A DNA stretch of 64,000 bases from Mariniflexile fucanivorans (lineage in GTDB: Bacteria; Bacteroidota; Bacteroidia; Flavobacteriales; Flavobacteriaceae): contig NZ_SLUP01000007.1 in assembly GCF_004341235.1 (NCBI RefSeq), positions 124,001 through 188,000 of the forward strand, read 5' to 3'. Position 1 is the first letter of the stretch; each line of letters opens with the position of its first letter. The translations under genes and the position numbers were made by a program. Of this stretch, positions 1 to 64,000 are shown in pieces. The notes beneath the pieces are model-generated. The model was not told the DNA's origin. It saw nothing but the letters and a program-made list of their open reading frames with translations, and did no database searches.

Positions 1-2088
1 GACATTTGTAAACAAGGCACTAAAGAAGAAAGACAAAGAAATGGAGTACACTCTGTAGATACAGATATTGTTTCTGGTATTAATGCGTTTCAAGCTGGTT
101 ATATAGATAGAGAAAATGAAGTGATTGTTGGTTTGCAAACCGATGCATTATTGAAAAGATCTATGAAGCCTTTTGGAGGTTTTAAAGTAGTTGAAAAAGC
201 ATTATCTGAACATGGTTTAAAGCCAAACAACCAATTATCAGAATTATTTACCAAATATGTAAAATCACATAACGATGGTGTTTTTGATGCTTATACAGAT
301 GAAATTAGAAAATTCCGTTCGTTAGGGTTTTTAACAGGTTTGCCAGATAATTATGCCCGTGGAAGAATTATAGGAGATTATCGTAGAATTGCTTTATATG
401 GTGTTACCCGTTTAATCGAAGCAAAAAAACAAGATTTAGCAAATATAGCTGGACCTATGAGCGATAACGTTATCCGTTTACGCGAAGAAGTTTCAGAACA
501 AATTAAAGCTTTAAAAGAAATTGTAGGAATGGGTAAATCTTATGGTTTAGATTTATCTCGTCCTGCTGAAAATGCTCAAGAGGCAGTGCAATGGACTTAC
601 ATGTCGTATTTAGCAGCTGTAAAAGAACAAGATGGTGCAGCCATGTCTTTAGGAAATGTATCTTCATTTTTAGATATTTTTATTCAAAGAGATTTAGAAG
701 ACGGAATAATTACCGAAGTTGAAGCACAAGAATACATCGACCAATTCGTAATGAAGTTACGTATGGTGCGCCATTTAAGAATGGAAGCTTATGATGAAAT
801 TTTTGCAGGAGATCCTACTTGGGTAACGGAAGCTATTGGTGGTATGTTGGAAGATGGAAGAACGAAGGTTACTAAAACATCGTTCCGTTTCTTAAACACA
901 CTTTATAATTTAGGGGCATCACCAGAACCAAATATTACTATTTTATGGTCTGAAAACTTACCTCAAAATTTCAAAAATTATTGTGCAAAAGTTTCTATTG
1001 ATACGTCTTCGATTCAATTTGAAAATGATGATTTAATGCGTAGCAAAAGAGGATCTGATGATTACGGAATTGCTTGTTGTGTGTCATTCCAAGAATTAGG
1101 AAAATCAATTCAGTTCTTTGGTGCTCGTACTAATTTAGCTAAAACTTTATTGTTAGCATTGAATGGTGGTAGATGTGAATTTACGGGAACACAAATGATT
1201 GATGGCATTCCCGTGTACACAGATGAGTATTTAGATTTCGATAAAGTCATGGACAATTTTAGAATTGCAATGAAAGAAGTTGCTAGAGTATATAATGACT
1301 CAATGAATATCATTCACTACATGCACGATAAATATTATTATGAAAAAGCACAAATGGCTTTAATTGATACCAATCCAAGTATTAATATTGCTTACGGAAT
1401 TGCAGGTTTATCTATTGTAGCCGATTCATTATCAGCTATTAAACACGCCAAAGTAAAACCAATTAGAAATGAGGAAGGTTTAACTGTAGATTTTCAAATT
1501 GAAGGCGAATTTCCAAAATATGGTAATGATGACGATCGTGTAGACTTTTTAGCAAGTAATGCGGTGGCAGAATTCAATAACGAATTAAAAAAATTACCAG
1601 TTTATAAAGATGCCGAACCAACCATGTCTGTTTTAACCATTACATCAAACGTGTCTTACGGTAAAAAAACAGGAGCAACACCAGATGGTAGAGCACAAGG
1701 AGTTCCTTTTGCACCAGGTGCAAACCCTATGCACGGTCGCGATTGTAATGGCGCTATTGCTTCGTTAAATTCAGTTTCTAAAATTAATTACGACGATTCT
1801 AAAGATGGTATTTCTAATACCTTCTCAATCGTACCTAAATCATTAGGTTCCGATGAAGAAGAGCAAATTGAAAACCTAGCAACTACGCTAGATGGTTATT
1901 TTTCAAGAAATGCGCAACATTTAAATGTGAATGTATTAAATAAGGAGATGTTGTTGGACGCTATGGAAAATCCAGATGAATATCCACAATTAACGATTCG
2001 TGTTTCAGGTTACGCTGTAAATTTTGTTCGCTTAACAAAAGAGCAACAATTAGAGGTTATTACGCGTTCGTTCCACGAATCGATGTAA
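1..2088 (+). CDS. pflB: Formate C-acetyltransferase (pyruvate formate-lyase), 5'-truncated by window edge
   Basis: Glycyl-radical enzyme that converts pyruvate and CoA to acetyl-CoA and formate without oxygen. The reading frame is open from the first base, so the start lies outside the window; 695 residues are visible and roughly 50-60 are missing compared with the usual length of about 750. The paired active-site cysteines are seen in YGIACCVSF (codons at 1075-1080), and the glycyl-radical loop RVSGYAVNF lies near the C-terminus (Gly codon 2008-2010). An ATG at 586 is internal, and the GTG at 121 is also internal because homology continues upstream of it ([16 protein letters not shown]). It heads a module with its activase and a formate channel, pointing to mixed-acid fermentation in a facultative anaerobe. 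Very sure of the family. Confidence 0.96.
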
Positions 2089-2101
2089 TATTCATATAAA
2101 A

Positions 2102-2135
2102 AGCATTGAAAGCGTATGAGTGCGCTTTCAATGCT
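2102..2135 (+). terminator. 13-bp perfect stem-loop between pflB and pflA
   Basis: The arms at 2102-2114 and 2123-2135 are perfectly complementary (AGCATTGAAAGCG and its reverse complement) around an 8-nt loop. No run of T follows, so it is more likely a stabiliser of the pflB 3' end or an attenuator that lowers pflA expression than a full terminator. That role is inferred. Confidence 0.7.
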
Positions 2136-2189
2136 CATTAAAAAACACTAAATAAGAAAATTATCAAAACAGAAGCAAACACATTAAGA

Positions 2190-2912
2190 GTGCATTCCAT
2201 AGAATCGTTTGGTACACATGACGGTCCAGGAATTCGTTGGGTAGTTTTTTTACAAGGTTGTAAACTTAAATGCCTGTATTGCCATAATCCTGATACCATT
2301 GAAACGTCTGGAGGAACAGAATATGATATTGAAGAATTGGTTCAAATGGCATTAAAAATGAAACCTTATTTTGGTAAAAAGGGAGGGGTTACGGTATCTG
2401 GTGGCGAACCATTGTTGCAAGCAAAAGAAATCATTCCTTTTTTTAAAAGATTGAAAGAAGAAGGTATTCATACTAATATCGATACTAACGGAAGAATTTT
2501 AAATAGTTTTTCAAAAGAACTTTTAGATGATTATGCCGATTTAGTAATGCTTGATATTAAGCACATGACAGAAGAAGGCTATTTAGCTCTAACGGGTGTA
2601 AGTTGTAAAGAAACCACTTTTAATTTCGCCGCATATAGAGAAGCGTCTGGTAAAGCCATGTGGCTGCGCTATGTTCTAATTCCGGGGATAACTAATCAGC
2701 CTGAATTATTACACGCCATGGGAAAATATTTCAAGGATTATCAAACTATTGAAAAAATTGAAATTCAGCCATATCATAAATTAGGCGTTCATAAATGGGA
2801 AGCTTTAGGTTGGGATTACCAATTAAAAGAGGCTCGTGAAAACACGCCCGAAGAATTAATAGCCGCATCAGATATTTTAAAAAATTACTTTAAAAAAGTA
2901 AAAATAAATTGA
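2190..2912 (+). CDS. pflA: Pyruvate formate-lyase activating enzyme (radical SAM)
   Basis: Installs the glycyl radical on PflB using S-adenosylmethionine and a [4Fe-4S] cluster. The radical-SAM triad CxxxCxxC is in GCKLKCLYCHNPDT near residues 24-31, preceded by the family hallmark SFGTHDGPGIR and followed by VTVSGGEPLLQ. Length (240 aa) is normal. No ATG is available: the frame is closed by a TAA at 2139-2141, and the first usual start codon is GTG at 2190, directly before HSIESFG. Homologues I remember begin about ten residues earlier, with sequence resembling the upstream codons (KTEANTLR), so a rare ATT at 2160 or ATC at 2163 is possible. Lies 101 bp after pflB and 34 bp before focA, so probably one transcript. 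Confidence 0.94.
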   Translation: MHSIESFGTHDGPGIRWVVFLQGCKLKCLYCHNPDTIETSGGTEYDIEELVQMALKMKPYFGKKGGVTVSGGEPLLQAKEIIPFFKRLKEEGIHTNIDTNGRILNSFSKELLDDYADLVMLDIKHMTEEGYLALTGVSCKETTFNFAAYREASGKAMWLRYVLIPGITNQPELLHAMGKYFKDYQTIEKIEIQPYHKLGVHKWEALGWDYQLKEARENTPEELIAASDILKNYFKKVKIN

Positions 2913-2946
2913 ATAATGATGTTGAAATCATCAAAAATAGTATGGA

Positions 2947-3729
2947 ATGAATAACCCTAAGGAAGTTATTGAAATAGTAAGTGTGCTAGCACAAAACAAA
3001 GGGTCTTACAAAATAAGTAAAACACTAATTCTTGCCTTTTTAGCGGGTGCTTATATAGCCTTTGGTGGTTTGCTAGCTATAGTTGTTGGAGGTGGTTCGC
3101 CCGTGTTGGCTGCCAATAATCCCGGAATAACTAAGTTTCTTTTTGGCGCCATGTTTCCTGTGGGGCTTGTTTTGGTTGTTATTGTGGGAGCTGAACTTTT
3201 TACAGGGAATAATGCTTATTTTATTCCTAACGTTTTAAGTAAAAAACAAAGAATAAGTGCTGTGCTTAAAAACTGGGGATTGGTCTATATCGGCAATTTT
3301 ATAGGAGCGCTTTTTATTGCTTTTTTTATTACGCATTTAACGCATATTGTTAGTGATACACCTTTTTCTGAATCGGTACGAAATATAGCGATGAGCAAAA
3401 CGAGCCATACGTTTTTAGTAACGTTCCTTAAAGGTATTGGTGCTAATTGGTTGGTGTGTTTAGCTGTTTGGCAAGGAATGGCGGCAAAAGATACCGTTGG
3501 TAAAATTTTTGCCATTTGGTTACCGGTTATGGCTTTTGTTACTTTAGGTTTTGAACACAGTATTGCGAATATGTATTTTATTCCATTGGCCATTTTTGAA
3601 GGAGCTCCAATTACATGGATGCATTTTTTTGAAAGCAACCTGGTACCTGCCACATTAGGTAACATTGTTGGTGGTGTTGTATTTGTTGGGATGCCGTATG
3701 GCTATTTGTTTGGCGATAAAAAGAAATAA
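2947..3729 (+). CDS. focA: Formate/nitrite transporter (FocA-like channel)
   Basis: Pentameric inner-membrane channel of the FNT family, here most likely exporting or re-importing formate made by the neighbouring PflB. The 260-aa protein has about six hydrophobic segments, starting with ISKTLILAFLAGAYIAFGGLL. The family motif GAELFTGNN lies near residue 80, and SNLVPATLGNIVGG near the C-terminus matches the last FNT half-helix region. The ATG at 2947 gives MNNPKEV; the ATG at 2942 is out of frame. Family assignment is firm. Specificity for formate rather than nitrite is inferred from the pfl context. Confidence 0.9.
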   Translation: MNNPKEVIEIVSVLAQNKGSYKISKTLILAFLAGAYIAFGGLLAIVVGGGSPVLAANNPGITKFLFGAMFPVGLVLVVIVGAELFTGNNAYFIPNVLSKKQRISAVLKNWGLVYIGNFIGALFIAFFITHLTHIVSDTPFSESVRNIAMSKTSHTFLVTFLKGIGANWLVCLAVWQGMAAKDTVGKIFAIWLPVMAFVTLGFEHSIANMYFIPLAIFEGAPITWMHFFESNLVPATLGNIVGGVVFVGMPYGYLFGDKKK

Positions 3730-4250
3730 TAAATATACTGTAATACACAGTTGAAAATGAAAAACGGGATTGTAATTTAGAGCATTTTCGAATTTTCAGA
3801 AAAGTATTTAAGTGCGTTAATAGTTTTTAAATTGATAAAACTATTTAGTGAAACGCATAAAGAAAGTGAAGTTGTTGAGAGGTAATAGCGACAGCTTCAT
3901 GAGTTAGATTATATTTGTATCCTTAAAAAATCCCGAAATCATGTATTTGAGATCGGGATTTTTGCATTTTATGTTTAAAAGAGGGTGTTTGTTTAGAAAA
4001 GAGTATTTTAAAAAATCGATTCTTTGAAGGCTACTACCGAACAAAATTAAATTATCTGGGTTTCTCGTCTTATCGAGTTCCAATGGCCCAATTAGCTTCT
4101 GCGTAAGCAGTGATAAAAGCAACTTTATAATTACTTGTGTTTTTTTCTAAAAAGTTTTTCTATTTAAAAAATAACTCTACTTTTAGTAAATTAATTTGTT
4201 GTTTTCAAAGCTCCCTTTAAATAAACAAATAGTAACCAAAAATATGAATT
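3730..4250. other. Intergenic region, no convincing gene
   Basis: About 520 bp between focA and the SWIM operon. It holds two hairpins: a 9-bp stem with one wobble (3867-3875 / 3891-3899) and the 11-bp hairpin listed separately. A 72-codon minus-strand frame lies here but has no family resemblance, no good start context and a skewed composition, so I do not call it. The 3' part is AT-rich and probably contains the promoter of the SWIM operon; no clean TAnnTTTG box was seen. Confidence 0.5.
3926..3963. terminator. Bidirectional hairpin terminator
   Basis: Arms 3926-3936 (AAAAATCCCGA) and 3953-3963 (TCGGGATTTTT) pair perfectly over 11 bp with a 16-nt loop, leaving A and T tracts on either side so that it can work in both directions. 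It lies some 200 bp after focA with no gene in between. Confidence 0.65.
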
Positions 4251-5585
4251 TTGCCATTTACTGAAGAACAAATAAAAACCATAGCACCTAATGATAACGC
4301 CTTTTCAGCAGGTAAAAAATTGTCGAGAGGCCATTGGGAAAATACAGGAAAAAGCAATCGTGGTATGTGGGGCAGCATAAAAGGTAGTGGTAAAAAACCA
4401 TACATGACCCAAATAGATTTAGGGTCTATCGCCTATAAATGTTCTTGCCCATCGCGACAATTTCCTTGCAAGCATGCATTGGGTTTGCTTTTAGCGGAAA
4501 GTGCTAATTTGGTAGATTTTTCAAATGCTACTGAGCCAGATTGGGTATTAGAATGGTTAGATAAACGTACGGAAAAAGTAACACCCAAAGCTCCTAAAAA
4601 AGAACTTACCGAAGACGAAAAAGAAAAAGCAGAGAAAAGTAAGAGTCGAACAGCTGCCAATCGCTTAGAAGGTGTTTTAGCTGGTGTGGCAGAATTAGAA
4701 CTTTGGCTAAAGGATTTACTGCGTATGGGCTTATTAGAATTACCTAACAAACCCTTTCGCGAATTCGCTCAAGTTGCAAAACGTATGGTTGATGCCAAAG
4801 CAAACGGGCTAGCAAATTCGGTAAATGCACTAGGGAATTTAAACTACCTAAATCCAAGTTGGCAAGATGAAGCCATGGCAATTATCGCAAAATTAAATCT
4901 CTTAATTCAAGCTTTAAAAGCTATAGATAAACAGACTGAAGATTGGCAAATAACCCTAAAAAATTTAGCAGGTTACAGTCAGTCTAGTAAAGAATTACTT
5001 GCCAATGAAGATGCCATAACAGTTACTGATAATTGGCTAGTGGTTGGGCAACAAGTTAAAGAAAACGATGATATTACCATACAGCGCAATTGGTTGGTAG
5101 GTATTAAAACGAACAAAAGAGCTTTAATCTTAAACTTTGCGACAAAGTTTAGCCCTTTAGAAATTTCCGTTGTTCCAGGGTCGATTATAGCTGCAGAACT
5201 GGCGTTTTTTCCTGCTGTTTTACCTAATAGAGCTATTATTAAATCGAATAGTGAATTACAAAAAGGATTAGAATATACTCCTGAATTTGTAGAAACATTA
5301 CAGCAAGCGCATCAATTAAAAGTCAGTAGTTTAAAATTAGACCCTTGGGCAAATGACCATCTTGTACTTTTAAAAAACAGCCGATTAATTTGCATGGACG
5401 AAGCTTGGTATGTTTTAGATAATACCAATGCAGTTGCACCCGTAATTTCAGAATTCTCGTTGGATAAATGTTTAAAATGGCTAGCAATAACTGGTAATGA
5501 TAAGGTGGATATGGCTTGCGTTATTCGAGATAAAGAAATCCTTCCGTTAGGCGTGTTTAATAATTTAAACTACACCATTATTTAG
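4251..5585 (+). CDS. SWIM zinc-finger protein, first gene of a MoxR/vWA operon
   Basis: Contains a SWIM zinc-binding motif CxCx6CxH (C64, C66, C73, H75 in KCSCPSRQFPCKHALG), a module thought to bind DNA or protein. A charged, Lys/Glu-rich linker follows (about residues 105-130), then a helical C-terminal part of unknown function. 444 aa. In frame there is only TTG at 4251 (or ATT at 4248) after a stop at 4245. The ATG at 4244 reads MNFAIY then stop, and removing one T from the AATTTTG run would give MNLPFTEEQ joined to this protein. So either the start is TTG, or a one-base insertion is present. Two bp separate it from the next gene. Family firm, function unknown. Confidence 0.85.
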   Translation: MPFTEEQIKTIAPNDNAFSAGKKLSRGHWENTGKSNRGMWGSIKGSGKKPYMTQIDLGSIAYKCSCPSRQFPCKHALGLLLAESANLVDFSNATEPDWVLEWLDKRTEKVTPKAPKKELTEDEKEKAEKSKSRTAANRLEGVLAGVAELELWLKDLLRMGLLELPNKPFREFAQVAKRMVDAKANGLANSVNALGNLNYLNPSWQDEAMAIIAKLNLLIQALKAIDKQTEDWQITLKNLAGYSQSSKELLANEDAITVTDNWLVVGQQVKENDDITIQRNWLVGIKTNKRALILNFATKFSPLEISVVPGSIIAAELAFFPAVLPNRAIIKSNSELQKGLEYTPEFVETLQQAHQLKVSSLKLDPWANDHLVLLKNSRLICMDEAWYVLDNTNAVAPVISEFSLDKCLKWLAITGNDKVDMACVIRDKEILPLGVFNNLNYTII

Positions 5586-5587
5586 TT

Positions 5588-7177
5588 ATGCAAAATCAGC
5601 TTAAAGAAATAGCGCTTTTAGGTACTACAAAAAAAGGTTTAGATGTGGAGCTACTAAAGCCAAGCGTAAAAGAAATTATCAGCAAAGCAACCTTCGAAGA
5701 TGTTGAACATAAACTGTTGAACACCTTATCTGCGGTACATTATTATATGGATGCAGGTACCATTTATCCCGTTTTAGATGAGGTGCCAGAAATGCCTATA
5801 ATTACCGATAGTGGTACTTACGCCCCTGTAAAAGCACAAGAAATATTTAGTTTGCTCAACACAATGGCGGCTTTTATTAGGCCACTTTTGTTGGATGATT
5901 TACTGAATGTCTTATTAGAAAAAAAATGGCTTGTTGCACCAGAAAACTGCTTGGGCTTATTGCAATTTGCAAATCAATATTCGGTTAAAGTAAAAGATAA
6001 AGTTTTACAAGTAATAGGCAATAAAGGCAGGTATATTGTTCTTTTCGATTCAAGTTTAAAATATACGGTAAGCACCAACATAAATACTGATGTTTGGGAA
6101 TATGGTACAACAAAAGAGCGAACAGAGTTTATTGAAAAATTAAGAAAAACAGATACCGAAAAAAGTATTGAATTCCTCCAAAATTCATGGAAATCGGAAA
6201 CTGTAGTTGTTAAAAGAAATTGGCTTCAAATAATTAGTAATACCTACAATTCTAAAAGCGATTTAGAATTTATTTCCGAGGTATATACTACAGGATTTAA
6301 GTTTAAAGAAAAAGAGCTAAAAACCAATGTAGAGTGTCGTAAAATTTTGGCGCAAATGTTATTGGGAGATCGATACAGCCAGTTGTTTAAAGAAACCACA
6401 ACGGTAATAGAAACTTTGTTTGTTACCGATAAAAAGAAAGGTTTTTTAGGGATGGGTTCTACCTTAAAAACAAGTTTAATGTTGCCTGCTGAAGATGCCG
6501 AAAATCCTTTTTGGAATGCAACACACTTAAGTAATGTTTATGGTTTTGATGCAGCTTATGATATCGCTATTTTTAAAAATAGTACGTTATATTATTTCAG
6601 CCTGTTTTTAACCTACATGCCAAGGACTTTTTGGACGCCCTTTTTTCAAGATTCTGTAGACGATTTTACAACTTATTTTTTAACTAATGATGCTTTTAAG
6701 GTGAAAAGAGCCAATACAAATTTGCCTATTTTCACTTTGCCTTTGGTAGAAAATACGATTCAGAATAAAGATGAAGTTTTAGCAAATAGTCTAGCAGGAA
6801 AATTAAAAGTTACAGAAGCATTGCGCATTTTGCCGCTTTTTAATCAAGCAGATTACGAAAAATTTATTCTAAAAAACAAACTTTTGGGTGATACTGAAGT
6901 TTTGGAATATCATCCTGAAAACAATACGGAATGGAATTTGAAATTTTGTGAAAGCCTAATCATTGAATTCAGTGACAATTGTGCAAAATATTATTACAAT
7001 CAATTTAATACTTGCGCCATGGTGTTGGCTAAAAAAGCACCTGTAGAAATTCTTAAAATATTGGAAAGTCAGTGTGAAAAAGTGAGTCATTCCAATAATT
7101 ATAATCAATGGAATACCCATTTTTACGAGCCCTTATCAACTTATTTAAAAATAAAAATCACCTTAAAAAACTTATAA
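5588..7177 (+). CDS. DUF5691-like helical repeat protein
   Basis: A 529-aa, mostly helical soluble protein without signal peptide or membrane segments. No catalytic motif is visible. By composition and by its fixed place between the SWIM and MoxR genes it corresponds to the DUF5691 proteins of SWIM/MoxR/vWA operons; this is judged from memory of such operons, not from a search. The start ATG lies 2 bp after the SWIM stop and the next gene starts 12 bp downstream, so translation is probably coupled. It may be a scaffold or target-recognition subunit of the AAA+/vWA machine (inference). Confidence 0.7.
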   Translation: MQNQLKEIALLGTTKKGLDVELLKPSVKEIISKATFEDVEHKLLNTLSAVHYYMDAGTIYPVLDEVPEMPIITDSGTYAPVKAQEIFSLLNTMAAFIRPLLLDDLLNVLLEKKWLVAPENCLGLLQFANQYSVKVKDKVLQVIGNKGRYIVLFDSSLKYTVSTNINTDVWEYGTTKERTEFIEKLRKTDTEKSIEFLQNSWKSETVVVKRNWLQIISNTYNSKSDLEFISEVYTTGFKFKEKELKTNVECRKILAQMLLGDRYSQLFKETTTVIETLFVTDKKKGFLGMGSTLKTSLMLPAEDAENPFWNATHLSNVYGFDAAYDIAIFKNSTLYYFSLFLTYMPRTFWTPFFQDSVDDFTTYFLTNDAFKVKRANTNLPIFTLPLVENTIQNKDEVLANSLAGKLKVTEALRILPLFNQADYEKFILKNKLLGDTEVLEYHPENNTEWNLKFCESLIIEFSDNCAKYYYNQFNTCAMVLAKKAPVEILKILESQCEKVSHSNNYNQWNTHFYEPLSTYLKIKITLKNL

Positions 7178-7189
7178 CTGCAAAATAAC

Positions 7190-8266
7190 ATGGAAACATT
7201 AAGACAAAGCGCCGCAGAACAATTTAGTGAAGAATTAGAAAACTTAAAAAAACAAGATTCTGGTAAGGTTCCAGCGGGTTGGCAAATGTCGCCACAGTCT
7301 GTTGTTACCTATTTAATGGGTGGAAAACTAAAAAATAATTTTGAGATTTCTCCCAAATATATTGGAGACCGCAGACTTATGGAAGTTGCTGTGGCTACAT
7401 TAACTACAGACCGTGCATTGTTGTTGTACGGCATACCTGGAACCGGAAAATCGTGGGTGTCCGAACATATTACAACGGCAGTAACAGGTGATGCATCTTT
7501 GTTAATTCAGGGTACTGCAGGTTTAGGAGAAGAAGCAATTCGCTACGGATGGAATTATGCCAAATTATTAGCTGAAGGTCCCACTGAAAGTGCGTTGGTT
7601 ATCACACCACTAATGCGTGCCATGAAAACAGGTGCTATTGCTCGTATTGAAGAATTAACCCGTATTTCTGCCGATGTACAAGATACTTTAATTACGGTTT
7701 TAAGTGAAAAAATAATGCCTATTCCAGAACTAAGTATGGAAGTGAGAGCTAATAAAGGTTTTAATGTCGTTGCTACAGCCAATAACAGAGATAAAGGTGT
7801 GAACGAATTGTCATCAGCTTTAAAAAGAAGATTTAATACCGTTATTTTACCAACTCCAAATACTGCGGCAGAAGAAATAAATATTGTAAAAACTAGAGTT
7901 GCCAGTAGTATAAAATCATTAGAGTTACCAGCTGAAGTACCTTCATTGAAAGAAATTGAACGTATCGTGCAAATTTTTAGAGAATTAAGACATGGTGTCA
8001 CCACAGATGGTAGAACCAAATTAAAATCACCTACAAGTACTGTAAGTACCGCAGAGGCAATTTCTGTTGTAAACAATGGCTTGTCGTTAGCAGCACATTT
8101 TGGTAATGGTGAATTAACGGCATACGATGTAGCCTCTAGTTTGGTAGGTGCCATTGTAAAAGACCCTGTACAAGATGCGGTGGTTTGGAAAGAATACCTA
8201 GAAACCGTGGTTAAAACACGAGAAGATTGGAAAGATATTTATAGAGCATGTAAGGAAATAGGATAG
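7190..8266 (+). CDS. MoxR-family AAA+ ATPase
   Basis: ATP-driven chaperone-like ATPase. Visible motifs: Walker A GIPGTGKS (residues 81-88), a Walker B region AIARIEELTR (about 149-158) in which the usual DE is IEE, a sensor-1 Asn in VVATANNRD (about 194-201), and arginine-finger residues in SSALKRRFN (about 208-216). 358 aa, within the usual MoxR range. MoxR ATPases act with vWA proteins to insert cofactors or remodel complexes, and a vWA gene closes this operon. Gap to the next gene is 64 bp. Family sure, client unknown. Confidence 0.9.
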   Translation: METLRQSAAEQFSEELENLKKQDSGKVPAGWQMSPQSVVTYLMGGKLKNNFEISPKYIGDRRLMEVAVATLTTDRALLLYGIPGTGKSWVSEHITTAVTGDASLLIQGTAGLGEEAIRYGWNYAKLLAEGPTESALVITPLMRAMKTGAIARIEELTRISADVQDTLITVLSEKIMPIPELSMEVRANKGFNVVATANNRDKGVNELSSALKRRFNTVILPTPNTAAEEINIVKTRVASSIKSLELPAEVPSLKEIERIVQIFRELRHGVTTDGRTKLKSPTSTVSTAEAISVVNNGLSLAAHFGNGELTAYDVASSLVGAIVKDPVQDAVVWKEYLETVVKTREDWKDIYRACKEIG

Positions 8267-8330
8267 ATTTAGGAGACAGAAGAAAAACTTCTTAACTGAA
8301 ACCAAAAATCAACAGAAAAAAGTAAAATTT

Positions 8331-10583
8331 ATGAGTATACATATTTTGGGTATACGGCATCATGGTGTAGGTTCTGCAAAGCAGCTCAAAAACGAGTTAG
8401 AGCGTTTGCAACCCGATATTATTTTAGTTGAAGGTCCGCCAGAAATTACGGAAGTATTTACCTATGTTGGCGAAAAAGCATTGCAACCCCCAGTTGCCAT
8501 CATGGTGTACAATAGTGTAGACCCAAAAGAATCTACATTTTATCCTTTTGCAAGCTATTCACCAGAATGGGTTGCTATTTCGCATGCCAACAAAAACAAA
8601 ATACCTGTTCGCGCCCTAGATTTACCAGCGGCTATCAGTTTTGAAAAAGCACGTATTCAATCAGAAAATAAAAAAGAGGAAGCCGAAGATGCGAATAGTG
8701 AAATCGATAAACCACTTCCTATAATTCCGCAAGATCCCATAAGTATTTTAGCCGAAACCGATGGTTTTAGTAGTGGTGAAGCTTGGTGGGAACATCATTT
8801 TGAATATAATACCATAGAAAGTGAAGCGCATTTTAAAAGTGTTTATCATGTAATGAATGCTTTGCGAGAAGAAGGTTTGAAATCTTCTTTAGATGATGAA
8901 AATGTTGCTCGTGAAGCTTATATGCGCCAAATTATTACCGAGGCTCGAAATGAAATGTATGAAAATATTGTTGTGGTTTGTGGCGCATGGCACGCACCTG
9001 CTTTAACAGATGTTGATAGCTATGTTAAGGAGGATAGAAAAACACTAAAGCAACTGCCAAAAACAAAAATTAAAACGATAGCAACGTGGATACCTTGGAC
9101 GAATAAACGTTTGAGTATGGCATCGGGTTATGGAGCGGGAATTTATTCACCAGGGTGGTATAATCATTTATGGGTTACCGAAGAGGATACCGAAATTAAT
9201 TGGTTAACTAAAGTAGCCGAAACCTTTAGGGCTAACAAAATAGACACTTCTACGGCGCACGTAATCGAGAGTTTTAAATTAGCAAGAAGTTTGGCCGCAA
9301 TTCGCAATAAACATTTTGTTTCTTTAAGTGAAATGAATGATGCCATACGTTCTGTAATGTGCATGGGTGATGAAATTTTACTAGACTATGTAAATAAAGA
9401 ACTCATTATAGGTAATGCGTTAGGAACTGTTCCTAATGATATTCCTAAAATGCCTTTACAAGAAGATTTTGAAATCAACCTAAAACAATTACGTTTAAAA
9501 CTCACCGCAGACCCCAAAATATATCAGTTAGATTTACGAAAGGAATTAGATCAAAACAGAAGTACTTTTTTCCACAGGTTAGAGCTTTTAAACTTGAATT
9601 GGTTGGTACGTAGAAGTTCGCGTACTAAAGGAACCTTTAAAGAAACTTGGGAAGCGCAGTGGTCGCCAGACATGATGATTGCGTTGATAGATAATGGTTT
9701 TTTGGGCAATACCGTTGAAGCCGCGGCGCAAGCTGTGGTGGTTAACGAATGTATAAATGCGAAAAAAATAGAAACCATTGCAACGCTTTTACAAAAGAGT
9801 ATTCCTGCCGAACTTTTTGAAGATTTACATATTTTAATAAGTCGAATTAATGAAATTGCAAGTATTTCTGTTGATATTTTAGATTTACTAAAAGCACTGC
9901 CAAACCTTATCAATATAAGTAGGTATGGCGATGTTCGTAATTCCGATTTATCAGTATTAAATCATATTGTACAGCAACTTTTAATTAAAGTAAACACGAG
10001 TTTGGCTAATGCGTGTTATGGTTTAGACGAGGAAAATTCGAGCGCCATGTTCGAAGAAATATCAAAGTTAAATCACGCTATTGGTATTTATGACGATGCT
10101 GAAATAGAAGCCGAATGGTTTGCAACACTTCATAAAATTTTACATAAAGATGGTGTGCACCCCATTATTATTGGTTGTGTTTGTCGTTTGCTTTTAGACG
10201 GACAACAATTTACAGATGAGGTTGCAGATCAGCATATTTCGTATGCTTTATCAATCAATAATTTACCAGAAACAGTTGCTGCTTGGTTGCAAGGCTTTTT
10301 AAAAGGCAGCGGTATGATATTAATTTACGATAACCGCTTATGGAACTTAATTTATACCTGGGTAAGCACCTTAAATAAGGAAACCTTTATAGAATTATTG
10401 CCCATGCTCCGTCGGTCTTTTTCTAATTTTGAATTTAGCGAAAGACGTCAAATAGGAGAAAAAGCAAAAGAAGGTATCATCACAGAAAAAACAACTAAAA
10501 CCACTTTAGATTCTAATTTTGATGAAGATTTAGCGAATTCTATTTTGCCTACAATAGCCCATTTTTTAACACCACAATCATGA
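8331..10583 (+). CDS. DUF5682 protein with TraB/EreA-like N-terminal motifs
   Basis: A 750-aa soluble protein. The N-terminus carries GIRHHGVGS (residues 7-15), ILVEGPPE (31-38) and, further on, VVVCGAWHAPAL with H221. This spacing of GxRHH, an acidic EGP and a late His recalls the TraB/erythromycin-esterase-like fold, whose members are putative metal-dependent hydrolases. The C-terminal two thirds look helical and have no motif I recognise. Its stop overlaps the start of the vWA gene by 4 bp (ATGA), so the two are coupled. DUF5682 assignment is from family memory; enzymatic activity is inference. Confidence 0.75.
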   Translation: MSIHILGIRHHGVGSAKQLKNELERLQPDIILVEGPPEITEVFTYVGEKALQPPVAIMVYNSVDPKESTFYPFASYSPEWVAISHANKNKIPVRALDLPAAISFEKARIQSENKKEEAEDANSEIDKPLPIIPQDPISILAETDGFSSGEAWWEHHFEYNTIESEAHFKSVYHVMNALREEGLKSSLDDENVAREAYMRQIITEARNEMYENIVVVCGAWHAPALTDVDSYVKEDRKTLKQLPKTKIKTIATWIPWTNKRLSMASGYGAGIYSPGWYNHLWVTEEDTEINWLTKVAETFRANKIDTSTAHVIESFKLARSLAAIRNKHFVSLSEMNDAIRSVMCMGDEILLDYVNKELIIGNALGTVPNDIPKMPLQEDFEINLKQLRLKLTADPKIYQLDLRKELDQNRSTFFHRLELLNLNWLVRRSSRTKGTFKETWEAQWSPDMMIALIDNGFLGNTVEAAAQAVVVNECINAKKIETIATLLQKSIPAELFEDLHILISRINEIASISVDILDLLKALPNLINISRYGDVRNSDLSVLNHIVQQLLIKVNTSLANACYGLDEENSSAMFEEISKLNHAIGIYDDAEIEAEWFATLHKILHKDGVHPIIIGCVCRLLLDGQQFTDEVADQHISYALSINNLPETVAAWLQGFLKGSGMILIYDNRLWNLIYTWVSTLNKETFIELLPMLRRSFSNFEFSERRQIGEKAKEGIITEKTTKTTLDSNFDEDLANSILPTIAHFLTPQS

Positions 10584-11773
10584 GTCATTCAACAGAAGAA
10601 ATACAAGAATTAGAAAAATGGCGTCTTATTTTAGGAGGTGATGAAGCCGATGGTACAGGAGTTTCATTGTCAAATGATTTAGTAAATATTGATGAAGCTT
10701 TATCGGCATTGTATGAGTTTGACCGTTCCAAAGGTTTTAGTTACGGAAAACCCGAAAAAGGAAAAGGTGGCGGAGAAAAAGGAAGTGGAAATGTGGCACG
10801 TTGGTTGGGTGATATTAGAAAATATTTTCCATCCTCAGTAGTCCAAGTCATTCAAAATGATGCTTTAAAACATCCGCAGTTAAAACAGCAATTAATATTT
10901 GAACCCGAAATTCTAGCCCAAGCTGAAGCCGATGTGCATTTGGTTGCAACATTAATGGCATTGGGTAAACTTATTCCTTCTAAAACAAAAGATACCGCTA
11001 GGCAGGTGGTAGCGAAAGTAGTGGTAGAATTAATGGCAAAGCTGGAGCAAAAAACCATATCGGCAATGTCTGGCGCTATTGATAAATCTACCCGTAGTTT
11101 TAAACCAAAGCATAACGAGATTAACTGGCCCGCCACTATTAAAAAGAATTTAAAACATTACCAGCCAGAGTACAAAACTATAATTCCCGAGACTAAAATT
11201 GGTTATGGAAGGAAATCGAAGCGTTCTTTAAAAGATATTATTCTTTGTTTAGATCAAAGTGGTTCTATGGGAACATCTGTCGTTTATTCTGGTATTTTTG
11301 GAGCTGTTATGGCTTCTATACCCAATGTAAAAACTAAAATGGTGGTTTTTGATACGCAAGTTGCCGATTTGACAGAAGATTTAAAAGACCCTGTAGATTT
11401 GTTATTTGGTGTGCAACTTGGTGGTGGTACCGATATTAATTTGGCACTTAAATATTGCCAAGGTTTGGTAAGTAAACCAGACGATACTATTTTGGTTTTA
11501 ATTACCGATTTGTATGAAGGTGGTAATGAAAAGGAAATGCTGCAACGTGCTAAAGAATTGGTAGATAGCGGTGTTCAAGTAATTTGCTTATTAGCTTTAA
11601 GTGATGATGGTAGCCCATATTACGACCAAGGAAATGCTACAAAATTTTCAGCATACGGAATTCCGGTTTTTGCATGCACCCCAGACCAATTTCCAGATTT
11701 AATGGCGGCAGCAATTAAAAAACAAGATTTAAAAAATTGGGCAGGAGATCAGGATATTGTTTTGCAAGGGTAA
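10580..11773 (+). CDS. vWA domain protein (CoxE-like), last gene of MoxR operon
   Basis: The von Willebrand A domain fills the C-terminal half with a complete MIDAS metal site: DQSGS (D225, S227, S229), Thr in GGGTDINLA (T284) and Asp in VLITDLYEGG (D310). The N-terminal half is helical, with a Gly/Lys-rich loop around residues 57-70. 397 aa. It is the expected partner of the MoxR ATPase: MIDAS proteins contact the AAA+ ring and a client. The ATG overlaps the previous stop by 4 bp. Client and physiological role are unknown. Confidence 0.88.
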   Translation: MSHSTEEIQELEKWRLILGGDEADGTGVSLSNDLVNIDEALSALYEFDRSKGFSYGKPEKGKGGGEKGSGNVARWLGDIRKYFPSSVVQVIQNDALKHPQLKQQLIFEPEILAQAEADVHLVATLMALGKLIPSKTKDTARQVVAKVVVELMAKLEQKTISAMSGAIDKSTRSFKPKHNEINWPATIKKNLKHYQPEYKTIIPETKIGYGRKSKRSLKDIILCLDQSGSMGTSVVYSGIFGAVMASIPNVKTKMVVFDTQVADLTEDLKDPVDLLFGVQLGGGTDINLALKYCQGLVSKPDDTILVLITDLYEGGNEKEMLQRAKELVDSGVQVICLLALSDDGSPYYDQGNATKFSAYGIPVFACTPDQFPDLMAAAIKKQDLKNWAGDQDIVLQG

Positions 11774-11876
11774 AGTATTTATAATAGTTTTATAGAAGAG
11801 TAGACCTTGTTTTTAAGTGTCTATTCATAAGTGATAGATTTTTAGTCAACCTGTTTAAGTGAAGTTTAATAATAAG

Positions 11877-11911
11877 AAAAGCGACTTAAGAATTTTACCT
11901 AAGTCGCTTTT
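11877..11911. terminator. Terminator between vWA gene and purL (convergent)
   Basis: A 12-bp perfect stem, AAAAGCGACTTA (11877-11888) against 11900-11911, with T-rich flanks on both strands, placed 26 bp beyond the purL stop. It can end both converging transcripts. Confidence 0.8.
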
Positions 11912-11936
11912 TTATAATTTGGAATTGTATAAATAT

Positions 11937-14900
11937 CTATTTATTCTCAATCCACAGTCTAGCATTCACGAATGCCTCTAACCAAGGTGAAACTTCGTCT
12001 TTACGTCCTTGTGGATAATTGGCCCAATTCCATTGGAATGTAGAACGTTCAATATGTGGCATCGTTACTAAATGACGCCCCGTTTTATCACACATCATGG
12101 CGGTATTAAAATCGGAACCGTTTGGGTTATGTGGATATTCAGCATAACCATATTTTGCTACAATTTGATATTTATCTTCCGTATAAGGTAAATTAAATTT
12201 TCCTTCGCCATGTGAAATCCAAACGCCTAAAGTTGACCCTTCTAGTGTTGAAAGCATCACGGAATTATTCTTTTGAATTTTTACTGAAGTGAACGAGCTT
12301 TCATGCTTATGAGAATCATTATGAAGCATTTTCCCATGAACTTCATGTTCTGGGTTTATTTCTTCCAATTCCATAAATAATTGGCAACCATTGCAAATAC
12401 CAACAGATAAAGTATCTTCTCTTTTAAAGAAATCCTGAATCACCTTGTTGGCTTTTTCGTTGTATTTAATAGCACCTGCCCAACCTTTTGCAGAACCCAA
12501 AACATCAGAATTGGAGAAACCTCCAACAGCACCTAAAAACTGAATGTCTTCCAAAGTTTCACGACCCGAAATTAAATCGGTCATGTGTACATCTTTCACA
12601 TCAAAACCTGCTAAATACATAGCGTTTGCCATTTCGCGTTCAGAATTACTTCCTTTTTCACGAAGAATGGCTGCTTTAGGTCGCTTTCCATTAGAAGCAG
12701 ATTGCTTCGTTCCACTCGTAATGACGTCCTCTAACTTTCCTGTGAAATGACTCGGGAATGTATATTGTAAAGGCTGATTTTTATAGTTGTTAAATCTAGC
12801 TTCAGCTAAATTGTTTTTTGTTTGTTTTTGATCTAATAAGAAAGACGTTTTGTACCAAACATCTCTGGTTTCAGTAACGTTAAAAGTGAAAATGTCCTCA
12901 TTATTTTTTATAGTAATGGTACCAGAATTATTCACTGAACCAATATTGAAAAATTCAATGTTATTATCAGATAAAATGCTTTCTACTGAAGCATCCGCTT
13001 GAAAAACAATGCCTGAATTTTCAGCAAATAAAACTTTTATGGAATCTTCTTCATTCAATGAAGAAATATCAAAATCTGCCCCTAAATTAACATCTGCAAA
13101 GCATAGTTCTAAAAGTGTCGTGATTAATCCGCCAGAAGCCACATCGTGTCCTGCGTGTACTTTGTCTGCTTTAATAAGATCTTGAATCGTATTAAAAACA
13201 GTTTTTACATAGTCTGAATTTTTAACATCAGGCGCATCGTTTCCAATGGTATTTAATACTTGATTGAAAGAGCTTCCACCTAATTTAAAATCATCTTGAG
13301 AAATATTAATATAGTAAATAGCACCACCTTCTTTCTTCAAAAGAGGTTCTACTACTCTAGTAATATCATTACAATTAGCTCCAGCTGAGATAATAACCGT
13401 TCCTGGAGAAATGACTTCTTCATTCGGGTATTTTTGTTTCATAGAAAGGGAATCTTTCCCGGTTGGTACATTAATACCTAAATCGATGGCGAATTCTGAA
13501 ACGGCTTGAACTGCTTCATATAAACGAGCGTCTTCACCTTCATTTTTACAAGGCCACATCCAGTTCGCTGATAATGAAACTGCTTGTAAACCATCTTTTA
13601 AAGGTGCCCAAATAATATTGGTTAAAGATTCGGTAATGGCATTTCTACTACCTGCAGCGGGATTAATTAATCCAGAAATAGGCGCGTGACCAATAGAGGT
13701 AGCAACACCTTCTTTACCTTTATAATCGAGTGCCATAACACCTACATTATTAAGTGGTATTTGTAATGGACCCACACATTGTTGTTTAGCGACTTTGCCA
13801 CCAACACAACGGTCTACTTTATTTGTTAACCAATCTTTACAGGCTACAGCCTCAAGTTGCAATACTTGATTTAAATAGATTTGTAAATTTTTGGTTTTAT
13901 ATCTCGGGTTTTTATAATTTCTAGCAACTGTTTTATCTGTAAGAACTGTTTTTGGCGAACTACCAAACATGTCTTCCATAGCCAAATCCATCGGTTTATG
14001 CCCGTTAGTTTTAGACTCGAAAGTAAATCGGTTATCGCCAGTCACATCACCTACTGTATACATAGGCGAACGTTCTCTGTCTGCAATACGTTGAAGCATA
14101 TCAATATGGTCTTTGTCAATAACCAATCCCATACGTTCTTGTGATTCGTTGCCGATTATTTCTTTATCAGAAAGCGTAGGGTCTCCCACAGGCAAAGCAT
14201 CTAAATCGATGTTTCCACCAGTTTCTTCAACCAATTCAGATAAACAATTTAAATGACCGCCAGCACCATGATCGTGAATGGAAACAATAAAGTTTGTATC
14301 ACTTTCTACCATACCACGAATGGCATTAGCAGCACGTTTTTGCATTTCTGGGTTTGATCGTTGTACCGCATTTAATTCAATACCTGAAGCAAATTCTCCA
14401 GTATCAGCAGAAGAAACCGCAGCACCTCCCATACCAATGCGGTAGTTTTCTCCACCTAGAATAACAATTTTATCACCTACTTGAGGCTTATCTTTTAGAG
14501 CTTGGTCTATTTTTCCATAGCCAATACCTCCAGCTTGCATAATCACTTTATCATAGCCTAACTTTCTAGGGTTAGAATCGCTTGAAGAGCCATTCTCGTT
14601 ATGTTCAAAAGTAAGAACAGAACCGGTAATTAAAGGTTGACCAAATTTATTTCCAAAATCGGATGCGCCATTGGATGCTTTTATTAAAATATCCATAGGT
14701 GTTTGATACAACCATTTTCTGGCTTCAAACTTTTGTTCCCATGGTCTGTTTTCTTCCAAACGAGAATACGATGTCATGTAAACAGCGGTTCCTGCTAAAG
14801 GTAAAGAGCCTTTTCCACCAGCCAATCGATCTCTAATTTCTCCACCAGCTCCAGTTGCAGCTCCATTAAAAGGTTCTACTGTTGTGGGGAAGTTATGTGT

Positions 14901-15641
14901 TTCCGCTTTAAGCGAAATAACAGACTCGAATTCTTTTGTTTCGTAAAAGTCTGGTTTATCAGCTGTTTTAGGTGCAAATTGTTCAACCATTGGTCCTTTT
15001 ACAAAAGCGACGTTATCTTTATATGCTGAAACAATATCGTTTGGATGTGTTTCAGATGTTTTTCTAATTAATTTGAAAAGTGAGGTTGGTTTTTCTTCCC
15101 CATCAATTACAAATGTTCCGTTGAAAATTTTATGGCGACAGTGTTCTGAATTTACTTGTGAAAATCCAAATACTTCAGAATCTGTTAACGGACGACCAAT
15201 TTTTTTAGCAACTCCATCTAAATAAGCCACTTCTTCATCACTTAAAGACAAGCCTTCTTTTTGGTTATAAGCACCAATATCTTCAATGTTTAAAATAGGT
15301 TCAGGCTTGATGTTTATGGTAAACGATTCTTGATTTAAACCTTTGAATTTTTCTGAAATCATAGGGTCGAAATCTTTGAAATCTTCCGTAACTGCTTGGA
15401 ATTCTTCTATGCGAATGATGTCTGAAATCCCCATATTTTGAGTAATTTCAACCGCATTGGTACTCCAAGGTGTTATCATGGCAGCACGTGGGCCAACAAA
15501 AAAAGCATCTAGTGATGCTTGTTTTATTTTAGGCTGGTTGCCAAATAACCACGTTAATTTAGCAGTGGTTTCCGTTGATAATTCTTTTGTTGTTTGAACA
15601 GCAAATACATTACTGGTTACGTTTCCAAAGAAATGAATCAT
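11937..15641 (-). CDS. purL: Phosphoribosylformylglycinamidine synthase, large single-chain form
   Basis: Fourth step of purine synthesis: FGAR + Gln + ATP to FGAM. The order is the usual one for the long form: an N-terminal PurS-like part, two AIRS-type domains (HNFPTTVEPFNGAATGAGGEIRD, MVESDTNFIVSIHDHGAGGHL) and a C-terminal glutamine amidotransferase (VGICNGCQLFMEL with nucleophile Cys; MPHIERS). 1234 aa, close to the 1230-1300 usual. Oddity: residues 973-981 (VITSGTKQS), in the linker before the amidotransferase domain, are encoded by a copy of an intergenic repeat found elsewhere in this window. The start ATG lies 34 bp after a TAAATTTG -7 box. Confidence 0.97.
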   Translation of the reverse strand: MIHFFGNVTSNVFAVQTTKELSTETTAKLTWLFGNQPKIKQASLDAFFVGPRAAMITPWSTNAVEITQNMGISDIIRIEEFQAVTEDFKDFDPMISEKFKGLNQESFTINIKPEPILNIEDIGAYNQKEGLSLSDEEVAYLDGVAKKIGRPLTDSEVFGFSQVNSEHCRHKIFNGTFVIDGEEKPTSLFKLIRKTSETHPNDIVSAYKDNVAFVKGPMVEQFAPKTADKPDFYETKEFESVISLKAETHNFPTTVEPFNGAATGAGGEIRDRLAGGKGSLPLAGTAVYMTSYSRLEENRPWEQKFEARKWLYQTPMDILIKASNGASDFGNKFGQPLITGSVLTFEHNENGSSSDSNPRKLGYDKVIMQAGGIGYGKIDQALKDKPQVGDKIVILGGENYRIGMGGAAVSSADTGEFASGIELNAVQRSNPEMQKRAANAIRGMVESDTNFIVSIHDHGAGGHLNCLSELVEETGGNIDLDALPVGDPTLSDKEIIGNESQERMGLVIDKDHIDMLQRIADRERSPMYTVGDVTGDNRFTFESKTNGHKPMDLAMEDMFGSSPKTVLTDKTVARNYKNPRYKTKNLQIYLNQVLQLEAVACKDWLTNKVDRCVGGKVAKQQCVGPLQIPLNNVGVMALDYKGKEGVATSIGHAPISGLINPAAGSRNAITESLTNIIWAPLKDGLQAVSLSANWMWPCKNEGEDARLYEAVQAVSEFAIDLGINVPTGKDSLSMKQKYPNEEVISPGTVIISAGANCNDITRVVEPLLKKEGGAIYYINISQDDFKLGGSSFNQVLNTIGNDAPDVKNSDYVKTVFNTIQDLIKADKVHAGHDVASGGLITTLLELCFADVNLGADFDISSLNEEDSIKVLFAENSGIVFQADASVESILSDNNIEFFNIGSVNNSGTITIKNNEDIFTFNVTETRDVWYKTSFLLDQKQTKNNLAEARFNNYKNQPLQYTFPSHFTGKLEDVITSGTKQSASNGKRPKAAILREKGSNSEREMANAMYLAGFDVKDVHMTDLISGRETLEDIQFLGAVGGFSNSDVLGSAKGWAGAIKYNEKANKVIQDFFKREDTLSVGICNGCQLFMELEEINPEHEVHGKMLHNDSHKHESSFTSVKIQKNNSVMLSTLEGSTLGVWISHGEGKFNLPYTEDKYQIVAKYGYAEYPHNPNGSDFNTAMMCDKTGRHLVTMPHIERSTFQWNWANYPQGRKDEVSPWLEAFVNARLWIENK
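12699..12725 (-). repeat. In-frame repeat inside purL, related to the intergenic element at 29.8 kb
   Basis: On the minus strand these 27 bp begin GTCATTACGAG and end GAAGCAATCT and are read as nine whole codons, VITSGTKQS. Compared base by base with 29832-29858 on the plus strand, 21 of 27 positions agree. This resembles the palindromic repeats that insert in frame into proteins in some bacteria (RPE-type). Confidence 0.7.
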
Positions 15642-15674
15642 TATATATGGGTTTGTATGTGTTTAAAGAAAGTG

Positions 15675-15682
15675 CAAATTTA
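15675..15682 (-). promoter_or_regulatory. -7 box of purL promoter
   Basis: Read on the minus strand it is TAAATTTG, an exact match to the Bacteroidota primary-sigma box TAnnTTTG, 34 bp before the purL ATG. No clear TTG was found at the -33 position. Confidence 0.5.
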
Positions 15683-15754
15683 CTTTTTTTCAGCGTAAAT
15701 TCATCTATATATTTTCGTGAAAATTTAGAGTTATTCACGAGGTTTTGAACATGA

Positions 15755-15778
15755 AAAAAGCGACTCTAAAAAGTCGCT
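15755..15778 (-). terminator. Terminator of the rRNA methyltransferase gene
   Basis: On the minus strand a GCGACT stem pairs with AGTCGC (15773-15778 with 15761-15766) over a 6-nt loop and is followed by six T. It sits just after the stop of the methyltransferase gene and before the purL promoter, separating the two minus-strand genes. Confidence 0.75.
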
Positions 15779-15799
15779 CTTCTATTAAAATGTTGTAAT

Positions 15800-17014
15800 T
15801 TATTGTTTTCTTTCTAAAAGTGCCATATAAAATCCGTCATAGCCAGATTTATGAGCTAATACTTTGTTGTCTTTTAACAATGTGAAATTTGCGCCAGCTT
15901 CAGATTTTAAAAAAGCAGCAACTTGTTCTTGGTTTTCCGAAGGTAAAACGGAACAGGTGGCATAAACCAATTGTCCGCCCACTTTTACCATTCTGGAGTA
16001 TTGTTGTAAAATATCTTGTTGTGTTTCTTTTATTTTATCAATAAATTCTGGTTGCAATTTCCATTTAGCATCTGGGTTTCTTCGTAAAACACCTAGACCA
16101 GAGCAAGGTGCATCAATTAAAACGCGATCTGCTTTGTCATATAATTTTTTAATCACTTTGGTAGAATCGATAGCTCGCGGTTCTATGTTGTGCGCTCCAT
16201 TTCGTTTAGCACGACGTTTTAATTCATGAAGTTTGTTCTCATAAATATCTAAAGCTATAATTTGCCCTTTGTTTTCCATTAAGGAAGCAATATGCAAAGT
16301 TTTTCCGCCAGCACCAGCACAGGTATCAACAACGCGCATACCAGGTTGTACATTTAAATATTCAGCAACCAATTGTGATGAAGCATCTTGTACTTCAAAA
16401 AAACCATTTTTAAACGCTTCGGTAGAAAATACATTGGCACGTTCTTTTAGCTTTAAAGCGTTGGGATAATCTGGTAGAAAATCGGTTTCTATATCTAAAT
16501 CGAATAACTCGGTTTGTAGTTTTTCTTTTGTGGTTTTTAAAGTGTTTACTCTTAAAATAACATCGGCTTGTTCGTTTAAAGCTGCTATTTCTTTGCTCCA
16601 AAGGGCATCACCTAATTCTTTTCTTCCTATTTCATCCATCCAATCTGGTATGGATTCTTTAAATTTTCTAATTTTTGAAAGTTCATCAAAACGTCCTTTT
16701 ATTTTTCGTAGAGGAGTACCTTCAAAATATTTCCAATCAGGTAATTTAATACCTCTTAATGTAGCCCAAACAGCAAACATGCGCCATAAATTATCGCGGT
16801 CAAAAGGTTCTTTTACTTCGGCAATTTCGGCATATAAGCGTTTCCATCTTACAATGTCGTACGTTGTTTCGGCAACAAAAGCACGATCGCGAGCGCCCCA
16901 ACGTTTATCACGTTTTAATAGTTGTTGTATTACTTTATCGGCATAATTTCCTTCATTAAAAATTAAGGTTAATCCATCAATAACCGAAAAGCATAAATTT
17001 CTGTGTAATCGCAT
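15800..17014 (-). CDS. RsmB/NOP-family rRNA (cytosine-C5) methyltransferase
   Basis: SAM-dependent m5C methyltransferase for rRNA. Motifs: SAM-binding DTCAGAGGKTLH, motif IV DAPCSGLGVLRRNPDAKW with the Cys that helps release product, and motif VI VYATCSVLPSENQEQV with the catalytic Cys. The N-terminus is a NusB-like helical region. I place the start at ATG 17014 (MRLHRNLCF); the longer frame beginning with TTG at 17035 would overlap the -7 box TAACTTTG. About 404 aa. Most like RsmB (16S C967), but paralogues exist, so no symbol is given. Confidence 0.88.
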   Translation of the reverse strand: MRLHRNLCFSVIDGLTLIFNEGNYADKVIQQLLKRDKRWGARDRAFVAETTYDIVRWKRLYAEIAEVKEPFDRDNLWRMFAVWATLRGIKLPDWKYFEGTPLRKIKGRFDELSKIRKFKESIPDWMDEIGRKELGDALWSKEIAALNEQADVILRVNTLKTTKEKLQTELFDLDIETDFLPDYPNALKLKERANVFSTEAFKNGFFEVQDASSQLVAEYLNVQPGMRVVDTCAGAGGKTLHIASLMENKGQIIALDIYENKLHELKRRAKRNGAHNIEPRAIDSTKVIKKLYDKADRVLIDAPCSGLGVLRRNPDAKWKLQPEFIDKIKETQQDILQQYSRMVKVGGQLVYATCSVLPSENQEQVAAFLKSEAGANFTLLKDNKVLAHKSGYDGFYMALLERKQ

Positions 17015-17032
17015 TTTATTTAAATAAGGTTG

Positions 17033-17040
17033 CAAAGTTA
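17033..17040 (-). promoter_or_regulatory. -7 box of the rRNA methyltransferase promoter
   Basis: TAACTTTG on the minus strand, an exact TAnnTTTG match 18 bp before the chosen ATG. It argues against the longer TTG start, which would lie within it. Confidence 0.5.
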
Positions 17041-17085
17041 CGTTTAATTCATCAATAAATTTCCTTATTTTGCGCGTATTAACTA

Positions 17086-17670
17086 GTGCATTTGGAACAA
17101 GAGGACTTTATAAAAGATTTAAAAAACGGTAAACAATCTGCTTACAGCAAATTGATTGACGATTTTCAGCAAAAAGTATTTGCTACATGCATCTCGTTTG
17201 TGCCAAATAGAGAAGATGCCGAAGATATTGCGCAAGATGTTTTTGTTGAAGTTTTTAATTCTATTAATAAATTTAAGGGGAATTCAAAGCTTTCTACTTG
17301 GATTTATCGAATAACGACGAACAAATGTTTAGAGTTTATTAGAAAGAAAAACACTAAAAAACGCTTTGGTTTTTTACAATCTATAATGGGAAATGAGGTG
17401 CCTTTTGATAAAACTAGTTATTTTACCGAAATGAATCATCCAGGTATTTTATTAGAAAATAAAGAAAAGAGCGAAACTTTGTTTAAAGCAATTAATGAAT
17501 TGCCAGAAGCCCAAAAAGTAGTTTTTACACTTTGTAAAGTAGATGGTAAAAGTTACGAAGAGGTGAGCGAGATTACAGACAAAAGTGTTTCATCGATAGA
17601 GTCGTTAATGTTTCGCGCTAAGAAAAACTTACAGGATTTGTTAGGGGATTTTTATAAAAATGATGTGTAA
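17086..17670 (+). CDS. ECF-type RNA polymerase sigma factor
   Basis: Sigma-70 family, extracytoplasmic-function group: region 2 DAEDIAQDVFVEVFNSINKF followed by STWIYRITTNKCLEFIRKK, and region 4 with helix-turn-helix LPEAQKVVFTLCKVDGKSYEEVSEIT near the C-terminus. 194 aa, normal size. Start is GTG at 17086 (MHLEQEDF), as no ATG fits. Followed by a short membrane protein and a periplasmic Spy/CnrX-like sensor, the layout of Cnr-type metal-sensing sigma modules. Four strong copies of an unusual promoter-like motif surround this gene's neighbours, and this factor is the best candidate to read them (inference). Confidence 0.93.
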   Translation: MHLEQEDFIKDLKNGKQSAYSKLIDDFQQKVFATCISFVPNREDAEDIAQDVFVEVFNSINKFKGNSKLSTWIYRITTNKCLEFIRKKNTKKRFGFLQSIMGNEVPFDKTSYFTEMNHPGILLENKEKSETLFKAINELPEAQKVVFTLCKVDGKSYEEVSEITDKSVSSIESLMFRAKKNLQDLLGDFYKNDV

Positions 17671-17672
17671 CG

Positions 17673-17699
17673 CAAGTTTTTAAAAGTTATTGCATCTAA
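17673..17699 (+). promoter_or_regulatory. Candidate ECF promoter P1 (CAAGTTTTT-N10-GCATCTAA)
   Basis: CAAGTTTTT at 17673-17681 and GCATCTAA at 17692-17699, 10 bp apart, starting 3 bp after the sigma-factor stop and 21 bp before the next ATG. It would give the membrane protein and sensor genes a promoter of their own. Four copies in this window share exactly the same spacing. Confidence 0.7.
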
Positions 17700-17720
17700 A
17701 ATAGTATAACACAAAAAAAA

Positions 17721-18038
17721 ATGGACACAAATAACAATATTCAAAACAAAATAGATGATGCTTTCTCAGCTATTGACGCTATTGAAAACGTGAATGTATC
17801 TCCCTTTTTTAAGGATAAAACCATGCAACGTTTGTTTGCGGAAAAGGAAGAAGTTGTAACGATCTGGAATTGGTTTACACCCAAATTGCAATTGGCAACA
17901 TTGGCTTGTTTTATTGTATTAAATGTTTTGGCTTTTAAGCAATACAATTCGAATAAATATATTGCGAATGTTAACGAGTTTGCAGAAACTTACGGGCTTG
18001 CTTCAAGTGCTAACGAATCGTTATTGAATTTAAAATAG
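17721..18038 (+). CDS. Short single-pass membrane protein, candidate anti-sigma factor
   Basis: A 105-aa protein with a soluble N-terminal part of about 50 residues, one membrane segment (LQLATLACFIVLNVLAF, about residues 54-70) and a short outer tail. No zinc-binding anti-sigma motif is seen. Place and topology match the short anti-sigma proteins (CnrY-like) between an ECF sigma factor and its periplasmic sensor. Its TAG stop directly abuts the ATG of the next gene. Function is inferred from context. Confidence 0.65.
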   Translation: MDTNNNIQNKIDDAFSAIDAIENVNVSPFFKDKTMQRLFAEKEEVVTIWNWFTPKLQLATLACFIVLNVLAFKQYNSNKYIANVNEFAETYGLASSANESLLNLK

Positions 18039-18662
18039 ATGAGCATGAAAAAAAATTTAATCCTATATATATTACTGGTGTTTTTGGTGGTGGTGAATGG
18101 TTTTTTTCTATATAATTATTTATTTCCTACCGTTTCGAAAATTAATAACATTGGAAAAGTAAATGGAAGTCCAGAGACATTTATAGTAAAAGCTTTAGGG
18201 TTTGATGATGAACAGATGAAGCAATTTGAAGAAATAAACAATGGACATCATGAAAGTATGGTTAAATCTTCGGAAGAAACAAAAGTTCTTAAAGATCAAT
18301 TAGGTAGGTTGATAATTAAAGAAAATGTTTCGGATACTGAAATTGATTCTATTTTGAATTTATTAGGAAAAAAGGAAGTGGCGCACGAAAAGTTGATGTT
18401 TAACCATTTAAGAGCGATTCGCAATATATGTACAGAAAATCAAAAAGAACGTTTTGAGCAAATAATACGTGATGCATTACGCGGAGGTCCTAAAGGTATG
18501 GGACAAGGAGAGGGCGGACCGCCTCCGCCAGAGGGTATGCCAGAAGGCGGACTTCCACCAGATAACATGCGAGAAGGCGGGCCTCCACAAGGTGGTATGC
18601 GAGAAGGAAGACCGCGACCAGATGGTATGCCAGAAGGTGAACCTGCTCCAAGGCCAGAATAA
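18039..18662 (+). CDS. Membrane-anchored Spy/CnrX-like periplasmic sensor with Gly/Pro-rich tail
   Basis: N-terminal membrane anchor (LILYILLVFLVVVNGFFLYNYLF) followed by a helical periplasmic domain of the Spy/CpxP/CnrX type (about residues 45-145). Possible metal ligands are the NGHHESM segment and an HxxxM pair in AHEKLMFNH; CnrX uses His and Met residues in this way, but equivalence is inference. The last 50 residues are a tandem decapeptide repeat rich in Pro, Gly, Glu and Met. Translationally coupled to the preceding membrane protein. Probable role: sense metal or envelope stress and control the sigma factor. Confidence 0.75.
   Translation: MSMKKNLILYILLVFLVVVNGFFLYNYLFPTVSKINNIGKVNGSPETFIVKALGFDDEQMKQFEEINNGHHESMVKSSEETKVLKDQLGRLIIKENVSDTEIDSILNLLGKKEVAHEKLMFNHLRAIRNICTENQKERFEQIIRDALRGGPKGMGQGEGGPPPPEGMPEGGLPPDNMREGGPPQGGMREGRPRPDGMPEGEPAPRPE
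18537..18650 (+). repeat. 30-bp tandem repeat encoding a Pro/Gly/Glu decapeptide
   Basis: ATG codons recur at 18537, 18567, 18597 and 18627, exactly 30 bp apart, each followed by a Glu-Gly-rich decapeptide (MPEGGLPPDN, MREGGPPQGG, MREGRPRPDG, then a diverging copy). It is GC-rich compared with its surroundings and keeps several frames open on both strands, which gives spurious ORFs. Copy number may vary between strains. Confidence 0.85.
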
Positions 18663-18679
18663 ATTATAAAACACATATA

Positions 18680-18714
18680 AATCCTATTAAGCACCTTGTT
18701 TAATAGGATTTTTT
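18680..18714 (+). terminator. Terminator after the Spy-like sensor gene
   Basis: AATCCTATTA (18680-18689) pairs perfectly with 18701-18710 and is followed by a T run. It isolates the sigma operon from the EF-hand gene, which has its own candidate ECF promoter. Confidence 0.8.
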
Positions 18715-18758
18715 AATTTCTGAAAAAGTTGTGTAAAGTTAAAATAAAGTTAACAGCA

Positions 18759-18785
18759 CAAGTTTTTTTAATGGTTAACATCTAA
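18759..18785 (+). promoter_or_regulatory. Candidate ECF promoter P2
   Basis: CAAGTTTTT (18759-18767), 10-bp spacer, ACATCTAA (18778-18785), 27 bp before the EF-hand gene start. Same spacing as P1, P3 and P4. Confidence 0.7.
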
Positions 18786-18812
18786 AAAATATAATAATAT
18801 CAAATATAAATT

Positions 18813-19319
18813 ATGAAACATAATAGATTAAAAGCAGGAATGTTATTCGTATTCATGGCAGGTTTATTTTCAATGGGTGCAAATGCGCAATCCGCTAATG
18901 AAAATCAAAATAAACAACAGCCTCCAAGTACCGAGGAATTAATAAAAATGATGGATTCCAATAAAGATGGAAAATTATCATCAAAAGAAGTAAAGGGTCC
19001 TTTAAAAGATGATTTCGCTAAAATTGACACCAATAAAGATGGTTTTTTAACGAAGGCAGAATTGGAAAAAGCCCCAAAACCTAATGGTAAAAGCGGAAAA
19101 CAACAAGAGGAGCAACAAGTCACGTCGCAGAAAAAAGAGCCAAGTATTGATGAACTGATTAAAATGATGGATTCAAATGAAGACGGGAAATTAAGCAAAG
19201 AAGAAGTAAAAGGACCTTTGGAAAAAGACTTTGCAAAAATTGACACCAATAAAGATGGGTTTTTAACGAAAGCAGAACTAGAAAAAGCGCCAAAACAAAA
19301 TAAAGGCGAGAAGAAATAA
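18813..19319 (+). CDS. Secreted EF-hand calcium-binding protein
   Basis: Signal peptide (MKHNRLKAGMLFVFMAGLFS, cleavage likely after NAQ) and four EF-hand-like loops in two near-identical pairs: DSNKDGKLSSKE and DTNKDGFLTKAE, then DSNEDGKLSKEE and DTNKDGFLTKAE. The two halves, joined by a Gln/Lys-rich linker, come from an internal duplication also visible in the DNA. 168 aa. Monocistronic between a terminator and a hairpin, with candidate promoter P2 upstream. Likely a periplasmic or surface calcium (or other metal) buffer or sensor. Partner unknown. Confidence 0.88.
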   Translation: MKHNRLKAGMLFVFMAGLFSMGANAQSANENQNKQQPPSTEELIKMMDSNKDGKLSSKEVKGPLKDDFAKIDTNKDGFLTKAELEKAPKPNGKSGKQQEEQQVTSQKKEPSIDELIKMMDSNEDGKLSKEEVKGPLEKDFAKIDTNKDGFLTKAELEKAPKQNKGEKK

Positions 19320-19360
19320 ACACGTTTAGTTATAAATAATTTGATTAGTCGCTTATTTTA

Positions 19361-19394
19361 AAAGGTTTCACAAGAATTTTGTGAAGCTTTTTTT
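19361..19394 (+). terminator. Terminator after the EF-hand gene
   Basis: TTCACAA (19367-19373) pairs with TTGTGAA (19379-19385), extended by weaker pairs and followed by a run of eight to nine T. Lies about 45 bp after the stop. The remaining 19395-19643 holds candidate promoter P3 and no gene. Confidence 0.75.
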
Positions 19395-19546
19395 TTGAAA
19401 TAATGTTAGATACAAACAAGCTTAAACTAATGCCTTCTAAAAATAGATTTAGTTAAATTGATGTATAATTCAAAAAAAGTTTTCTGTGCAAATACTTGAA
19501 AAATAACGATTTAAAATTAACAAATACATAATGTTAAATTAACACA

Positions 19547-19573
19547 CAAGTTTTTAAAACTAATAGCATCTAA
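19547..19573 (+). promoter_or_regulatory. Candidate ECF promoter P3
   Basis: CAAGTTTTT (19547-19555), 10-bp spacer, GCATCTAA (19566-19573). It is 70 bp before the VTC gene and would drive the VTC-DUF4956-DUF2490-CotH operon. Confidence 0.7.
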
Positions 19574-19643
19574 TATATTAAACAGGAAAGCTGCGCAGTT
19601 TAAAATGTTTGATAAATAGGATTTAATTAATACGGATAAACTT

Positions 19644-20402
19644 ATGTTGGAAATATCAAGTAATCTAAAAAGGGAAATACAACATCTGGCACCCATTTCT
19701 TTGGAAGAGATGGATGATGTGAAATTGATGAAACGTACAGACACCAAATTTGTAATACATGAAAAAGATTTGGCTCCCATTTTAAAGCGCATTCAAGATC
19801 AATATAGAGTTGTTGAAATAAAAGGTAATAGAATTACAACTTACTCCTCGTTGTATTTTGATACGCCTGAGCAAAAATTTTATAAAGATCATCACAACGG
19901 GAAAAATAATAGAACAAAAATTAGAATTCGCAAGTATGTTGAATCTGATATCTGTTTTCTTGAAATTAAACAAAAGGATGGCAAAGGGAATACAACTAAA
20001 ACGAGAACCTCTATTCCTGATTTTGAATCAGATTTATTAAAAAAATCCATAGAGTTTATTCAAAAAACCACCCAAGAAACTTATGACTTAGAACCTGTAA
20101 TTTGGAATCAATTTAACAGAATTACATTGGTTAATAAAGCTGCCAAAGAACGATTAACGATAGACTTAAATCTCACTTTTAAAAAAAATGGAAGCTTTAA
20201 AACTTATGAAAATTTAGTTATAATCGAATTAAAACAAGAACGCTATAATAGAAGTTCGCCCATAGTACAAGAGTTAAAATCCAAACAAATAAATCCTTAT
20301 AGTATTAGTAAATATTGCATAGGCATGTTAAGTATTTATGATAACTTAAAATACAATTGCTTTAAAGAAAAAATAATAAAAATTAATAAAATAACCGCTT
20401 AA
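19644..20402 (+). CDS. VTC-domain protein (polyphosphate polymerase-like)
   Basis: A 252-aa soluble protein of the VTC family, whose eukaryotic members polymerise polyphosphate inside a tunnel lined by basic residues. Visible features are LMKRTDTKFVIHEKDL, YSSLYFDTP, KIRIRKYVESDICFLEIKQK and a late VIIELKQER, the alternating Arg/Lys/Glu strands typical of the tunnel (CYTH-like) fold. Bacterial members lie beside CotH and DUF4956 genes, as here, and their product is not established. First gene of a four-gene operon with gaps of 6-12 bp. Confidence 0.85.
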   Translation: MLEISSNLKREIQHLAPISLEEMDDVKLMKRTDTKFVIHEKDLAPILKRIQDQYRVVEIKGNRITTYSSLYFDTPEQKFYKDHHNGKNNRTKIRIRKYVESDICFLEIKQKDGKGNTTKTRTSIPDFESDLLKKSIEFIQKTTQETYDLEPVIWNQFNRITLVNKAAKERLTIDLNLTFKKNGSFKTYENLVIIELKQERYNRSSPIVQELKSKQINPYSISKYCIGMLSIYDNLKYNCFKEKIIKINKITA

Positions 20403-20414
20403 AAAACATAACCT

Positions 20415-21032
20415 ATGGAATTTTTAGATATCCCAATCTTCAGTGACGATTTTTTTAAAATGATGTTCAGACTGTTCATCAATCTTACATTTTTAACCAT
20501 AATAATCCGTTTTATTTATTATCCGTTTTCAAAACGAAAAGACTTCGTTTTCACCTATTACCTTATTAGTCTTATCGTGTTTTTTCTGTGTTTTGCGCTT
20601 AAAAAATTTGAAATGGATCTTGGAATGGCACTTGGTTTATTTGCCATTTTTGGTATTCTTCGTTATAGAACCGATGCCATTTCTCAAAAAGAAGTTACCT
20701 ATTTATTTGTTGTAATTGGTATTTCTGTAATAAACTCGTTGGCCAATAAAAAAATGAGCTACGCCGAAATTTTAGGATTTAACACAATCATCGTACTTGT
20801 TCTTGTTCTTATCGAAAGATATTGGTCTTTAAAACAAGAGGAATCCAAATCTATTATTTACGAAAATATTGAAAACATTAAGCCAGAAAACTATGCCATA
20901 TTAAAAAGTGATTTGGAAAGCAGAACCGGTTTAATTATAAACCGAATAACCATTGGTGAAGTTAATTTTTTAAGAGATACAGCAAAGGTTACCATTTTTT
21001 ATTTTAACGGCAATCAAGAAATTTCAAATTAA
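20415..21032 (+). CDS. DUF4956 membrane protein
   Basis: A 205-aa protein with about four hydrophobic segments in its first 140 residues (LFINLTFLTIIIRFIYY, VFTYYLISLIVFFLCF, a Gly-rich GMALGLFAIFGILRYRTD, then TIIVLVLVLIERY) and a cytoplasmic C-terminal tail. LFAIFGILRYRT is the conserved DUF4956 signature as I remember it. Constant partner of VTC and CotH genes, function unknown. 12 bp after VTC. Confidence 0.82.
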   Translation: MEFLDIPIFSDDFFKMMFRLFINLTFLTIIIRFIYYPFSKRKDFVFTYYLISLIVFFLCFALKKFEMDLGMALGLFAIFGILRYRTDAISQKEVTYLFVVIGISVINSLANKKMSYAEILGFNTIIVLVLVLIERYWSLKQEESKSIIYENIENIKPENYAILKSDLESRTGLIINRITIGEVNFLRDTAKVTIFYFNGNQEISN

Positions 21033-21041
21033 TAAGTGATT

Positions 21042-21755
21042 ATGAAGAAGGGTAGAAACTATAAAAATTTGTGTTTATTCATGTTGTTGTTAAGTATTTT
21101 ATTTTCAAATACCATGTATGCGCAAACAGAAGATTCTAAAAATTTAAATTTATGGAGTTCTGTTGAAATTGAATATAAACTTAACGATAAATGGAGTTTT
21201 GAATTATCACAGCAACTTAGGTTAAAAGAAGATATCTCGTTAGTTGATGAGTATTTTACAGAACTGCAAACAGAGTATTCCGTTAATAAAAATTTCAGTC
21301 TTGCGGGTGGTCTAAGGTTCATAAGGCAAAACGACACGGATGGTAATATTCAAGGTTATGAAAACCATTTAAGGTTTCAGTTTGACGCTAAATACAAGCA
21401 CAAAATCAACGATTTTAAATTGGATTACCGCTTAAGATATCAAAATAAAAACGATTTATCAGTGTCAAGCGACGAAGGCGATTATGCAAATCAGCACATC
21501 CGTTTAAAAGCAGGTATAGAATACAATATTAAAAACTGGAAACTCGATCCTCAATTTTCTGCCGAAATTTATAATCATTTCGAAAAAGGAGAAGCTGGCG
21601 GTTTCGATAAATATCGATTAACATTTGGAACCGATTACGATATGAAAGAATATGGCAAAATAGGCTTATACTATCGCATTGAAAGAGATTTAAATGTTGA
21701 TTTACCAGAAACTACAAACATAATCGGATTAACCTACAAATACACTTTTAAATAA
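21042..21755 (+). CDS. DUF2490 outer-membrane beta-barrel protein
   Basis: Signal peptide ending MYAQ, then alternating short strands rich in aromatic residues (LWSSVEIEYKLNDKWSFELSQ, LAGGLRFIRQ, KLDYRLRYQNKND) and a final strand ending in Phe-Lys, typical of an outer-membrane barrel. I use the ATG at 21042 rather than the GTG at 21036, as it gives a clean signal peptide. About 237 aa. Probably a small pore or structural partner of the CotH/VTC operon. Confidence 0.78.
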   Translation: MKKGRNYKNLCLFMLLLSILFSNTMYAQTEDSKNLNLWSSVEIEYKLNDKWSFELSQQLRLKEDISLVDEYFTELQTEYSVNKNFSLAGGLRFIRQNDTDGNIQGYENHLRFQFDAKYKHKINDFKLDYRLRYQNKNDLSVSSDEGDYANQHIRLKAGIEYNIKNWKLDPQFSAEIYNHFEKGEAGGFDKYRLTFGTDYDMKEYGKIGLYYRIERDLNVDLPETTNIIGLTYKYTFK

Positions 21756-21761
21756 ATAATT

Positions 21762-23171
21762 ATGAAAAAAACAATTTTAAAACTATCAATACTATTAAGC
21801 ATCGTGTTTTTAAATGCTTATGTAATTATAGGATGCTCAACGAAAGAGTCCATAAACGAAGAAAATGTAGAGGAAGAAGTCGTAATAGAAGATACCGATT
21901 TTGTAGCAACCGATTGGACTACCGAAACGCATAGTAAAGATGCAGACCCAAATTTTGATGAGGTATTTGATGATACGGCCGTAAAACGCTTTGATTTTGT
22001 TATTTCTAGCGAAAATTGGGCAGCTATGTTGGCAAATATGACCTCTCTATATGGTACTTTTGGTAGATCAAGCGGTAACAGCTTTTCAGATGATGATCCT
22101 ATTTTTGTGCCTGCCGAGGTTTATTATAACGGAATGCAATGGTACAAAGTTGGAGTTCGTTTTAAAGGAAATTCCAGTTTAGCAAGCGCTTGGGGAAGTG
22201 GCATTTTAAAATTGGCATTCAAAATAGATTTTGATGAGTATGAAGATGAATATCCGCAAATTGAAAATCAACGTTTCTATGGTTTCAAAAAATTCAGTCT
22301 TAAAAACAATTATCTTGATAGTTCGATGTTAAGAGAAAAAGTAGCCGCAGAAGTATTTAAAAATGCTGGTTTAGCCATGTCACATACTGCTTTTTATACT
22401 CTGTATGTCGATCATGGTAATGGCCCACAATATTTTGGTTTATACACATTGGTAGAAGAAGTTGATGATACGGTGATTGATACACAATTTTCGAGTGGAG
22501 ACGGAAATCTGTATAAACCAGAAGACTATGGAGCAAGTTTTGCTTCAGGAACATTTAATGAAGACGGGTTTGAGAAAAAAACAAATGAAGATGAAGCCGA
22601 TTGGACCGATATTCAAGCCTTATTTAGTGCTCTACATGCTTCCACAAGAACTTCAGATCCTGCTACTTGGAGAGCAGGCGTAGATGCTGTTTTAGATACC
22701 GATGTGTTTCTTAAATATTTAGCAGTTAATACGGTTATTCAAAATTGGGATACCTATGGTAGAATGGAGCATAATTATTATTTATATAATAACCCAGCTA
22801 CAAATAAATTAACTTGGATTCCTTGGGATAATAATGAATCTTTACAAACAGGTAAAATGGGAGGGTCTTTACCCTTAAATTTTTCAGGCTTAAGTTCATC
22901 AAGTTGGCCATTAATAGGGTATTTGTATAGCGATTCAGTTTATAAAGCAAAATACGATGCCTATGTAAAAGAAACCATAGAAGGTCCTTTTGCAACATCA
23001 TACATTCAAGGCGTTTATGATACTTATGCCACTTTAGTATCACCTTATGCAACCACAGAAGTTTCAGGATATACATTTTTAAGCAGTAGCAGCTCATTTT
23101 CATCTGCCGTTTCAACCTTAAAAACACATGCCACTAGCAGAGCAACTGCTGTAAGTAGTTATTTAAAATAA
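21762..23171 (+). CDS. CotH-family protein kinase-like lipoprotein
   Basis: Lipoprotein (lipobox VIIGC, Cys about residue 25) with a CotH domain: VGVRFKGNSSL, FKKFSLKNNYLDSSMLREKVA, YFGLYTLVEEVDD, LYKPED and, later, NHNYYLYNNPATNKLTWIPWD-type residues near 330-350 that carry the metal-binding Asp. CotH proteins are atypical kinases that phosphorylate surface proteins (spore coat proteins in Bacillus). Here it would act in the periplasm or on the surface. 469 aa. Last gene of the VTC operon, 6 bp after DUF2490. Substrates may be the neighbouring lipoproteins (inference). Confidence 0.88.
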   Translation: MKKTILKLSILLSIVFLNAYVIIGCSTKESINEENVEEEVVIEDTDFVATDWTTETHSKDADPNFDEVFDDTAVKRFDFVISSENWAAMLANMTSLYGTFGRSSGNSFSDDDPIFVPAEVYYNGMQWYKVGVRFKGNSSLASAWGSGILKLAFKIDFDEYEDEYPQIENQRFYGFKKFSLKNNYLDSSMLREKVAAEVFKNAGLAMSHTAFYTLYVDHGNGPQYFGLYTLVEEVDDTVIDTQFSSGDGNLYKPEDYGASFASGTFNEDGFEKKTNEDEADWTDIQALFSALHASTRTSDPATWRAGVDAVLDTDVFLKYLAVNTVIQNWDTYGRMEHNYYLYNNPATNKLTWIPWDNNESLQTGKMGGSLPLNFSGLSSSSWPLIGYLYSDSVYKAKYDAYVKETIEGPFATSYIQGVYDTYATLVSPYATTEVSGYTFLSSSSSFSSAVSTLKTHATSRATAVSSYLK

Positions 23172-23221
23172 ATTGATTGATTTAGTTGATAGCTATTAGT
23201 ATAAAAACTAATAGTACTATT

Positions 23222-23252
23222 AAGACTCTAGGTTTCCTAGGGTCTTTTTTTA
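23222..23252 (+). terminator. Terminator after cotH-like gene
   Basis: AAGACTCTAGG (23222-23232) pairs with 23236-23246 (one wobble) and is followed by a T run. Confidence 0.78.
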
Positions 23253-23276
23253 TGTTTTATTTAACAATAAATCGCA

Positions 23277-23303
23277 CAATAAATTAAAAATAGTCACATC
23301 TAA
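23277..23303 (+). promoter_or_regulatory. Weak candidate ECF promoter P5
   Basis: The -10 half ACATCTAA (23296-23303) is intact; at exactly the expected distance lies CAATAAATT instead of CAAGTTTTT, so only CAA and the AT-rich tail are kept. It is 98 bp before the DUF1566 gene. Listed because position and spacing fit the other four copies. Confidence 0.4.
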
Positions 23304-23401
23304 ACATTCGTATCATAACTAATATAAAAGGTTAAAAACTAATAGAACAAAAAGCCAAAGATGGCTAAACTAAAGCCTAAATAAATTCAAAACAATTAAA
23401 T

Positions 23402-24610
23402 ATGAAACGATTTTCAAATTCAAAAAAAATAGCAATTTTAGTTTTTGGATTATTTTTAACAATTACGGCATTTGTTTCTTGTAGCAATGATGATAATACC
23501 GATATAGTAGATGATAGTGATTCAGAGACAACAAATACAGAGTTAACCATAAATAATTATGCGCAAATTGCAACGGGACAAGTAACCTTATATGATGATG
23601 AAGGTAATGTGCTTTCAGGATTAAGCGAAGGAGATGCTTTTTATGGTCAAGATGCCAATTACTTAAATGGTGCAACTATGTCTTATACAGATAATGGAGA
23701 TGGTACGGTGACAGATAATAATTCTGGATTAATGTGGCAACAAATACCTTCATCAAGCGATTTTACTTGGCAGGAAGCAGTAGATTATTGTGAAAGCTTG
23801 GAACTTGATGGCTATACCGATTGGCGTATGCCTAGTTGCAAGGAATTGTATTCTATTAGTAATTTTGGATCTGGTTGGCCTTATTTAAATATTACTTATT
23901 TCAATTTGGCTAGTGGTCAAGTTTCCAAAGACGAACAATATTGGTCAAGCAATTACTATGTAGGTGTTACGGTTGAAGGAGGTTCAAATGCAGCAATGGG
24001 TGTAAATCATGTAACAGGACATATAAAAGCTTACGCTGCAGCGTCTTCTGGTCCTGTTGGAGGAAAATATGTAAGAGCCGTGCGTGGTGGTGATTATGGC
24101 ATTAATGAATTTGTAAACAATGGCGATGGTACCATAACTGACAATGCTACAGGTTTAATGTGGACACAAGCCGATAATAGCGAAGGTTTGGATTGGGAAC
24201 ATGCACTAGCTTATGCCGAAAACAGAACCTTTGCAGGTCACTCTGATTGGCGTTTACCAAATGTGAAAGAGCTTCAAGGCATTGTTGATTATAATTATTC
24301 ACCTAGCGCAACAGATGCTTCAAAAGTTGGCCCAGCGATTGATCCATTATTTTCATGTACACCAATAATTAACGAAGCAGGAAATGACGATTACGGGTAT
24401 TATTGGACAAGCACATCAGCAAATTTTACAAGTGGCGAACCCTATTATTACGCTTGGTATGTAGCTTTTGGAATGGCTGTGGATGGTAATGGGGATGATT
24501 TTCATGGAGCAGGAGCTGTTCGTTTTGATACTAAAGTAGAAGGAGGCCCATTAGGTGAAGGGGGCGAACGTTATTACAATTATGTACGATTAGTAAGAGA
24601 TATAAATTAA
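23402..24610 (+). CDS. Lipoprotein with two DUF1566 (Lcl C-terminal) domains
   Basis: Signal peptide with lipobox FVSC (Cys about residue 26), then two copies of the DUF1566/Lcl domain: DNGDGTVTDNNSGLMWQQ...DWRMPSCKEL and NNGDGTITDNATGLMWTQ...DWRLPNVKEL, ending in NYVRLVRDIN. 402 aa. DUF1566 domains are related to C-type-lectin-like surface modules. Starts a two-gene operon with the beta-helix protein (13 bp gap). A fragment of a related C-terminus lies 1.65 kb downstream. Confidence 0.85.
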   Translation: MKRFSNSKKIAILVFGLFLTITAFVSCSNDDNTDIVDDSDSETTNTELTINNYAQIATGQVTLYDDEGNVLSGLSEGDAFYGQDANYLNGATMSYTDNGDGTVTDNNSGLMWQQIPSSSDFTWQEAVDYCESLELDGYTDWRMPSCKELYSISNFGSGWPYLNITYFNLASGQVSKDEQYWSSNYYVGVTVEGGSNAAMGVNHVTGHIKAYAAASSGPVGGKYVRAVRGGDYGINEFVNNGDGTITDNATGLMWTQADNSEGLDWEHALAYAENRTFAGHSDWRLPNVKELQGIVDYNYSPSATDASKVGPAIDPLFSCTPIINEAGNDDYGYYWTSTSANFTSGEPYYYAWYVAFGMAVDGNGDDFHGAGAVRFDTKVEGGPLGEGGERYYNYVRLVRDIN

Positions 24611-24623
24611 AAAAACAAAACAA

Positions 24624-26228
24624 ATGAAGACAATTAAAAAAAGTTTAAACCTATTTTTTGTAGCATTAATATGTAGTGCTTCACTATTAACATTCAATGC
24701 GTGTAGTAAAGATGATGATAGCGACGAAATTATATCTAATTCAGAAGATATTGCAATAACAGGCACAAACATATCAGGTACAGCTGAAGGTGATACCGAT
24801 AATACAGGATACGACGAAGACGATTTAGTAGAGAACGCTACTTTTGAAAACACCATACAAATTGTATTTTCCAATACGTCGGCAACAATTACAAACCCTG
24901 TTCCTAATGATGTGGTAATTACACAAAACGGAGCAGATGTAACCATTAATTCCACTATTTCTGCGGTTGCTTATGAAGTTTCGGGAACAACAGCCGATGG
25001 TATGTTGAAAATCTATAGCGATAAAAAATTCAAATTAGCGTTAAATGATTTAAGTATCACAAATGCTGATGGTCCTGCTATAAATATCCAATCCTCAAAA
25101 ACAAGTTTTGTGGTATTGGAAGGTACAAACAACTTGACCGACGCATCAACCTACAGTAATATCCCTGATGATGAAGATGCCAAAGCAGCATTTTTTAGTG
25201 AAGGACAATTGGTATTCAGCGGTTCAGGTGCTCTTAACGTTGCTGGACTCTACAAACACGGCATAGCAAGTGATGATTATGTGAGGGTAATTAGTGGAAC
25301 AATTACGATTACCGAAGCAGCATCCGATGGCATTCACACCAACGATTATATTATTGTAGATGGAGGTACAATCAACTTAACAGTAGATAGCGATGGTTTA
25401 GATTGTGAGGAAGGCTATATTATTATCAATGATGGAACATTTATTATAAATGCTGCTGATGATGGCATTGCTGCCTCATACGATATTGATGATGAGGAAG
25501 AACCAGATGATACCATTACGCCTTATGTAACCATAAATGGTGGCGATTTTACTATAAATACATCTGAAGGTGAAGGTATTGAAGCAAAAGGTGTTATGAC
25601 CATTAATGACGGAAGAATAAATATCAATTCTTATGATGATGGCCTTAATTCTGGTGGAAATTTATATATCAATGGAGGAGATATCTATGTGTACACTACA
25701 CTCAATGATGCCATTGACAGTAATACAGGCATTACAGTTACAGGCGGAACCACTATTGCCATAGCAGTTAGGGTTGATGAGCCAGATGGTAGTTTTGATT
25801 GCGATGGTAATATATTTAAAATTACAGGAGGAACAATATTGGGATTAGGATTGAATACCTCATTTCCAACAGAAAGTGTGAGTACTCAAAATTCAGTGAT
25901 TTTTGATGGAATAAATGCAAATCAGATATTAAATATTCAATCAGAAGATGGTACTGAAGCCCTTACTTATGAAGTGCCAAATAGGGTAACAACCATAATT
26001 TATTCCAATGCTAAATTAGAAATAGGTCAAACATATAAAATCTATACAGGAGGAACCGTAAGCAATGGAACCGAAGTTAACGGATTATACACTTCTGGAA
26101 CCTATAGCGGAGGAACTGATTCTGGTGATTCATTTACCATAAACAGCACAGTTACACAAATTGGAGGAGAAATGGGGCCAACCGGAGAGCCTGGTACTAG
26201 CGGTCCTGGAGGTCCTGGCGGAAATTAA
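24624..26228 (+). CDS. Carbohydrate-binding beta-helix lipoprotein (DUF4353/Cthe_2159-like)
   Basis: Lipobox TFNAC (Cys about residue 27), an acidic N-terminal spacer, then a long series of parallel beta-helix turns with repeating Gly-Thr/Asn pattern (SGTITITEAASDGIHTNDYI, GGTINLTVDSDGLDCEEGYI, GGDFTINTSEGEGIEAKGVM), rich in Asp as expected for calcium sites. The end is a Gly/Pro-rich tail (GPTGEPGTSGPGGPGGN). 534 aa. The Cthe_2159 family binds acidic sugars and cellulose. Surface location inferred. Confidence 0.82.
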   Translation: MKTIKKSLNLFFVALICSASLLTFNACSKDDDSDEIISNSEDIAITGTNISGTAEGDTDNTGYDEDDLVENATFENTIQIVFSNTSATITNPVPNDVVITQNGADVTINSTISAVAYEVSGTTADGMLKIYSDKKFKLALNDLSITNADGPAINIQSSKTSFVVLEGTNNLTDASTYSNIPDDEDAKAAFFSEGQLVFSGSGALNVAGLYKHGIASDDYVRVISGTITITEAASDGIHTNDYIIVDGGTINLTVDSDGLDCEEGYIIINDGTFIINAADDGIAASYDIDDEEEPDDTITPYVTINGGDFTINTSEGEGIEAKGVMTINDGRININSYDDGLNSGGNLYINGGDIYVYTTLNDAIDSNTGITVTGGTTIAIAVRVDEPDGSFDCDGNIFKITGGTILGLGLNTSFPTESVSTQNSVIFDGINANQILNIQSEDGTEALTYEVPNRVTTIIYSNAKLEIGQTYKIYTGGTVSNGTEVNGLYTSGTYSGGTDSGDSFTINSTVTQIGGEMGPTGEPGTSGPGGPGGN

Positions 26229-26264
26229 TTACTTGAAGACATTAAAAATTGAGTAAATAAATGA

Positions 26265-26390
26265 ATGAGAAAGCTGTTTTTGAAGGCCTATAGAAGCGAC
26301 ACGAAAACGGGCAATGTAAGCGATTATCCGCAAGGGCGAGGACCACCAGGCGATGTTATTAGAATAAACAATTATGTTAGATTAGTTTAA
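26265..26390 (+). pseudogene. Remnant of a DUF1566 gene (C-terminal 41 codons)
   Basis: A frame from ATG 26265 to TAA 26388-26390 encodes 41 residues including RSDTKTGNVSDYPQGRG and RINNYVRLV, the typical C-terminal end of DUF1566 proteins, where the neighbouring intact lipoprotein ends NYVRLVRDIN. No N-terminal part precedes it, so it appears to be the leftover of a deleted or recombined paralogue. It follows the beta-helix gene by 36 bp. Confidence 0.75.
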
Positions 26391-26437
26391 AATATATTAT
26401 AAAATTTATAGTAATTATTTGATTAGTAGTTAGTTAT

Positions 26438-26471
26438 TAAAAGCTTCATAGCGATTGTTATGAAGCTTTTA
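26438..26471 (+). terminator. Terminator before the YHYH gene
   Basis: A 13-bp perfect stem, TAAAAGCTTCATA (26438-26450) with 26459-26471, 8-nt loop. It closes the DUF1566/beta-helix operon and its remnant. Confidence 0.78.
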
Positions 26472-26495
26472 TTTATATTAAATAAAAATAGAGCG

Positions 26496-26522
26496 CAAGT
26501 TTTTATTTATAAATGCATCTAA
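26496..26522 (+). promoter_or_regulatory. Candidate ECF promoter P4
   Basis: CAAGTTTTT (26496-26504), 10-bp spacer, GCATCTAA (26515-26522), 26 bp before the YHYH gene. Same geometry as P1-P3, just after a terminator. Confidence 0.7.
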
Positions 26523-26548
26523 AAAATTAAACACTAAAAAATAAATTT

Positions 26549-27292
26549 ATGAAAACCCCATTTAAAGTATCAATGCTATTAAGTTTAATAGCCATCGTTT
26601 TTATGGCTTGCTCAAGCGATAGTTCTAGTGTCGAAGAAGACACAACGACTACAACTGGCGAACTACATGCTGCATATGCAGCCTTTAATACAGACGCCGT
26701 TACCATTTTTTTAGAAGGTGATAAAGTAGTTATAGAAACGACAGGATTACCAAACCATAAATCTGTTTATTGGGGAAGTGCTAGTAGTCTTTATTTAGCA
26801 GAACCAGATGTATCAACAACTCCAAGCATCATGTCCAGTAACAACAATGCGACTACTATGACGGTTGATGCGACTCCAAATTTATCAGGAAGTACGGTGG
26901 CTACAGCATTAAATACAATTGGTATTGCGGTAAGTGGTGCCTCTATATTTAATGATTCCGAAGGAAACGGTCCATTAAGTAGTGCGGCAGCTAGTTTAGA
27001 TTGGACGGGAGCTCACATTGGACCAGGGGTTTATCATTATCATTTAGAACCTAAAGCGTTTACCGATGATGATTCAAATTTAGTTGGAATATTAAAAGAC
27101 GGGGTGTTTCTTTACGGCAGAAAATGTGACTCTACAGGAACTTATCCAGCTGATTTAGATGCTTCTGGAGGGCATACATCTGCTACTCAATATACCGCTG
27201 GAGAAGCAGAATATCATTATCACATAATAAATACATTGTATTCTACAACAGGGTCTTACATTGCATTTGCGGGTCCATATAGAGGTTATTAA
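26549..27292 (+). CDS. YHYH-motif lipoprotein
   Basis: Signal peptide with lipobox FMAC (Cys about residue 21), a Thr/Glu-rich spacer, then the YHYH domain with two copies of the name-giving motif (GVYHYHLEP and EYHYHIINT) and CDSTGTYPADLDASGGHTS between them. 247 aa. YHYH proteins are exported. The His pairs suggest metal binding, which would suit the Sco1 gene two positions downstream (inference). Confidence 0.86.
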   Translation: MKTPFKVSMLLSLIAIVFMACSSDSSSVEEDTTTTTGELHAAYAAFNTDAVTIFLEGDKVVIETTGLPNHKSVYWGSASSLYLAEPDVSTTPSIMSSNNNATTMTVDATPNLSGSTVATALNTIGIAVSGASIFNDSEGNGPLSSAAASLDWTGAHIGPGVYHYHLEPKAFTDDDSNLVGILKDGVFLYGRKCDSTGTYPADLDASGGHTSATQYTAGEAEYHYHIINTLYSTTGSYIAFAGPYRGY

Positions 27293-27305
27293 ATTAGTAA
27301 ACCGT

Positions 27306-27923
27306 ATGATAAAACCATTTTTAATAGTACTATTCGCTTTAATTTTTTCTGGTTGCCATCAACAACCAGAAAAAATGGCTCATGCTGAAAACACAAGAAT
27401 CAGTCAAGAAACTCCTAACGTTATAGATAATGTTTTGGTAGCAAAAAATGCCTTGTACCTAAATCAGAAACAAGGTACTTGGTATTATAATAAAAAGCCA
27501 TTTAACGGTTTTTCGGTAAAATTTTATCCAAATGGGGTTTTAGAAGAGCAATTGGGTTTTTATAAAGGAAAAAGAGAAGGTGTTGCTAAAAGGTGGTCTG
27601 ACAATGGGGTGCTTCGTGTAGAATCTTTTTATAACCAGAATAAATTGGTAGGTATTTATAAAAGTTGGTGGGAAAACGGATTGGTGGCTGAAGAATCTAC
27701 TTATGTAAACGGTTTTAAACAGGGTATAGAAAGGCAATGGCACGATAATGGAACCCTTTCAAAATTGCGACATATGGTTGATGGTGAAGAAAGTGGCATG
27801 CAGCAAGCTTGGTTAAAAAACGGTACTTTATATATTAATTATGAAGCTAAAAACGGACGCATTTTTGGTCTGTTGAAGTCTAACTTATGTTATCAATTAG
27901 AGAATGAAGTCGTTATTAAATAA
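27306..27923 (+). CDS. MORN-like repeat lipoprotein (YwqK-type)
   Basis: I start at ATG 27306 (MIKPFLIVLFALIFSGC), which gives a clean lipobox; the longer frame from 27261 overlaps the YHYH gene. Then five to six MORN-variant repeats of about 22 residues (GFSVKFYPNGVLEEQLGFYKG, VAKRWSDNGVLRVESFY, IYKSWWENGLVAEESTYVNG, IERQWHDNGTLSKLRHMVDG, MQQAWLKNGTLYINYEAKNG). Often annotated as YwqK-family antitoxin, but the lipoprotein signal here argues for a surface or periplasmic role. About 205 aa. 13 bp after the YHYH stop. Confidence 0.8.
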   Translation: MIKPFLIVLFALIFSGCHQQPEKMAHAENTRISQETPNVIDNVLVAKNALYLNQKQGTWYYNKKPFNGFSVKFYPNGVLEEQLGFYKGKREGVAKRWSDNGVLRVESFYNQNKLVGIYKSWWENGLVAEESTYVNGFKQGIERQWHDNGTLSKLRHMVDGEESGMQQAWLKNGTLYINYEAKNGRIFGLLKSNLCYQLENEVVIK

Positions 27924-27930
27924 TTTCAGA

Positions 27931-28599
27931 ATGAAGTATGTAAGTATTATTGTATTGATCATTTTTGCAAGTTGTAAAAATGAAGTCAAAAAAGTTCCCG
28001 AAATAGTCGAAGAAACCAGTAGAGTTGAGTATTTACCGTACTACAACGATGAATCTTTTACACCACATTGGATTACTCCCAATAGCAAAGAAGAAAAAGC
28101 ATTTCATAAAATCCCAGACTTTAAACTCACCAATCAGCTAGGAGAAACGGTAACACAAAAAACCTTTGACAATAAAATTTACATCACCGATTTCTTTTTT
28201 GCAAGTTGCCCAGGTATTTGTCCGCAAATGACGAGCAGTATGTTTAAATTACAAGAAGAATTTATAAACGATGCAGATATTTTGTTTTTGTCCCACTCGG
28301 TAACACCAACGCAAGACTCTGTGCTAGTTCTTAAACAGTATGCTAAAATGAATGGCGTTATTGACCATAAATGGCATTTAGTTACGGGTGATAAAAACAT
28401 GATTTACAATTTAGGAAGAAATCAATATTTTGTTGAAAACGATTTAGGAGAACCTAAAGATATCAACGATTTTTTACATTCTGAAAACTTTTTGCTCATT
28501 GACAAAAACAAGCATATTAGAGGAATTTATAATGGATTAAAATTAGCATCCATGGCGCAATTAGTAGTCGATATAAAAGCACTTAAAAAGGAAGGATAG
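27931..28599 (+). CDS. SCO1/SenC-family copper-binding lipoprotein
   Basis: Thioredoxin-fold protein that delivers copper to cytochrome c oxidase or acts as a thiol reductase. Start taken at ATG 27931 (MKYVSIIVLIIFASC, lipobox Cys 15). The Sco CxxxC site is in FFFASCPGICPQM, followed by SHSVTPTQDSVLVLKQYA and the conserved His before the last strand in DFLHSENFLLID. 222 aa. It lies 7 bp after the MORN gene in the P4 operon, the clearest sign that this cluster handles a metal. Confidence 0.88.
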   Translation: MKYVSIIVLIIFASCKNEVKKVPEIVEETSRVEYLPYYNDESFTPHWITPNSKEEKAFHKIPDFKLTNQLGETVTQKTFDNKIYITDFFFASCPGICPQMTSSMFKLQEEFINDADILFLSHSVTPTQDSVLVLKQYAKMNGVIDHKWHLVTGDKNMIYNLGRNQYFVENDLGEPKDINDFLHSENFLLIDKNKHIRGIYNGLKLASMAQLVVDIKALKKEG

Positions 28600-28643
28600 A
28601 GAGGTATTAAAATTTTAATTTGGTTAATCATATTTTAGTTTGC

Positions 28644-28674
28644 AAAGCTTCAGGTTAGTTCATGAAGCTTTTCT
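28644..28674 (+). terminator. Hairpin terminator after the Sco1 gene
   Basis: AAAGCTTCA (28644-28652) pairs with TGAAGCTTT (28663-28671) and runs into T's. The in-frame ATG at 28662 of the next frame lies inside this hairpin, which supports the later start chosen for that gene. Confidence 0.65.
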
Positions 28675-28697
28675 ACTTTTATGGAAATTTCTACAAC

Positions 28698-29750
28698 ATG
28701 AAACAGTTTTGCCTTTTTTTAGTTAGTATAATAGTGTTGAATTCCTGTAAAAAGAACGAATCAATTAATACAAGAAATATGACTATAGTAGAAGTTGAGA
28801 CACTACTACAAGATTCCATTTTAAGTATTCGCGCCATTGAAATACTTAATGATGGAAGTTTAGCTTTTGCTGCCAATAATGGTGCCTTCGGACTTTATAA
28901 TCCCATAAAACAAAGTTGGATGACTTCTAAACAAGAATTAGATAGCCTAAACCTTCATTTTAGAGCCGTAGCACATACTTCATCAGATTTTTTTATGCTG
29001 AGTATAGAAAGTCCTGCGTGTTTATTTAAAACGGGAGATACTGGCAAAATGGAATTGGTTTATAGAGAAAATCATCCCAAAGCTTTTTACGATGCGATGA
29101 CGTTTTGGAATGATAAAGAAGGCATAGCAATTGGAGATCCAACAGAAAATTGTATGAGCATTATTGTTACCAGAGATGGAGGAAATACCTGGAATAAAAT
29201 ATCTTGTAGCATTTTGCCAAAATTAAATGAAGGTGAAGCAGCATTTGCTGCCAGTAACTCAAACATAGCCGTTGTGGGCGATAAAACTTGGGTTGCAACA
29301 GGAGGGAAAGCAGGTAGAGTGTTGTATTCGCCAGATAAAGGAAAAAGCTGGGAAATATATAATACGCCTATTATTCAAGGATTGGAAACTACGGGTATCT
29401 ATTCCATCGATTTTTATGATGAATTAAACGGTTTTGCTATTGGTGGCGATTATACAACACCTGATAATAATACAGCTAATAAAATAAAGACGATTGATGG
29501 TGGAAAAACTTGGAAATTAGTGGAAGAAAACCAAAGCCCTAGTTACAGAAGTTGTGTGAAATACATTCCAAATAGAGGCGGAAAGGAACTTGTTGCTATC
29601 GGTTTTAAAGGACTAGATTTCAGTAGCGATTCTGGAAATTCATGGGAACACTTAAGCGATGAAAGTTTTTATACCATTCGATTTCTAAACGATAGTACGG
29701 CTTATGCTGGGGGTTCAGGACGTATTTCTAAACTTATTTTTAGAGAATAA
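28698..29750 (+). CDS. BNR/YCF48-like beta-propeller lipoprotein
   Basis: Start at ATG 28698 (MKQFCLFLVSIIVLNSC, lipobox Cys 17). The body carries sialidase-type Asp-box turns spaced along the chain: TRDGGNTWNKI, SPDKGKSWEIY, TIDGGKTWKLV, SSDSGNSWEHL. This indicates a six- or seven-bladed propeller of the BNR/VPS10/YCF48 kind. About 350 aa. Such proteins are often called oxidoreductases in this group without support. Ends immediately before a nested palindromic repeat. Confidence 0.82.
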   Translation: MKQFCLFLVSIIVLNSCKKNESINTRNMTIVEVETLLQDSILSIRAIEILNDGSLAFAANNGAFGLYNPIKQSWMTSKQELDSLNLHFRAVAHTSSDFFMLSIESPACLFKTGDTGKMELVYRENHPKAFYDAMTFWNDKEGIAIGDPTENCMSIIVTRDGGNTWNKISCSILPKLNEGEAAFAASNSNIAVVGDKTWVATGGKAGRVLYSPDKGKSWEIYNTPIIQGLETTGIYSIDFYDELNGFAIGGDYTTPDNNTANKIKTIDGGKTWKLVEENQSPSYRSCVKYIPNRGGKELVAIGFKGLDFSSDSGNSWEHLSDESFYTIRFLNDSTAYAGGSGRISKLIFRE

Positions 29751-29891
29751 AAAAAGAGACTGTATAAAAAGTGTTATTTTAAGTCATTGCGAGAAACGAA
29801 GCAATCTTTAGGTTTTTGAAAATCAACAAACAGATTACTTCACTGCGTTCGTAATGACGACTTATTTTGACTTTTTAGACAGTCTCTTTTT
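29751..29891. repeat. Nested palindromic repeat element at a convergent gene junction
   Basis: Outer arms 29751-29771 (beginning AAAAAGAGACTGTATAAA) and 29869-29891 are near-perfect inverted repeats. An inner pair starts GTCATTGCGAG (from 29783) and returns as the reverse of GTCATTACGAA (ending 29858). It directly follows the BNR stop and ends 22 bp before the stop of the opposing gene, so it probably acts as the bidirectional terminator. The outer arm recurs at 49.78 kb and the inner unit recurs inside purL. Confidence 0.75.
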
Positions 29892-29912
29892 AAATTTTTA
29901 ATGCAAAATGTT

Positions 29913-30338
29913 TTAATTACGACCTCTTTTTTTATACTCGTCAAACATTTTTCTTTTAAAGTCATCTTCAATTTTATGCAAAAGAATAATTTTTTTTGCT
30001 GAAATCACTTTCGATAAGTTGTTGAAAAATTCGTTTTCAAGTGCTTGCCGTTGGTTGTCTTTCAAACGGCTTTCTTTTAAAATTTGTTTCGCTTGTTCTT
30101 CGCTTATAGTTTCAAAATCTATTTTTTTTCTCGCTTCGTAAGCTTCTGACTTTAATTTGGAGTTTTCTTCCTCAAAAGTATTGTAAATGGGCCAGAATTT
30201 TTGAGCTTCCTTTTCGCTTAAATTTAATTTTTCGGTTATAAACGCAATTTTTAGTGTTTTAATCTTATCTCTATTGGACTGTGCCATAGTGATAAGCGAA
30301 AAACTTAATATAAATAAAATGCTTGTAAGTTTTTTCAT
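29913..30338 (-). CDS. Periplasmic Spy/CpxP-like protein
   Basis: Start at ATG 30338 (MKKLTSILFILSFSLITMAQ, signal peptide); the longer frame to 30392 would run into the preceding gene. The mature part is helical: KLNLSEKEAQKFWPIYNTFEEEN, then a long Lys/Glu-rich helix to DDFKRKMFDEYKKRG. 141 aa. Third gene of a sigma / membrane protein / Spy-like set, the same layout as at 17-18.7 kb but without the HxxxM pair or repeat tail. Likely the stress-sensing arm of that sigma factor. Confidence 0.75.
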   Translation of the reverse strand: MKKLTSILFILSFSLITMAQSNRDKIKTLKIAFITEKLNLSEKEAQKFWPIYNTFEEENSKLKSEAYEARKKIDFETISEEQAKQILKESRLKDNQRQALENEFFNNLSKVISAKKIILLHKIEDDFKRKMFDEYKKRGRN

Positions 30339-30348
30339 TTTTTTTGCT

Positions 30349-30849
30349 TTATTTTGAAATAATATCTTCAATTTCCAAATTGTCAAATACATAATTTTCT
30401 AAAGTTTCAGAAGAATATCCATCATGAATTAATTGAACATCCATCAAATCTTCTTTGGTAAAAAGAGATGCGAATTCGTCAGTTTCTAAATCTTCATCTA
30501 TAATATAGTTTTCAATGCTTGCTATTTCAATAGTCTCTATAGTAATATGTTCAGTTTTATTGAAGAAAATATTAATAATTAAAATGAAACTGGCAGCTAT
30601 GGCAGCAGCATAGGATGCTTTTTGCCATGTAATAAGTTTAATTACTTTGGTGTCTTTTTGAGGTTGTACCGCATTAATTATTTTATCTTCTAACGAATTG
30701 AAATAATGGTCTGGTACTTTATAACCAGGTTTAGAAATTGTTTCTTGAAGTTTTACTTCACTTAAAACAATATCTTCGAGAGATTCAAAGTAATCCTTCG
30801 GAACTTTAAATCCAGCCTCTTTAATATTATGTAATTTATTTGTGTTCAT
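30349..30849 (-). CDS. Single-pass membrane protein, candidate anti-sigma factor
   Basis: 166 aa. The cytoplasmic N-terminal part has an internal duplication (AGFKVPKDYFESLEDIVLSEV and PGYKVPDHYFNSLEDKIINAV, about 35 residues apart). One membrane segment (SYAAAIAASFILIINIFF) and an acidic outer tail follow. No zinc motif. Position directly after an ECF sigma gene and before a Spy-like gene suggests an anti-sigma role. Ends 10 bp before the Spy-like start. Confidence 0.7.
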   Translation of the reverse strand: MNTNKLHNIKEAGFKVPKDYFESLEDIVLSEVKLQETISKPGYKVPDHYFNSLEDKIINAVQPQKDTKVIKLITWQKASYAAAIAASFILIINIFFNKTEHITIETIEIASIENYIIDEDLETDEFASLFTKEDLMDVQLIHDGYSSETLENYVFDNLEIEDIISK

Positions 30850-30882
30850 CTTATTGATAAGACTTTATTTTTTGTAAAAGGT

Positions 30883-31425
30883 TTAATCTTCAGTTAAATA
30901 TGCTTCAATTTTTTTTACGGCGATGTGATAAGATGCTTTTAATGCACCTTCGCTGGTTTCTAAAATATCAGACATTTCAGAATATTTTAATTCCTGAAAA
31001 TATTTCATATTAAAAACCAATTGTTGTTTTTCTGGCAATGTTGCTATGGCTTTTTGTAATTTAAGTTGAATTTCATCACCTTCAAAATAAACATCTGATG
31101 TTAAATTATTAATAGCAAATAATTGAGCTTCTTCACTGGTTATTTGTAATTTCTTTGCATTTTGGTTAATAAATGTTATTGATTCATTGGTAGCAATACG
31201 ATATATCCAAGAAAATAACTTACTGTCTCCTTTAAAGTTATGAATGTTTTTGAAAACTTTAATAAATGTATTTTGAAGCACATCATCGGCATCGTCGTGC
31301 GACTTTACAATGTTTCGAATGTGCCAATATAAACGCTCTTTGTAAAGCGTTATTAAGGCTCTAAAGGCTTGTTCTTTATGGGTTTCAGATTTTAGTTGTT
31401 CTAATAATTGTGCTTCGTCTATCAC
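30883..31425 (-). CDS. ECF-type RNA polymerase sigma factor (second)
   Basis: Region 2 has DDADDVLQNTFIKVFKNIHNF and SWIYRIATNESITFINQ; region 4 has LPEKQQLVFNMKYFQELKYSEMSDILETS. 180 aa. The start is GTG at 31425 (MIDEAQLLEQL); no ATG fits. It differs from the sigma factor at 17 kb enough to suggest another target promoter, and no copy of the CAAGTTTTT/GCATCTAA motif was seen near it. First gene of a three-gene minus-strand operon. Confidence 0.92.
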   Translation of the reverse strand: MIDEAQLLEQLKSETHKEQAFRALITLYKERLYWHIRNIVKSHDDADDVLQNTFIKVFKNIHNFKGDSKLFSWIYRIATNESITFINQNAKKLQITSEEAQLFAINNLTSDVYFEGDEIQLKLQKAIATLPEKQQLVFNMKYFQELKYSEMSDILETSEGALKASYHIAVKKIEAYLTED

Positions 31426-31650
31426 AAATATACTTTACAAGTTAGACTCCTAAATTTACAAAAAGTTTAAAATGAATTTTATTTAAATGTTTAAAAACCT
31501 GATAAACAATAAATTATAAATTAAAATATCGATTAAGTGTATAATAACAACGATTAAATACGTTTTTTATTGTAGGCTATTTATTTTTGTTTTAAATTTG
31601 CTTCAGAAACCTACTTATGTCGTTAGTCTTCCCCAAGTCTAACAGGATAA

Positions 31651-31684
31651 AAAAAGGATAGAAGCCCAAAGCTCTATCCTTTTT
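31651..31684. terminator. Terminator downstream of the MsbA-like gene
   Basis: AAAAAGGATAG (31651-31661) and CTATCCTTTTT (31674-31684) form an 11-bp stem with A/T tracts on both sides. It serves the minus-strand ABC exporter gene. The rest of 31426-31650 shows nothing I can identify. Confidence 0.75.
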
Positions 31685-31707
31685 TGTATTTTTAGAACTT
31701 TTGTTTC

Positions 31708-33534
31708 TTATTCAAAACTTTGCATTTCAACAAGCTTTTGGTAAACACCTTTTTTAGCAATAAGTTCGGCATGTTTCCCTTTTTCTACAATCTCACCTTT
31801 ATTTAAAACTATAATTTCATCGGCATTTTGTATGGTAGATAATCTGTGGGCAATAACAATGGATGTTCTGTTTTTCATCATGTTTTCCAGAGCGACTTGT
31901 ACCAAGCGTTCGCTTTCGGTATCGAGTGCTGAGGTTGCTTCATCTAAAACCATAATTGGCGGACTTTTTAATACCGCACGAGCAATACTTAAACGTTGTT
32001 TTTGTCCACCAGATATTTTGTTTCCAGAATCGCCAATATTGGTTTCAATACCATTTGGTAAGACTTTTACAAATTCCCAAGCATTGGCAATTTTTAAGGC
32101 TTCAATAACTTCCTCGTCCGTAGCATTGTCCTTTCCTAATTTTAAATTGTTTTTAATACTGTCGTTAAATAAAATAGCATCTTGTGTAACAATGCCTAAT
32201 TGTTGGCGTAACGATTTTGTTGCTAAATCTTTAATATTGATGCCGTCAATTAATATACTGCCTTCGTTTACATCATAAAAACGCGTAATAAGGTTTGCTA
32301 TGGTAGATTTTCCACTACCAGATTGCCCTACTAAAGCTACCGTTTTTCCTTTGGGAATGGTTAAAGAAAAGTTTTTTAATACATACTCTTTTTCATACTT
32401 AAAAGAAATGTTATCAAATACAATTTCAGAATCAAATCCCGTTTTAATGATAGCATTTTCTTTGTCTTTTAAAGGATTAGGTGTATCTATTATTTCTTGT
32501 ATACGTTCAGCGGCAGCATCTCCTTGTTTGATGTTGTAAAGTCCTCTTGAAATGGCTTTGGCAGGCACCATAATATTATAGGCCAAACCCATGTAAGCGA
32601 TAAAAGAACTACCATCAAGTGAGTTATCTACAAGCACTAATTGTCCACCATACCAAAGTAGAATGGAAATAACTAAAATGCCTAAAAATTCGCTAGTTGG
32701 TGATGCTAAATTTTGACGATTGAATAATTTATTTGAAAAATGGTAAGAGCGCGTTGAAGACTCTTCAAACTTATCATTAAATTTTTCTTGAGCATTAAAG
32801 CCTTTTATAATGCGTAATCCTGTTAAGGTTTCTTCTAAAATAGATAAAATGGTGCCTTGTTCTTTTTGTACGCGGTCTGATTTTCGTTTTAAGCTTTTAC
32901 CAATTCTAGAGATGATTAATCCTGATAACGGAATAAATATAAAAACGAATATGGTTAGTTTTAAACTTATAATCATCATCATTATGAGCGTGAAAATAAT
33001 GGTTAAAGGTTCTCTTGCAATAAGCTCTAAAACGGGCAACATAGAGTATTGCAGTGTTGATATATCATTTGTAACACGCGACATAATATCGCCTTTTTTT
33101 TGTTCAGAAAAGAATGAAAGAGGGAGTTCAACTGTTTTTTTGTAAACACGGTTTCTTAAATCGCGAACCACTCCGTTTCTTAAAAAAACCATGAAATAAT
33201 TAGCCAAATACCCAAAAATATTTTTTAAAAGAAATAAGCTAATTATTAAACTAACTACTAAAAGTAATGCTTTTTGAGGATCGTTTTCGGCATATAAATT
33301 TACTTGGTACGCTAAATAATCTTTATAAAAATCTTTTAAGGAATTTATGCCTTCATAAACGGGTTTGGCTATAGGTTTTACTTGATTTTTTTCAAATAAA
33401 ATATCCAGCATGGGTATGAGTGCCACAAAGGATAATGCGCCAAATAAGGCATAAAGAATGTTTGATAAAATATGTCCTAATGCATACTTTTTATAAGGTT
33501 TAGCATATCTTAGGATATTAAAAAACTGATTCAT
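31708..33534 (-). CDS. MsbA-type ABC exporter (fused permease-ATPase)
   Basis: Half-transporter that dimerises in the inner membrane. Six membrane segments in the first 310 residues are followed by the ATPase domain: Walker A GQSGSGKST, signature ISGGQKQRLS, Walker B IMVLDEATSALD and H-loop IVIAHRLST. 608 aa, the usual size of lipid A flippases and multidrug exporters. In this group a protein of this type usually serves as MsbA, but a drug or peptide substrate cannot be excluded, so no symbol is given. 80 bp after the phosphomutase gene, same strand. Confidence 0.88.
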   Translation of the reverse strand: MNQFFNILRYAKPYKKYALGHILSNILYALFGALSFVALIPMLDILFEKNQVKPIAKPVYEGINSLKDFYKDYLAYQVNLYAENDPQKALLLVVSLIISLFLLKNIFGYLANYFMVFLRNGVVRDLRNRVYKKTVELPLSFFSEQKKGDIMSRVTNDISTLQYSMLPVLELIAREPLTIIFTLIMMMIISLKLTIFVFIFIPLSGLIISRIGKSLKRKSDRVQKEQGTILSILEETLTGLRIIKGFNAQEKFNDKFEESSTRSYHFSNKLFNRQNLASPTSEFLGILVISILLWYGGQLVLVDNSLDGSSFIAYMGLAYNIMVPAKAISRGLYNIKQGDAAAERIQEIIDTPNPLKDKENAIIKTGFDSEIVFDNISFKYEKEYVLKNFSLTIPKGKTVALVGQSGSGKSTIANLITRFYDVNEGSILIDGINIKDLATKSLRQQLGIVTQDAILFNDSIKNNLKLGKDNATDEEVIEALKIANAWEFVKVLPNGIETNIGDSGNKISGGQKQRLSIARAVLKSPPIMVLDEATSALDTESERLVQVALENMMKNRTSIVIAHRLSTIQNADEIIVLNKGEIVEKGKHAELIAKKGVYQKLVEMQSFE

Positions 33535-33614
33535 TAAATAGGATTTGTCTGTTTATAAAACATGCTTTTATGTTACCATAAAAGCATGCAAATTTTTAGC
33601 AAAGATACGGGTTA

Positions 33615-35345
33615 TTATATTAACTTCATGTCTTTTAATATGGCTTCGGCTTTAGCATCGAGAGCAGCTTCGGTTTTACTAAAATCGGCTACCGAATTTA
33701 ATTTAGTGTTTACACTCACATAAAACTTAATTTTTGGCTCCGTACCACTTGGTCTTAATGCCACTTGACTACCATCTTCTAAATAATAAATAATCACATT
33801 CGATTTTGGAATATCTATAGAAGACGTTTCTCCAGTTATCAAATTTTTCGATGTTGATAAATCATAATCTTCAATTTTTAAAACTTTAGAGCCATTTACT
33901 GTTTTAAGCGGATTTTCACGAGCATCAATCATCATTTGAGTAATTTCTTGTGCGCCTTCAATGCCTTTTTTGGTTAATGACACTAATTTTTCCTTGTAAA
34001 AACCATGTTCCATATAAAGGTTTAAAAGCTCGTTGTAAAAAGAACTGCCGTTTGCTTTTGTTGCGGCCGCTATTTCGCAAGCTAGTAGGGTAGAGGTAAC
34101 GGCATCTTTATCGCGTACAAAATCGCCTACCATATAACCAAAACTTTCTTCGCCACCACCAATAAAATCGAGTTCTGGGAAATCTTTAATAAGTTTTGCA
34201 ATCCATTTAAAACCTGTTAACACAATTTTGCTGTCCACTTTATAAGCTTCAGCTAATTTGTTCAACATAGGTGTAGATACAATAGTGGAAGCTATAAATT
34301 GGTTGCCATTAATTTTTCCGGCAGCTTTCCATTGCTTTAATAGGAAATCGGTCATCATTAACATGGTTTGATTTCCGTTAAGCAATTGTAATTTGTTTTC
34401 TGAATTACGCACAGCCACACCTAAACGGTCGCAGTCTGGGTCGGTTCCAATTACGATATCTGCATTTACTTTGTCGGCAAGTTCTAGCGCCATTTTTAAA
34501 GCGGCAGGTTCTTCAGGATTTGGTGAAGCTACTGTTGGAAAGTTTCCGTCTGGTACTTCTTGTTCCTTTACAATATGAACATTTTTAAATCCTGCACGTT
34601 TTAGAGTTTCAGGAACAGCTGTAATAGAAGTTCCGTGAAGCGATGTGAAAACAATGGTTAAATTGTCTTTTGCTTCTGCTGGTGTATTGAAGTTTGCGTT
34701 TTTAACAGATTCGTTTATAAACACATCATCAACGTCTTTACCTATATATTTTATTAATGAATCGTTGGCCTCAAATTTAATATCTGAATATTTTAAACTA
34801 TCAATAACTTTAATAATTTCTCCATCTTGTGGCGGTACTAATTGCCCGCCATCTTGCCAATATACTTTATAACCGTTGTATTCTGGCGGATTGTGTGATG
34901 CTGTTAATACAATACCACAATGGCAATTTAAATGTTTTACAGCGAACGATAATTCGGGAGTTGCCCGTAAATCTTCAAATAAATAAACTTGTATGCCATT
35001 TGCTGAAAACACATCGGCAACTACTTTAGCAAGCGATTTACTATTGTTTCTACAATCGAAAGCTATAACCGCTTTTGGTGTTTCGTTAGGAAACGATTTG
35101 TTTAGGTAATCGCTTAAGCCTTGTGTACTTTTTCCAAGGGTGTACTTATTGATGCGGTTGGTGCCCACGCCCATAATACCACGCATACCTCCAGTGCCAA
35201 ATTCTAGGTCTTTATAAAAACTTTCTTGAATGTCTTTTGGGTTGTTTGCAATGCTATTTTTTATAATAGATTGGGTTTCGGCATCAAAAGTTGGGGTTAG
35301 CCACGAGTTAATTCGATCTAAAATTTTTGGTTCAATGTGTATCAT
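33615..35345 (-). CDS. Phosphoglucomutase/phosphomannomutase
   Basis: Alpha-D-phosphohexomutase interconverting hexose 1- and 6-phosphates. All four motifs are present: phospho-Ser loop [13 protein letters not shown], metal loop [10 protein letters not shown], sugar loop GGEESFGYM and phosphate loop [10 protein letters not shown]. 576 aa, the size of the PgmB-like long form. A TACTTTTG -7 box lies 24 bp upstream on its strand. Preference between glucose and mannose is not visible from sequence. Confidence 0.93.
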
Positions 35346-35479
35346 AATGTCTTAAAAATAATAAGTTTCAAAAGTAATTAATAGTAAGAGAATATTTTTG
35401 TAAAAGTTACTAATTTGAACTGAAATGTTAATGTTTTAGGATTATTTTTTTGTTATTTATTTAAAATTAGTGTTTTGAA

Positions 35480-35622
35480 CTTGTTTTTTTGCGTTAGAGA
35501 TTGCAATGGTAAGCCCACAGCCACTTAGGAGCGAGAACTTGTAACCCTTCGTCTGCACTTAGTGTTAACTGCTAACTCGACCTAGTTTACTGGACTTGTT
35601 TCAGGATAATGCTAACGCCCAA
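35480..35622. repeat. GC-richer intergenic repeat-like element bounded by inverted GCGTTAG
   Basis: Between two minus-strand genes lies a stretch clearly richer in G and C than its AT-rich flanks. It begins GCGTTAGAGATTGCAATGG and ends TGCTAACGCCC, so GCGTTAG is repeated inverted at its ends. From memory, intergenic elements beginning GCGTTAGGGATTG and ending AACGCCC are common in Flavobacteriaceae. That recognition is not verified, and the function is unknown (mobile palindrome or structured RNA). Confidence 0.5.
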
Positions 35623-35626
35623 ATAT

Positions 35627-36577
35627 TTATTCTAAATTTAGTGCTTCTTTTATTGAATAGCGTTTTTTATCTTCTTTAGTACGTAAAATGATTTCACCCA
35701 AAAAACCAGCAACAAAAAATTGTGTGCCAATTATCATGGTTGAAAGCGACAAATAGAATTGTGGTCTATCGGTAATAAGTCTGCCCGTTGGGTTTAAAAA
35801 CAGTTTGTCGATTCCTAAATAGAGGGCAAAACCAAAACCGATGGCGAACATGATAAAGCCTAAAGCGCCAAATAAATGCATGGGGCGTTTGCCAAAACTT
35901 GATAAAAACCAGATGGTGATTAGATCTAAAAAACCATTGATAAACCGGTTCATGCCAAATTTGGTTTCACCATATTTTCTCGCTTGGTGCTGAACCACTT
36001 TTTCGGTAATTTTTACGAAGCCTGCATTTTTTGCTAAAACAGGAATGTAACGGTGCATTTCGCCATTAACATCAATATTTTTAACGACATCTTTTCGGAA
36101 TGCTTTTAGTCCGCAGTTAAAATCGTTTAGTTTAACTCCTGATGTTTTTCTAGCAGCCCAATTGAATAGTTTTGATGGTAAATTTTTTGAAATAACGGAA
36201 TCGTAACGTTTCTTTTTCCAGCCAGAAACCAAATCAAAACCATCTTTTACTATTAAGTTGTAAAGTTCGGGGATTTCATCTGGATTATCTTGTAAGTCGG
36301 CATCCATGGTTATAATTACATCGCCCGTAGCTTTTTCAAAACCAGCATGTAAGGCTTGCGATTTTCCGAAATTTCTAAGAAATTGAATACCTTTTACATT
36401 AGGGTTTTGAGATGATAAATGGGTGATAACATTCCAAGAGCCATCAGTACTGCCATCATCAATAAAAATGATTTCGTATGAAAAATGATTGGATTGCATA
36501 ACCCTAGCAATCCAATCGTGTAATTCGGTTAAAGAATCTTGTTCGTTAAGTAGTGGTATGACTACTGATATGTTCAT
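35627..36577 (-). CDS. Family 2 glycosyltransferase, DPM1/GtrB-like, with two C-terminal membrane helices
   Basis: GT-A fold domain with FIDDGSTDGSW and MDADLQDNPDEIPEL, the nucleotide-sugar and metal-binding sites, then FNCGLKAFRKDV and QHQARKYGETKFG. Two membrane helices follow (about residues 230-255 and 270-300). This layout fits enzymes that move a sugar from UDP- or GDP-sugar onto a polyprenyl phosphate. 316 aa. Probably with the next gene (DUF4199) in one unit, 41 bp apart. Confidence 0.9.
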   Translation of the reverse strand: MNISVVIPLLNEQDSLTELHDWIARVMQSNHFSYEIIFIDDGSTDGSWNVITHLSSQNPNVKGIQFLRNFGKSQALHAGFEKATGDVIITMDADLQDNPDEIPELYNLIVKDGFDLVSGWKKKRYDSVISKNLPSKLFNWAARKTSGVKLNDFNCGLKAFRKDVVKNIDVNGEMHRYIPVLAKNAGFVKITEKVVQHQARKYGETKFGMNRFINGFLDLITIWFLSSFGKRPMHLFGALGFIMFAIGFGFALYLGIDKLFLNPTGRLITDRPQFYLSLSTMIIGTQFFVAGFLGEIILRTKEDKKRYSIKEALNLE

Positions 36578-36618
36578 TTAAAGGCTTTCAAAAAGTTGAT
36601 GCTTCAAAAATACAGAAT

Positions 36619-37149
36619 TTATTCGGTGTCGGGTTTACTTTTTTTCATAGCTGCAGCAACGATTAATCCTATAATGCTAAAAAACACTAAGTAACCAGCT
36701 AATCCTTTTACGATACTAAGTAGCCCGAACTGGTCTTGATTCTCAATATTCTCTACTGCTTGGGCAATGGCTTCGCTTGGTGTATTGAAACCTTCCATCA
36801 TTTGAATCGTTTTTTCAATAGTCATTTCTTTTAAAAGAGCTGCAGCATCTGTATCAATTACGTTAAATAGTAGAAATGACACGAAGGTGCTTATAACCAG
36901 ACCAATTAGAACAGTAATGAAATAAGCAGTGAATGCTTCTTTAAAACTAGCGTAACTGTCTTGTGCTTGTTTTATTTTTGCTACAGATACAATACCAAAA
37001 GCAACAATAACAATTAAAATAACTATGCCATACCACATTTCTGTTAGTAATTCCAAGCTTATAGCATAGGCAAGTACAGTAAAAAGTGCGAGTAAAACAC
37101 CTAAATATAAACCGTAATTCGTAGCGATTGATTTTACAGATTTTTCCAT
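36619..37149 (-). CDS. DUF4199 membrane protein
   Basis: 176 aa with four membrane segments (GLYLGVLLALFTVLAYAI, MWYGIVILIVIVAFGIVSVA, AYFITVLIGLVISTFVSFLLF, GLAGYLVFFSIIGLIVAAAM) and a Lys-rich C-terminus. Matches the DUF4199 family of Bacteroidota, which often precedes a GT2 gene, as here. Function unknown. Confidence 0.85.
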   Translation of the reverse strand: MEKSVKSIATNYGLYLGVLLALFTVLAYAISLELLTEMWYGIVILIVIVAFGIVSVAKIKQAQDSYASFKEAFTAYFITVLIGLVISTFVSFLLFNVIDTDAAALLKEMTIEKTIQMMEGFNTPSEAIAQAVENIENQDQFGLLSIVKGLAGYLVFFSIIGLIVAAAMKKSKPDTE

Positions 37150-37240
37150 AATTTTGTATTTATTGAGATTAGTTTTTAGTTAGTATCCAAAGATAGTAAT
37201 TCGTTACATAAATTTTAGTAATAAAAAATGTAAAAAAGTA

Positions 37241-37270
37241 TTGCAAGATTGTAAAAAATGCTTATTTTTG
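37241..37270 (+). promoter_or_regulatory. Primary-sigma promoter of rpmE2
   Basis: TTG (37241-37243), 19-bp spacer, TATTTTTG (37263-37270): the Bacteroidota consensus TTG-N19-TAnnTTTG, 93 bp before the L31 start. Confidence 0.65.
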
Positions 37271-37363
37271 CAAACCAAAATTGAAAAGAATATTAAAGCT
37301 TTAAGCGATGAAACACTTTTTTGAGTGTTACATCTGTCAGAAGAAAAAAATAAATATCAGCAG

Positions 37364-37615
37364 ATGAAAAAAGATATACATCCAGAAAATTATAGAATTG
37401 TAGCATTTAAAGATATGTCTAACGAAGATGTGTTTTTAACTAAATCTACTGCAAGCACAAGTGAAACTTTAGAGGTTGATGGTGTTGAGTATCCACTTAT
37501 TAAAATGGAGATTTCTAGAACATCGCACCCATTTTACACTGGTAAATCTAAATTAATAGATACTGCTGGTCGTATTGATAAATTCAAAAACAAATACGCT
37601 AAGTTTAGTAAATAA
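37364..37615 (+). CDS. rpmE2: 50S ribosomal protein L31 type B
   Basis: Start at ATG 37364 ([20 protein letters not shown]), giving the normal 83 aa; the longer frame to 37325 is not conserved. Contains [21 protein letters not shown], typical of L31. The zinc-binding cysteines of type A are absent, so this is the zinc-free type B form. Confidence 0.95.
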
Positions 37616-37633
37616 GCTTAAACAACTATATAC

Positions 37634-37668
37634 AAAGCCTTCTATATTTAATATGGAAGGCTTTTTTA
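37634..37668 (+). terminator. Terminator of rpmE2
   Basis: AAAGCCTTCTATA (37634-37646) pairs with 37652-37664 (one wobble), followed by T's. Confidence 0.78.
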
Positions 37669-37765
37669 TTTTCTATAATTAAACTACTTTTGATTTGAAA
37701 ACCAACAAAGTTATAGTTTGAGTGAGCAACTTTAAACTTTAAACTTTCCAAACTTTAAAATTCTT

Positions 37766-38941
37766 ATGAATTATATTCTTTTTGATGGACCATCGCGTAA
37801 CAACTTATTGCCATTTACATACACACGTCCTGTTGCCGATATAAGAATAGGAATTTTAACCATTCGAGAAAAATGGGAAATGTTTTTAGATTCTACAACC
37901 ACAACCATTACCGAAGATTATTTATCCGATAAATATCCTATGGTAGAAATGGATGAAAATGTGATGATAAACGCCTCTTATCTTCCAAACTTAGAATTGG
38001 TAGAGATGGTGAAAGATTTACGGGAAAATCAGGCCATTTTTAAAGATGAAGATGTAATTGCTTTTTTTTCAAAAGATACACAAGAAGAGGTTGATTTTGA
38101 TACGTATGAAGCCATTGAATTTGATGCTGATGTTTTAAAAGTTGAACATACTTGGGATCTGTTTTCAAAAAATGATGACGCCATACAAGAAGATTTTAAT
38201 TTAATTACAGACGGAAGAGTCTCAAAACCTATTCCATCGAGTAATAATGTAATAGCCGCTGAAAATATTTTTATTGAAGAAGGAGCTACGTTAGAATTTA
38301 CTACGCTAAACGCTACTAATGGCCCTATTTACATAGGTAAAAATGCTTTGATAATGGAAGGGACTTTAATTCGTGGTCCTTTTGCATTGTGTGAAGAAGC
38401 TATTGTTAAAATGGGCGCTAGAATTTATGGAGCTACTACGGTTGGGCCTTCAAGTAAAGTAGGAGGAGAGATAAATAATGCCGTATTATTTGCAAATTCA
38501 AATAAAGGACATGATGGGTATTTGGGAAACTCCGTTTTAGGTGAATGGTGCAATTTAGGCGCCGATACCAATACGTCAAATTTGAAAAATAATTATGCCG
38601 AAGTCCGTTTATGGGACTACCAAACCGAAAGTTTTGCAAGAACAGGCTTGCAATTTTGTGGACTTATGATGGGTGACCATAGTAAATGTGGTATAAACAC
38701 CATGTTTAATACCGGTACGGTAGTGGGTGTTAGTGCCAATATTTACGGGAGTGGCTTTCCAAGAAATTTTATACCAAGTTTTAGTTGGGGCGGAAGTGCA
38801 GGTTTTACAACCTATTTAACTAAAAAGGCTTTTGAAGTAGCCGAAGTGGTGATGTCTAGACGACATATTGAATTTACCGATCAAGATAAAGCTATTTTAG
38901 AACACGTATTTGAAGAAACTAAAAAGTATAGAAGGGATTAG
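37766..38941 (+). CDS. Alternative GlmU-like sugar nucleotidyltransferase
   Basis: A 391-aa protein starting MNYILFDGPSRNNLLPFTYTRPVADIRIGILTIREKWE, a signature of the alternative bacterial GlmU family (putative nucleotidyltransferase plus left-handed beta-helix acyltransferase). The C-terminal half shows hexapeptide repeats (IYIGKNALIMEGTLIRGPF, GARIYGATTVGPSSKVGG, NSVLGEWCNLGADTNTSNLKNNY). Likely works on UDP-GlcNAc or a related sugar nucleotide for envelope synthesis. Exact reaction unproven. Confidence 0.85.
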   Translation: MNYILFDGPSRNNLLPFTYTRPVADIRIGILTIREKWEMFLDSTTTTITEDYLSDKYPMVEMDENVMINASYLPNLELVEMVKDLRENQAIFKDEDVIAFFSKDTQEEVDFDTYEAIEFDADVLKVEHTWDLFSKNDDAIQEDFNLITDGRVSKPIPSSNNVIAAENIFIEEGATLEFTTLNATNGPIYIGKNALIMEGTLIRGPFALCEEAIVKMGARIYGATTVGPSSKVGGEINNAVLFANSNKGHDGYLGNSVLGEWCNLGADTNTSNLKNNYAEVRLWDYQTESFARTGLQFCGLMMGDHSKCGINTMFNTGTVVGVSANIYGSGFPRNFIPSFSWGGSAGFTTYLTKKAFEVAEVVMSRRHIEFTDQDKAILEHVFEETKKYRRD

Positions 38942-39012
38942 TTTTTTAGTCTAAGTTTATTATCTCAGTTCTAGTTAGGGTATTAAGAATGCTGTGCCTT
39001 TTGTATAATAAT

Positions 39013-40638
39013 TCAGTTCAAGCCAGTTTTTTTTACCCGTTTCAATTCCAATAAATTAATAGGGTTAATCCCTAAACCAGTCACGTTTTTACGTGTAAAA
39101 CGTACCACTTCATCATAAAACATCACAACTACAGGTGCTTTCTCCATCACTAAACTATCCATCTTTTTATAGAGTCGTTCTCGTTTTTTTGTATCGGTTA
39201 TGGTGAAAGCTTCTTCATACCATTGGTCAAATTGTACAGAATTAAAGTGGCTGTAATTAGGGCCGTTTGGTGCAAAGTTTTTGCTGTAATATAATGAAAG
39301 GTAATTTTCAGCATCTGGGTAATCGGCAACCCAACTGGCTCTAAAAATATCTAGTTTTCCGTTGGCTTTTGCATCCTTTAAAGTGGCAGCAGGAATGACA
39401 TCTACATTAACAAGTAATCCAATCTTTTGAAGTTCTCGCTGTATGTATTCACAAAAACTTAAATAATTACTAGTGGTTGTAATGGATATTTCAGGGTTTT
39501 GTACGCCCGTTTCTTTTTTGAATTGAGTAATCAATTGTTTTGCTTTTTCAGGTTGAAAATCGAACCCTAAAGTTTCGTTGTAACCCGGTAGCCCTTTTGG
39601 AATAAAACCACCATTTGCAGGGATACCAACACCGTTACGTAAATAAACCATCATTTTTTTTCTATCGAACCCGTAATTAACCGCTTTTCTTATCAGTTCC
39701 GATTGTATTTCAGGAATTTTAGAATCCATATAAAACGCTAAATATTCAGTGTTTAGATAAGGACCACGAATCATATTCACATCGTTTTTATATAAATTTC
39801 TAAGTTGTCCGTCTGCGGTTAAAATTTCATCTTTATAGGATGCATCTAAACCCGAAACAAAATCGATATTTCCTTGGGCAAACTGTAAAAATTCACTTTG
39901 TTTATCTGGTAAAAAGGTAATTGAAACGGCTTCTAAATAAGGTAATTTATTATCGTTTTCATCGGTTTCAAAGTAATCTGTATTTTTTCTAAAAACCAAT
40001 TTTATGTTTTCTTCCCAACGTTTAAATTTAAAAGGACCTGTGCCAATGGGATGTGATCTAAAATCATTACCATAATATTCTACAATTTCTTTAGGAACCA
40101 CCGAGCAGTATTTCATTGTAAGTAACCCTAAAAAAGCAGGAAACGGTTGTTTTAATTGAACCTGAAAAAGGGTGTCGTTAATAGCTTTAAAACCATCAAC
40201 TTTGGACAAAACCCAACTTCCAGGGGAAGCAATTTGCTCGTCCAGCAACCGGTTTAAACTGTATTCAAAATCGTAAGCCTTTACTGTTCTAGTGGAATCT
40301 TTTCCGAACAAGATATCTTTATGGAAATACACATCGTTGCGCAATGAAAATGAGTAGGTAAGGGCATCATCGGAAATACTCCAATTTTTAGCAATACAGG
40401 GTTGCACATTTAATTGTGTATCCATTTGTACCAAACCGTTAAATAATTGGTTTGTGGCCCAAATATCGGCTATATCTTTAGAAAAAGCAGGGTCTAAAGA
40501 TCCTATGTTTTTGTGTTCGTTGTATCTAAAAACAAGTGAATCATTATTATTTGTAGTTTTCTTATTGCACGAAATAAATAGTTGCAACATTAAACATACT
40601 GTAAAATATTTTAAAATTTCCGAATTCTTTATTTTCAC
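39013..40638 (-). CDS. Peptide/oligopeptide ABC transporter substrate-binding lipoprotein (SBP_bac_5)
   Basis: Lipobox LFISC (Cys about residue 24), then the family-5 binding protein fold: SLDPAFSKDIADIWATNQLFNGLV, SFSLRNDVYFHKD, GTGPFKFKRWEENIKLVFRKN, YGFDRKKMMVYLRNGVGIPANG and ADYPDAENYLSLYYSKN. 541 aa. No permease or ATPase genes adjoin, so it works with components encoded elsewhere or acts alone. DppA/OppA-like, ligand unknown. Confidence 0.88.
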   Translation of the reverse strand: MKIKNSEILKYFTVCLMLQLFISCNKKTTNNNDSLVFRYNEHKNIGSLDPAFSKDIADIWATNQLFNGLVQMDTQLNVQPCIAKNWSISDDALTYSFSLRNDVYFHKDILFGKDSTRTVKAYDFEYSLNRLLDEQIASPGSWVLSKVDGFKAINDTLFQVQLKQPFPAFLGLLTMKYCSVVPKEIVEYYGNDFRSHPIGTGPFKFKRWEENIKLVFRKNTDYFETDENDNKLPYLEAVSITFLPDKQSEFLQFAQGNIDFVSGLDASYKDEILTADGQLRNLYKNDVNMIRGPYLNTEYLAFYMDSKIPEIQSELIRKAVNYGFDRKKMMVYLRNGVGIPANGGFIPKGLPGYNETLGFDFQPEKAKQLITQFKKETGVQNPEISITTTSNYLSFCEYIQRELQKIGLLVNVDVIPAATLKDAKANGKLDIFRASWVADYPDAENYLSLYYSKNFAPNGPNYSHFNSVQFDQWYEEAFTITDTKKRERLYKKMDSLVMEKAPVVVMFYDEVVRFTRKNVTGLGINPINLLELKRVKKTGLN

Positions 40639-40819
40639 AATTATATTTTTAAACCATTCAAAAATAAAGTTTTTATTATCTATTTCTAATTATTTATGTA
40701 GTTAAAAAAAATGTGACTTTTTATTAAGTGCTGTGTCTGATAAAATAGTTAGATAGCATTACTGTTAATAATAACCCAAGTCTTTCAATTGTTATAATAT
40801 AATGCTATGGATTTTAATT

Positions 40820-40852
40820 AAGAGCGTTTCGGTTTTGAAACGCTCTTTTTTT
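40820..40852. terminator. Bidirectional hairpin upstream of mtaB
   Basis: AAGAGCGTTTC (40820-40830) pairs with GAAACGCTCTT (40837-40847) and is followed by a T run. The TTG of the mtaB promoter lies in its loop and stem edge, so hairpin and promoter overlap. There is no upstream plus-strand gene that obviously needs termination. Confidence 0.65.
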
Positions 40853-40863
40853 ATTTAACTTTG
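40835..40863 (+). promoter_or_regulatory. Primary-sigma promoter of mtaB
   Basis: TTG (40835-40837), 18-bp spacer, TAACTTTG (40856-40863), 17 bp before the mtaB ATG, so the leader is very short. Confidence 0.6.
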
Positions 40864-40880
40864 CACCTTTAATAATTGAA

Positions 40881-42212
40881 ATGAATTCTCGAAAAAAAGT
40901 CGCATTTTATACGTTAGGTTGTAAACTTAATTTTTCTGAAACATCTACGATTGCCAGAAGTTTTACAGATGAAGGGTTTGATCGTGTAGATTTTTCTGAA
41001 AATGCCGATATTTATGTAATAAACACCTGTTCGGTAACCGAAAATGCCGACAAGCGTTTTAAAAGCATTGTAAAACAAGCTCAAAGAGCCAATCCGAAAG
41101 CATTTGTAGCTGCAGTAGGTTGTTATGCGCAATTAAAACCGCAAGAATTGGCCGATGTTAATGGTGTAGATTTGGTTTTGGGAGCTACCGAGAAATTTAA
41201 AATCACCGATTATTTAAACGATCTTTCTAAAAACGATTTTGGTGAAGTGCATTCTTGTGAAATTGAGGAAGCCGATTTTTATGTAGGCAGTTATTCCATA
41301 GGCGATAGAACACGAGCCTTTTTAAAAGTACAAGATGGTTGCGATTATAAATGTACATATTGCACCATTCCATTAGCACGGGGTATTTCTCGAAGTGATA
41401 CCATGCAAAGTGTATTGAAAAATGCCAAGGAAATTTCAGCTCAAAACATAAAAGAAATTGTGTTAACGGGTGTGAATATTGGCGATTATGGTAAAGGTGA
41501 ATTCGGAAATAAAACACATGAACATACTTTTTTAGATTTGGTAACCGAATTAGATAAAGTAAAAGGCATTGAGCGTTTACGAATCTCATCTATTGAGCCT
41601 AACCTGTTAAAAAATGAAACCATCGATTTGGTTTCAAAATCTAGAGCATTTGTACCTCATTTTCATATTCCATTGCAAAGTGGAAGTAATGAAATTCTTA
41701 AAAAAATGAAACGTCGTTATATGCGCGAATTGTATGTGGACAGAGTTTCAAAAATAAAAGAGGTGATGCCGCATGCTTGTATAGGTGTTGACGTTATTGT
41801 GGGGTTTCCGGGCGAAACAGATGCGCATTTTTTAGAGTCTTATAACTTTTTAAACGAGTTAGATATTTCATATTTACATGTGTTTACATATTCTGAGCGT
41901 GATAATACCGAAGCGGTAGAAATGGATGGTGTGGTGCCTATGAATGTGAGAAATAAGCGTAGTAAAATGTTACGAGGATTATCTGTAAAAAAGCGTCGTG
42001 CGTTTTATGAAAGTCAATTAGGAACTACCAGATCGGTGTTGTTTGAAAGTGAAAACAAAGAAGGTTACATTAATGGATTCACCGAGAATTACGTTAAAGT
42101 AAAAGCACCTTGGAATCCGGAATTAGTAAATACATTACATGAGGTTCTACTTACCAAAATTGATGATGATGGATTGGTGAGATTTGATTTTGTAGAAGTG
42201 CTTTCCAATTAA
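40881..42212 (+). CDS. mtaB: tRNA t6A37 methylthiotransferase MtaB
   Basis: Radical-SAM enzyme adding a methylthio group to t6A37 of tRNA. The N-terminal UPF0004 domain has three cluster cysteines (TLGCKLNF, INTCSVTE, VGCYAQ), then the radical-SAM triad in QDGCDYKCTYCTIPLARG and a C-terminal TRAM-like region (GYINGFTENYVKVKAPW). 443 aa, typical. MtaB rather than MiaB or RimO is chosen from the KLNFSETS and ENADKRFK segments. Confidence 0.92.
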   Translation: MNSRKKVAFYTLGCKLNFSETSTIARSFTDEGFDRVDFSENADIYVINTCSVTENADKRFKSIVKQAQRANPKAFVAAVGCYAQLKPQELADVNGVDLVLGATEKFKITDYLNDLSKNDFGEVHSCEIEEADFYVGSYSIGDRTRAFLKVQDGCDYKCTYCTIPLARGISRSDTMQSVLKNAKEISAQNIKEIVLTGVNIGDYGKGEFGNKTHEHTFLDLVTELDKVKGIERLRISSIEPNLLKNETIDLVSKSRAFVPHFHIPLQSGSNEILKKMKRRYMRELYVDRVSKIKEVMPHACIGVDVIVGFPGETDAHFLESYNFLNELDISYLHVFTYSERDNTEAVEMDGVVPMNVRNKRSKMLRGLSVKKRRAFYESQLGTTRSVLFESENKEGYINGFTENYVKVKAPWNPELVNTLHEVLLTKIDDDGLVRFDFVEVLSN

Positions 42213-42323
42213 AACTATACTTACTTACAAATTATCCGAATTATATTCCGTTTGTCGTTAATTGTAAGTCAAATTAAATTCAGCTTAATACTTTTATTGA
42301 CAACTTCCTTAGTTGTCCCAAAT

Positions 42324-42812
42324 ATGAAAAGAATAATTTTAGCTTTAGTATTATTCACTTTAGTGTTCGTTAGTTGCTCTTCTGATAGCGTTAACGGTGT
42401 TTGGGTATTAACCGAATGGAACGTAAACAACGGATTCGATATAAATAATGATGGTATTATCAACACAAATATATTGAATGAAATAGAGTGTGTAAATAAC
42501 GAAACTTTGGTTTTTGATTCGAAAGGTGTGGTTACTTCAAATAACACGTTCAATCCAAGCATAGACATTGTGTTGGTAAACGGCACTTCAAATAACTATG
42601 TTTTTAATGTTGAATGTGATGAAGAAGGTGTTATAAGTTTTGCGACAACATATACTATAAATGGAAATGAAGTTTTAATTAGTGATAGGGTTGCAACCGT
42701 AAACGGGAATAAGTTATCTCGTGTATTTGTGGATGCTATTAAAATTTATAATGAAGATTTAACCGAAATAATCGCGAGTAAAGATTTAACGTTGGTTTAT
42801 ACAAAGCAGTAA
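42324..42812 (+). CDS. Small lipocalin-like lipoprotein
   Basis: Start at ATG 42324 (MKRIILALVLFTLVFVSC, lipobox Cys 18); the frame is open further 5' but without a better start. The rest, about 145 residues, has the GVWVLTEWNV opening and beta-rich make-up of lipocalin-like proteins common in Flavobacteriaceae. It also has a calcium-loop-like DINNDGIINTN. Ligand unknown. Confidence 0.72.
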   Translation: MKRIILALVLFTLVFVSCSSDSVNGVWVLTEWNVNNGFDINNDGIINTNILNEIECVNNETLVFDSKGVVTSNNTFNPSIDIVLVNGTSNNYVFNVECDEEGVISFATTYTINGNEVLISDRVATVNGNKLSRVFVDAIKIYNEDLTEIIASKDLTLVYTKQ

Positions 42813-42832
42813 TTTTTATTTGTAAAACAAAA

Positions 42833-42864
42833 AATCCAAAGCTATGAACTTTGGATTCTGTATT
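42833..42864. terminator. Terminator between convergent lipocalin-like and GNAT genes
   Basis: AATCCAAAG (42833-42841) pairs perfectly with CTTTGGATT (42849-42857), with A-rich and T-rich flanks, so it can serve both directions. Confidence 0.72.
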
Positions 42865-42889
42865 TTTTTGTAAATCGTAAATTAAGAAA

Positions 42890-43186
42890 TCATATCCTTA
42901 AACCAACCGGAAGCATGCGTTTATATTTTCGGTTACTTCTTACAAATTTAGCGATTTCTGGGCTAGTGGGTACAACACTTAGGTTACGTTCTTCAATTTG
43001 CTCAAACACAGCCGCTAAAAATTCTTTACAAAAATTGTCATCGTTAATTTCTTCGGGAATGATAAGTTTAGTTAAAAAAATTTTTCGTTCTTGCAGTGAG
43101 TATTCTATTTTAGCAAGGTGATTGTCAATTTTAAGTTCAAATTGGCGTAAAAAATCGTTGTCTATTAATTCTGCAGCATCAATCAT
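42890..43186 (-). CDS. Small GNAT-like N-acetyltransferase
   Basis: 98 aa. It matches the short acetyltransferase-like proteins of this group: EYSLQERKIFLTKLIIPEEINDDNF, then VVPTSPEIAKFVRSNRKYKRMLPVGL, where the SPEIAKF segment corresponds to the acetyl-CoA site of the YjdJ-type family. A minus-strand TAATTTTG box lies about 70 bp upstream. Substrate unknown. Confidence 0.75.
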   Translation of the reverse strand: MIDAAELIDNDFLRQFELKIDNHLAKIEYSLQERKIFLTKLIIPEEINDDNFCKEFLAAVFEQIEERNLSVVPTSPEIAKFVRSNRKYKRMLPVGLRI

Positions 43187-43354
43187 GGTAAGTTTTTTTA
43201 TTTCTTCTTAAGGAATCTAAAATAGTGAGTGCTATTTATATAACTTTGTTATGCAAAATTACGTAAAATAATCATTACTAAAAAGTAAAATAAAGGTTAA
43301 TGCCTTATAAAATAAACTATTACAGTTAGTTTATTGTTTTTTATCTTAGAATTT

Positions 43355-44020
43355 ATGAGTAAAGAAATAATACATGTTTATTTAATGCCCGGAATGGCGG
43401 CTAGTCCTAAAATTTTTGAGTATATAAAATTACCAGATAATCAATTTGAAGTTCATCTTTTAGAATGGTTTATACCTCTTAAAAATGAAACTATTAGTGC
43501 CTATGCATTAAGAATGACTTCAGAAATTAAACATGATAATATCGTTTTATTGGGCGTGTCATTTGGTGGTGTTTTAGTGCAAGAAATAAGTAAGCACATT
43601 ACTGTTCGAAAACTTATTATAGTATCTAGCGTTAAATCAACAAATGAGTTGCCAAAAAAAATGTTGTTAGCAAAAACAACCATGGCATATAAGTTGTTGC
43701 CAACACAGTTAATGGGTAATATTGAACTTTTAGCTAAATACGCTTTTGGTAGTGAGGTAACCAAGCGGTTGGAGCTTTATAAAAAATATTTGTCGGTAAA
43801 CGATAGTAGTTATTTAAGTTGGGCAATAAAAGAAATGGTTTGTTGGCATCAAGAAACGTATCAACCTAATTTAGTTCATATTCATGGTGACAATGATGCT
43901 GTATTTCCTATAAAATATATTTCAAATTGTATCACTATAAAAGGAGGAACCCATATCATGATTATCAATAAATATAAGTGGTTTAACGAAAATTTACCAA
44001 GTATAATTTTAGAAAATTAA
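43355..44020 (+). CDS. Alpha/beta-hydrolase
   Basis: Start at ATG 43355 (MSKEIIHVYLMPGMAAS). The oxyanion region is LMPGMAASPKIF, the nucleophile elbow GVSFGG and the late His in GGTHIMI, preceded by HGDNDAVFPI with the probable catalytic Asp. 221 aa, cytoplasmic. Natural substrate not inferable. 36 bp before the transglycosylase gene, so perhaps cotranscribed. Confidence 0.85.
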   Translation: MSKEIIHVYLMPGMAASPKIFEYIKLPDNQFEVHLLEWFIPLKNETISAYALRMTSEIKHDNIVLLGVSFGGVLVQEISKHITVRKLIIVSSVKSTNELPKKMLLAKTTMAYKLLPTQLMGNIELLAKYAFGSEVTKRLELYKKYLSVNDSSYLSWAIKEMVCWHQETYQPNLVHIHGDNDAVFPIKYISNCITIKGGTHIMIINKYKWFNENLPSIILEN

Positions 44021-44056
44021 ACAAAACTATTACCTTTAAATAAAAACTTATTGAAA

Positions 44057-44977
44057 ATGAAGACTATACAGAAATTATTGGCGTTTGTGGGATTATTAAG
44101 TTTATGTGCGCTATTTATTTATGCCATACAAGAAGCGCCTACAGATGAAAATTTTGAAAAAAAACTTATAAACGATTATAATGTTTATGCACTTCAAATA
44201 CCGAGTAATTTAGATTTTGCAGGTGAACCTATGCCGCTTAAAGATCCAGATATTTTAGAGCGCATGGATAAAGAATTATTGGTAAATACTTATTGGCAAT
44301 CTAACGGATTATTAATGTTTAAGCGTGCTAAAAAATATTTCCCGATTATAGAACCTATTTTGGCTAAAAATGGTATTCCAGACGATTTTAAATATTTAGC
44401 AGTTATTGAAAGTGGTTTAACCAACGCTGTTTCTCCTGCTGGAGCACGTGGTGTTTGGCAAATTATGCCAGCTACCGCTAGGGAAAATGGTTTGGAGGTG
44501 AATGATAACGTAGATGAACGTTACCATTTGGAAAAATCAACCGAAGTGGCTTGTAAGTATTTATTAAAATCAAAACAAGAATTAGGTTCTTGGACGCTGG
44601 CAGCTGCGGCTTACAATGCAGGTAACGGTGGTGTTTCCAGATATTTGAGAGAGCAAAATGTTAACGATTATTACGATTTATTGCTAGGTGAAGAAACTGG
44701 CCGTTATATTTTTAGAATCGTTGCTTTAAAAGAAATTTTATCGAACCCAGCTAAATATGGTTTTAATTTTAGAGAAAAAGATTTGTATACCAATATACCT
44801 ACTTATGAAGTGAATGTGGATACTGAAATAACCGATTTCACAAAGTTTGCAGAAGAGCATGGTATCAATTACAAAATACTAAAAATTCATAATCCTTGGT
44901 TAAGGGAGCCTAAGCTTAATAATAAATCTAGAAAAAATTATACGATTGAAATTCCCGAAAAAGGCTATTATAACTAA
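44057..44977 (+). CDS. Membrane-bound lytic transglycosylase (SLT domain)
   Basis: Cuts peptidoglycan glycan strands with formation of anhydro-MurNAc. N-terminal membrane segment or signal (LLAFVGLLSLCALFIYAIQ), then the SLT domain with catalytic Glu in LAVIESGL, followed by SPAGARGVWQIMPATAREN and AAAAYNAGNGGVSRYL. Ends with a LysM-like remnant (YKILKIHNPWLREPKL). About 306 aa. I chose ATG 44057 over the TTG two codons earlier. Confidence 0.92.
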   Translation: MKTIQKLLAFVGLLSLCALFIYAIQEAPTDENFEKKLINDYNVYALQIPSNLDFAGEPMPLKDPDILERMDKELLVNTYWQSNGLLMFKRAKKYFPIIEPILAKNGIPDDFKYLAVIESGLTNAVSPAGARGVWQIMPATARENGLEVNDNVDERYHLEKSTEVACKYLLKSKQELGSWTLAAAAYNAGNGGVSRYLREQNVNDYYDLLLGEETGRYIFRIVALKEILSNPAKYGFNFREKDLYTNIPTYEVNVDTEITDFTKFAEEHGINYKILKIHNPWLREPKLNNKSRKNYTIEIPEKGYYN

Positions 44978-45011
44978 TTAACTTTGGGTTAAAATTACAA
45001 ACCATTTTATA

Positions 45012-45776
45012 ATGAAGATATTGAAAATACTATGCGTAGCGTTTTTGACATTTTTTTTACTGAATTGTAATTCGGATAAATCAAAAAAAGACTCTGATTC
45101 TGAATTTAAGACTCATAAAGAAATTTCAACTGATACTTTAACCAAACATTTAAAACCTTTTAAAACTGAATTGCCAACTATTGGGTTGTTAATGTATAAT
45201 GGCGTATTGCAAACAGAAGTGACGGCAACCTCTGATGTATTTTCGAAACCAACCGAAGATGGAACACAACTTTTTAACGTTGTCACCATTGCCGAAACCG
45301 AAAACCTAATAACTACAGAAGAAGGTTTGAGATTTGTACCAGATTTTACCTTTGAAAATTGCCCAAAACTGGAAGCGCTTTTTGTGCCAAGTGCTTATGA
45401 TATGTATGCCCAAGTACACAATAAAAATATTATAGATTTCATAAAAAAGAAAAACGAAGAAACTAAATATGTAGTAAGTAATTGTGGAGGCGCACAGTTA
45501 ATAGGCACATCTGGAATTGCAGATGGCAAAAAAATAGTAACCTGGATTGGTGGTGGCGAGCAATTACAGAAAGATTATCCTAACTTAATTGTACAGAACG
45601 ATTCATTAGTAACTTATGTGGAAGATGGTAAATTCAGTTCTTCTAATGGAAACTTAGCAAGTTATATTTCAGCTTTGAATTTAGTTGAAAAAATGACAAG
45701 TAAAGCCCACCGAGAATTTGTAGAATCGTATTTATATTTGGATAGACTCCAAAATTGGAAGTCGAAAGAAAATTAA
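45012..45776 (+). CDS. DJ-1/PfpI-family lipoprotein
   Basis: Lipobox FLLNC (Cys about residue 19), then a class-I glutamine-amidotransferase-like domain: PTIGLLMYNGVLQTEVTATSDVF, FVPSAYDMYAQ and nucleophile Cys in VVSNCGGAQLIGTSG. 254 aa. Exported DJ-1/PfpI members are unusual compared with cytoplasmic ones; activity unknown. Its stop overlaps the convergent neighbour by 4 bp. Confidence 0.82.
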   Translation: MKILKILCVAFLTFFLLNCNSDKSKKDSDSEFKTHKEISTDTLTKHLKPFKTELPTIGLLMYNGVLQTEVTATSDVFSKPTEDGTQLFNVVTIAETENLITTEEGLRFVPDFTFENCPKLEALFVPSAYDMYAQVHNKNIIDFIKKKNEETKYVVSNCGGAQLIGTSGIADGKKIVTWIGGGEQLQKDYPNLIVQNDSLVTYVEDGKFSSSNGNLASYISALNLVEKMTSKAHREFVESYLYLDRLQNWKSKEN

Positions 45777-46348
45777 CCTCTCCTTTTTTGAGCTCTTATA
45801 GAACCACCTGCACCAAAATGTTGTGTTGGCCCCACAGCACGTTTCATATTCTCTTTCATCATTTTTATCTGGTCGGTCAACATGCCTTGTTTGTCTAATT
45901 TTTGAGCTTCGGCAAGTAGTTTTTCAGCTTCTATTTTTCTTCGTTTGGAAAAAGCGATGCCAGACAAATTCAACTTTGCCATGGCTAAATCATGATCCAT
46001 AGATAAACCTAGCGTTACTGCTTTCTTGAAATATTTTTCAGCCTCATTAATATTGGTTTGCGAAACCATTAAACCATGTAAGTAATTATAATAGCCTTGT
46101 TGTTTTTTTACTAAGGCAGCTTCAGGGTTTTTAATTTTATCCAACCATTTTTTAGCACCTTCAAAATCTTGTTTACGTAATCTTAAAAAAGCCAATAGAA
46201 TAAACTCGTTTTTAAAATATAGGAATACAAAAATTAAAGAAAGCAATATAAACATGATGCCGTTACCAATGTTTCCTTCAGTAAATTGATAAACTGCAAA
46301 AGCTATAATTCCAGCAGCTATAATAAGTTTTATGATTTTATTGTACAT
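45773..46348 (-). CDS. Membrane-anchored TPR-like protein (DUF2892-type N-terminus)
   Basis: Two N-terminal membrane helices (IIKLIIAAGIIAFAVYQF, GIMFILLSLIFVFLYF) followed by about three TPR-like helix pairs (FEGAKKWLDKIKNPEAAL, EAEKYFKKAVTLGLSMDHDLA, AEKLLAEAQKLDKQG) and a basic C-terminus. 191 aa. Convergent with, and overlapping by 4 bp, the DJ-1/PfpI gene, with no terminator between them. Function unknown. Confidence 0.78.
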   Translation of the reverse strand: MYNKIIKLIIAAGIIAFAVYQFTEGNIGNGIMFILLSLIFVFLYFKNEFILLAFLRLRKQDFEGAKKWLDKIKNPEAALVKKQQGYYNYLHGLMVSQTNINEAEKYFKKAVTLGLSMDHDLAMAKLNLSGIAFSKRRKIEAEKLLAEAQKLDKQGMLTDQIKMMKENMKRAVGPTQHFGAGGSIRAQKRRG

Positions 46349-46543
46349 TTTGTATAGTTTGAAATGTTGTTACAGACATTTTTTATCGTCTGATTTAATT
46401 GTTGAATGCAAAGAAACTAAATTTTTGTCAAAATCAATCCATACATTTTTAACAAAAAAGCGTAGTTTACCCTAAATAAATGAAGCATTTAGTACTCAAT
46501 TTAGTTTCGTGAAAATAAATTAAATTTTTTTTTAAAATAACAT

Positions 46544-46573
46544 TTGCCAGAGTAAAAACTCTTTGTATATTTG
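46544..46573 (+). promoter_or_regulatory. Primary-sigma promoter of rpmH
   Basis: TTG (46544-46546), 19-bp spacer, TATATTTG (46566-46573), matching TTG-N19-TAnnTTTG. Leader to the ATG about 60 nt. The rest of 46349-46543 shows nothing recognisable. Confidence 0.68.
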
Positions 46574-46641
46574 CCCTCGGTTTTAAAGGAACCCAAAATA
46601 ATAAATAAAAAGTACAATTCAGATTTTAAAGATATAAAGTA

Positions 46642-46803
46642 ATGAGCAAAAGAACATTTCAGCCATCAAAAAGAAAAAGAAGAAACAAACACGGTTTTAG
46701 AGAAAGAATGGCTTCTGCTAATGGAAGAAAAGTACTTGCTCGTAGAAGAGCTAAGGGTAGAAAAAAATTGTCTGTATCATCTGAAGCGAGACATAAAAAA
46801 TAA
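46642..46803 (+). CDS. rpmH: 50S ribosomal protein L34
   Basis: Encodes a 53-aa, very basic protein beginning [19 protein letters not shown] and continuing [20 protein letters not shown], unmistakable L34 with a short C-terminal extension ([13 protein letters not shown]). It has its own promoter upstream and a hairpin downstream. It is too short for ordinary ORF length cut-offs. Confidence 0.97.
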
Positions 46804-46806
46804 ATG

Positions 46807-46822
46807 ATTAACAATTGTTAAT
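46807..46822. repeat. 16-bp perfect palindrome after rpmH
   Basis: ATTAACAATTGTTAAT starts three bases after the L34 stop. It has no loop, so it is better suited to binding a protein than to forming a hairpin. It lies before the rpmH terminator and about 55 bp before the carB -7 box. Role unknown. Confidence 0.5.
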
Positions 46823-46827
46823 ATAAT

Positions 46828-46860
46828 AAAGGTATTACTTAAGTGTAATGCCTTTTTTTA
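46828..46860 (+). terminator. Terminator of rpmH
   Basis: AAAGGTATTAC (46828-46838) pairs with 46845-46855 (one wobble), followed by a T run. Confidence 0.75.
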
Positions 46861-46874
46861 TATCTGTTAATGCC

Positions 46875-46882
46875 TATTTTTG
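46875..46882 (+). promoter_or_regulatory. -7 box of carB promoter
   Basis: TATTTTTG matches TAnnTTTG, 34 bp before the carB start. The expected -33 TTG is replaced by the T tract of the rpmH terminator. Confidence 0.5.
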
Positions 46883-46916
46883 TAACTTATTATAAAACAA
46901 CAATTAAAAAGTAAAA

Positions 46917-49769
46917 ATGCCAAAAAATTCAAAACTTAAATCTATTCTAATTATTGGATCTGGTCCTATCATTATTGGGCAAGCATGCGAGTTTGATTAT
47001 TCAGGAACGCAAGCATTACGCTCTTTAAGAGAGGATGGAATTGAAACCATTTTAATTAATTCGAATCCAGCAACCATCATGACCGACCCATCAATGGCCG
47101 ACCATGTGTATTTGTTGCCGCTTACAACCAAGTCTTTAATTAAAATATTAAAGGAACATCCACAAATTGATGCCGTTTTGCCAACTATGGGTGGACAAAC
47201 TGCATTAAACTTATGTATTGAAGCAGACGAAAAAGGGATTTGGAAAGATTTTAATGTTGAAATTATTGGTGTAGATATCGACGCTATCAATATTACAGAA
47301 GATAGAGAGAAGTTTAGAATGCTAATGCTTAAAATAGGTATCCCTATGGCACCTCAAGCAACGGCTACTTCTTACTTGAAAGGAAAAGAAATTGCGCAGG
47401 AATTTGGTTTTCCATTAATCATTAGGGCATCATTTACATTAGGTGGTGAAGGGGCTTCATTCGTTTATAAAGAAGAAGATTATGATGAATTATTAACACG
47501 AGGATTAGAGGTGTCTCCTATCCACGAGGTAATGATTGATAAAGCATTAATTGGTTGGAAAGAGTACGAATTAGAATTGTTACGTGATGCCAATGATAAT
47601 GTGGTAATTATCTGTTCTATTGAAAATATGGACCCGATTGGAATTCATACAGGTGATTCTATTACGGTAGCACCAGCAATGACTTTAAGTGATAAAACAT
47701 ATCAAAAAATGCGTGATATGGCTATCCATATGATGCGAAGTATTGGTGATTTTGCAGGTGGATGTAATGTGCAGTTTGCAGTGTCTCCAGATGAAAAAGA
47801 AGACATTATAGCCATTGAAATCAACCCGCGTGTATCACGTTCTTCAGCATTAGCAAGTAAAGCAACAGGATATCCTATTGCGAAAATAGCGGCTAAATTG
47901 GCTTTGGGGTATCATTTAGATGAATTACAAAATCAAATTACAAAATCTACTTCGGCGTTGTTTGAACCTACTTTAGATTATGTGATTGTTAAAATACCAC
48001 GTTGGAACTTTGATAAATTTGAAGGATCTGACAGAACCTTAGGACTTCAAATGAAATCTGTTGGTGAAGTTATGGGGATTGGACGTTCTTTTCAAGAAGC
48101 CTTACATAAAGCAACGCAATCGCTTGAAATTAAGCGTAATGGATTAGGTGCTGATGGTAAAGAGAATAAAGATTATAACCAAATTATAGAGAAATTAACC
48201 TATGCTTCTTGGGATCGTGTATTCATTATTTACGATGCCATCGCTATGGGAATTCCGTTAAGTAGAATTCACGAAATCACAAAAATTGATATGTGGTTCT
48301 TGAAGCAATACGAAGAATTGTTCTTGCTTCAGAAAGAAATTTCTACATTTAAAATTGATACCATTCAAAAAGATTTATTACTTGAAGCAAAGCAAAAAGG
48401 CTACGGAGACAGACAAATAGCACACATGTTGGGTTGTTTGGAAAGTCAGGTTTATAATAAGCGTGAAGAATTTGGTGTGAATCGTGTCTATAAATTGGTA
48501 GATACCTGTGCTGCCGAGTTTAAAGCTAAAACGCCATATTATTATTCAACGTTTGAAAGCGATATGGAAACTGCCGACGGAAAACGTTATGCAGATAATG
48601 AAAGTATTGTTACAGATAAGAAGAAAATCATCGTTTTAGGTTCGGGACCAAACCGAATTGGGCAAGGTATCGAGTTCGATTATTGTTGTGTACATGGTGT
48701 GTTAGCGGCTGCTGAATGTGGTTATGAAACCATTATGATAAACTGTAATCCTGAAACGGTTTCAACCGATTTTGATACTGCCGATAAATTATATTTTGAA
48801 CCTGTTTTCTGGGAACATATTTACGACATCATCAAGCATGAAAAACCAGAAGGTGTGATTGTGCAATTAGGTGGGCAAACGGCGTTGAAACTTGCTGAAA
48901 AATTAACCAAATGGGGTGTTAAAATAATTGGAACAAGCTATGAATCTTTAGATTTAGCTGAAGATAGAGGGCATTTTTCAAACTTATTAAAAGAAAATAA
49001 TATTCCTTATCCTCAATTTGATATTGCTACAACCGCAGATGAAGCTGCAAGAATTGCTGATGTGTTGGATTTCCCAATATTGGTAAGACCTTCATACGTA
49101 CTTGGTGGCCAAGGCATGAAAATTGTTATCAATAGGGAAGAACTTGAAAAACATGTTGTTGATTTATTAAGCCAAATGCCAGGGAACCAGTTATTGTTAG
49201 ACCATTATTTAGAGGGCGCTATTGAGGCAGAAGCCGATGCTATTTGCGATGGCGAAGAGGTTTACATTATTGGTATCATGGAACATATTGAGCCATGTGG
49301 AATACATTCGGGTGATAGTAACTCCATGTTGCCACCATTTAATTTAGGTGAATTTGTCATGCAACAAATTAAAGACCACACCAAAAAAATTGCGTTAGCA
49401 CTTAATACGGTTGGTTTAATAAATATACAGTTTGCAATTAAAGATGATATTGTTTACATCATCGAAGCAAACCCTAGAGCATCTAGAACGGTTCCGTTTA
49501 TAGCAAAAGCTTACGGCGAGCCTTATGTAAATTATGCAACCAAGGTGATGTTGGGAGAGAAAAAGGTTAAAGATTTCAACTTTAATCCACAATTAAAAGG
49601 ATTTGCTATTAAGCAACCAGTGTTCTCGTTCAATAAATTTCATAACGTAAATAAGAAGTTAGGACCTGAAATGAAAAGTACAGGTGAAAGTATCTTGTTT
49701 ATAGATAGTTTAAAAGACGATGAGTTTTACGAACTATACTCAAGACGAAAAATGTACTTGAATAAATAA
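46917..49769 (+). CDS. carB: Carbamoyl-phosphate synthase large subunit, without allosteric domain
   Basis: Makes carbamoyl phosphate for pyrimidine and arginine synthesis, using ammonia from the small subunit. Two homologous ATP-grasp halves are seen: the first from IIGSGPIIIGQACEFDYSGTQA with IAIEINPRVSRSSALASKATG, the second from VLGSGPNRIGQGIEFDYCC with IIEANPRASRTVPFIAK. It stops at 950 residues (GESILFIDSLKDDEFYELY), whereas about 1070 is usual. The C-terminal MGS-like domain that binds UMP and ornithine in E. coli is missing. The stop is followed by ordinary intergenic DNA, so this looks natural, not a frameshift. Confidence 0.97.
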   Translation: MPKNSKLKSILIIGSGPIIIGQACEFDYSGTQALRSLREDGIETILINSNPATIMTDPSMADHVYLLPLTTKSLIKILKEHPQIDAVLPTMGGQTALNLCIEADEKGIWKDFNVEIIGVDIDAINITEDREKFRMLMLKIGIPMAPQATATSYLKGKEIAQEFGFPLIIRASFTLGGEGASFVYKEEDYDELLTRGLEVSPIHEVMIDKALIGWKEYELELLRDANDNVVIICSIENMDPIGIHTGDSITVAPAMTLSDKTYQKMRDMAIHMMRSIGDFAGGCNVQFAVSPDEKEDIIAIEINPRVSRSSALASKATGYPIAKIAAKLALGYHLDELQNQITKSTSALFEPTLDYVIVKIPRWNFDKFEGSDRTLGLQMKSVGEVMGIGRSFQEALHKATQSLEIKRNGLGADGKENKDYNQIIEKLTYASWDRVFIIYDAIAMGIPLSRIHEITKIDMWFLKQYEELFLLQKEISTFKIDTIQKDLLLEAKQKGYGDRQIAHMLGCLESQVYNKREEFGVNRVYKLVDTCAAEFKAKTPYYYSTFESDMETADGKRYADNESIVTDKKKIIVLGSGPNRIGQGIEFDYCCVHGVLAAAECGYETIMINCNPETVSTDFDTADKLYFEPVFWEHIYDIIKHEKPEGVIVQLGGQTALKLAEKLTKWGVKIIGTSYESLDLAEDRGHFSNLLKENNIPYPQFDIATTADEAARIADVLDFPILVRPSYVLGGQGMKIVINREELEKHVVDLLSQMPGNQLLLDHYLEGAIEAEADAICDGEEVYIIGIMEHIEPCGIHSGDSNSMLPPFNLGEFVMQQIKDHTKKIALALNTVGLINIQFAIKDDIVYIIEANPRASRTVPFIAKAYGEPYVNYATKVMLGEKKVKDFNFNPQLKGFAIKQPVFSFNKFHNVNKKLGPEMKSTGESILFIDSLKDDEFYELYSRRKMYLNK

Positions 49770-49778
49770 AGATAGAAG

Positions 49779-49911
49779 AGGCTGTCTGAAAAGTGTAATT
49801 CTATGTCATATTGAGCCTGTCGAAATATTTAACTTATTGATAATCAATATCGGTTTCGACAAGCTCAACCTGACAAAGTAAATATAATACACTTTATAGA
49901 CAGCTTTTTTT
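49779..49911. repeat. Second nested palindromic repeat at a convergent junction
   Basis: Outer left arm (GAGGCTGTCTGAAAAGTGTA, 49779-49798) returns inverted at 49885-49911. The inner arms GTCATATTGAGCCTGTCGAA (49805-49824) and 49854-49874 agree at about 18 of 21 positions when inverted. The outer left arm resembles that of the element at 29751 (shared GAGnCTGT, AAAAGTGT, GTCAT), while the inner module differs. It lies between carB and the opposing thioesterase gene and likely terminates both. Confidence 0.72.
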
Positions 49912-49932
49912 TATGCTTTGTTTTAAAAGAAA

Positions 49933-50478
49933 TTAATAATGTATGGTTTCAATTTGTGCATTTTGTCCTTTTAAAGATTCTAAATAGAGCTCCATTTTAA
50001 ATTCTGAAGTTCTAAAGGCTGTAGATCTGTGTTTTGCCTGTTCTTGTCTGGCAATACTTCTGGCAAAGCGTCTTACTTTATCTTTAGTATCCAATATAAT
50101 TCCTGGAACTGGTACGTTTTCTCCATTTTCATCTTTAGCAACCATGGTGAAATAGGAGGAATTACAATGCTTTTTCTCGCCTGTTTGTATGTTTTCAGAC
50201 TCTATCCTAACTCCAATAACCATCGAGGTTCTTCCTGTATAATTAATGGAGGCTTTTAATGTTACAAGTTCGCCAACTTCAATAGGATTTAAAAAATCTA
50301 CCTTATTTACCGATGCTGTTACACAGTAATTTCTTGAATGTTTAGAAGCACAAGCAAATGCTATCTGGTCCATAAGGCTTAAAATATAGCCTCCATGTAT
50401 TTTACCACTAAAATTAGAGTTAGTTGGTAACATTAATTGTGTAATGGTTATTTGCGATTCTTCAATTGTTCTAATCAT
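49933..50478 (-). CDS. Acyl-CoA thioesterase (hotdog fold)
   Basis: Hydrolyses acyl-CoA to free acid and CoA. Hotdog motif GKIHGGYILSLMDQIAFACASKHS with the conserved His-Gly-Gly and Asp, then VDFLNPIEVGELVTLKASI. 181 aa, BFIT/YciA-like. 4 bp after DUF3307, so probably part of the satD operon. Confidence 0.9.
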   Translation of the reverse strand: MIRTIEESQITITQLMLPTNSNFSGKIHGGYILSLMDQIAFACASKHSRNYCVTASVNKVDFLNPIEVGELVTLKASINYTGRTSMVIGVRIESENIQTGEKKHCNSSYFTMVAKDENGENVPVPGIILDTKDKVRRFARSIARQEQAKHRSTAFRTSEFKMELYLESLKGQNAQIETIHY

Positions 50479-50482
50479 AGTA

Positions 50483-51187
50483 TTAAGTTAAAGTTGCGTA
50501 TACAATTCCGGTTATTATGGCGATTCCAAAACTTATTAAAGTTCCTATTAAAATGTATTCTGTTAGTTGGCGGTGTTTAGACTCTTTTAAGTCACCAAAT
50601 CTAAAAACGGACTTGGCGGTAATTAAAAAACCAACAGCTTCCCAGTGTCCTACTATGATGAAAATAAATACTAAAACACGCTCTAAAATACCAATATATT
50701 TTCCTGCATCCTCTAGTGATTCGTTATTTTTAGTGAGTTCTGAAATATTCCACTTTAAAAAAATGGTTTTCATAATTATAGAGGTAGGAATTGTTAAAAA
50801 CAGTAAGCATGCTACAAGTAATAAATGGGCTTCGGTAGTATAATTACTTATGCTGAAATTATTTTCAGTGAATAAAAAATAGCATATAATAATAACCCCA
50901 ATGTGAAATAATTGATCAATAAAAAATAACAGACGTTTAGTTTTTTTCTTTTGAATTATAAGTTTTGTAGCATCAATAATAAAATGTGTGACACCAATAA
51001 TTAAAATGATGGGCCATAATGAAGCGTCCCAAAGAAAGATGCTGGTTAAGATAATGTGTATTAAAACATGAAGGTATAGCTTATTCGATTTCAGCTTTTT
51101 CTTTTCTTTTTCTTTAACCCATTTTGCTGGTTGAAGAAAAAAATCACCAATAAAATGCGCTAACAAAAGTTTTATCAGTACTATCAT
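50483..51187 (-). CDS. DUF3307 membrane protein
   Basis: 234 aa with about six membrane segments. Opens MIVLIKLLLAHFIGDFFLQPAKWVKEKE, the DUF3307 signature with conserved HFIGDF, and has HFIIDATKL later. Paired with SatD across Bacteroidota by my recollection; overlaps the satD stop by 4 bp (ATGA). Function unknown. Confidence 0.85.
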   Translation of the reverse strand: MIVLIKLLLAHFIGDFFLQPAKWVKEKEKKKLKSNKLYLHVLIHIILTSIFLWDASLWPIILIIGVTHFIIDATKLIIQKKKTKRLLFFIDQLFHIGVIIICYFLFTENNFSISNYTTEAHLLLVACLLFLTIPTSIIMKTIFLKWNISELTKNNESLEDAGKYIGILERVLVFIFIIVGHWEAVGFLITAKSVFRFGDLKESKHRQLTEYILIGTLISFGIAIITGIVYATLT

Positions 51188-51819
51188 TTTTCTTCCAGTT
51201 GTTTTTGTTGTGATAGATTTATTTTTTGACGGTACATTCTGTCTAAATCCATTATTTCATTAAAATGGGCGCGTTTTAAACGTTTGCTCACTGCGTCTTG
51301 GCTAACCCCTAAAACTTTTGCCATTTCTGTTTGTAACAAACCATGATTTTCCAGAGCTATTTTAACGGTTTCAGCAGAATTGACAGACCAATCATCCATC
51401 GTTATCAAGGCGAGCTTAAAATATAAGTTCAGTTCTTCGTTTAAAAATAAAAATGGAGACTTTATCTTTAAGTTTGTTTTCTCTTTTTTAAGGTCCTCTA
51501 GTGTGTCTCCAGAAAATTGAAATGCTTCTCCATTAGATTCGGTTACATCATCTCCTTCAAAGCTTTTATTGCCTAAACCTATCGCCATTCTTACATCCAA
51601 TCCTTTTACGGTTTTTATGCAAGCTTTAATATATGTGGCAATATTAAATGCTTTTTCATTGTCCTTAACTTCAATTTGAAAACTATCACCACGAAATATC
51701 TCCCAATATTTTTTGTCAATTCCAGTGTTGGTTAATGCTTCTTTTAAAGGCGTTAACCATATTTCTGGATTTTTAAATTTTTTAGACCTAATGATATCTC
51801 CTGTTATTATGCTTACCAT
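51184..51819 (-). CDS. SatD-family protein with C-terminal helix-turn-helix
   Basis: 211 aa. The N-terminus MVSIITGDIIRSKKF and GDSFQIEV, AIGLGNKSF match SatD-family proteins; the central domain resembles a nucleotide- or ligand-binding fold. The C-terminus holds a helix-turn-helix (LLQTEMAKVLGVSQDAVSKRLKRA, about residues 157-180) that likely binds DNA. First gene of the satD-DUF3307-thioesterase operon. Directly upstream lie five evenly spaced inverted-repeat sites, the obvious candidates for autoregulation by this HTH (inference). Confidence 0.85.
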   Translation of the reverse strand: MVSIITGDIIRSKKFKNPEIWLTPLKEALTNTGIDKKYWEIFRGDSFQIEVKDNEKAFNIATYIKACIKTVKGLDVRMAIGLGNKSFEGDDVTESNGEAFQFSGDTLEDLKKEKTNLKIKSPFLFLNEELNLYFKLALITMDDWSVNSAETVKIALENHGLLQTEMAKVLGVSQDAVSKRLKRAHFNEIMDLDRMYRQKINLSQQKQLEEK

Positions 51820-51833
51820 ATTTAAGTTTTATA

Positions 51834-51961
51834 TTCCTTTTTAAAGGAATAATTTTTAAAATGCCTTTTTTAGGGAATATTAATAAAAATGCCTTATTAA
51901 AGGAATATTTAAATATATCACGTTTTTAGGTGATAAACAAATATATGGCGTTTTTAAGTGA
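51834..51961. promoter_or_regulatory. Five tandem operator-like repeats with exact 28-bp period upstream of satD
   Basis: Each unit is a 4-bp half, 8 A/T-rich bases, and a 4-bp half: TTCC-N8-GGAA at 51834, TGCC-N8-GGAA at 51862 and 51890, TCAC-N8-GTGA at 51918 and TGGC-N8-GTGA at 51946. Starts are exactly 28 bp apart. The first unit widens to a perfect 9-bp arm, TATTCCTTT. A minus-strand TATATTTG -7 box (51938-51945) lies between the last two units. Probably binding sites for a dimeric regulator, possibly SatD itself. Confidence 0.75.
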
Positions 51962-51976
51962 TAATATAAAGCTGTT

Positions 51977-52321
51977 TTATTGTTGTAATTCAACCTTGGT
52001 AATAAAATATTTGGTATCTCCCAACCAAAATAATGATTTATAACGTTCAAAATAATGAAGTTTTACATACTTGCCTTGTAAATTCATTAAATCTGCTTTT
52101 ACCTGTTCCTCTTTATCTTCAACCGAAAATTCAAATTGAAGGGATTCCGAAACTCCTTGGCTTATTTGTCCTTCCCAAGTTTTAATAAACACACCTTTTT
52201 TACTAAATTTTACTAATTCGCCTGCTCTTATACCTTCACTATAATGAGCGAAATATATAAAACAAAAATACCCTATAAGTATTAAAAAGATGCCAATACC
52301 AATTTTAAGAAGAATTTTCAT
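51977..52321 (-). CDS. Small membrane-anchored hypothetical protein
   Basis: 114 aa with one N-terminal membrane helix (ILLKIGIGIFLILIGYFCFIYFA) and a periplasmic beta-rich domain (SEGIRAGELVKFSKKGVFIKTWEGQ, LHYFERYKSLFWLGDTKYFITKVE). Homologues in this group are often mislabelled 6-phosphogluconate dehydrogenase; nothing here supports an enzyme. Follows rmuC on the same strand. Confidence 0.78.
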   Translation of the reverse strand: MKILLKIGIGIFLILIGYFCFIYFAHYSEGIRAGELVKFSKKGVFIKTWEGQISQGVSESLQFEFSVEDKEEQVKADLMNLQGKYVKLHYFERYKSLFWLGDTKYFITKVELQQ

Positions 52322-52382
52322 GTGATGATGTTTTTAGTTTTATGGAATTTCATTTTTTGAATTATAATATTCACAAAATGGT

Positions 52383-53771
52383 TTACTCTATTTCTTTGCT
52401 CGCACGTTTTATAATAGCTTCAGGCAATGCCTTTTTTGCTTTGGCACCTAATATTTTTAGTTTTTCAACACTAATGATGAGGTTTCCATTTCCTTCAAAT
52501 AACTTATTCATGGCTGAATTGTAATCTGATTTTGTGGCATCAATTTTTTTACCAACACCAACTAAATCATTCATTAAACCTTCAAATTTATCATAAAGTG
52601 CTCCGGCTTGTCTTGCAATTTCAATAGCATTTTGTTGTTGTTTTTCGTTATTCCACATACTATCAATAGTACGTAAAGTTGCCAAAAGGGTAGAAGGTGT
52701 TACAATTACAATGTTCTTCTCGAAAGCTTTATTGTATATGGAATTATCATCATTCACTACTACGGCAAAAGCAGGTTCAATGGGGATAAACATGAGTACA
52801 AAATCGGGTGATTCTATATCGTATAAATCTTGATAGTTTTTATCTGAAAGTTGGTCAACGTGTTTTTTAACAGAGTTAATATGAGCCTTTAAATATTGAG
52901 GTTTATCATCGTCTTCAGCATTTATAAAGCGTTCATAATTGGTTAAAGACACTTTGCTGTCAATAATCATTTTTTTGCCATCAGGTAAATTTAAAACAAC
53001 GTCTGGTAAAACACGAGACCCATCTGCCAATGTAAAACTTTGCTGCACAAAATACTCTCTATCTTTCTCTAAGCCAGACTTTTCTAAAACGCGTTCTAAA
53101 ACCAATTCGCCCCAATTTCCTTGCATTTTGCTATCACCTTTTAGTGCACGGGTTAGGTTGGTAGCCTCTTTAGTCATTTGTTGGTTTAAATCTTTTAAAC
53201 CTAATAGTTGCTCTTTTAAAGCGGAATGCATGCTGATGCTTTCTTTTTGAGTTAAATCGACTTTGTCTTCAAAAGTTTTTATTTTTTCTTGAAGCGGTTT
53301 TAAAATAGCATCTAAATTTTCTTTGTTTTTGGTGGTGAATTTCTCCGATTTTTCCTCTAAAATTTTATTCGCCAACAATTCAAAATCTTTACGAAGTTGT
53401 TCTTGGCGTACTTCAATTTCTTGTTCGCGTTTAGAACTAACTTGTTGTAGGTTTTCGTATTCGGTGTTTTTACGAGTTAATTCAGCATTTAAAAATTCTT
53501 TTTCACGACGAATCTCTTCACGTTCTCTTTCAATTTTAGAAATGGTTTCTCTTAAATCGGTTATTTGCGTATTGAAAGTTTGGTTCTGTTTGGCGTTTTC
53601 AGTTTCTGAAAATTGTTTAAAATCAACTAACTGTTGGTGTAAGTTGGCATTGCGCTCTTCCAGGGTGCTTTGTTCGCTTTTGCTTTTTAGTTTGGTAATG
53701 GTTATGCCAATATAAGCACCAATGCCTCCAGAAATTAAAATGGCTAGAATTAGAATGATGTTGTCGTTCAT
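52383..53771 (-). CDS. rmuC: DNA recombination protein RmuC homologue
   Basis: N-terminal membrane anchor (IILILAILISGGIGAYIGITI), a coiled coil of about 130 residues, then the RmuC nuclease-like domain: GNWGELVLERVLEKSGLEKDREYFVQ, LPDVVLNLPDGKKMIIDSKVSLTNYERF, DFVLMFIPIEPAFA and IVIVTPSTLLATLRTI. The D...E-x-K-like DSKVS segment is the predicted restriction-type site. 462 aa. RmuC limits rearrangements at inverted repeats. It lies next to a lone reverse transcriptase on the same strand. Confidence 0.92.
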   Translation of the reverse strand: MNDNIILILAILISGGIGAYIGITITKLKSKSEQSTLEERNANLHQQLVDFKQFSETENAKQNQTFNTQITDLRETISKIEREREEIRREKEFLNAELTRKNTEYENLQQVSSKREQEIEVRQEQLRKDFELLANKILEEKSEKFTTKNKENLDAILKPLQEKIKTFEDKVDLTQKESISMHSALKEQLLGLKDLNQQMTKEATNLTRALKGDSKMQGNWGELVLERVLEKSGLEKDREYFVQQSFTLADGSRVLPDVVLNLPDGKKMIIDSKVSLTNYERFINAEDDDKPQYLKAHINSVKKHVDQLSDKNYQDLYDIESPDFVLMFIPIEPAFAVVVNDDNSIYNKAFEKNIVIVTPSTLLATLRTIDSMWNNEKQQQNAIEIARQAGALYDKFEGLMNDLVGVGKKIDATKSDYNSAMNKLFEGNGNLIISVEKLKILGAKAKKALPEAIIKRASKEIE

Positions 53772-53832
53772 GATGGTTTAAATCTTATGAATGTAAAAGT
53801 AATAAATAATAAAGGTTTGTAATTGTGATATG

Positions 53833-55341
53833 TTAATCTTTCTTAACATTTGAAAAGTCATACTTCTTCATTGTTTTTTGAAGTATCTTCCAATGATTTC
53901 GTAATTGTCTTTTTATTTCAGGCGCTTCCAAAGCGTCTGAAGCTCGATAGGCATATCGTAAATAGTTACCTCTGAACTTTCTTTCAAAATACTCTGTTTT
54001 TGCTTTGCCATCAATAAAATCTGTTCTTTTAGCAGGGAGCATCCTAGATTTTTCTCCTTTAAAACTAAAGAGACGATAGATTTTTCTTTTGAAAATTGGA
54101 GCTTCATCGAGTAGATGTTTTTCTTTAATAGCTTCTACACGTTTATGCTTTCTTTTAATCGTTTGTTTCATTTCTCTATAAAACTTAGCTAAGTTTTTAG
54201 ATTTAATTAAAGTTTGATAGCCATAAAATTCGAAACCTAAATAATTTAATGGTACATTTTCTTTTAAACTTCCATCATTTTCAATTTTATAGGATTTTAA
54301 ACGTTTATCATTTATTTTGAAAAGTGTTTTTTCTGTTTTTTCTAAAGAAACAGTTAACTCGTTTTTTATCATTTCATTTTTAACGAAGTCTTCAATTAAT
54401 TTTATTTGATTCTCTTCACAAATCATCACAATATCATCTGAATATCTTCGATAAAACACATTGTGTCTTAATGTTAATTCATTTATAACAGACTCATCAA
54501 AAGCGAGCATGTATATATTTGCCAGTAAAGCACTAATAGGTAATCCTTGTGGGATACCAATCAATTCTTTTTGGTCGTTTTGTTTTTGATTTTTATGAAT
54601 AATTATATCAGAATCTACTAATTCTTTAATACTTCTGAAAAAGGTATGCTTTCCTTCTTTTCTAAATTTTGATAATTCTTTTTCATCAAAATGACCATTC
54701 TTTGTTTTTAAATCTTTCAATTTCACGTATGAAAATCGGGTAGTGGCTTTAAAAATATTGAAGTGATCTTTAGGTAATGTTTTGTAACCTAATATTTTTG
54801 CCCAAGCTAGTTTTAATTTTTTATGATTTAAACTAGGGAAGAAGTTTTCTATATCTAAAACAAGAGTTACACAATTTTCTCTTCGTTTAATTTCATCAAA
54901 TACATCTTTAGCAAAATGTACATTGCTTTTAAACTTTAGTTTATCATCTGTTTCAATTTGTCTATAAGCCGTTATTGAATTTGAAAGTAAGGAGTTTTGT
55001 TTTAAATAGGCTTCATACTTTGGAGTGATAATTTGTTGCGTGTAATACGAATAGATATGAGCATCTAAATGCGTCGCATATAGTATTTCTCTAATTTTTG
55101 TGTTTGAAACTATTTTACCTTTTTTAATTTTTTTGTGGGAACGTCTTAATTCTCCATTAAAATCAGATAATTTATAGCGTCTTTGTTTAATTTCTTTGAA
55201 TATGAGTGGAGAAAAGGAATGTTGAAATACTTTTTTTGGGTTGGTTACAAAGCGCTCAATATTTTTTCTAATAGACAGTGGAGTCTTATTAGTAAAATGT
55301 GGATAACCTCTGTCTTTAAACCAATCTTTTTGCTCTATCAT
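53833..55341 (-). CDS. Stand-alone UG/Abi-type reverse transcriptase, candidate defence RT (Drt2-like)
   Basis: Reverse-transcriptase palm motifs are complete: LVLDIENFF (D163), IPQGLPISALLANIY (QGLPIS 265-270) and FYRRYSDDIVMI (YSDD 300-303). The N-terminus (WFKDRGYPHF, TKIREILYATHLDAHIYSYY) resembles a family of lone bacterial RTs that I associate with anti-phage DRT systems, perhaps DRT2; this is from memory. The retron-type VTG motif is not seen, and there is no maturase or endonuclease domain, so a retron or group II intron is unlikely. 502 aa, strongly basic C-terminus. A 460-bp gene-free region lies upstream. It sits between core genes, as accessory inserts do. Confidence 0.8.
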   Translation of the reverse strand: MIEQKDWFKDRGYPHFTNKTPLSIRKNIERFVTNPKKVFQHSFSPLIFKEIKQRRYKLSDFNGELRRSHKKIKKGKIVSNTKIREILYATHLDAHIYSYYTQQIITPKYEAYLKQNSLLSNSITAYRQIETDDKLKFKSNVHFAKDVFDEIKRRENCVTLVLDIENFFPSLNHKKLKLAWAKILGYKTLPKDHFNIFKATTRFSYVKLKDLKTKNGHFDEKELSKFRKEGKHTFFRSIKELVDSDIIIHKNQKQNDQKELIGIPQGLPISALLANIYMLAFDESVINELTLRHNVFYRRYSDDIVMICEENQIKLIEDFVKNEMIKNELTVSLEKTEKTLFKINDKRLKSYKIENDGSLKENVPLNYLGFEFYGYQTLIKSKNLAKFYREMKQTIKRKHKRVEAIKEKHLLDEAPIFKRKIYRLFSFKGEKSRMLPAKRTDFIDGKAKTEYFERKFRGNYLRYAYRASDALEAPEIKRQLRNHWKILQKTMKKYDFSNVKKD

Positions 55342-55804
55342 AATAAAAAAAGAAAAGGAAGCTCTCGCACGTATTTATAACAGAATAAAACTTACACCTT
55401 ATAAAGGATTGAACTATTAGCCGAATTCTCGACTCACGCTGCATTTATACGTCTAATAAATAAACACTAAATAAATGATAGCACTTACTGAATTAATAGT
55501 TAACTTCGTTCTAGAGAACTTAGATATACACCAGTTGTTGGAGCATACAGGGACTCTGCATAGAATTATTGAGGTATTATCGATAATTCCGAAAATAATT
55601 CAATGCTGTTGTAACAAAACAACTTCTAATACTCTTTACTTAATCTCCGTATTTATTAACCTTTTTACTTGAAAAAGTCGGATTAAGTGATTAATTATAA
55701 ATTAATACAGTAGTTCAACAAATGTTTTATTTCTTCTAACTAAAGAACTTCCTTACTTTTTATTTGTAAATATACTATTATTCTTATATTTAAAGAAAAA
55801 ATAT
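55342..55804 (-). ncRNA. Candidate structured RNA region upstream of the reverse transcriptase
   Basis: 463 bp between the divergent RT and unknown genes without a convincing ORF. On the RT strand, AACTATTAATTC (5' end at 55501) can pair with GAATT-CGGC-TAATAGTT about 80 nt later, enclosing roughly 90 nt, and imperfect repeats of TATAAAT followed by GC-richer bases occur near 55450 and 55380. Defence RTs of the DRT2 and DRT9 kind use an RNA encoded next to the RT, so this is where one would sit. Boundaries are unknown; the call is tentative. Confidence 0.3.
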
Positions 55805-56536
55805 ATGAGTTCAATCAATAAATTCAAAATAGGAGAGATAGTAACCTTTAAAACACATCCATTGTTATATGATTTAGAAATAAGAGGGGATGGAAAATTA
55901 GTACCACCATTTATGGTTGTGAAGGAAGTTTATTTTGAAGATAATAAAAAGAAAGTTGTAGATTCTTCTAATGGTAAAACGATAGCGGAAAAAACTAAAT
56001 ATACTTGTGTTTTTTTTGATGATAATAAAAGTGAATTTAAAGAAGTCGTAGTTTATGAATCTATGCTACGTAATTACACTAATTTTTTTATCGCAAGAAT
56101 AGACGGGAAGAAACCAGTTTATAAGATTGATGATAACGATAAAATTAGTTTAATTACTGAGGTTTCAAATTATAAAAATGCTAAATATTTATATGGAAAT
56201 ATAATTTACTTTAAAACTAAAAAATTAGAGATACTAAAAAAAAGAAGTTCAATCAAAAAAATTATTATTAATAAAAAGGAAGAGAATAGGAAAACAATTG
56301 AGCATGTAGTTAATTATTCAACTCCAGAATTTGTTTTATGTGGTTATAAACAAGAATTAGGAGAAGATTTATTTTACCCCAATGGAGATAATAAAAAAAT
56401 TATTTCTAAAGAACTATATAAAGTGAAATGGTTTAATTCTAATCAAATGAAATTTAGTGAACAATATTTGCCAATGGAATGCTTTATTGATGAGCAACCA
56501 TTTACAACTCTAGTTCCACATAATGAAAATAAATAA
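55805..56536 (+). CDS. Hypothetical protein beside the reverse transcriptase
   Basis: 243 aa, no signal peptide or membrane segment, no family I recognise. The first 85 residues (FKIGEIVTFKTHPL, PPFMVVKEVYFED, KYTCVFFDDNKSEFKEVVVYESML) look like a small SH3/KOW-type beta-barrel. A similar pattern returns in the last 70 residues (EFVLCGYKQEL, KVKWFNSNQMKFSEQYLPMECF), suggesting two related domains around a basic linker. More AT-rich than the neighbouring core genes, as expected of an acquired gene. Divergent from the RT gene; whether the two act together is unknown. Confidence 0.6.
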   Translation: MSSINKFKIGEIVTFKTHPLLYDLEIRGDGKLVPPFMVVKEVYFEDNKKKVVDSSNGKTIAEKTKYTCVFFDDNKSEFKEVVVYESMLRNYTNFFIARIDGKKPVYKIDDNDKISLITEVSNYKNAKYLYGNIIYFKTKKLEILKKRSSIKKIIINKKEENRKTIEHVVNYSTPEFVLCGYKQELGEDLFYPNGDNKKIISKELYKVKWFNSNQMKFSEQYLPMECFIDEQPFTTLVPHNENK

Positions 56537-56541
56537 TAACT

Positions 56542-57336
56542 CTATTTTTTCACCCGAAAACTTCCCGTTTTTTCATCAAAAGCAATTAAATCTTTAGGAA
56601 ATAAGGTTTCAAAAGTTCCGTTTGAAATCAAGTTACAAGGGGAATCGGAAACCACTTTGTTTTTAGACATCACAATTAATGAATCACAAAGTTGAATGGC
56701 CAAATCTATTTCATGTGAAGAAAATAGAATGGTTTTATTAGTTTCTTTAGCTAATTTTTGAAGTAATTTCAAAATATAAGCTTTGTGGTACATATCTAAA
56801 TGCGTAGTAGGTTCATCTAAAATAATCAAGTCGGTATCTTGAGCGAGCGCACGTGCGATCATTACTTTTTGTAGTTGGCCATCGCTTAATTCGAAACAAC
56901 GTTTCTGTTTTAAATCGACTATATTGGTTTGATACAAAGCCTTGTTAATAATCGTAATATCATTTTCAGATAAATTGCCTACCCAATTGGTGTAAGGTTG
57001 TCTGCCCAAAGCCACCAATTCAAAAACCGATAAATTTTTAGACATCATTTGTTCGGTTAAAACCAGGCTTAATACTTTAGCCAAATCAAGAGCTGGATAT
57101 TTTTTTATAGGTTTTTCATTTATAAAAATATCGCCGCTCAAGGCTTCCTGCACATTGGTAATTGTTCTTAAAAGCGTCGATTTCCCTATGCCATTTCCTC
57201 CAACTAAACCCACCAATTCACCTCTATGTAATTCAATATTAATGTTTGAAGCTACAATAGTTTGTGCTTTTTTTGATTTATATCCAACGGATAAATCTTT
57301 GGTTTTTAAAATGATATGTTGGTTTTTTTTGTCCAC
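56542..57336 (-). CDS. ABC transporter ATP-binding protein for cobalamin/siderophore uptake (BtuD/FecE-like)
   Basis: Walker A GLVGGNGIGKSTLL, signature ELSDGQLQKVMIAR, Walker B LIILDEPTTHLD and H-loop LFSSHEIDLAIQL. 264 aa. Third gene of a minus-strand operon with a binding protein and a FecCD-type permease. The cobalamin riboswitch and btuB-like gene on the other side make vitamin B12 the probable cargo, though iron complexes cannot be excluded by sequence. Confidence 0.88.
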   Translation of the reverse strand: MDKKNQHIILKTKDLSVGYKSKKAQTIVASNINIELHRGELVGLVGGNGIGKSTLLRTITNVQEALSGDIFINEKPIKKYPALDLAKVLSLVLTEQMMSKNLSVFELVALGRQPYTNWVGNLSENDITIINKALYQTNIVDLKQKRCFELSDGQLQKVMIARALAQDTDLIILDEPTTHLDMYHKAYILKLLQKLAKETNKTILFSSHEIDLAIQLCDSLIVMSKNKVVSDSPCNLISNGTFETLFPKDLIAFDEKTGSFRVKK

Positions 57337-57393
57337 TAATTCATTGAATTTTATCTATAAATCTAATTTGTCTAACATTCTAACGGATCTAAT

Positions 57394-58425
57394 TTAAAAT
57401 ACCATTTTTCGTTTTCTAACTAATAACCAGATTACTACGGGCGCCCCTACTAATGATGTAATGGCATTGATAGGTAATGTATAGTCGCTATTGGGCACTT
57501 GTGCAATACTGTCGCAAATTAGCATCACGATAGCCCCAAATAGAAAAACGGCGGGTACCAATATTTTATGGTTTGAAGTATTAAAAACCTGTCGTGTTAA
57601 ATGCGGAATGGCTAAACCTATAAATGCAATAGGCCCTGTAAAAGCGGTAATGGTTCCTGCTAATAAACTGGTTGAAACTATAATGGCTAACCGACTTCTA
57701 TTAATGTTCAAACCTAAACTTTTAGCATAATTCTCTCCTAAAAGTAAGGTGTTTAAAGATTTTACCGAGGCTAAACTTATCAGGATACCAAGACAATAAA
57801 TGATAGAGAATATTAATAATTCATCCCACGATAGATTGCCTAAACTACCAAACCCCCAGAAAATATATTGTTGTAATTGTTGCGCAGATCCAAAATACGA
57901 AAGCACACTTACAATAGCAGCGGTAATACTGGCAAACATAAGGCCTATAATTAGTATGGCCATAGTATCGCGCACTTTAATAGACACCAATAAAACGGCC
58001 AATAGAACTAAAAAACTACCTAAACTGGCAGCTATAACAATGCTCCATTTTGAAATTAAAAAGGTTGCAAAAACGCCACCAAATACAGAGGAGCCTAAAA
58101 TAATTAAAGCAACACCCAAGCTAGCACCCGAACTTATGCCCAAAACGAAAGGGCCTGCTAACGGATTTCTAAACAGGGTTTGCATTAAAAGTCCGGAAAT
58201 ACCCAAACCAGAACCTACTAAAATAGCAGTTATGGCTTTTGGTAATCGGTAATTTTGAATAATATGTTGCCAAGTTTCTTGCTGGGTAGCACTTCCAATA
58301 AGACTATTAAATACATCTTTAAAAGGAATATAAATGGAGCCCAAACTTATGTTTGTGAAAAAACAGATAACTAGTACTAAGAATAATACTAAAAATGAAA
58401 ATTTGTATGTGTTTGAATTTGGCAA
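57394..58425 (-). CDS. FecCD/BtuC-family permease
   Basis: Inner-membrane permease of type II importers, 343 aa with about ten membrane helices. Conserved segments: RLPKAITAILVGSGLGISGLLMQTLFRNPLAGPFVLGISSGASLG near the N-terminus and TGPIAFIGLAIPHLTRQV in the second half, the coupling-helix area. Starts right after the stop of the binding-protein gene (0-bp gap). Most likely the BtuC component. Confidence 0.9.
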   Translation of the reverse strand: MPNSNTYKFSFLVLFLVLVICFFTNISLGSIYIPFKDVFNSLIGSATQQETWQHIIQNYRLPKAITAILVGSGLGISGLLMQTLFRNPLAGPFVLGISSGASLGVALIILGSSVFGGVFATFLISKWSIVIAASLGSFLVLLAVLLVSIKVRDTMAILIIGLMFASITAAIVSVLSYFGSAQQLQQYIFWGFGSLGNLSWDELLIFSIIYCLGILISLASVKSLNTLLLGENYAKSLGLNINRSRLAIIVSTSLLAGTITAFTGPIAFIGLAIPHLTRQVFNTSNHKILVPAVFLFGAIVMLICDSIAQVPNSDYTLPINAITSLVGAPVVIWLLVRKRKMVF

Positions 58426-59622
58426 TTAATCTAATTTTTTAAAAAAGTAAAGATCATAATTTTTTAAGAGTTCTGGATGACAAATTTTAATTAGATCTTT
58501 TAAAACCAAATCGGGGCGAGCAACTCCCATTTCAAAATATAAAATACCGCCAGATGTTCCGGTAGTATTTATAGAGGAATAAATATGGTTATTTTTAAAT
58601 GCGTTAAACATGGCATGATGCGAATTGGCATTTCTTAGTGCTTCTTTGCTAATATAGTTTGAGGGGCTTAACCAAATATCGGCATCTTTTGCTTTTGAAT
58701 AAACCGATTCAAAATTAAGCGATAAACTGCCCGTTCCTTTAGAATCTTTCCATAAATAATTTGTGTTGGCATCCTTTAAAAGTTGTGCTTCGGTACTAGT
58801 TCCGTTTGGCAAAAACCAAATATCATTATGCATAGCGCCACTTAAAATGGTGGGTTGGTAATTAACCTTTTTTGCCAAAGCTTTAGCTTCTAAATATTCT
58901 TTTTCAATGGTATTAAAAATAGAATCGGCTTCTTTTTCTTTGTTAAATAGCACACCAAAAAATTTAATCCACTCTGCTTTCGCTAAAGGAGATTCTTCAA
59001 CCCAATCGCCATTAAAAATAACTGGAATTCCCGATTTTTTTATGGTTTCAAAGGTTCTGTTATTGCCATCTACACCAAAACCAATAACTACATCGGGTTC
59101 TAATTCTAACAGCACTTCGGTATTAATACCTTCATTTTTGCCCAATTCCCTAATGAATCCATCATCAATTCGTTTTCTTGTTTTTTTAGAAGAAATATAT
59201 TCTGTTCCAGGAAATCCTAACAAGGTTTGTTCTACATCTAATAATTCTAAAGCAGGAATGTGTGTGGTTGAAGTAACTACAGATTTTTTAATCGGAATTT
59301 CTAAAGTTTCATCATAGTCTTTTTGCTCTTTACTCCAAAAATCGGCATCATAATCTTTGTTTAATAGTGCAAAACGATAAGTTTTATCTGCTTTTGGCCA
59401 CGGACTTATTATTTCTAAAACTTTATAAGTACCAAAATCTTCAACCGTAAAACCCTTGGCATATTTTAAATATAGAGGTGTGCCTTCAATGCCTTCTGAA
59501 AGTTGTTTTTTAGATTCATTTTTACAATTAAAAAGAATTAATGTAATGAGGATTATTAGGAGCGATTTGTATTTCAACGGTTTATATTTTTTGTTTTTAA
59601 TTAGCTTGCCTTTCGCTTTCAT
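58426..59622 (-). CDS. ABC transporter periplasmic substrate-binding lipoprotein (BtuF-like)
   Basis: Lys-rich start, then a signal with lipobox ILFNC (Cys about residue 33). Cluster-A-III binding protein: VVTSTTHIPALELLDVEQTLLGFPG, LLELEPDVVIGFG, a central helix, DIWLSPSN, and ARPDLVLKDLIKICHPEL at the end. 398 aa. First gene of the importer operon, divergent from the cobalamin riboswitch region. B12 as ligand is inferred from context. Confidence 0.85.
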   Translation of the reverse strand: MKAKGKLIKNKKYKPLKYKSLLIILITLILFNCKNESKKQLSEGIEGTPLYLKYAKGFTVEDFGTYKVLEIISPWPKADKTYRFALLNKDYDADFWSKEQKDYDETLEIPIKKSVVTSTTHIPALELLDVEQTLLGFPGTEYISSKKTRKRIDDGFIRELGKNEGINTEVLLELEPDVVIGFGVDGNNRTFETIKKSGIPVIFNGDWVEESPLAKAEWIKFFGVLFNKEKEADSIFNTIEKEYLEAKALAKKVNYQPTILSGAMHNDIWFLPNGTSTEAQLLKDANTNYLWKDSKGTGSLSLNFESVYSKAKDADIWLSPSNYISKEALRNANSHHAMFNAFKNNHIYSSINTTGTSGGILYFEMGVARPDLVLKDLIKICHPELLKNYDLYFFKKLD

Positions 59623-59665
59623 GTAATTTTTTATTTGGTTATTGAAACAATTACATTAGAAATAG

Positions 59666-59679
59666 ATGACAATTGTCAT
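59666..59679. promoter_or_regulatory. 14-bp perfect palindrome in the divergent btu promoter region
   Basis: ATGACAATTGTCAT is perfectly symmetric and lies 44 bp before the binding-protein start and 23 bp before a TACTTTTG box (59702-59709) in front of the small ORF. It is a good shape for a dimeric repressor. The importer operon has no riboswitch of its own, so this might be its control site (inference). Confidence 0.5.
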
Positions 59680-59724
59680 TTTTAGATGTTTTAAAGCTTG
59701 TTACTTTTGGTGAAAATATTAACA

Positions 59725-59832
59725 ATGCGAGACGGGTCAAATTTAACAATATATATAGTAGCTGGCGTAATAATTGCACATTTTTTAATTGGGTTTATTT
59801 ATTTGATTTATAAAATGACCAAGAAAAAATAA
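59725..59832 (+). CDS. 35-residue single-pass membrane protein
   Basis: ATG to TAA with 35 codons: MRDGSNLTIYIVAGVIIAHF then LIGFIYLIYKMTKKK. One membrane helix with positive residues at the C-terminal end, so that end is likely cytoplasmic. It has its own TACTTTTG -7 box and precedes the riboswitch leader of btuB. Possibly a small accessory subunit of the neighbouring importer. Too short for normal gene callers; conservation untested. Confidence 0.55.
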   Translation: MRDGSNLTIYIVAGVIIAHFLIGFIYLIYKMTKKK

Positions 59833-59840
59833 GTTTTTAG

Positions 59841-59870
59841 TTGCAGTTATAAAGTTAATATTTACATTTA
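59841..59870 (+). promoter_or_regulatory. Probable promoter of the riboswitch-btuB transcript
   Basis: TTG (59841-59843), 19-bp spacer and TACATTTA (59863-59870), one mismatch to TAnnTTTG. The start of transcription would fall just before the riboswitch. Confidence 0.45.
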
Positions 59871-59877
59871 CATCGAA

Positions 59878-60145
59878 ATTTGGTTCGACAATCAAAAACC
59901 TAAAAAGTTTGGGTAATTGAGTCGATTAAAAGGGAATCTGGTGCAATGATTTACGATTGCAGATTTTAGATTTACGTTTTTATCATTATAATTGAAAAAT
60001 CGTAATTCGTAATTTATTAATTCCAGAGCTGTTCCCGCAACTGTAAGCTACAAAGCTTCATGTTAAACTTCAAGTCACTGAAGATTTATTCTTTGGGAAG
60101 ACGAACATGAAGACGCAAGTCAGGAGACCTGCCATTTTCATCATC
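59878..60145 (+). ncRNA. Cobalamin (AdoCbl-type) riboswitch
   Basis: Contains the canonical B12 box AGTCAGGAGACCTGCC (60118-60133) and the other conserved blocks in order: GGGAATCTGGTGCAAT (about 59932-59947), CCAGAGCTGTTCCCGCAACT (60023-60042) and GTAAGC. The long form with a peripheral hairpin between blocks is typical. It lies in the leader of the btuB-like receptor gene, which B12 would switch off. Outer limits are approximate. Confidence 0.95.
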
Positions 60146-60180
60146 TAATTCGACTTTCGGGAAAAAGGTCTTCAAGATTT

Positions 60181-62034
60181 ATGAAAAAAATAATTTTATT
60201 TTTACTCTTTACAAGTATTTGGCAGCATGGTTTCTCTCAATTTATTACAGATTCTATTCAAATATTGGATGAAGTTGTTTTAAGTGATAGCAAATTAATT
60301 CATTATGCTTCAGGAGTTAAGCAGTCTGTTTTAAATGATTCTGTTTTAAAACAAAATTCAAAATCCTTAACTACTTTATTAACTTTTAATAGTAACTTAT
60401 ATTTTAAGGAAAATGGTTATGGCATGGTATCCTCGCCATCTTTTAGAGGTACCAATGCTTCACAAACCGCTGTTATTTGGAATGGGATTAATATCAATTC
60501 TCAACTTAATGGGCAAACAGATTTTAATACAATAAACACAAGCAATTACAATTCCATAGCTATTAGAAGTGGTGGTGGTAGCGTGCAATATGGTAGTGGT
60601 GCCATTGGTGGCAGTATTCATTTAAATAATAAACTGGCTTTTTATTCTCATTTTGATAATTCCGTTCAGGTTTCTTACGGTAGTTTTAATACCAAACAAA
60701 CGGGGTTTAATTCTTCTTATGGATCGGATGCTTTTACTGTTGATTTCGGGTTGTTTTATGTAAAATCGGATAACGATTATAAATACTTAGGCACCAATAA
60801 GGTGAACGAAAATGGAGCCTTTGAAAACTTAAATCTGAATGTGAATCTAGGTTATTTTATTTCAAAAAAAGATGTTTTAAAATTATATAGCCAAAGTTAT
60901 ATTGGAGATAGAGAATTTTCAGGAACCTTGGTAGCTCCACCTAGAAGTAAATATGAAGATGAAAACTATCGAACCATGTTAGATTGGGTTCGAATTTCTG
61001 GTAAGTTTAATTCTAGTTTGAAAGTGGGGTATCTTCAAGAAAAATTTAAATATTTTGAAAACAAAAACACAGACAATTATACCTTCGGAAAAGTAAATAC
61101 CTACTTGGTAAACCATAGCTTAAATGTGCGTTTATCAGAGAAACTTCAATTTAAAACCATTTTAGACTTTAATAGTTATGAAGGTGCCGGCAGCAGTTTT
61201 GGCGATCCTAAACGAAGGGCTTTTTCAACTACAGCTTTGCTAAACCATAAGCTAACTGATAAATTAAATTATGGCATTAACCTTAGAAAAGACTTTACGT
61301 CTGGCTTCGAAAGTCCGTTTGTGTTTTCTTTAGATGCGGCATATCAAGTAACAGGTTTGTATAAAATTCAAATTAACGGGTCAAAAAATTACCGTGTACC
61401 AACCTTTAACGATTTGTATTGGAACCCCGGAGGAAATTTAGATTTGGTTCCAGAATCGTCATATCAAGTGGATTTTGGGCAGCAACTTCAATTTAAACAT
61501 GTCAATTTTAAATTAAACGGCTATTATATAAATACTGAATATTTAATTCAATGGCAACCAGCTTTAGATGATATGGGTAAACCAATATTAGATGGTATGT
61601 ATACACCACTAAATGTAGCAGAAACCCAAAGTTATGGTGCCGAATTAGAATTGGAGTCTGATTATAAAGTAAAAGGGCATCACTTTAATTTAAATGCGCA
61701 TTATTCATATACAGTTTCGGAAAATTTAAAAACGAAAAAACAACTTATTTACGTCCCCTTTCATAAAGGAAATGTGAATTTAGCTTACGGTTATAAAAAA
61801 TTCAACATGTATTATCAACATATGTTTAATGGCGAAGTATCTATAATAAGTAGTTCATTAAATGCTTACAATGTTGGAAATGTAGGGTTAGGTTATGTTC
61901 TAAATAAAAACGGAACCATTAACTACGAAATTAATTTTAAAGTAAACAATCTATACAATACCTATTACGAAAACGTGGCATTACGACCCATGCCAAATAG
62001 AAATTATCAAATACAAACCATTATAAAATTTTAA
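60181..62034 (+). CDS. btuB: TonB-dependent outer-membrane cobalamin receptor
   Basis: Signal peptide (MKKIILFLLFTSIWQHGFSQ), a TonB-box region (IQILDEVVLSD), plug domain (PSFRGTNASQTAVIWNGININSQ, GGGSVQYGSGAIGGSIHL) and a 22-strand barrel ending in a terminal Phe (NYQIQTIIKF). 617 aa, the size of BtuB. Located directly after a cobalamin riboswitch and 3 bp before a BtuG-like gene, which makes B12 the ligand. Confidence 0.92.
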   Translation: MKKIILFLLFTSIWQHGFSQFITDSIQILDEVVLSDSKLIHYASGVKQSVLNDSVLKQNSKSLTTLLTFNSNLYFKENGYGMVSSPSFRGTNASQTAVIWNGININSQLNGQTDFNTINTSNYNSIAIRSGGGSVQYGSGAIGGSIHLNNKLAFYSHFDNSVQVSYGSFNTKQTGFNSSYGSDAFTVDFGLFYVKSDNDYKYLGTNKVNENGAFENLNLNVNLGYFISKKDVLKLYSQSYIGDREFSGTLVAPPRSKYEDENYRTMLDWVRISGKFNSSLKVGYLQEKFKYFENKNTDNYTFGKVNTYLVNHSLNVRLSEKLQFKTILDFNSYEGAGSSFGDPKRRAFSTTALLNHKLTDKLNYGINLRKDFTSGFESPFVFSLDAAYQVTGLYKIQINGSKNYRVPTFNDLYWNPGGNLDLVPESSYQVDFGQQLQFKHVNFKLNGYYINTEYLIQWQPALDDMGKPILDGMYTPLNVAETQSYGAELELESDYKVKGHHFNLNAHYSYTVSENLKTKKQLIYVPFHKGNVNLAYGYKKFNMYYQHMFNGEVSIISSSLNAYNVGNVGLGYVLNKNGTINYEINFKVNNLYNTYYENVALRPMPNRNYQIQTIIKF

Positions 62035-62037
62035 ATT

Positions 62038-63099
62038 ATGAAAATGAACAAACTTACTTTATTAGCCTTAACAATAGGCATTATTTTTACATCTTGTACA
62101 AACGACGATGATCCTGTAGATGTAATTAAAGGTGAATATGACAACGGAATAATAGTCTTAAACGAAGGTGGATTTTACCAAGGGAATGCCTCTATTTCTT
62201 ATGTGTCTGATGATTATTCTACTGTTGAAAATTCTGTTTTTTATAATGTAAACTCAAAATTGTTAGGTGATACAGCGCAAAGTATCGCGTTTTTGGATGA
62301 CTTAGCTTATATTGTTGTAAACGTATCTCAAACCATTGAAGTGGTAAATCGCTATACGTTTCTATCTGTAGCAACTATTGATACGGGTTTAACAAACCCA
62401 AGATACATAGCTTTTGCTAATGGAAAAGGGTATGTAACCGATTGGGGAGATGGAGGAAGTACTACCGATGATGTTGTAGCTGTTATAAATTTAACAACAA
62501 ATACCGTAGAAAGCTCTATTCCTGTAGGGGAAGGTCCTGAGCAAATTTTGTCTAAAAACAATAAATTGTACGTGTCTCATAAAGGAGGTTGGTCCACAAA
62601 CAATATTGTTTCCGTAATTGATACGGCGACAAATGGGGTTCAAACTATTACGGTTGATGATGTTCCAGATGAAATGATACTAGATGAAGCTGGCGATTTA
62701 GTTGTTTTAAGTGAAGGTGCAAATCAATATTGGTTAACACCAGCTGTTGAAACTCCTGGAGCAATTACTAAAATTAATACAACAGACAACTCTATCATAT
62801 CAACTCTTACTTTTGAAGCGGGAGTACATCCAAGTTTAATGGCATATAGCGATGGTAAAATTTATTATCAAGTGTCTGGTAAAGTTTATTCAATAACAGA
62901 TAGCGCTACAAGTTTGTCCACTACAAGTATTATTGATGATTCTTTTTATGGAATGGCGGTCAATAATAATACATTATACGGTACAAAAACAAATTTTACA
63001 GCAGGTACAGGCGAAATGCTTATTTATAATTTAGCAACAAATACCTTGAATACTACTAAAACATTAAAAGTAGGAGCTGCTAAAATTTACTTCAATTAA
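62038..63099 (+). CDS. BtuG-like surface lipoprotein (DUF5074 / YncE-type beta-propeller)
   Basis: Lipobox FTSC (Cys about residue 20), then a seven-bladed propeller: GIIVLNEGGFYQGNASISY at the start, the DUF5074 hallmark, and repeats such as IAFANGKGYVTDWGDGG, VAVINLTTNTVESSIPVGEGPEQI, VSVIDTATNGVQTITVDDVP. 353 aa. In Bacteroides, BtuG lipoproteins cap BtuB on the cell surface and bind B12 extremely tightly. Gene order and riboswitch control here support the same role. Starts 3 bp after btuB. Confidence 0.85.
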   Translation: MKMNKLTLLALTIGIIFTSCTNDDDPVDVIKGEYDNGIIVLNEGGFYQGNASISYVSDDYSTVENSVFYNVNSKLLGDTAQSIAFLDDLAYIVVNVSQTIEVVNRYTFLSVATIDTGLTNPRYIAFANGKGYVTDWGDGGSTTDDVVAVINLTTNTVESSIPVGEGPEQILSKNNKLYVSHKGGWSTNNIVSVIDTATNGVQTITVDDVPDEMILDEAGDLVVLSEGANQYWLTPAVETPGAITKINTTDNSIISTLTFEAGVHPSLMAYSDGKIYYQVSGKVYSITDSATSLSTTSIIDDSFYGMAVNNNTLYGTKTNFTAGTGEMLIYNLATNTLNTTKTLKVGAAKIYFN

Positions 63100-63111
63100 T
63101 ACTTCATTTTC

Positions 63112-63174
63112 AAAAAACCTTATATGCCATTTTTTCTATCAAAGCTCATAGATAGCAAGCATATAAGGTTTTTT
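63112..63174 (+). terminator. Long branched terminator after the BtuG-like gene
   Basis: A 16-bp perfect stem, AAAAAACCTTATATGC (63112-63127) with 63159-63174, encloses a smaller CTATC/GATAG hairpin and ends in a T run. It separates the btuB-btuG unit from the next gene or tunes its expression. Confidence 0.8.
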
Positions 63175-63262
63175 AATTAAAACATAACCAGTTAACATAC
63201 AGTGATATATATGAAGTCGCATTTTGTGACTGAATTTCCACATCCAAATTTTAGAATAAATT

Positions 63263-64000
63263 ATGAAACAGAATTACTTTTTTTTCGGACTTTTTATATT
63301 GTTAAATAGTTTAATGAATGGACAATCTTACGCTCCTGTAGTAGGAGCTGAAGGTACAACAGCCATTTATCGAGACTCCGAAGTTTTTACAGCCTGGGCA
63401 ACAGGTATAACGTTGGTTAGAGGTCCACAAGATATTGTTAATCCTACGGGCGCATTGGCAAGTGCCGGAAGTGCTGAAAATGCTATTGATAAAGCGAATG
63501 GGCAAATTGTTAGTTTAGGAGATGGAGGAACTGCAACTTTAACATTTAACACGCCTATAGCTAATGGTTCGGGTTTTGATTTAGCTGTTTTTGAAAATAG
63601 TTTTAGTGATACCTTTTTAGAATTGGCTTTTGTTGAAGTGAGTTCTGATGGGGTTAACTTTTTTAGATTTCCTGCGCATAGCCAAACTCAAACTACCAAA
63701 CAAGTGGGAGGTTTTGGAAATCTTGATGCCACTTATATTAATAATTTAGCTGGAAAATATAAAGCAAGTTATGGTACGCCTTTCGATTTAGAAGATATTG
63801 ATGATGATGTTTTGCTTGATAAAAATAGCATTACCCATGTAAAAATAATTGATGTTGTAGGAACTATAAACCCAACTTATGCTACATATGATATTTTTGG
63901 GAATATGGTAAATGATCCCTATCCAACAGCTTTTGCATCATCGGGTTTCGATTTAGATGCTGTGGGCGTTATTAACCAAAAAACGTTAAGTTTAAGTAAT
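63263..64000 (+). CDS. Secreted surface protein of the cobalamin locus, 3'-truncated by window edge
   Basis: Open to the last base, 246 codons seen. Signal peptide (MKQNYFFFGLFILLNSLMNG, cleavage near GQS), then a domain with VSLGDGGTATLTFNTPIANGSGFDLAVFENSF, LAFVEVSSDGVNFFRFP and SGFDLDAVGVIN. Such cell-surface proteins occur next to btuB/btuG genes in Bacteroidota, where surface B12-binding proteins (BtuH and relatives) are known; whether this one binds B12 is inference. A C-terminal sorting domain could lie beyond the window. Confidence 0.8.
   Translation, partial: MKQNYFFFGLFILLNSLMNGQSYAPVVGAEGTTAIYRDSEVFTAWATGITLVRGPQDIVNPTGALASAGSAENAIDKANGQIVSLGDGGTATLTFNTPIANGSGFDLAVFENSFSDTFLELAFVEVSSDGVNFFRFPAHSQTQTTKQVGGFGNLDATYINNLAGKYKASYGTPFDLEDIDDDVLLDKNSITHVKIIDVVGTINPTYATYDIFGNMVNDPYPTAFASSGFDLDAVGVINQKTLSLSN

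Follow-up and report, generated by a model that had tools for sequence, protein, structure and literature searches.

A strictly spaced bipartite motif, probable promoter of an ECF sigma factor, before exported-protein genes of Mariniflexile fucanivorans

The ECF sigma factor encoded at 17086 very probably reads, as its promoter, a bipartite motif that precedes several separate groups of exported-protein genes, and is itself probably controlled by a 105-aa protein and a putative CnrX/Spy-like sensor encoded beside it, the whole making up an exported-protein regulon. The motif, the spacing of its halves, its co-occurrence with the sigma gene and the families of its targets were established by computation on a stretch of 64,000 nucleotides (the window) and on the genomes of relatives.

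Definition and positions of the motif

In its extended form the motif reads CR-CAAGTTTTT-N10-RCATCTAA-A, the signal having comprised 27 bases before the flanks were added. A first-pass annotation had listed four identical copies, at 17673, 18759, 19547 and 26496, and these proved to be exact, all on the + strand, and the only exact copies in the whole 4.74 Mb genome, every one of them inside this cluster (Table 1). The core CAAGTTTT-N12-CATCTAA finds the same four sites alone in the window and none in 100 shuffles. The conserved flanks, which that annotation missed, consist in 125 instances of a C (93%) and then invariably G or A before the motif, and of an A after it (93%).

Table 1. Genes and motif sites of the cluster, in order of position
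Feature	Position	Strand	Basis or remark
ECF sigma factor, 194 aa	17086..17670	+	Pfam Sigma70_r2 + r4_2; proposed motif reader
Motif 1	17671..17700	+	exact; 40.0 bits; leads anti-sigma and sensor genes
105-aa protein, one membrane segment (by eye), probable anti-sigma	17721..18038	+	CnrY position
Sensor, LTXXQ/Spy family, membrane-anchored (by eye), periplasmic	18039..18662	+	PF07813; Pro/Gly/Met-rich tail
Motif 2	18757..18786	+	exact; 33.2 bits; leads EF-hand gene; after terminator-like stem 18679-18711
Secreted-type protein, four EF-hand stretches	18813..19319	+	PF13202
Motif 3	19545..19574	+	core exact, last flank base deviates; 32.9 bits; leads VTC-DUF4956-DUF2490-CotH
VTC-domain protein (polyphosphate polymerase family)	19644..20402	+	PF09359, E 2.1e-36, 126.1 bits; activity predicted
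DUF4956 protein	20415..21032	+	PF16316
DUF2490 protein, outer-membrane-barrel-like	21036..21755	+	PF10677
CotH kinase-family protein, lipoprotein-like start (by eye)	21762..23171	+	PF08757, E 2.6e-72, 244.5 bits; activity predicted
Motif 5 (weak, degraded)	23275..23304	+	10.95 bits; precedes DUF1566/Cthe_2159 unit
Lcl_C (DUF1566) domain protein	23402..24610	+	PF07603
Cthe_2159 beta-helix-family protein	24624..26228	+	PF14262
Motif 4	26494..26523	+	exact; 40.2 bits; leads YHYH-MORN-SCO; after terminator-like stem 26438-26471
YHYH-family protein	26549..27292	+	PF14240
MORN-repeat protein	27306..27923	+	PF07661; first ATG, mechanical ORF from 27261
SCO1/SenC protein	27904..28599	+	PF02630
Second ECF sigma factor	30883-31425	-	own adjacent small protein and LTXXQ-like protein (sub-threshold)
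Second-ECF promoter TTAAACTTT-N14-GTCTAA	31442-31470		exact; upstream of second ECF gene

For scoring, a weight matrix was built from the sites that deviate by one mismatch or none at 63 sigma or motif loci, the window excluded. The four good window sites reach 32.9-40.2 bits; high scores at the training loci are circular, the exceptions being the window sites and locus L129. The weaker copy at 23277 is as had been described. It is the fifth-best place in the window, its score is reached at 1 of 804,358 background positions, and it is plausibly a fifth site whose -35 half has degraded. The next start codon lies 21 (17673), 27 (18759), 70 (19547), 98 (23277) or 26 bp (26496) downstream, within the 21-98 bp originally given. 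As to the accompanying remark that the sites mostly follow a terminator, there are terminator-like stems before the 18759, 23277 and 26496 sites, but the scan as a whole is weak evidence, with 9 stems against 7.4 in shuffles.

Elsewhere in the genome a single copy with one mismatch stands before a second CotH gene (G000:C4:191292). Allowing up to two mismatches gave 17 matches against 8 with the reversed pattern, so that distant weaker copies in this genome are individually indistinguishable from chance; the extended motif with up to three mismatches gave 16 against 7. One such weak copy, C10:97430, is of interest only by way of Polaribacter Hel1_85, in which an exact core site precedes a protein of similar appearance by eye.

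Co-occurrence of motif and sigma factor across the family

We compared 397 genomes of the family, scoring at most eight candidates per genome in the search for orthologues of the 17086 sigma factor, and found an orthologue in 48. The exact motif occurs in 39 of the 397 genomes, all 39 of which have the orthologue, and in none of the 349 genomes without it (Fisher p about 1e-45), which supports the initial proposal that this factor reads the sites. The motif is also far from randomly distributed, as the first-pass annotation required of a genome scan, since the 397 genomes contain 75 exact copies and the reversed pattern occurs in them only 3 times. With one mismatch allowed, a match is found in 47 of the 48 sigma-bearing genomes (155 copies, against 27 for the reversed control), compared with 12 of 48 genomes that lack the sigma factor (15 copies, against 15 for the control). 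At 51 sigma loci the half-sites keep one spacing in 100 copies, against 0-1 copies at each alternative tried. The motif stands before the anti-sigma/sensor pair at 49 loci, the window included, and at 17 of them before the sigma gene as well; in the window itself none precedes the sigma gene, and the motif that follows it leads the pair.

The sole sigma-bearing genome lacking a site with at most one mismatch, G370, carries in front of its YHYH gene (locus L129) a two-mismatch site with a score of 30.5; the position before its anti-sigma pair is degraded, and the best other score in the locus is 11.3. The idea that the G370 sigma gene is a pseudogene, for which one internal stop was listed, was dropped: the L129 frame runs to a full 192 aa, and the simplest account of the stop is that it terminates the gene. 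At another locus, L047, a place with two mismatches by simple count has a best weight-matrix score of only 0.6 bits.

Sigma factor, probable inhibitor and sensor

The 17086 protein matches sigma regions 2 and 4, with region 3 unmatched, and scores above the TIGR02937 cut-off, placing it among the ECF (group IV sigma-70) factors. By sequence, the solved proteins closest to it are E. coli sigma-E and SigW, and CnrH was matched too. In the 51 usable sequences (of 52 rows, one sigma and one sensor entry are extraction fragments) the sigma helix residues S167, S170, E172, S173 and R177 are identical throughout.

The 105-aa protein is found at all 51 sigma loci, and a PFFK stretch ahead of its membrane segment is conserved. 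It had no match in Pfam, and a sequence search of the PDB returned only two non-meaningful matches (E 0.7-0.9). Its position, its size and the membrane segment seen by eye make it the probable anti-sigma factor.

The sensor exceeds the PF07813 cut-off barely (24.9 bits against 24.3). Its predicted model matches NccX, CnrX, Spy and CpxP, which suggests a CnrX/Spy-like fold. In Foldseek the first seven rows are NccX and CnrX, with probability 1.00 and target TM values as high as 0.82, although their E values are 0.04-0.08, and no row reached E 0.001 (best 0.042); in VIA-align the CnrX rows, at Z of about 10, are level with unrelated and designed helical bundles. The sequence profile, on the other hand, matched Spy (E 3e-6) and not CnrX. 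Of the 52 rows, which include one fragment, 49 keep the Cys and 51 the Gln of a C-x3-Q element; 46 have His at position 70, 40 have Met at position 74 and 49 have Cys at position 131. The sensor alignment (A3) covered 28 of 51 loci plus the window, 22 loci having given no start and one being a fragment.

Target genes

Only the first gene 3' of the motif was assigned to each site, which could be done for 152 of 160 sites. After the anti-sigma/sensor pair the commonest target is the YHYH gene, preceded by 42 of the 160. Among the 51 sigma loci, each at most about 20 kb, 39 contain the EF-hand gene, 41 each the YHYH, MORN and SCO genes, 21 CotH and 7 VTC; the DUF1566 and beta-helix genes are at none of the 51, all of which come from relatives. 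The conserved targets are the EF-hand and YHYH-MORN-SCO genes, with CotH common and VTC occasional. Hence the shared motif of the envelope regulon first described stands, while the centre given to it, a CotH kinase and a VTC polymerase domain, does not. The DUF1566/Cthe_2159 unit, together with the weak fifth site before it, was apparently added locally.

SCO proteins, di-haem peroxidases and His-containing YHYH proteins are among the targets, and no RND efflux gene appeared among those assigned at the 152 sites or among 19 proteins scanned. The target-family panel held singletons drawn from those very sites (a sulfatase, PAP2, GLPGLI, PGGGG, a T9SS adhesin and a CxGKCHL protein), and only recurrent families count. 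As regards structure, the CotH protein (21762) matches the solved spore coat protein H (5jd9), a sequence search of the PDB found no solved relative of the VTC protein, and the YHYH prediction had a mean pLDDT of 33.4, too low for a fold search.

Proposed mechanism and alternatives

From these results we infer sigma binding, an anti-sigma role for the 105-aa protein and transcription start at the motif. Sigma-bound RNA polymerase would bind CRCAAGTTTT as the -35 and RCATCTAAA as the -10 element, and so start transcription of separate exported-protein units: the EF-hand gene; CotH with VTC, DUF4956 and DUF2490; YHYH-MORN-SCO; probably the second CotH gene, outside the cluster; and the DUF1566/Cthe_2159 pair, perhaps and then weakly. 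Until the periplasmic sensor responded to its signal and the sigma factor was released, as in CnrYXH, the factor would be kept inactive by the 105-aa single-pass membrane protein. Because the first motif sits between the sigma gene and the anti-sigma gene, active sigma factor would raise its own inhibitor and sensor, a negative feedback.

Other readings of the motif fare poorly. It might be an operator through which an ordinary DNA-binding regulator controls housekeeping promoters, with only an indirect link to the sigma factor, and at 28 of the 152 assigned sites the start codon used is indeed 70-328 bp away (the largest values arise where a short anti-sigma gene was passed over). However, at 124 of the 152 a start codon follows within 58 bp, the motif is asymmetric, bipartite and strictly spaced, it co-occurs with one ECF factor, and the 21 nt from the start of its AAG to the start of its TCTAA equal the distance from the AAC of the neighbouring ECF promoter; we consider an operator very unlikely. 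That the second ECF factor reads the motif is harder still to credit. Like the first it has its own small protein and an LTXXQ-like protein, and it is often linked to the cluster in relatives, but it occurs in 347 of the 397 genomes, at least 308 of them without the exact motif, and its gene has a distinct promoter whose words recur upstream in 19-20 of 30 sequences. In the present genome that promoter, with up to one mismatch, is in no excess (6 matches, one exact, against 7 reversed). G362, moreover, has the motif and the first sigma factor and no row among the genomes with the second. Least credible of all is that the copies are non-functional remnants, hitchhiking with cluster duplication or a repeat element. 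Sixty-four of the 75 exact copies are indeed close to the sigma gene, among linked genes, yet the two boxes are kept at the sigma loci while the 10-base spacer varies, and the 11 copies that are distal or on other contigs (in single-contig genomes 1.80 Mb away in G335 and 0.39 Mb in G168) precede YHYH, CotH, VTC and other exported-protein genes, which are not homologous to one another. The same genes also lack copies in sigma-less genomes: no site was found at 14 YHYH loci in 11 such genomes, and among 30 named genomes searched that carry the VTC operon, 26 lack the sigma factor as well as an exact motif, and the remaining four carry the two together. In sigma-bearing relatives, by contrast, the motif is kept upstream of orthologous genes, as the first-pass annotation had anticipated.

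The remaining alternative leaves the regulon as it is and concerns its signal only. Misfolded envelope protein, sensed in the manner of the chaperones Spy and CpxP, is a real possibility in view of the sensor's PF07813 family and its profile match to Spy. We nevertheless lean slightly towards a metal ion, because of the sensor's structural neighbours, headed by NccX and CnrX, and because SCO, di-haem peroxidase and His-containing YHYH proteins are among the targets.

The regulon may also be given a biochemical purpose, although the following scheme is speculative and we think it very doubtful. VTC-DUF4956 would make polyphosphate and pass it across the membrane, and CotH, using it or otherwise supplied, would phosphorylate the co-induced EF-hand and YHYH surface proteins, while SCO and the di-haem peroxidases matured metal sites, all under one CnrX/Spy-like sensor. 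If true, such surface modification would be a bacterial counterpart of the secretory-pathway kinases that act on calcium-binding proteins.

Comparison with known systems

We found no description of such a regulon in the literature searched, which did not extend to ECF promoter tables in supplements or to most subscription papers. CnrYXH, the cobalt-nickel ECF switch of Cupriavidus metallidurans, controls RND metal efflux genes, and the metal ligands of its CnrX are His, His, Glu, His and Met. As there, an ECF factor, a tiny membrane protein and a sensor, here of suggested CnrX/Spy-like fold, are encoded together; the order, however, is sigma-anti-sensor, the sensor sequence is closer to Spy, the targets are EF-hand, YHYH, SCO and CotH genes with no RND efflux identified, and the host belongs to the Bacteroidota. 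Promoters of sigma-E (RpoE) have AAC in the -35 and GTCTAA in the -10 element. The motif shares with them AA[C/G]TT and TCTAA elements whose first bases are separated by 21 nt, but has AAG for AAC and ATCTAA for GTCTAA.

Within the same family, a study of Flavobacterium psychrophilum describes another alternative sigma promoter class, the ECF motif SM6, which differs in its CGT box and its type IX secretion targets, and suggests that further ECF-controlled starts may await discovery (PMC9723704). A set comparable to our CotH, VTC-type polymerase and DUF4956 genes has been reported beside Gram-positive pel clusters, as a CotH, polyphosphate polymerase and DUF4956 accessory set; the hosts there are Gram-positive, and the accessible part of that report describes no ECF regulon (PMC7112168). 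For YHYH, DUF4956, bacterial CotH and VTC, and secreted EF-hand proteins, all poorly understood, a common regulator would imply a common condition of use, which can be tested for all of them jointly.

The closest comparison lies in the window itself. The second ECF system (29913-31470) likewise combines an ECF factor with a small protein and a sub-threshold LTXXQ-like protein, and its promoter has equal geometry; it differs in its distribution (347 genomes, against 48 for the first factor) and in its promoter letters. A promoter code is defined for a flavobacterial ECF factor, next to a second one of the same geometry with other letters in both boxes, and the two adjoining codes offer a natural example of how related sigma factors are insulated from each other by their promoters.

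Motif and sigma factor across genomes

We screened one set of 397 family genomes twice: the exact motif was present in 39 of them as 75 copies (reversed pattern, 3), and the sigma protein (E <= 1e-45) in 48. All 39 exact-motif genomes are among these 48, and the 349 genomes lacking the sigma factor hold no exact copy (Fisher p 1e-45). The motif is not scattered at random; random scatter was an outcome that the first-pass annotation had named as refuting its proposal. With up to one mismatch allowed, 47 of the 48 sigma genomes match, giving 155 copies against 27 reversed, and the one exception (G370) has a two-mismatch site of 30.5 bits. The same search of 48 of the 349 sigma-less genomes gave matches in 12, without excess over the reversed pattern (15 copies each). 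Outside the family, no exact copy was found in 246 genomes of the same order, drawn as 296 of which the other 50 belonged to the family, 3 of these with matches.

Pattern matching in the window confirmed the four exact positions reported earlier, and the core pattern did not occur in 100 shuffles of the window. The proposed whole-genome scan (4,735,576 bases, 29 contigs) placed all exact copies, these four, inside the cluster. A one-mismatch copy at position 191292 of contig C4 lies upstream of a gene for a CotH protein of 770 aa that carries both a lamin-tail domain and a tail for type IX secretion.

Whether the motif follows the sigma factor or the gene neighbourhood can be judged from loci where the two are separated. 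Of 31 named loci with VTC relatives, genomes were searched for all except L027, a locus holding both sigma gene and motif. Four of these 30 genomes have the sigma factor, the same four have exact motifs, and 26 have neither; the best site at the 26 sigma-less VTC loci reaches at most 12.2 bits. The best site per sigma or motif locus (n = 63) reaches at least 27.6 bits under a partly circular scoring. YHYH loci without the sigma factor (14 matches in 11 of 48 sigma-less genomes) have no site above 8.4 bits within 1.5 kb on each side. Polaribacter sp. Hel1_85 has motifs at its VTC, CotH and YHYH genes although the sigma gene is about 60 kb away, and in another genome (G229) an exact motif precedes the VTC operon while the sigma gene is on a different contig.

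Form of the motif

The consensus from 125 instances at 51 sigma loci is CR-CAAGTTTT(T)-N10-RCATCTAA-A. A gap of 12 bases between CAAGTTTT and CATCTAA occurs in 100 copies, and 14 other spacings (5 to 19) occur once or never. All 51 usable sigma sequences agree at five positions of the recognition helix, which is what an unchanged promoter would lead one to expect. AAG starts 21 nt before TCTAA, equal to the AAC-TCTAA distance in the neighbouring ECF system, so that the two systems share one geometry with different letters. The sigma factor of that second system is present in 347 of the 397 genomes, and in 19-20 of 30 sequences the region upstream of its gene contains recurring words of its promoter motif.

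Features of the window
Feature	Position	Strand	Remark
ECF sigma gene	17086-17670	+	proposed reader of the motif
Exact motifs	17673, 18759, 19547, 26496		candidate promoters
105-aa protein gene	17721-18038		
Sensor gene	18039-18662		
BNR/YCF48-like gene	28662-29750		after the YHYH operon
Intergenic stretch	29757-29890		by eye: palindrome-like, contains TCATTGCGAGAAACGAAGCAATC, resembles a dispersed repeat
Second ECF / small protein / LTXXQ-like module	29913-31470	-	
Two-mismatch copy of second-ECF promoter	30858-30886		upstream of the gene for the small protein; a shuffled window has about 1 match of this quality
Second-ECF promoter, TTAAACTTT-N14-GTCTAA	31442-31470		exact; 16 bp before its sigma gene
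ORF of 502 aa	53833-55341	-	by eye: reverse-transcriptase-like YSDD motif

Genes next to the motif

A census of 80 loci gave 160 sites (89 exact, 71 one-mismatch), with the next gene assigned for 152 and not for 8. The assigned genes encode the putative anti-sigma/sensor pair (49), YHYH (42), EF-hand (17), sigma (17), VTC (6), CotH (6) and di-haem peroxidase (CCP_MauG; 4) proteins, plus others, and the start codon lies at most 58 bp from the site in 124 of the 152. Distal exact sites, 11 of the 75 copies, in 10 genomes, precede genes for YHYH proteins (4), type IX-secreted adhesins (2) and one each of CotH, VTC, di-haem peroxidase, PAP2 and GLPGLI. The regulon had been proposed to centre on CotH and VTC; these are not its core, being found in 21 and 7 of the 51 sigma loci. 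DUF1566 and Cthe_2159 genes occur at none of these 51 loci. Each locus spans at most about 20 kb, and any of these four kinds of gene may have further copies outside it.

At one locus (L104:6590-7687, - strand) a single protein combines YHYH and EF-hand domains, tying two target families together; the same cluster holds a motif-led di-haem peroxidase gene. In two genomes (L158:7851-8183 and L168) a one-mismatch motif leads the gene of a small protein whose CxGKCHLxKE stretch may supply metal ligands. At L118:9055-9681, L116 and L079, a distal motif-led YHYH gene is followed by one for a small membrane-type protein; one of these, when tested, resembled DUF6702 below the cut-off. The BNR/YCF48-like gene is present in 32 of the 51 sigma loci and is itself led by an exact motif once, in L098.

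Sensor, proposed switch and possible signal

Genes for the sigma factor, the 105-aa protein and the sensor stand together in all 51 loci. In CnrYXH, a small protein keeps the sigma factor at the membrane and a sensor frees it; by analogy, the 105-aa protein would play the first of these parts here and the sensor the second. The sigma gene of the window has no motif in front of it, which would make the loop negative, running through the gene of the 105-aa putative anti-sigma factor; in 17 relatives the motif also stands upstream of sigma.

The sensor falls barely over the cut-off for the LTXXQ family, and its C-x3-Q motif is invariant in 29 sequences of the sensor alignment (A3) and nearly so in 52 rows. 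Its model is confident only at residues 51-140 (block means 82-88; overall mean 63). In Foldseek the model matches NccX and CnrX ahead of Spy and CpxP, with weak E-values, and in VIA-align the NccX/CnrX matches are tied with unrelated helical bundles. By sequence profile Spy is nearest, and this likeness would fit envelope stress as the signal. The structural neighbours NccX and CnrX, however, and among the targets SCO, di-haem peroxidase and the YHYH proteins with their His residues, lead us to lean slightly towards a metal.

Comparison with known systems

The association of CotH, polymerase and DUF4956 is already known from Gram-positive bacteria (PMC7112168). A transcription-start map of F. 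psychrophilum (PMC9723704) describes a single ECF motif, marked by a CGT box, and allows that more may await discovery. We found no description of such a regulon in the literature searched. Systems that pair an ECF factor with a periplasmic LTXXQ-family sensor are already known; what appears to be new in the present one, within the searchable literature, is the promoter code, the set of targets and the distribution.
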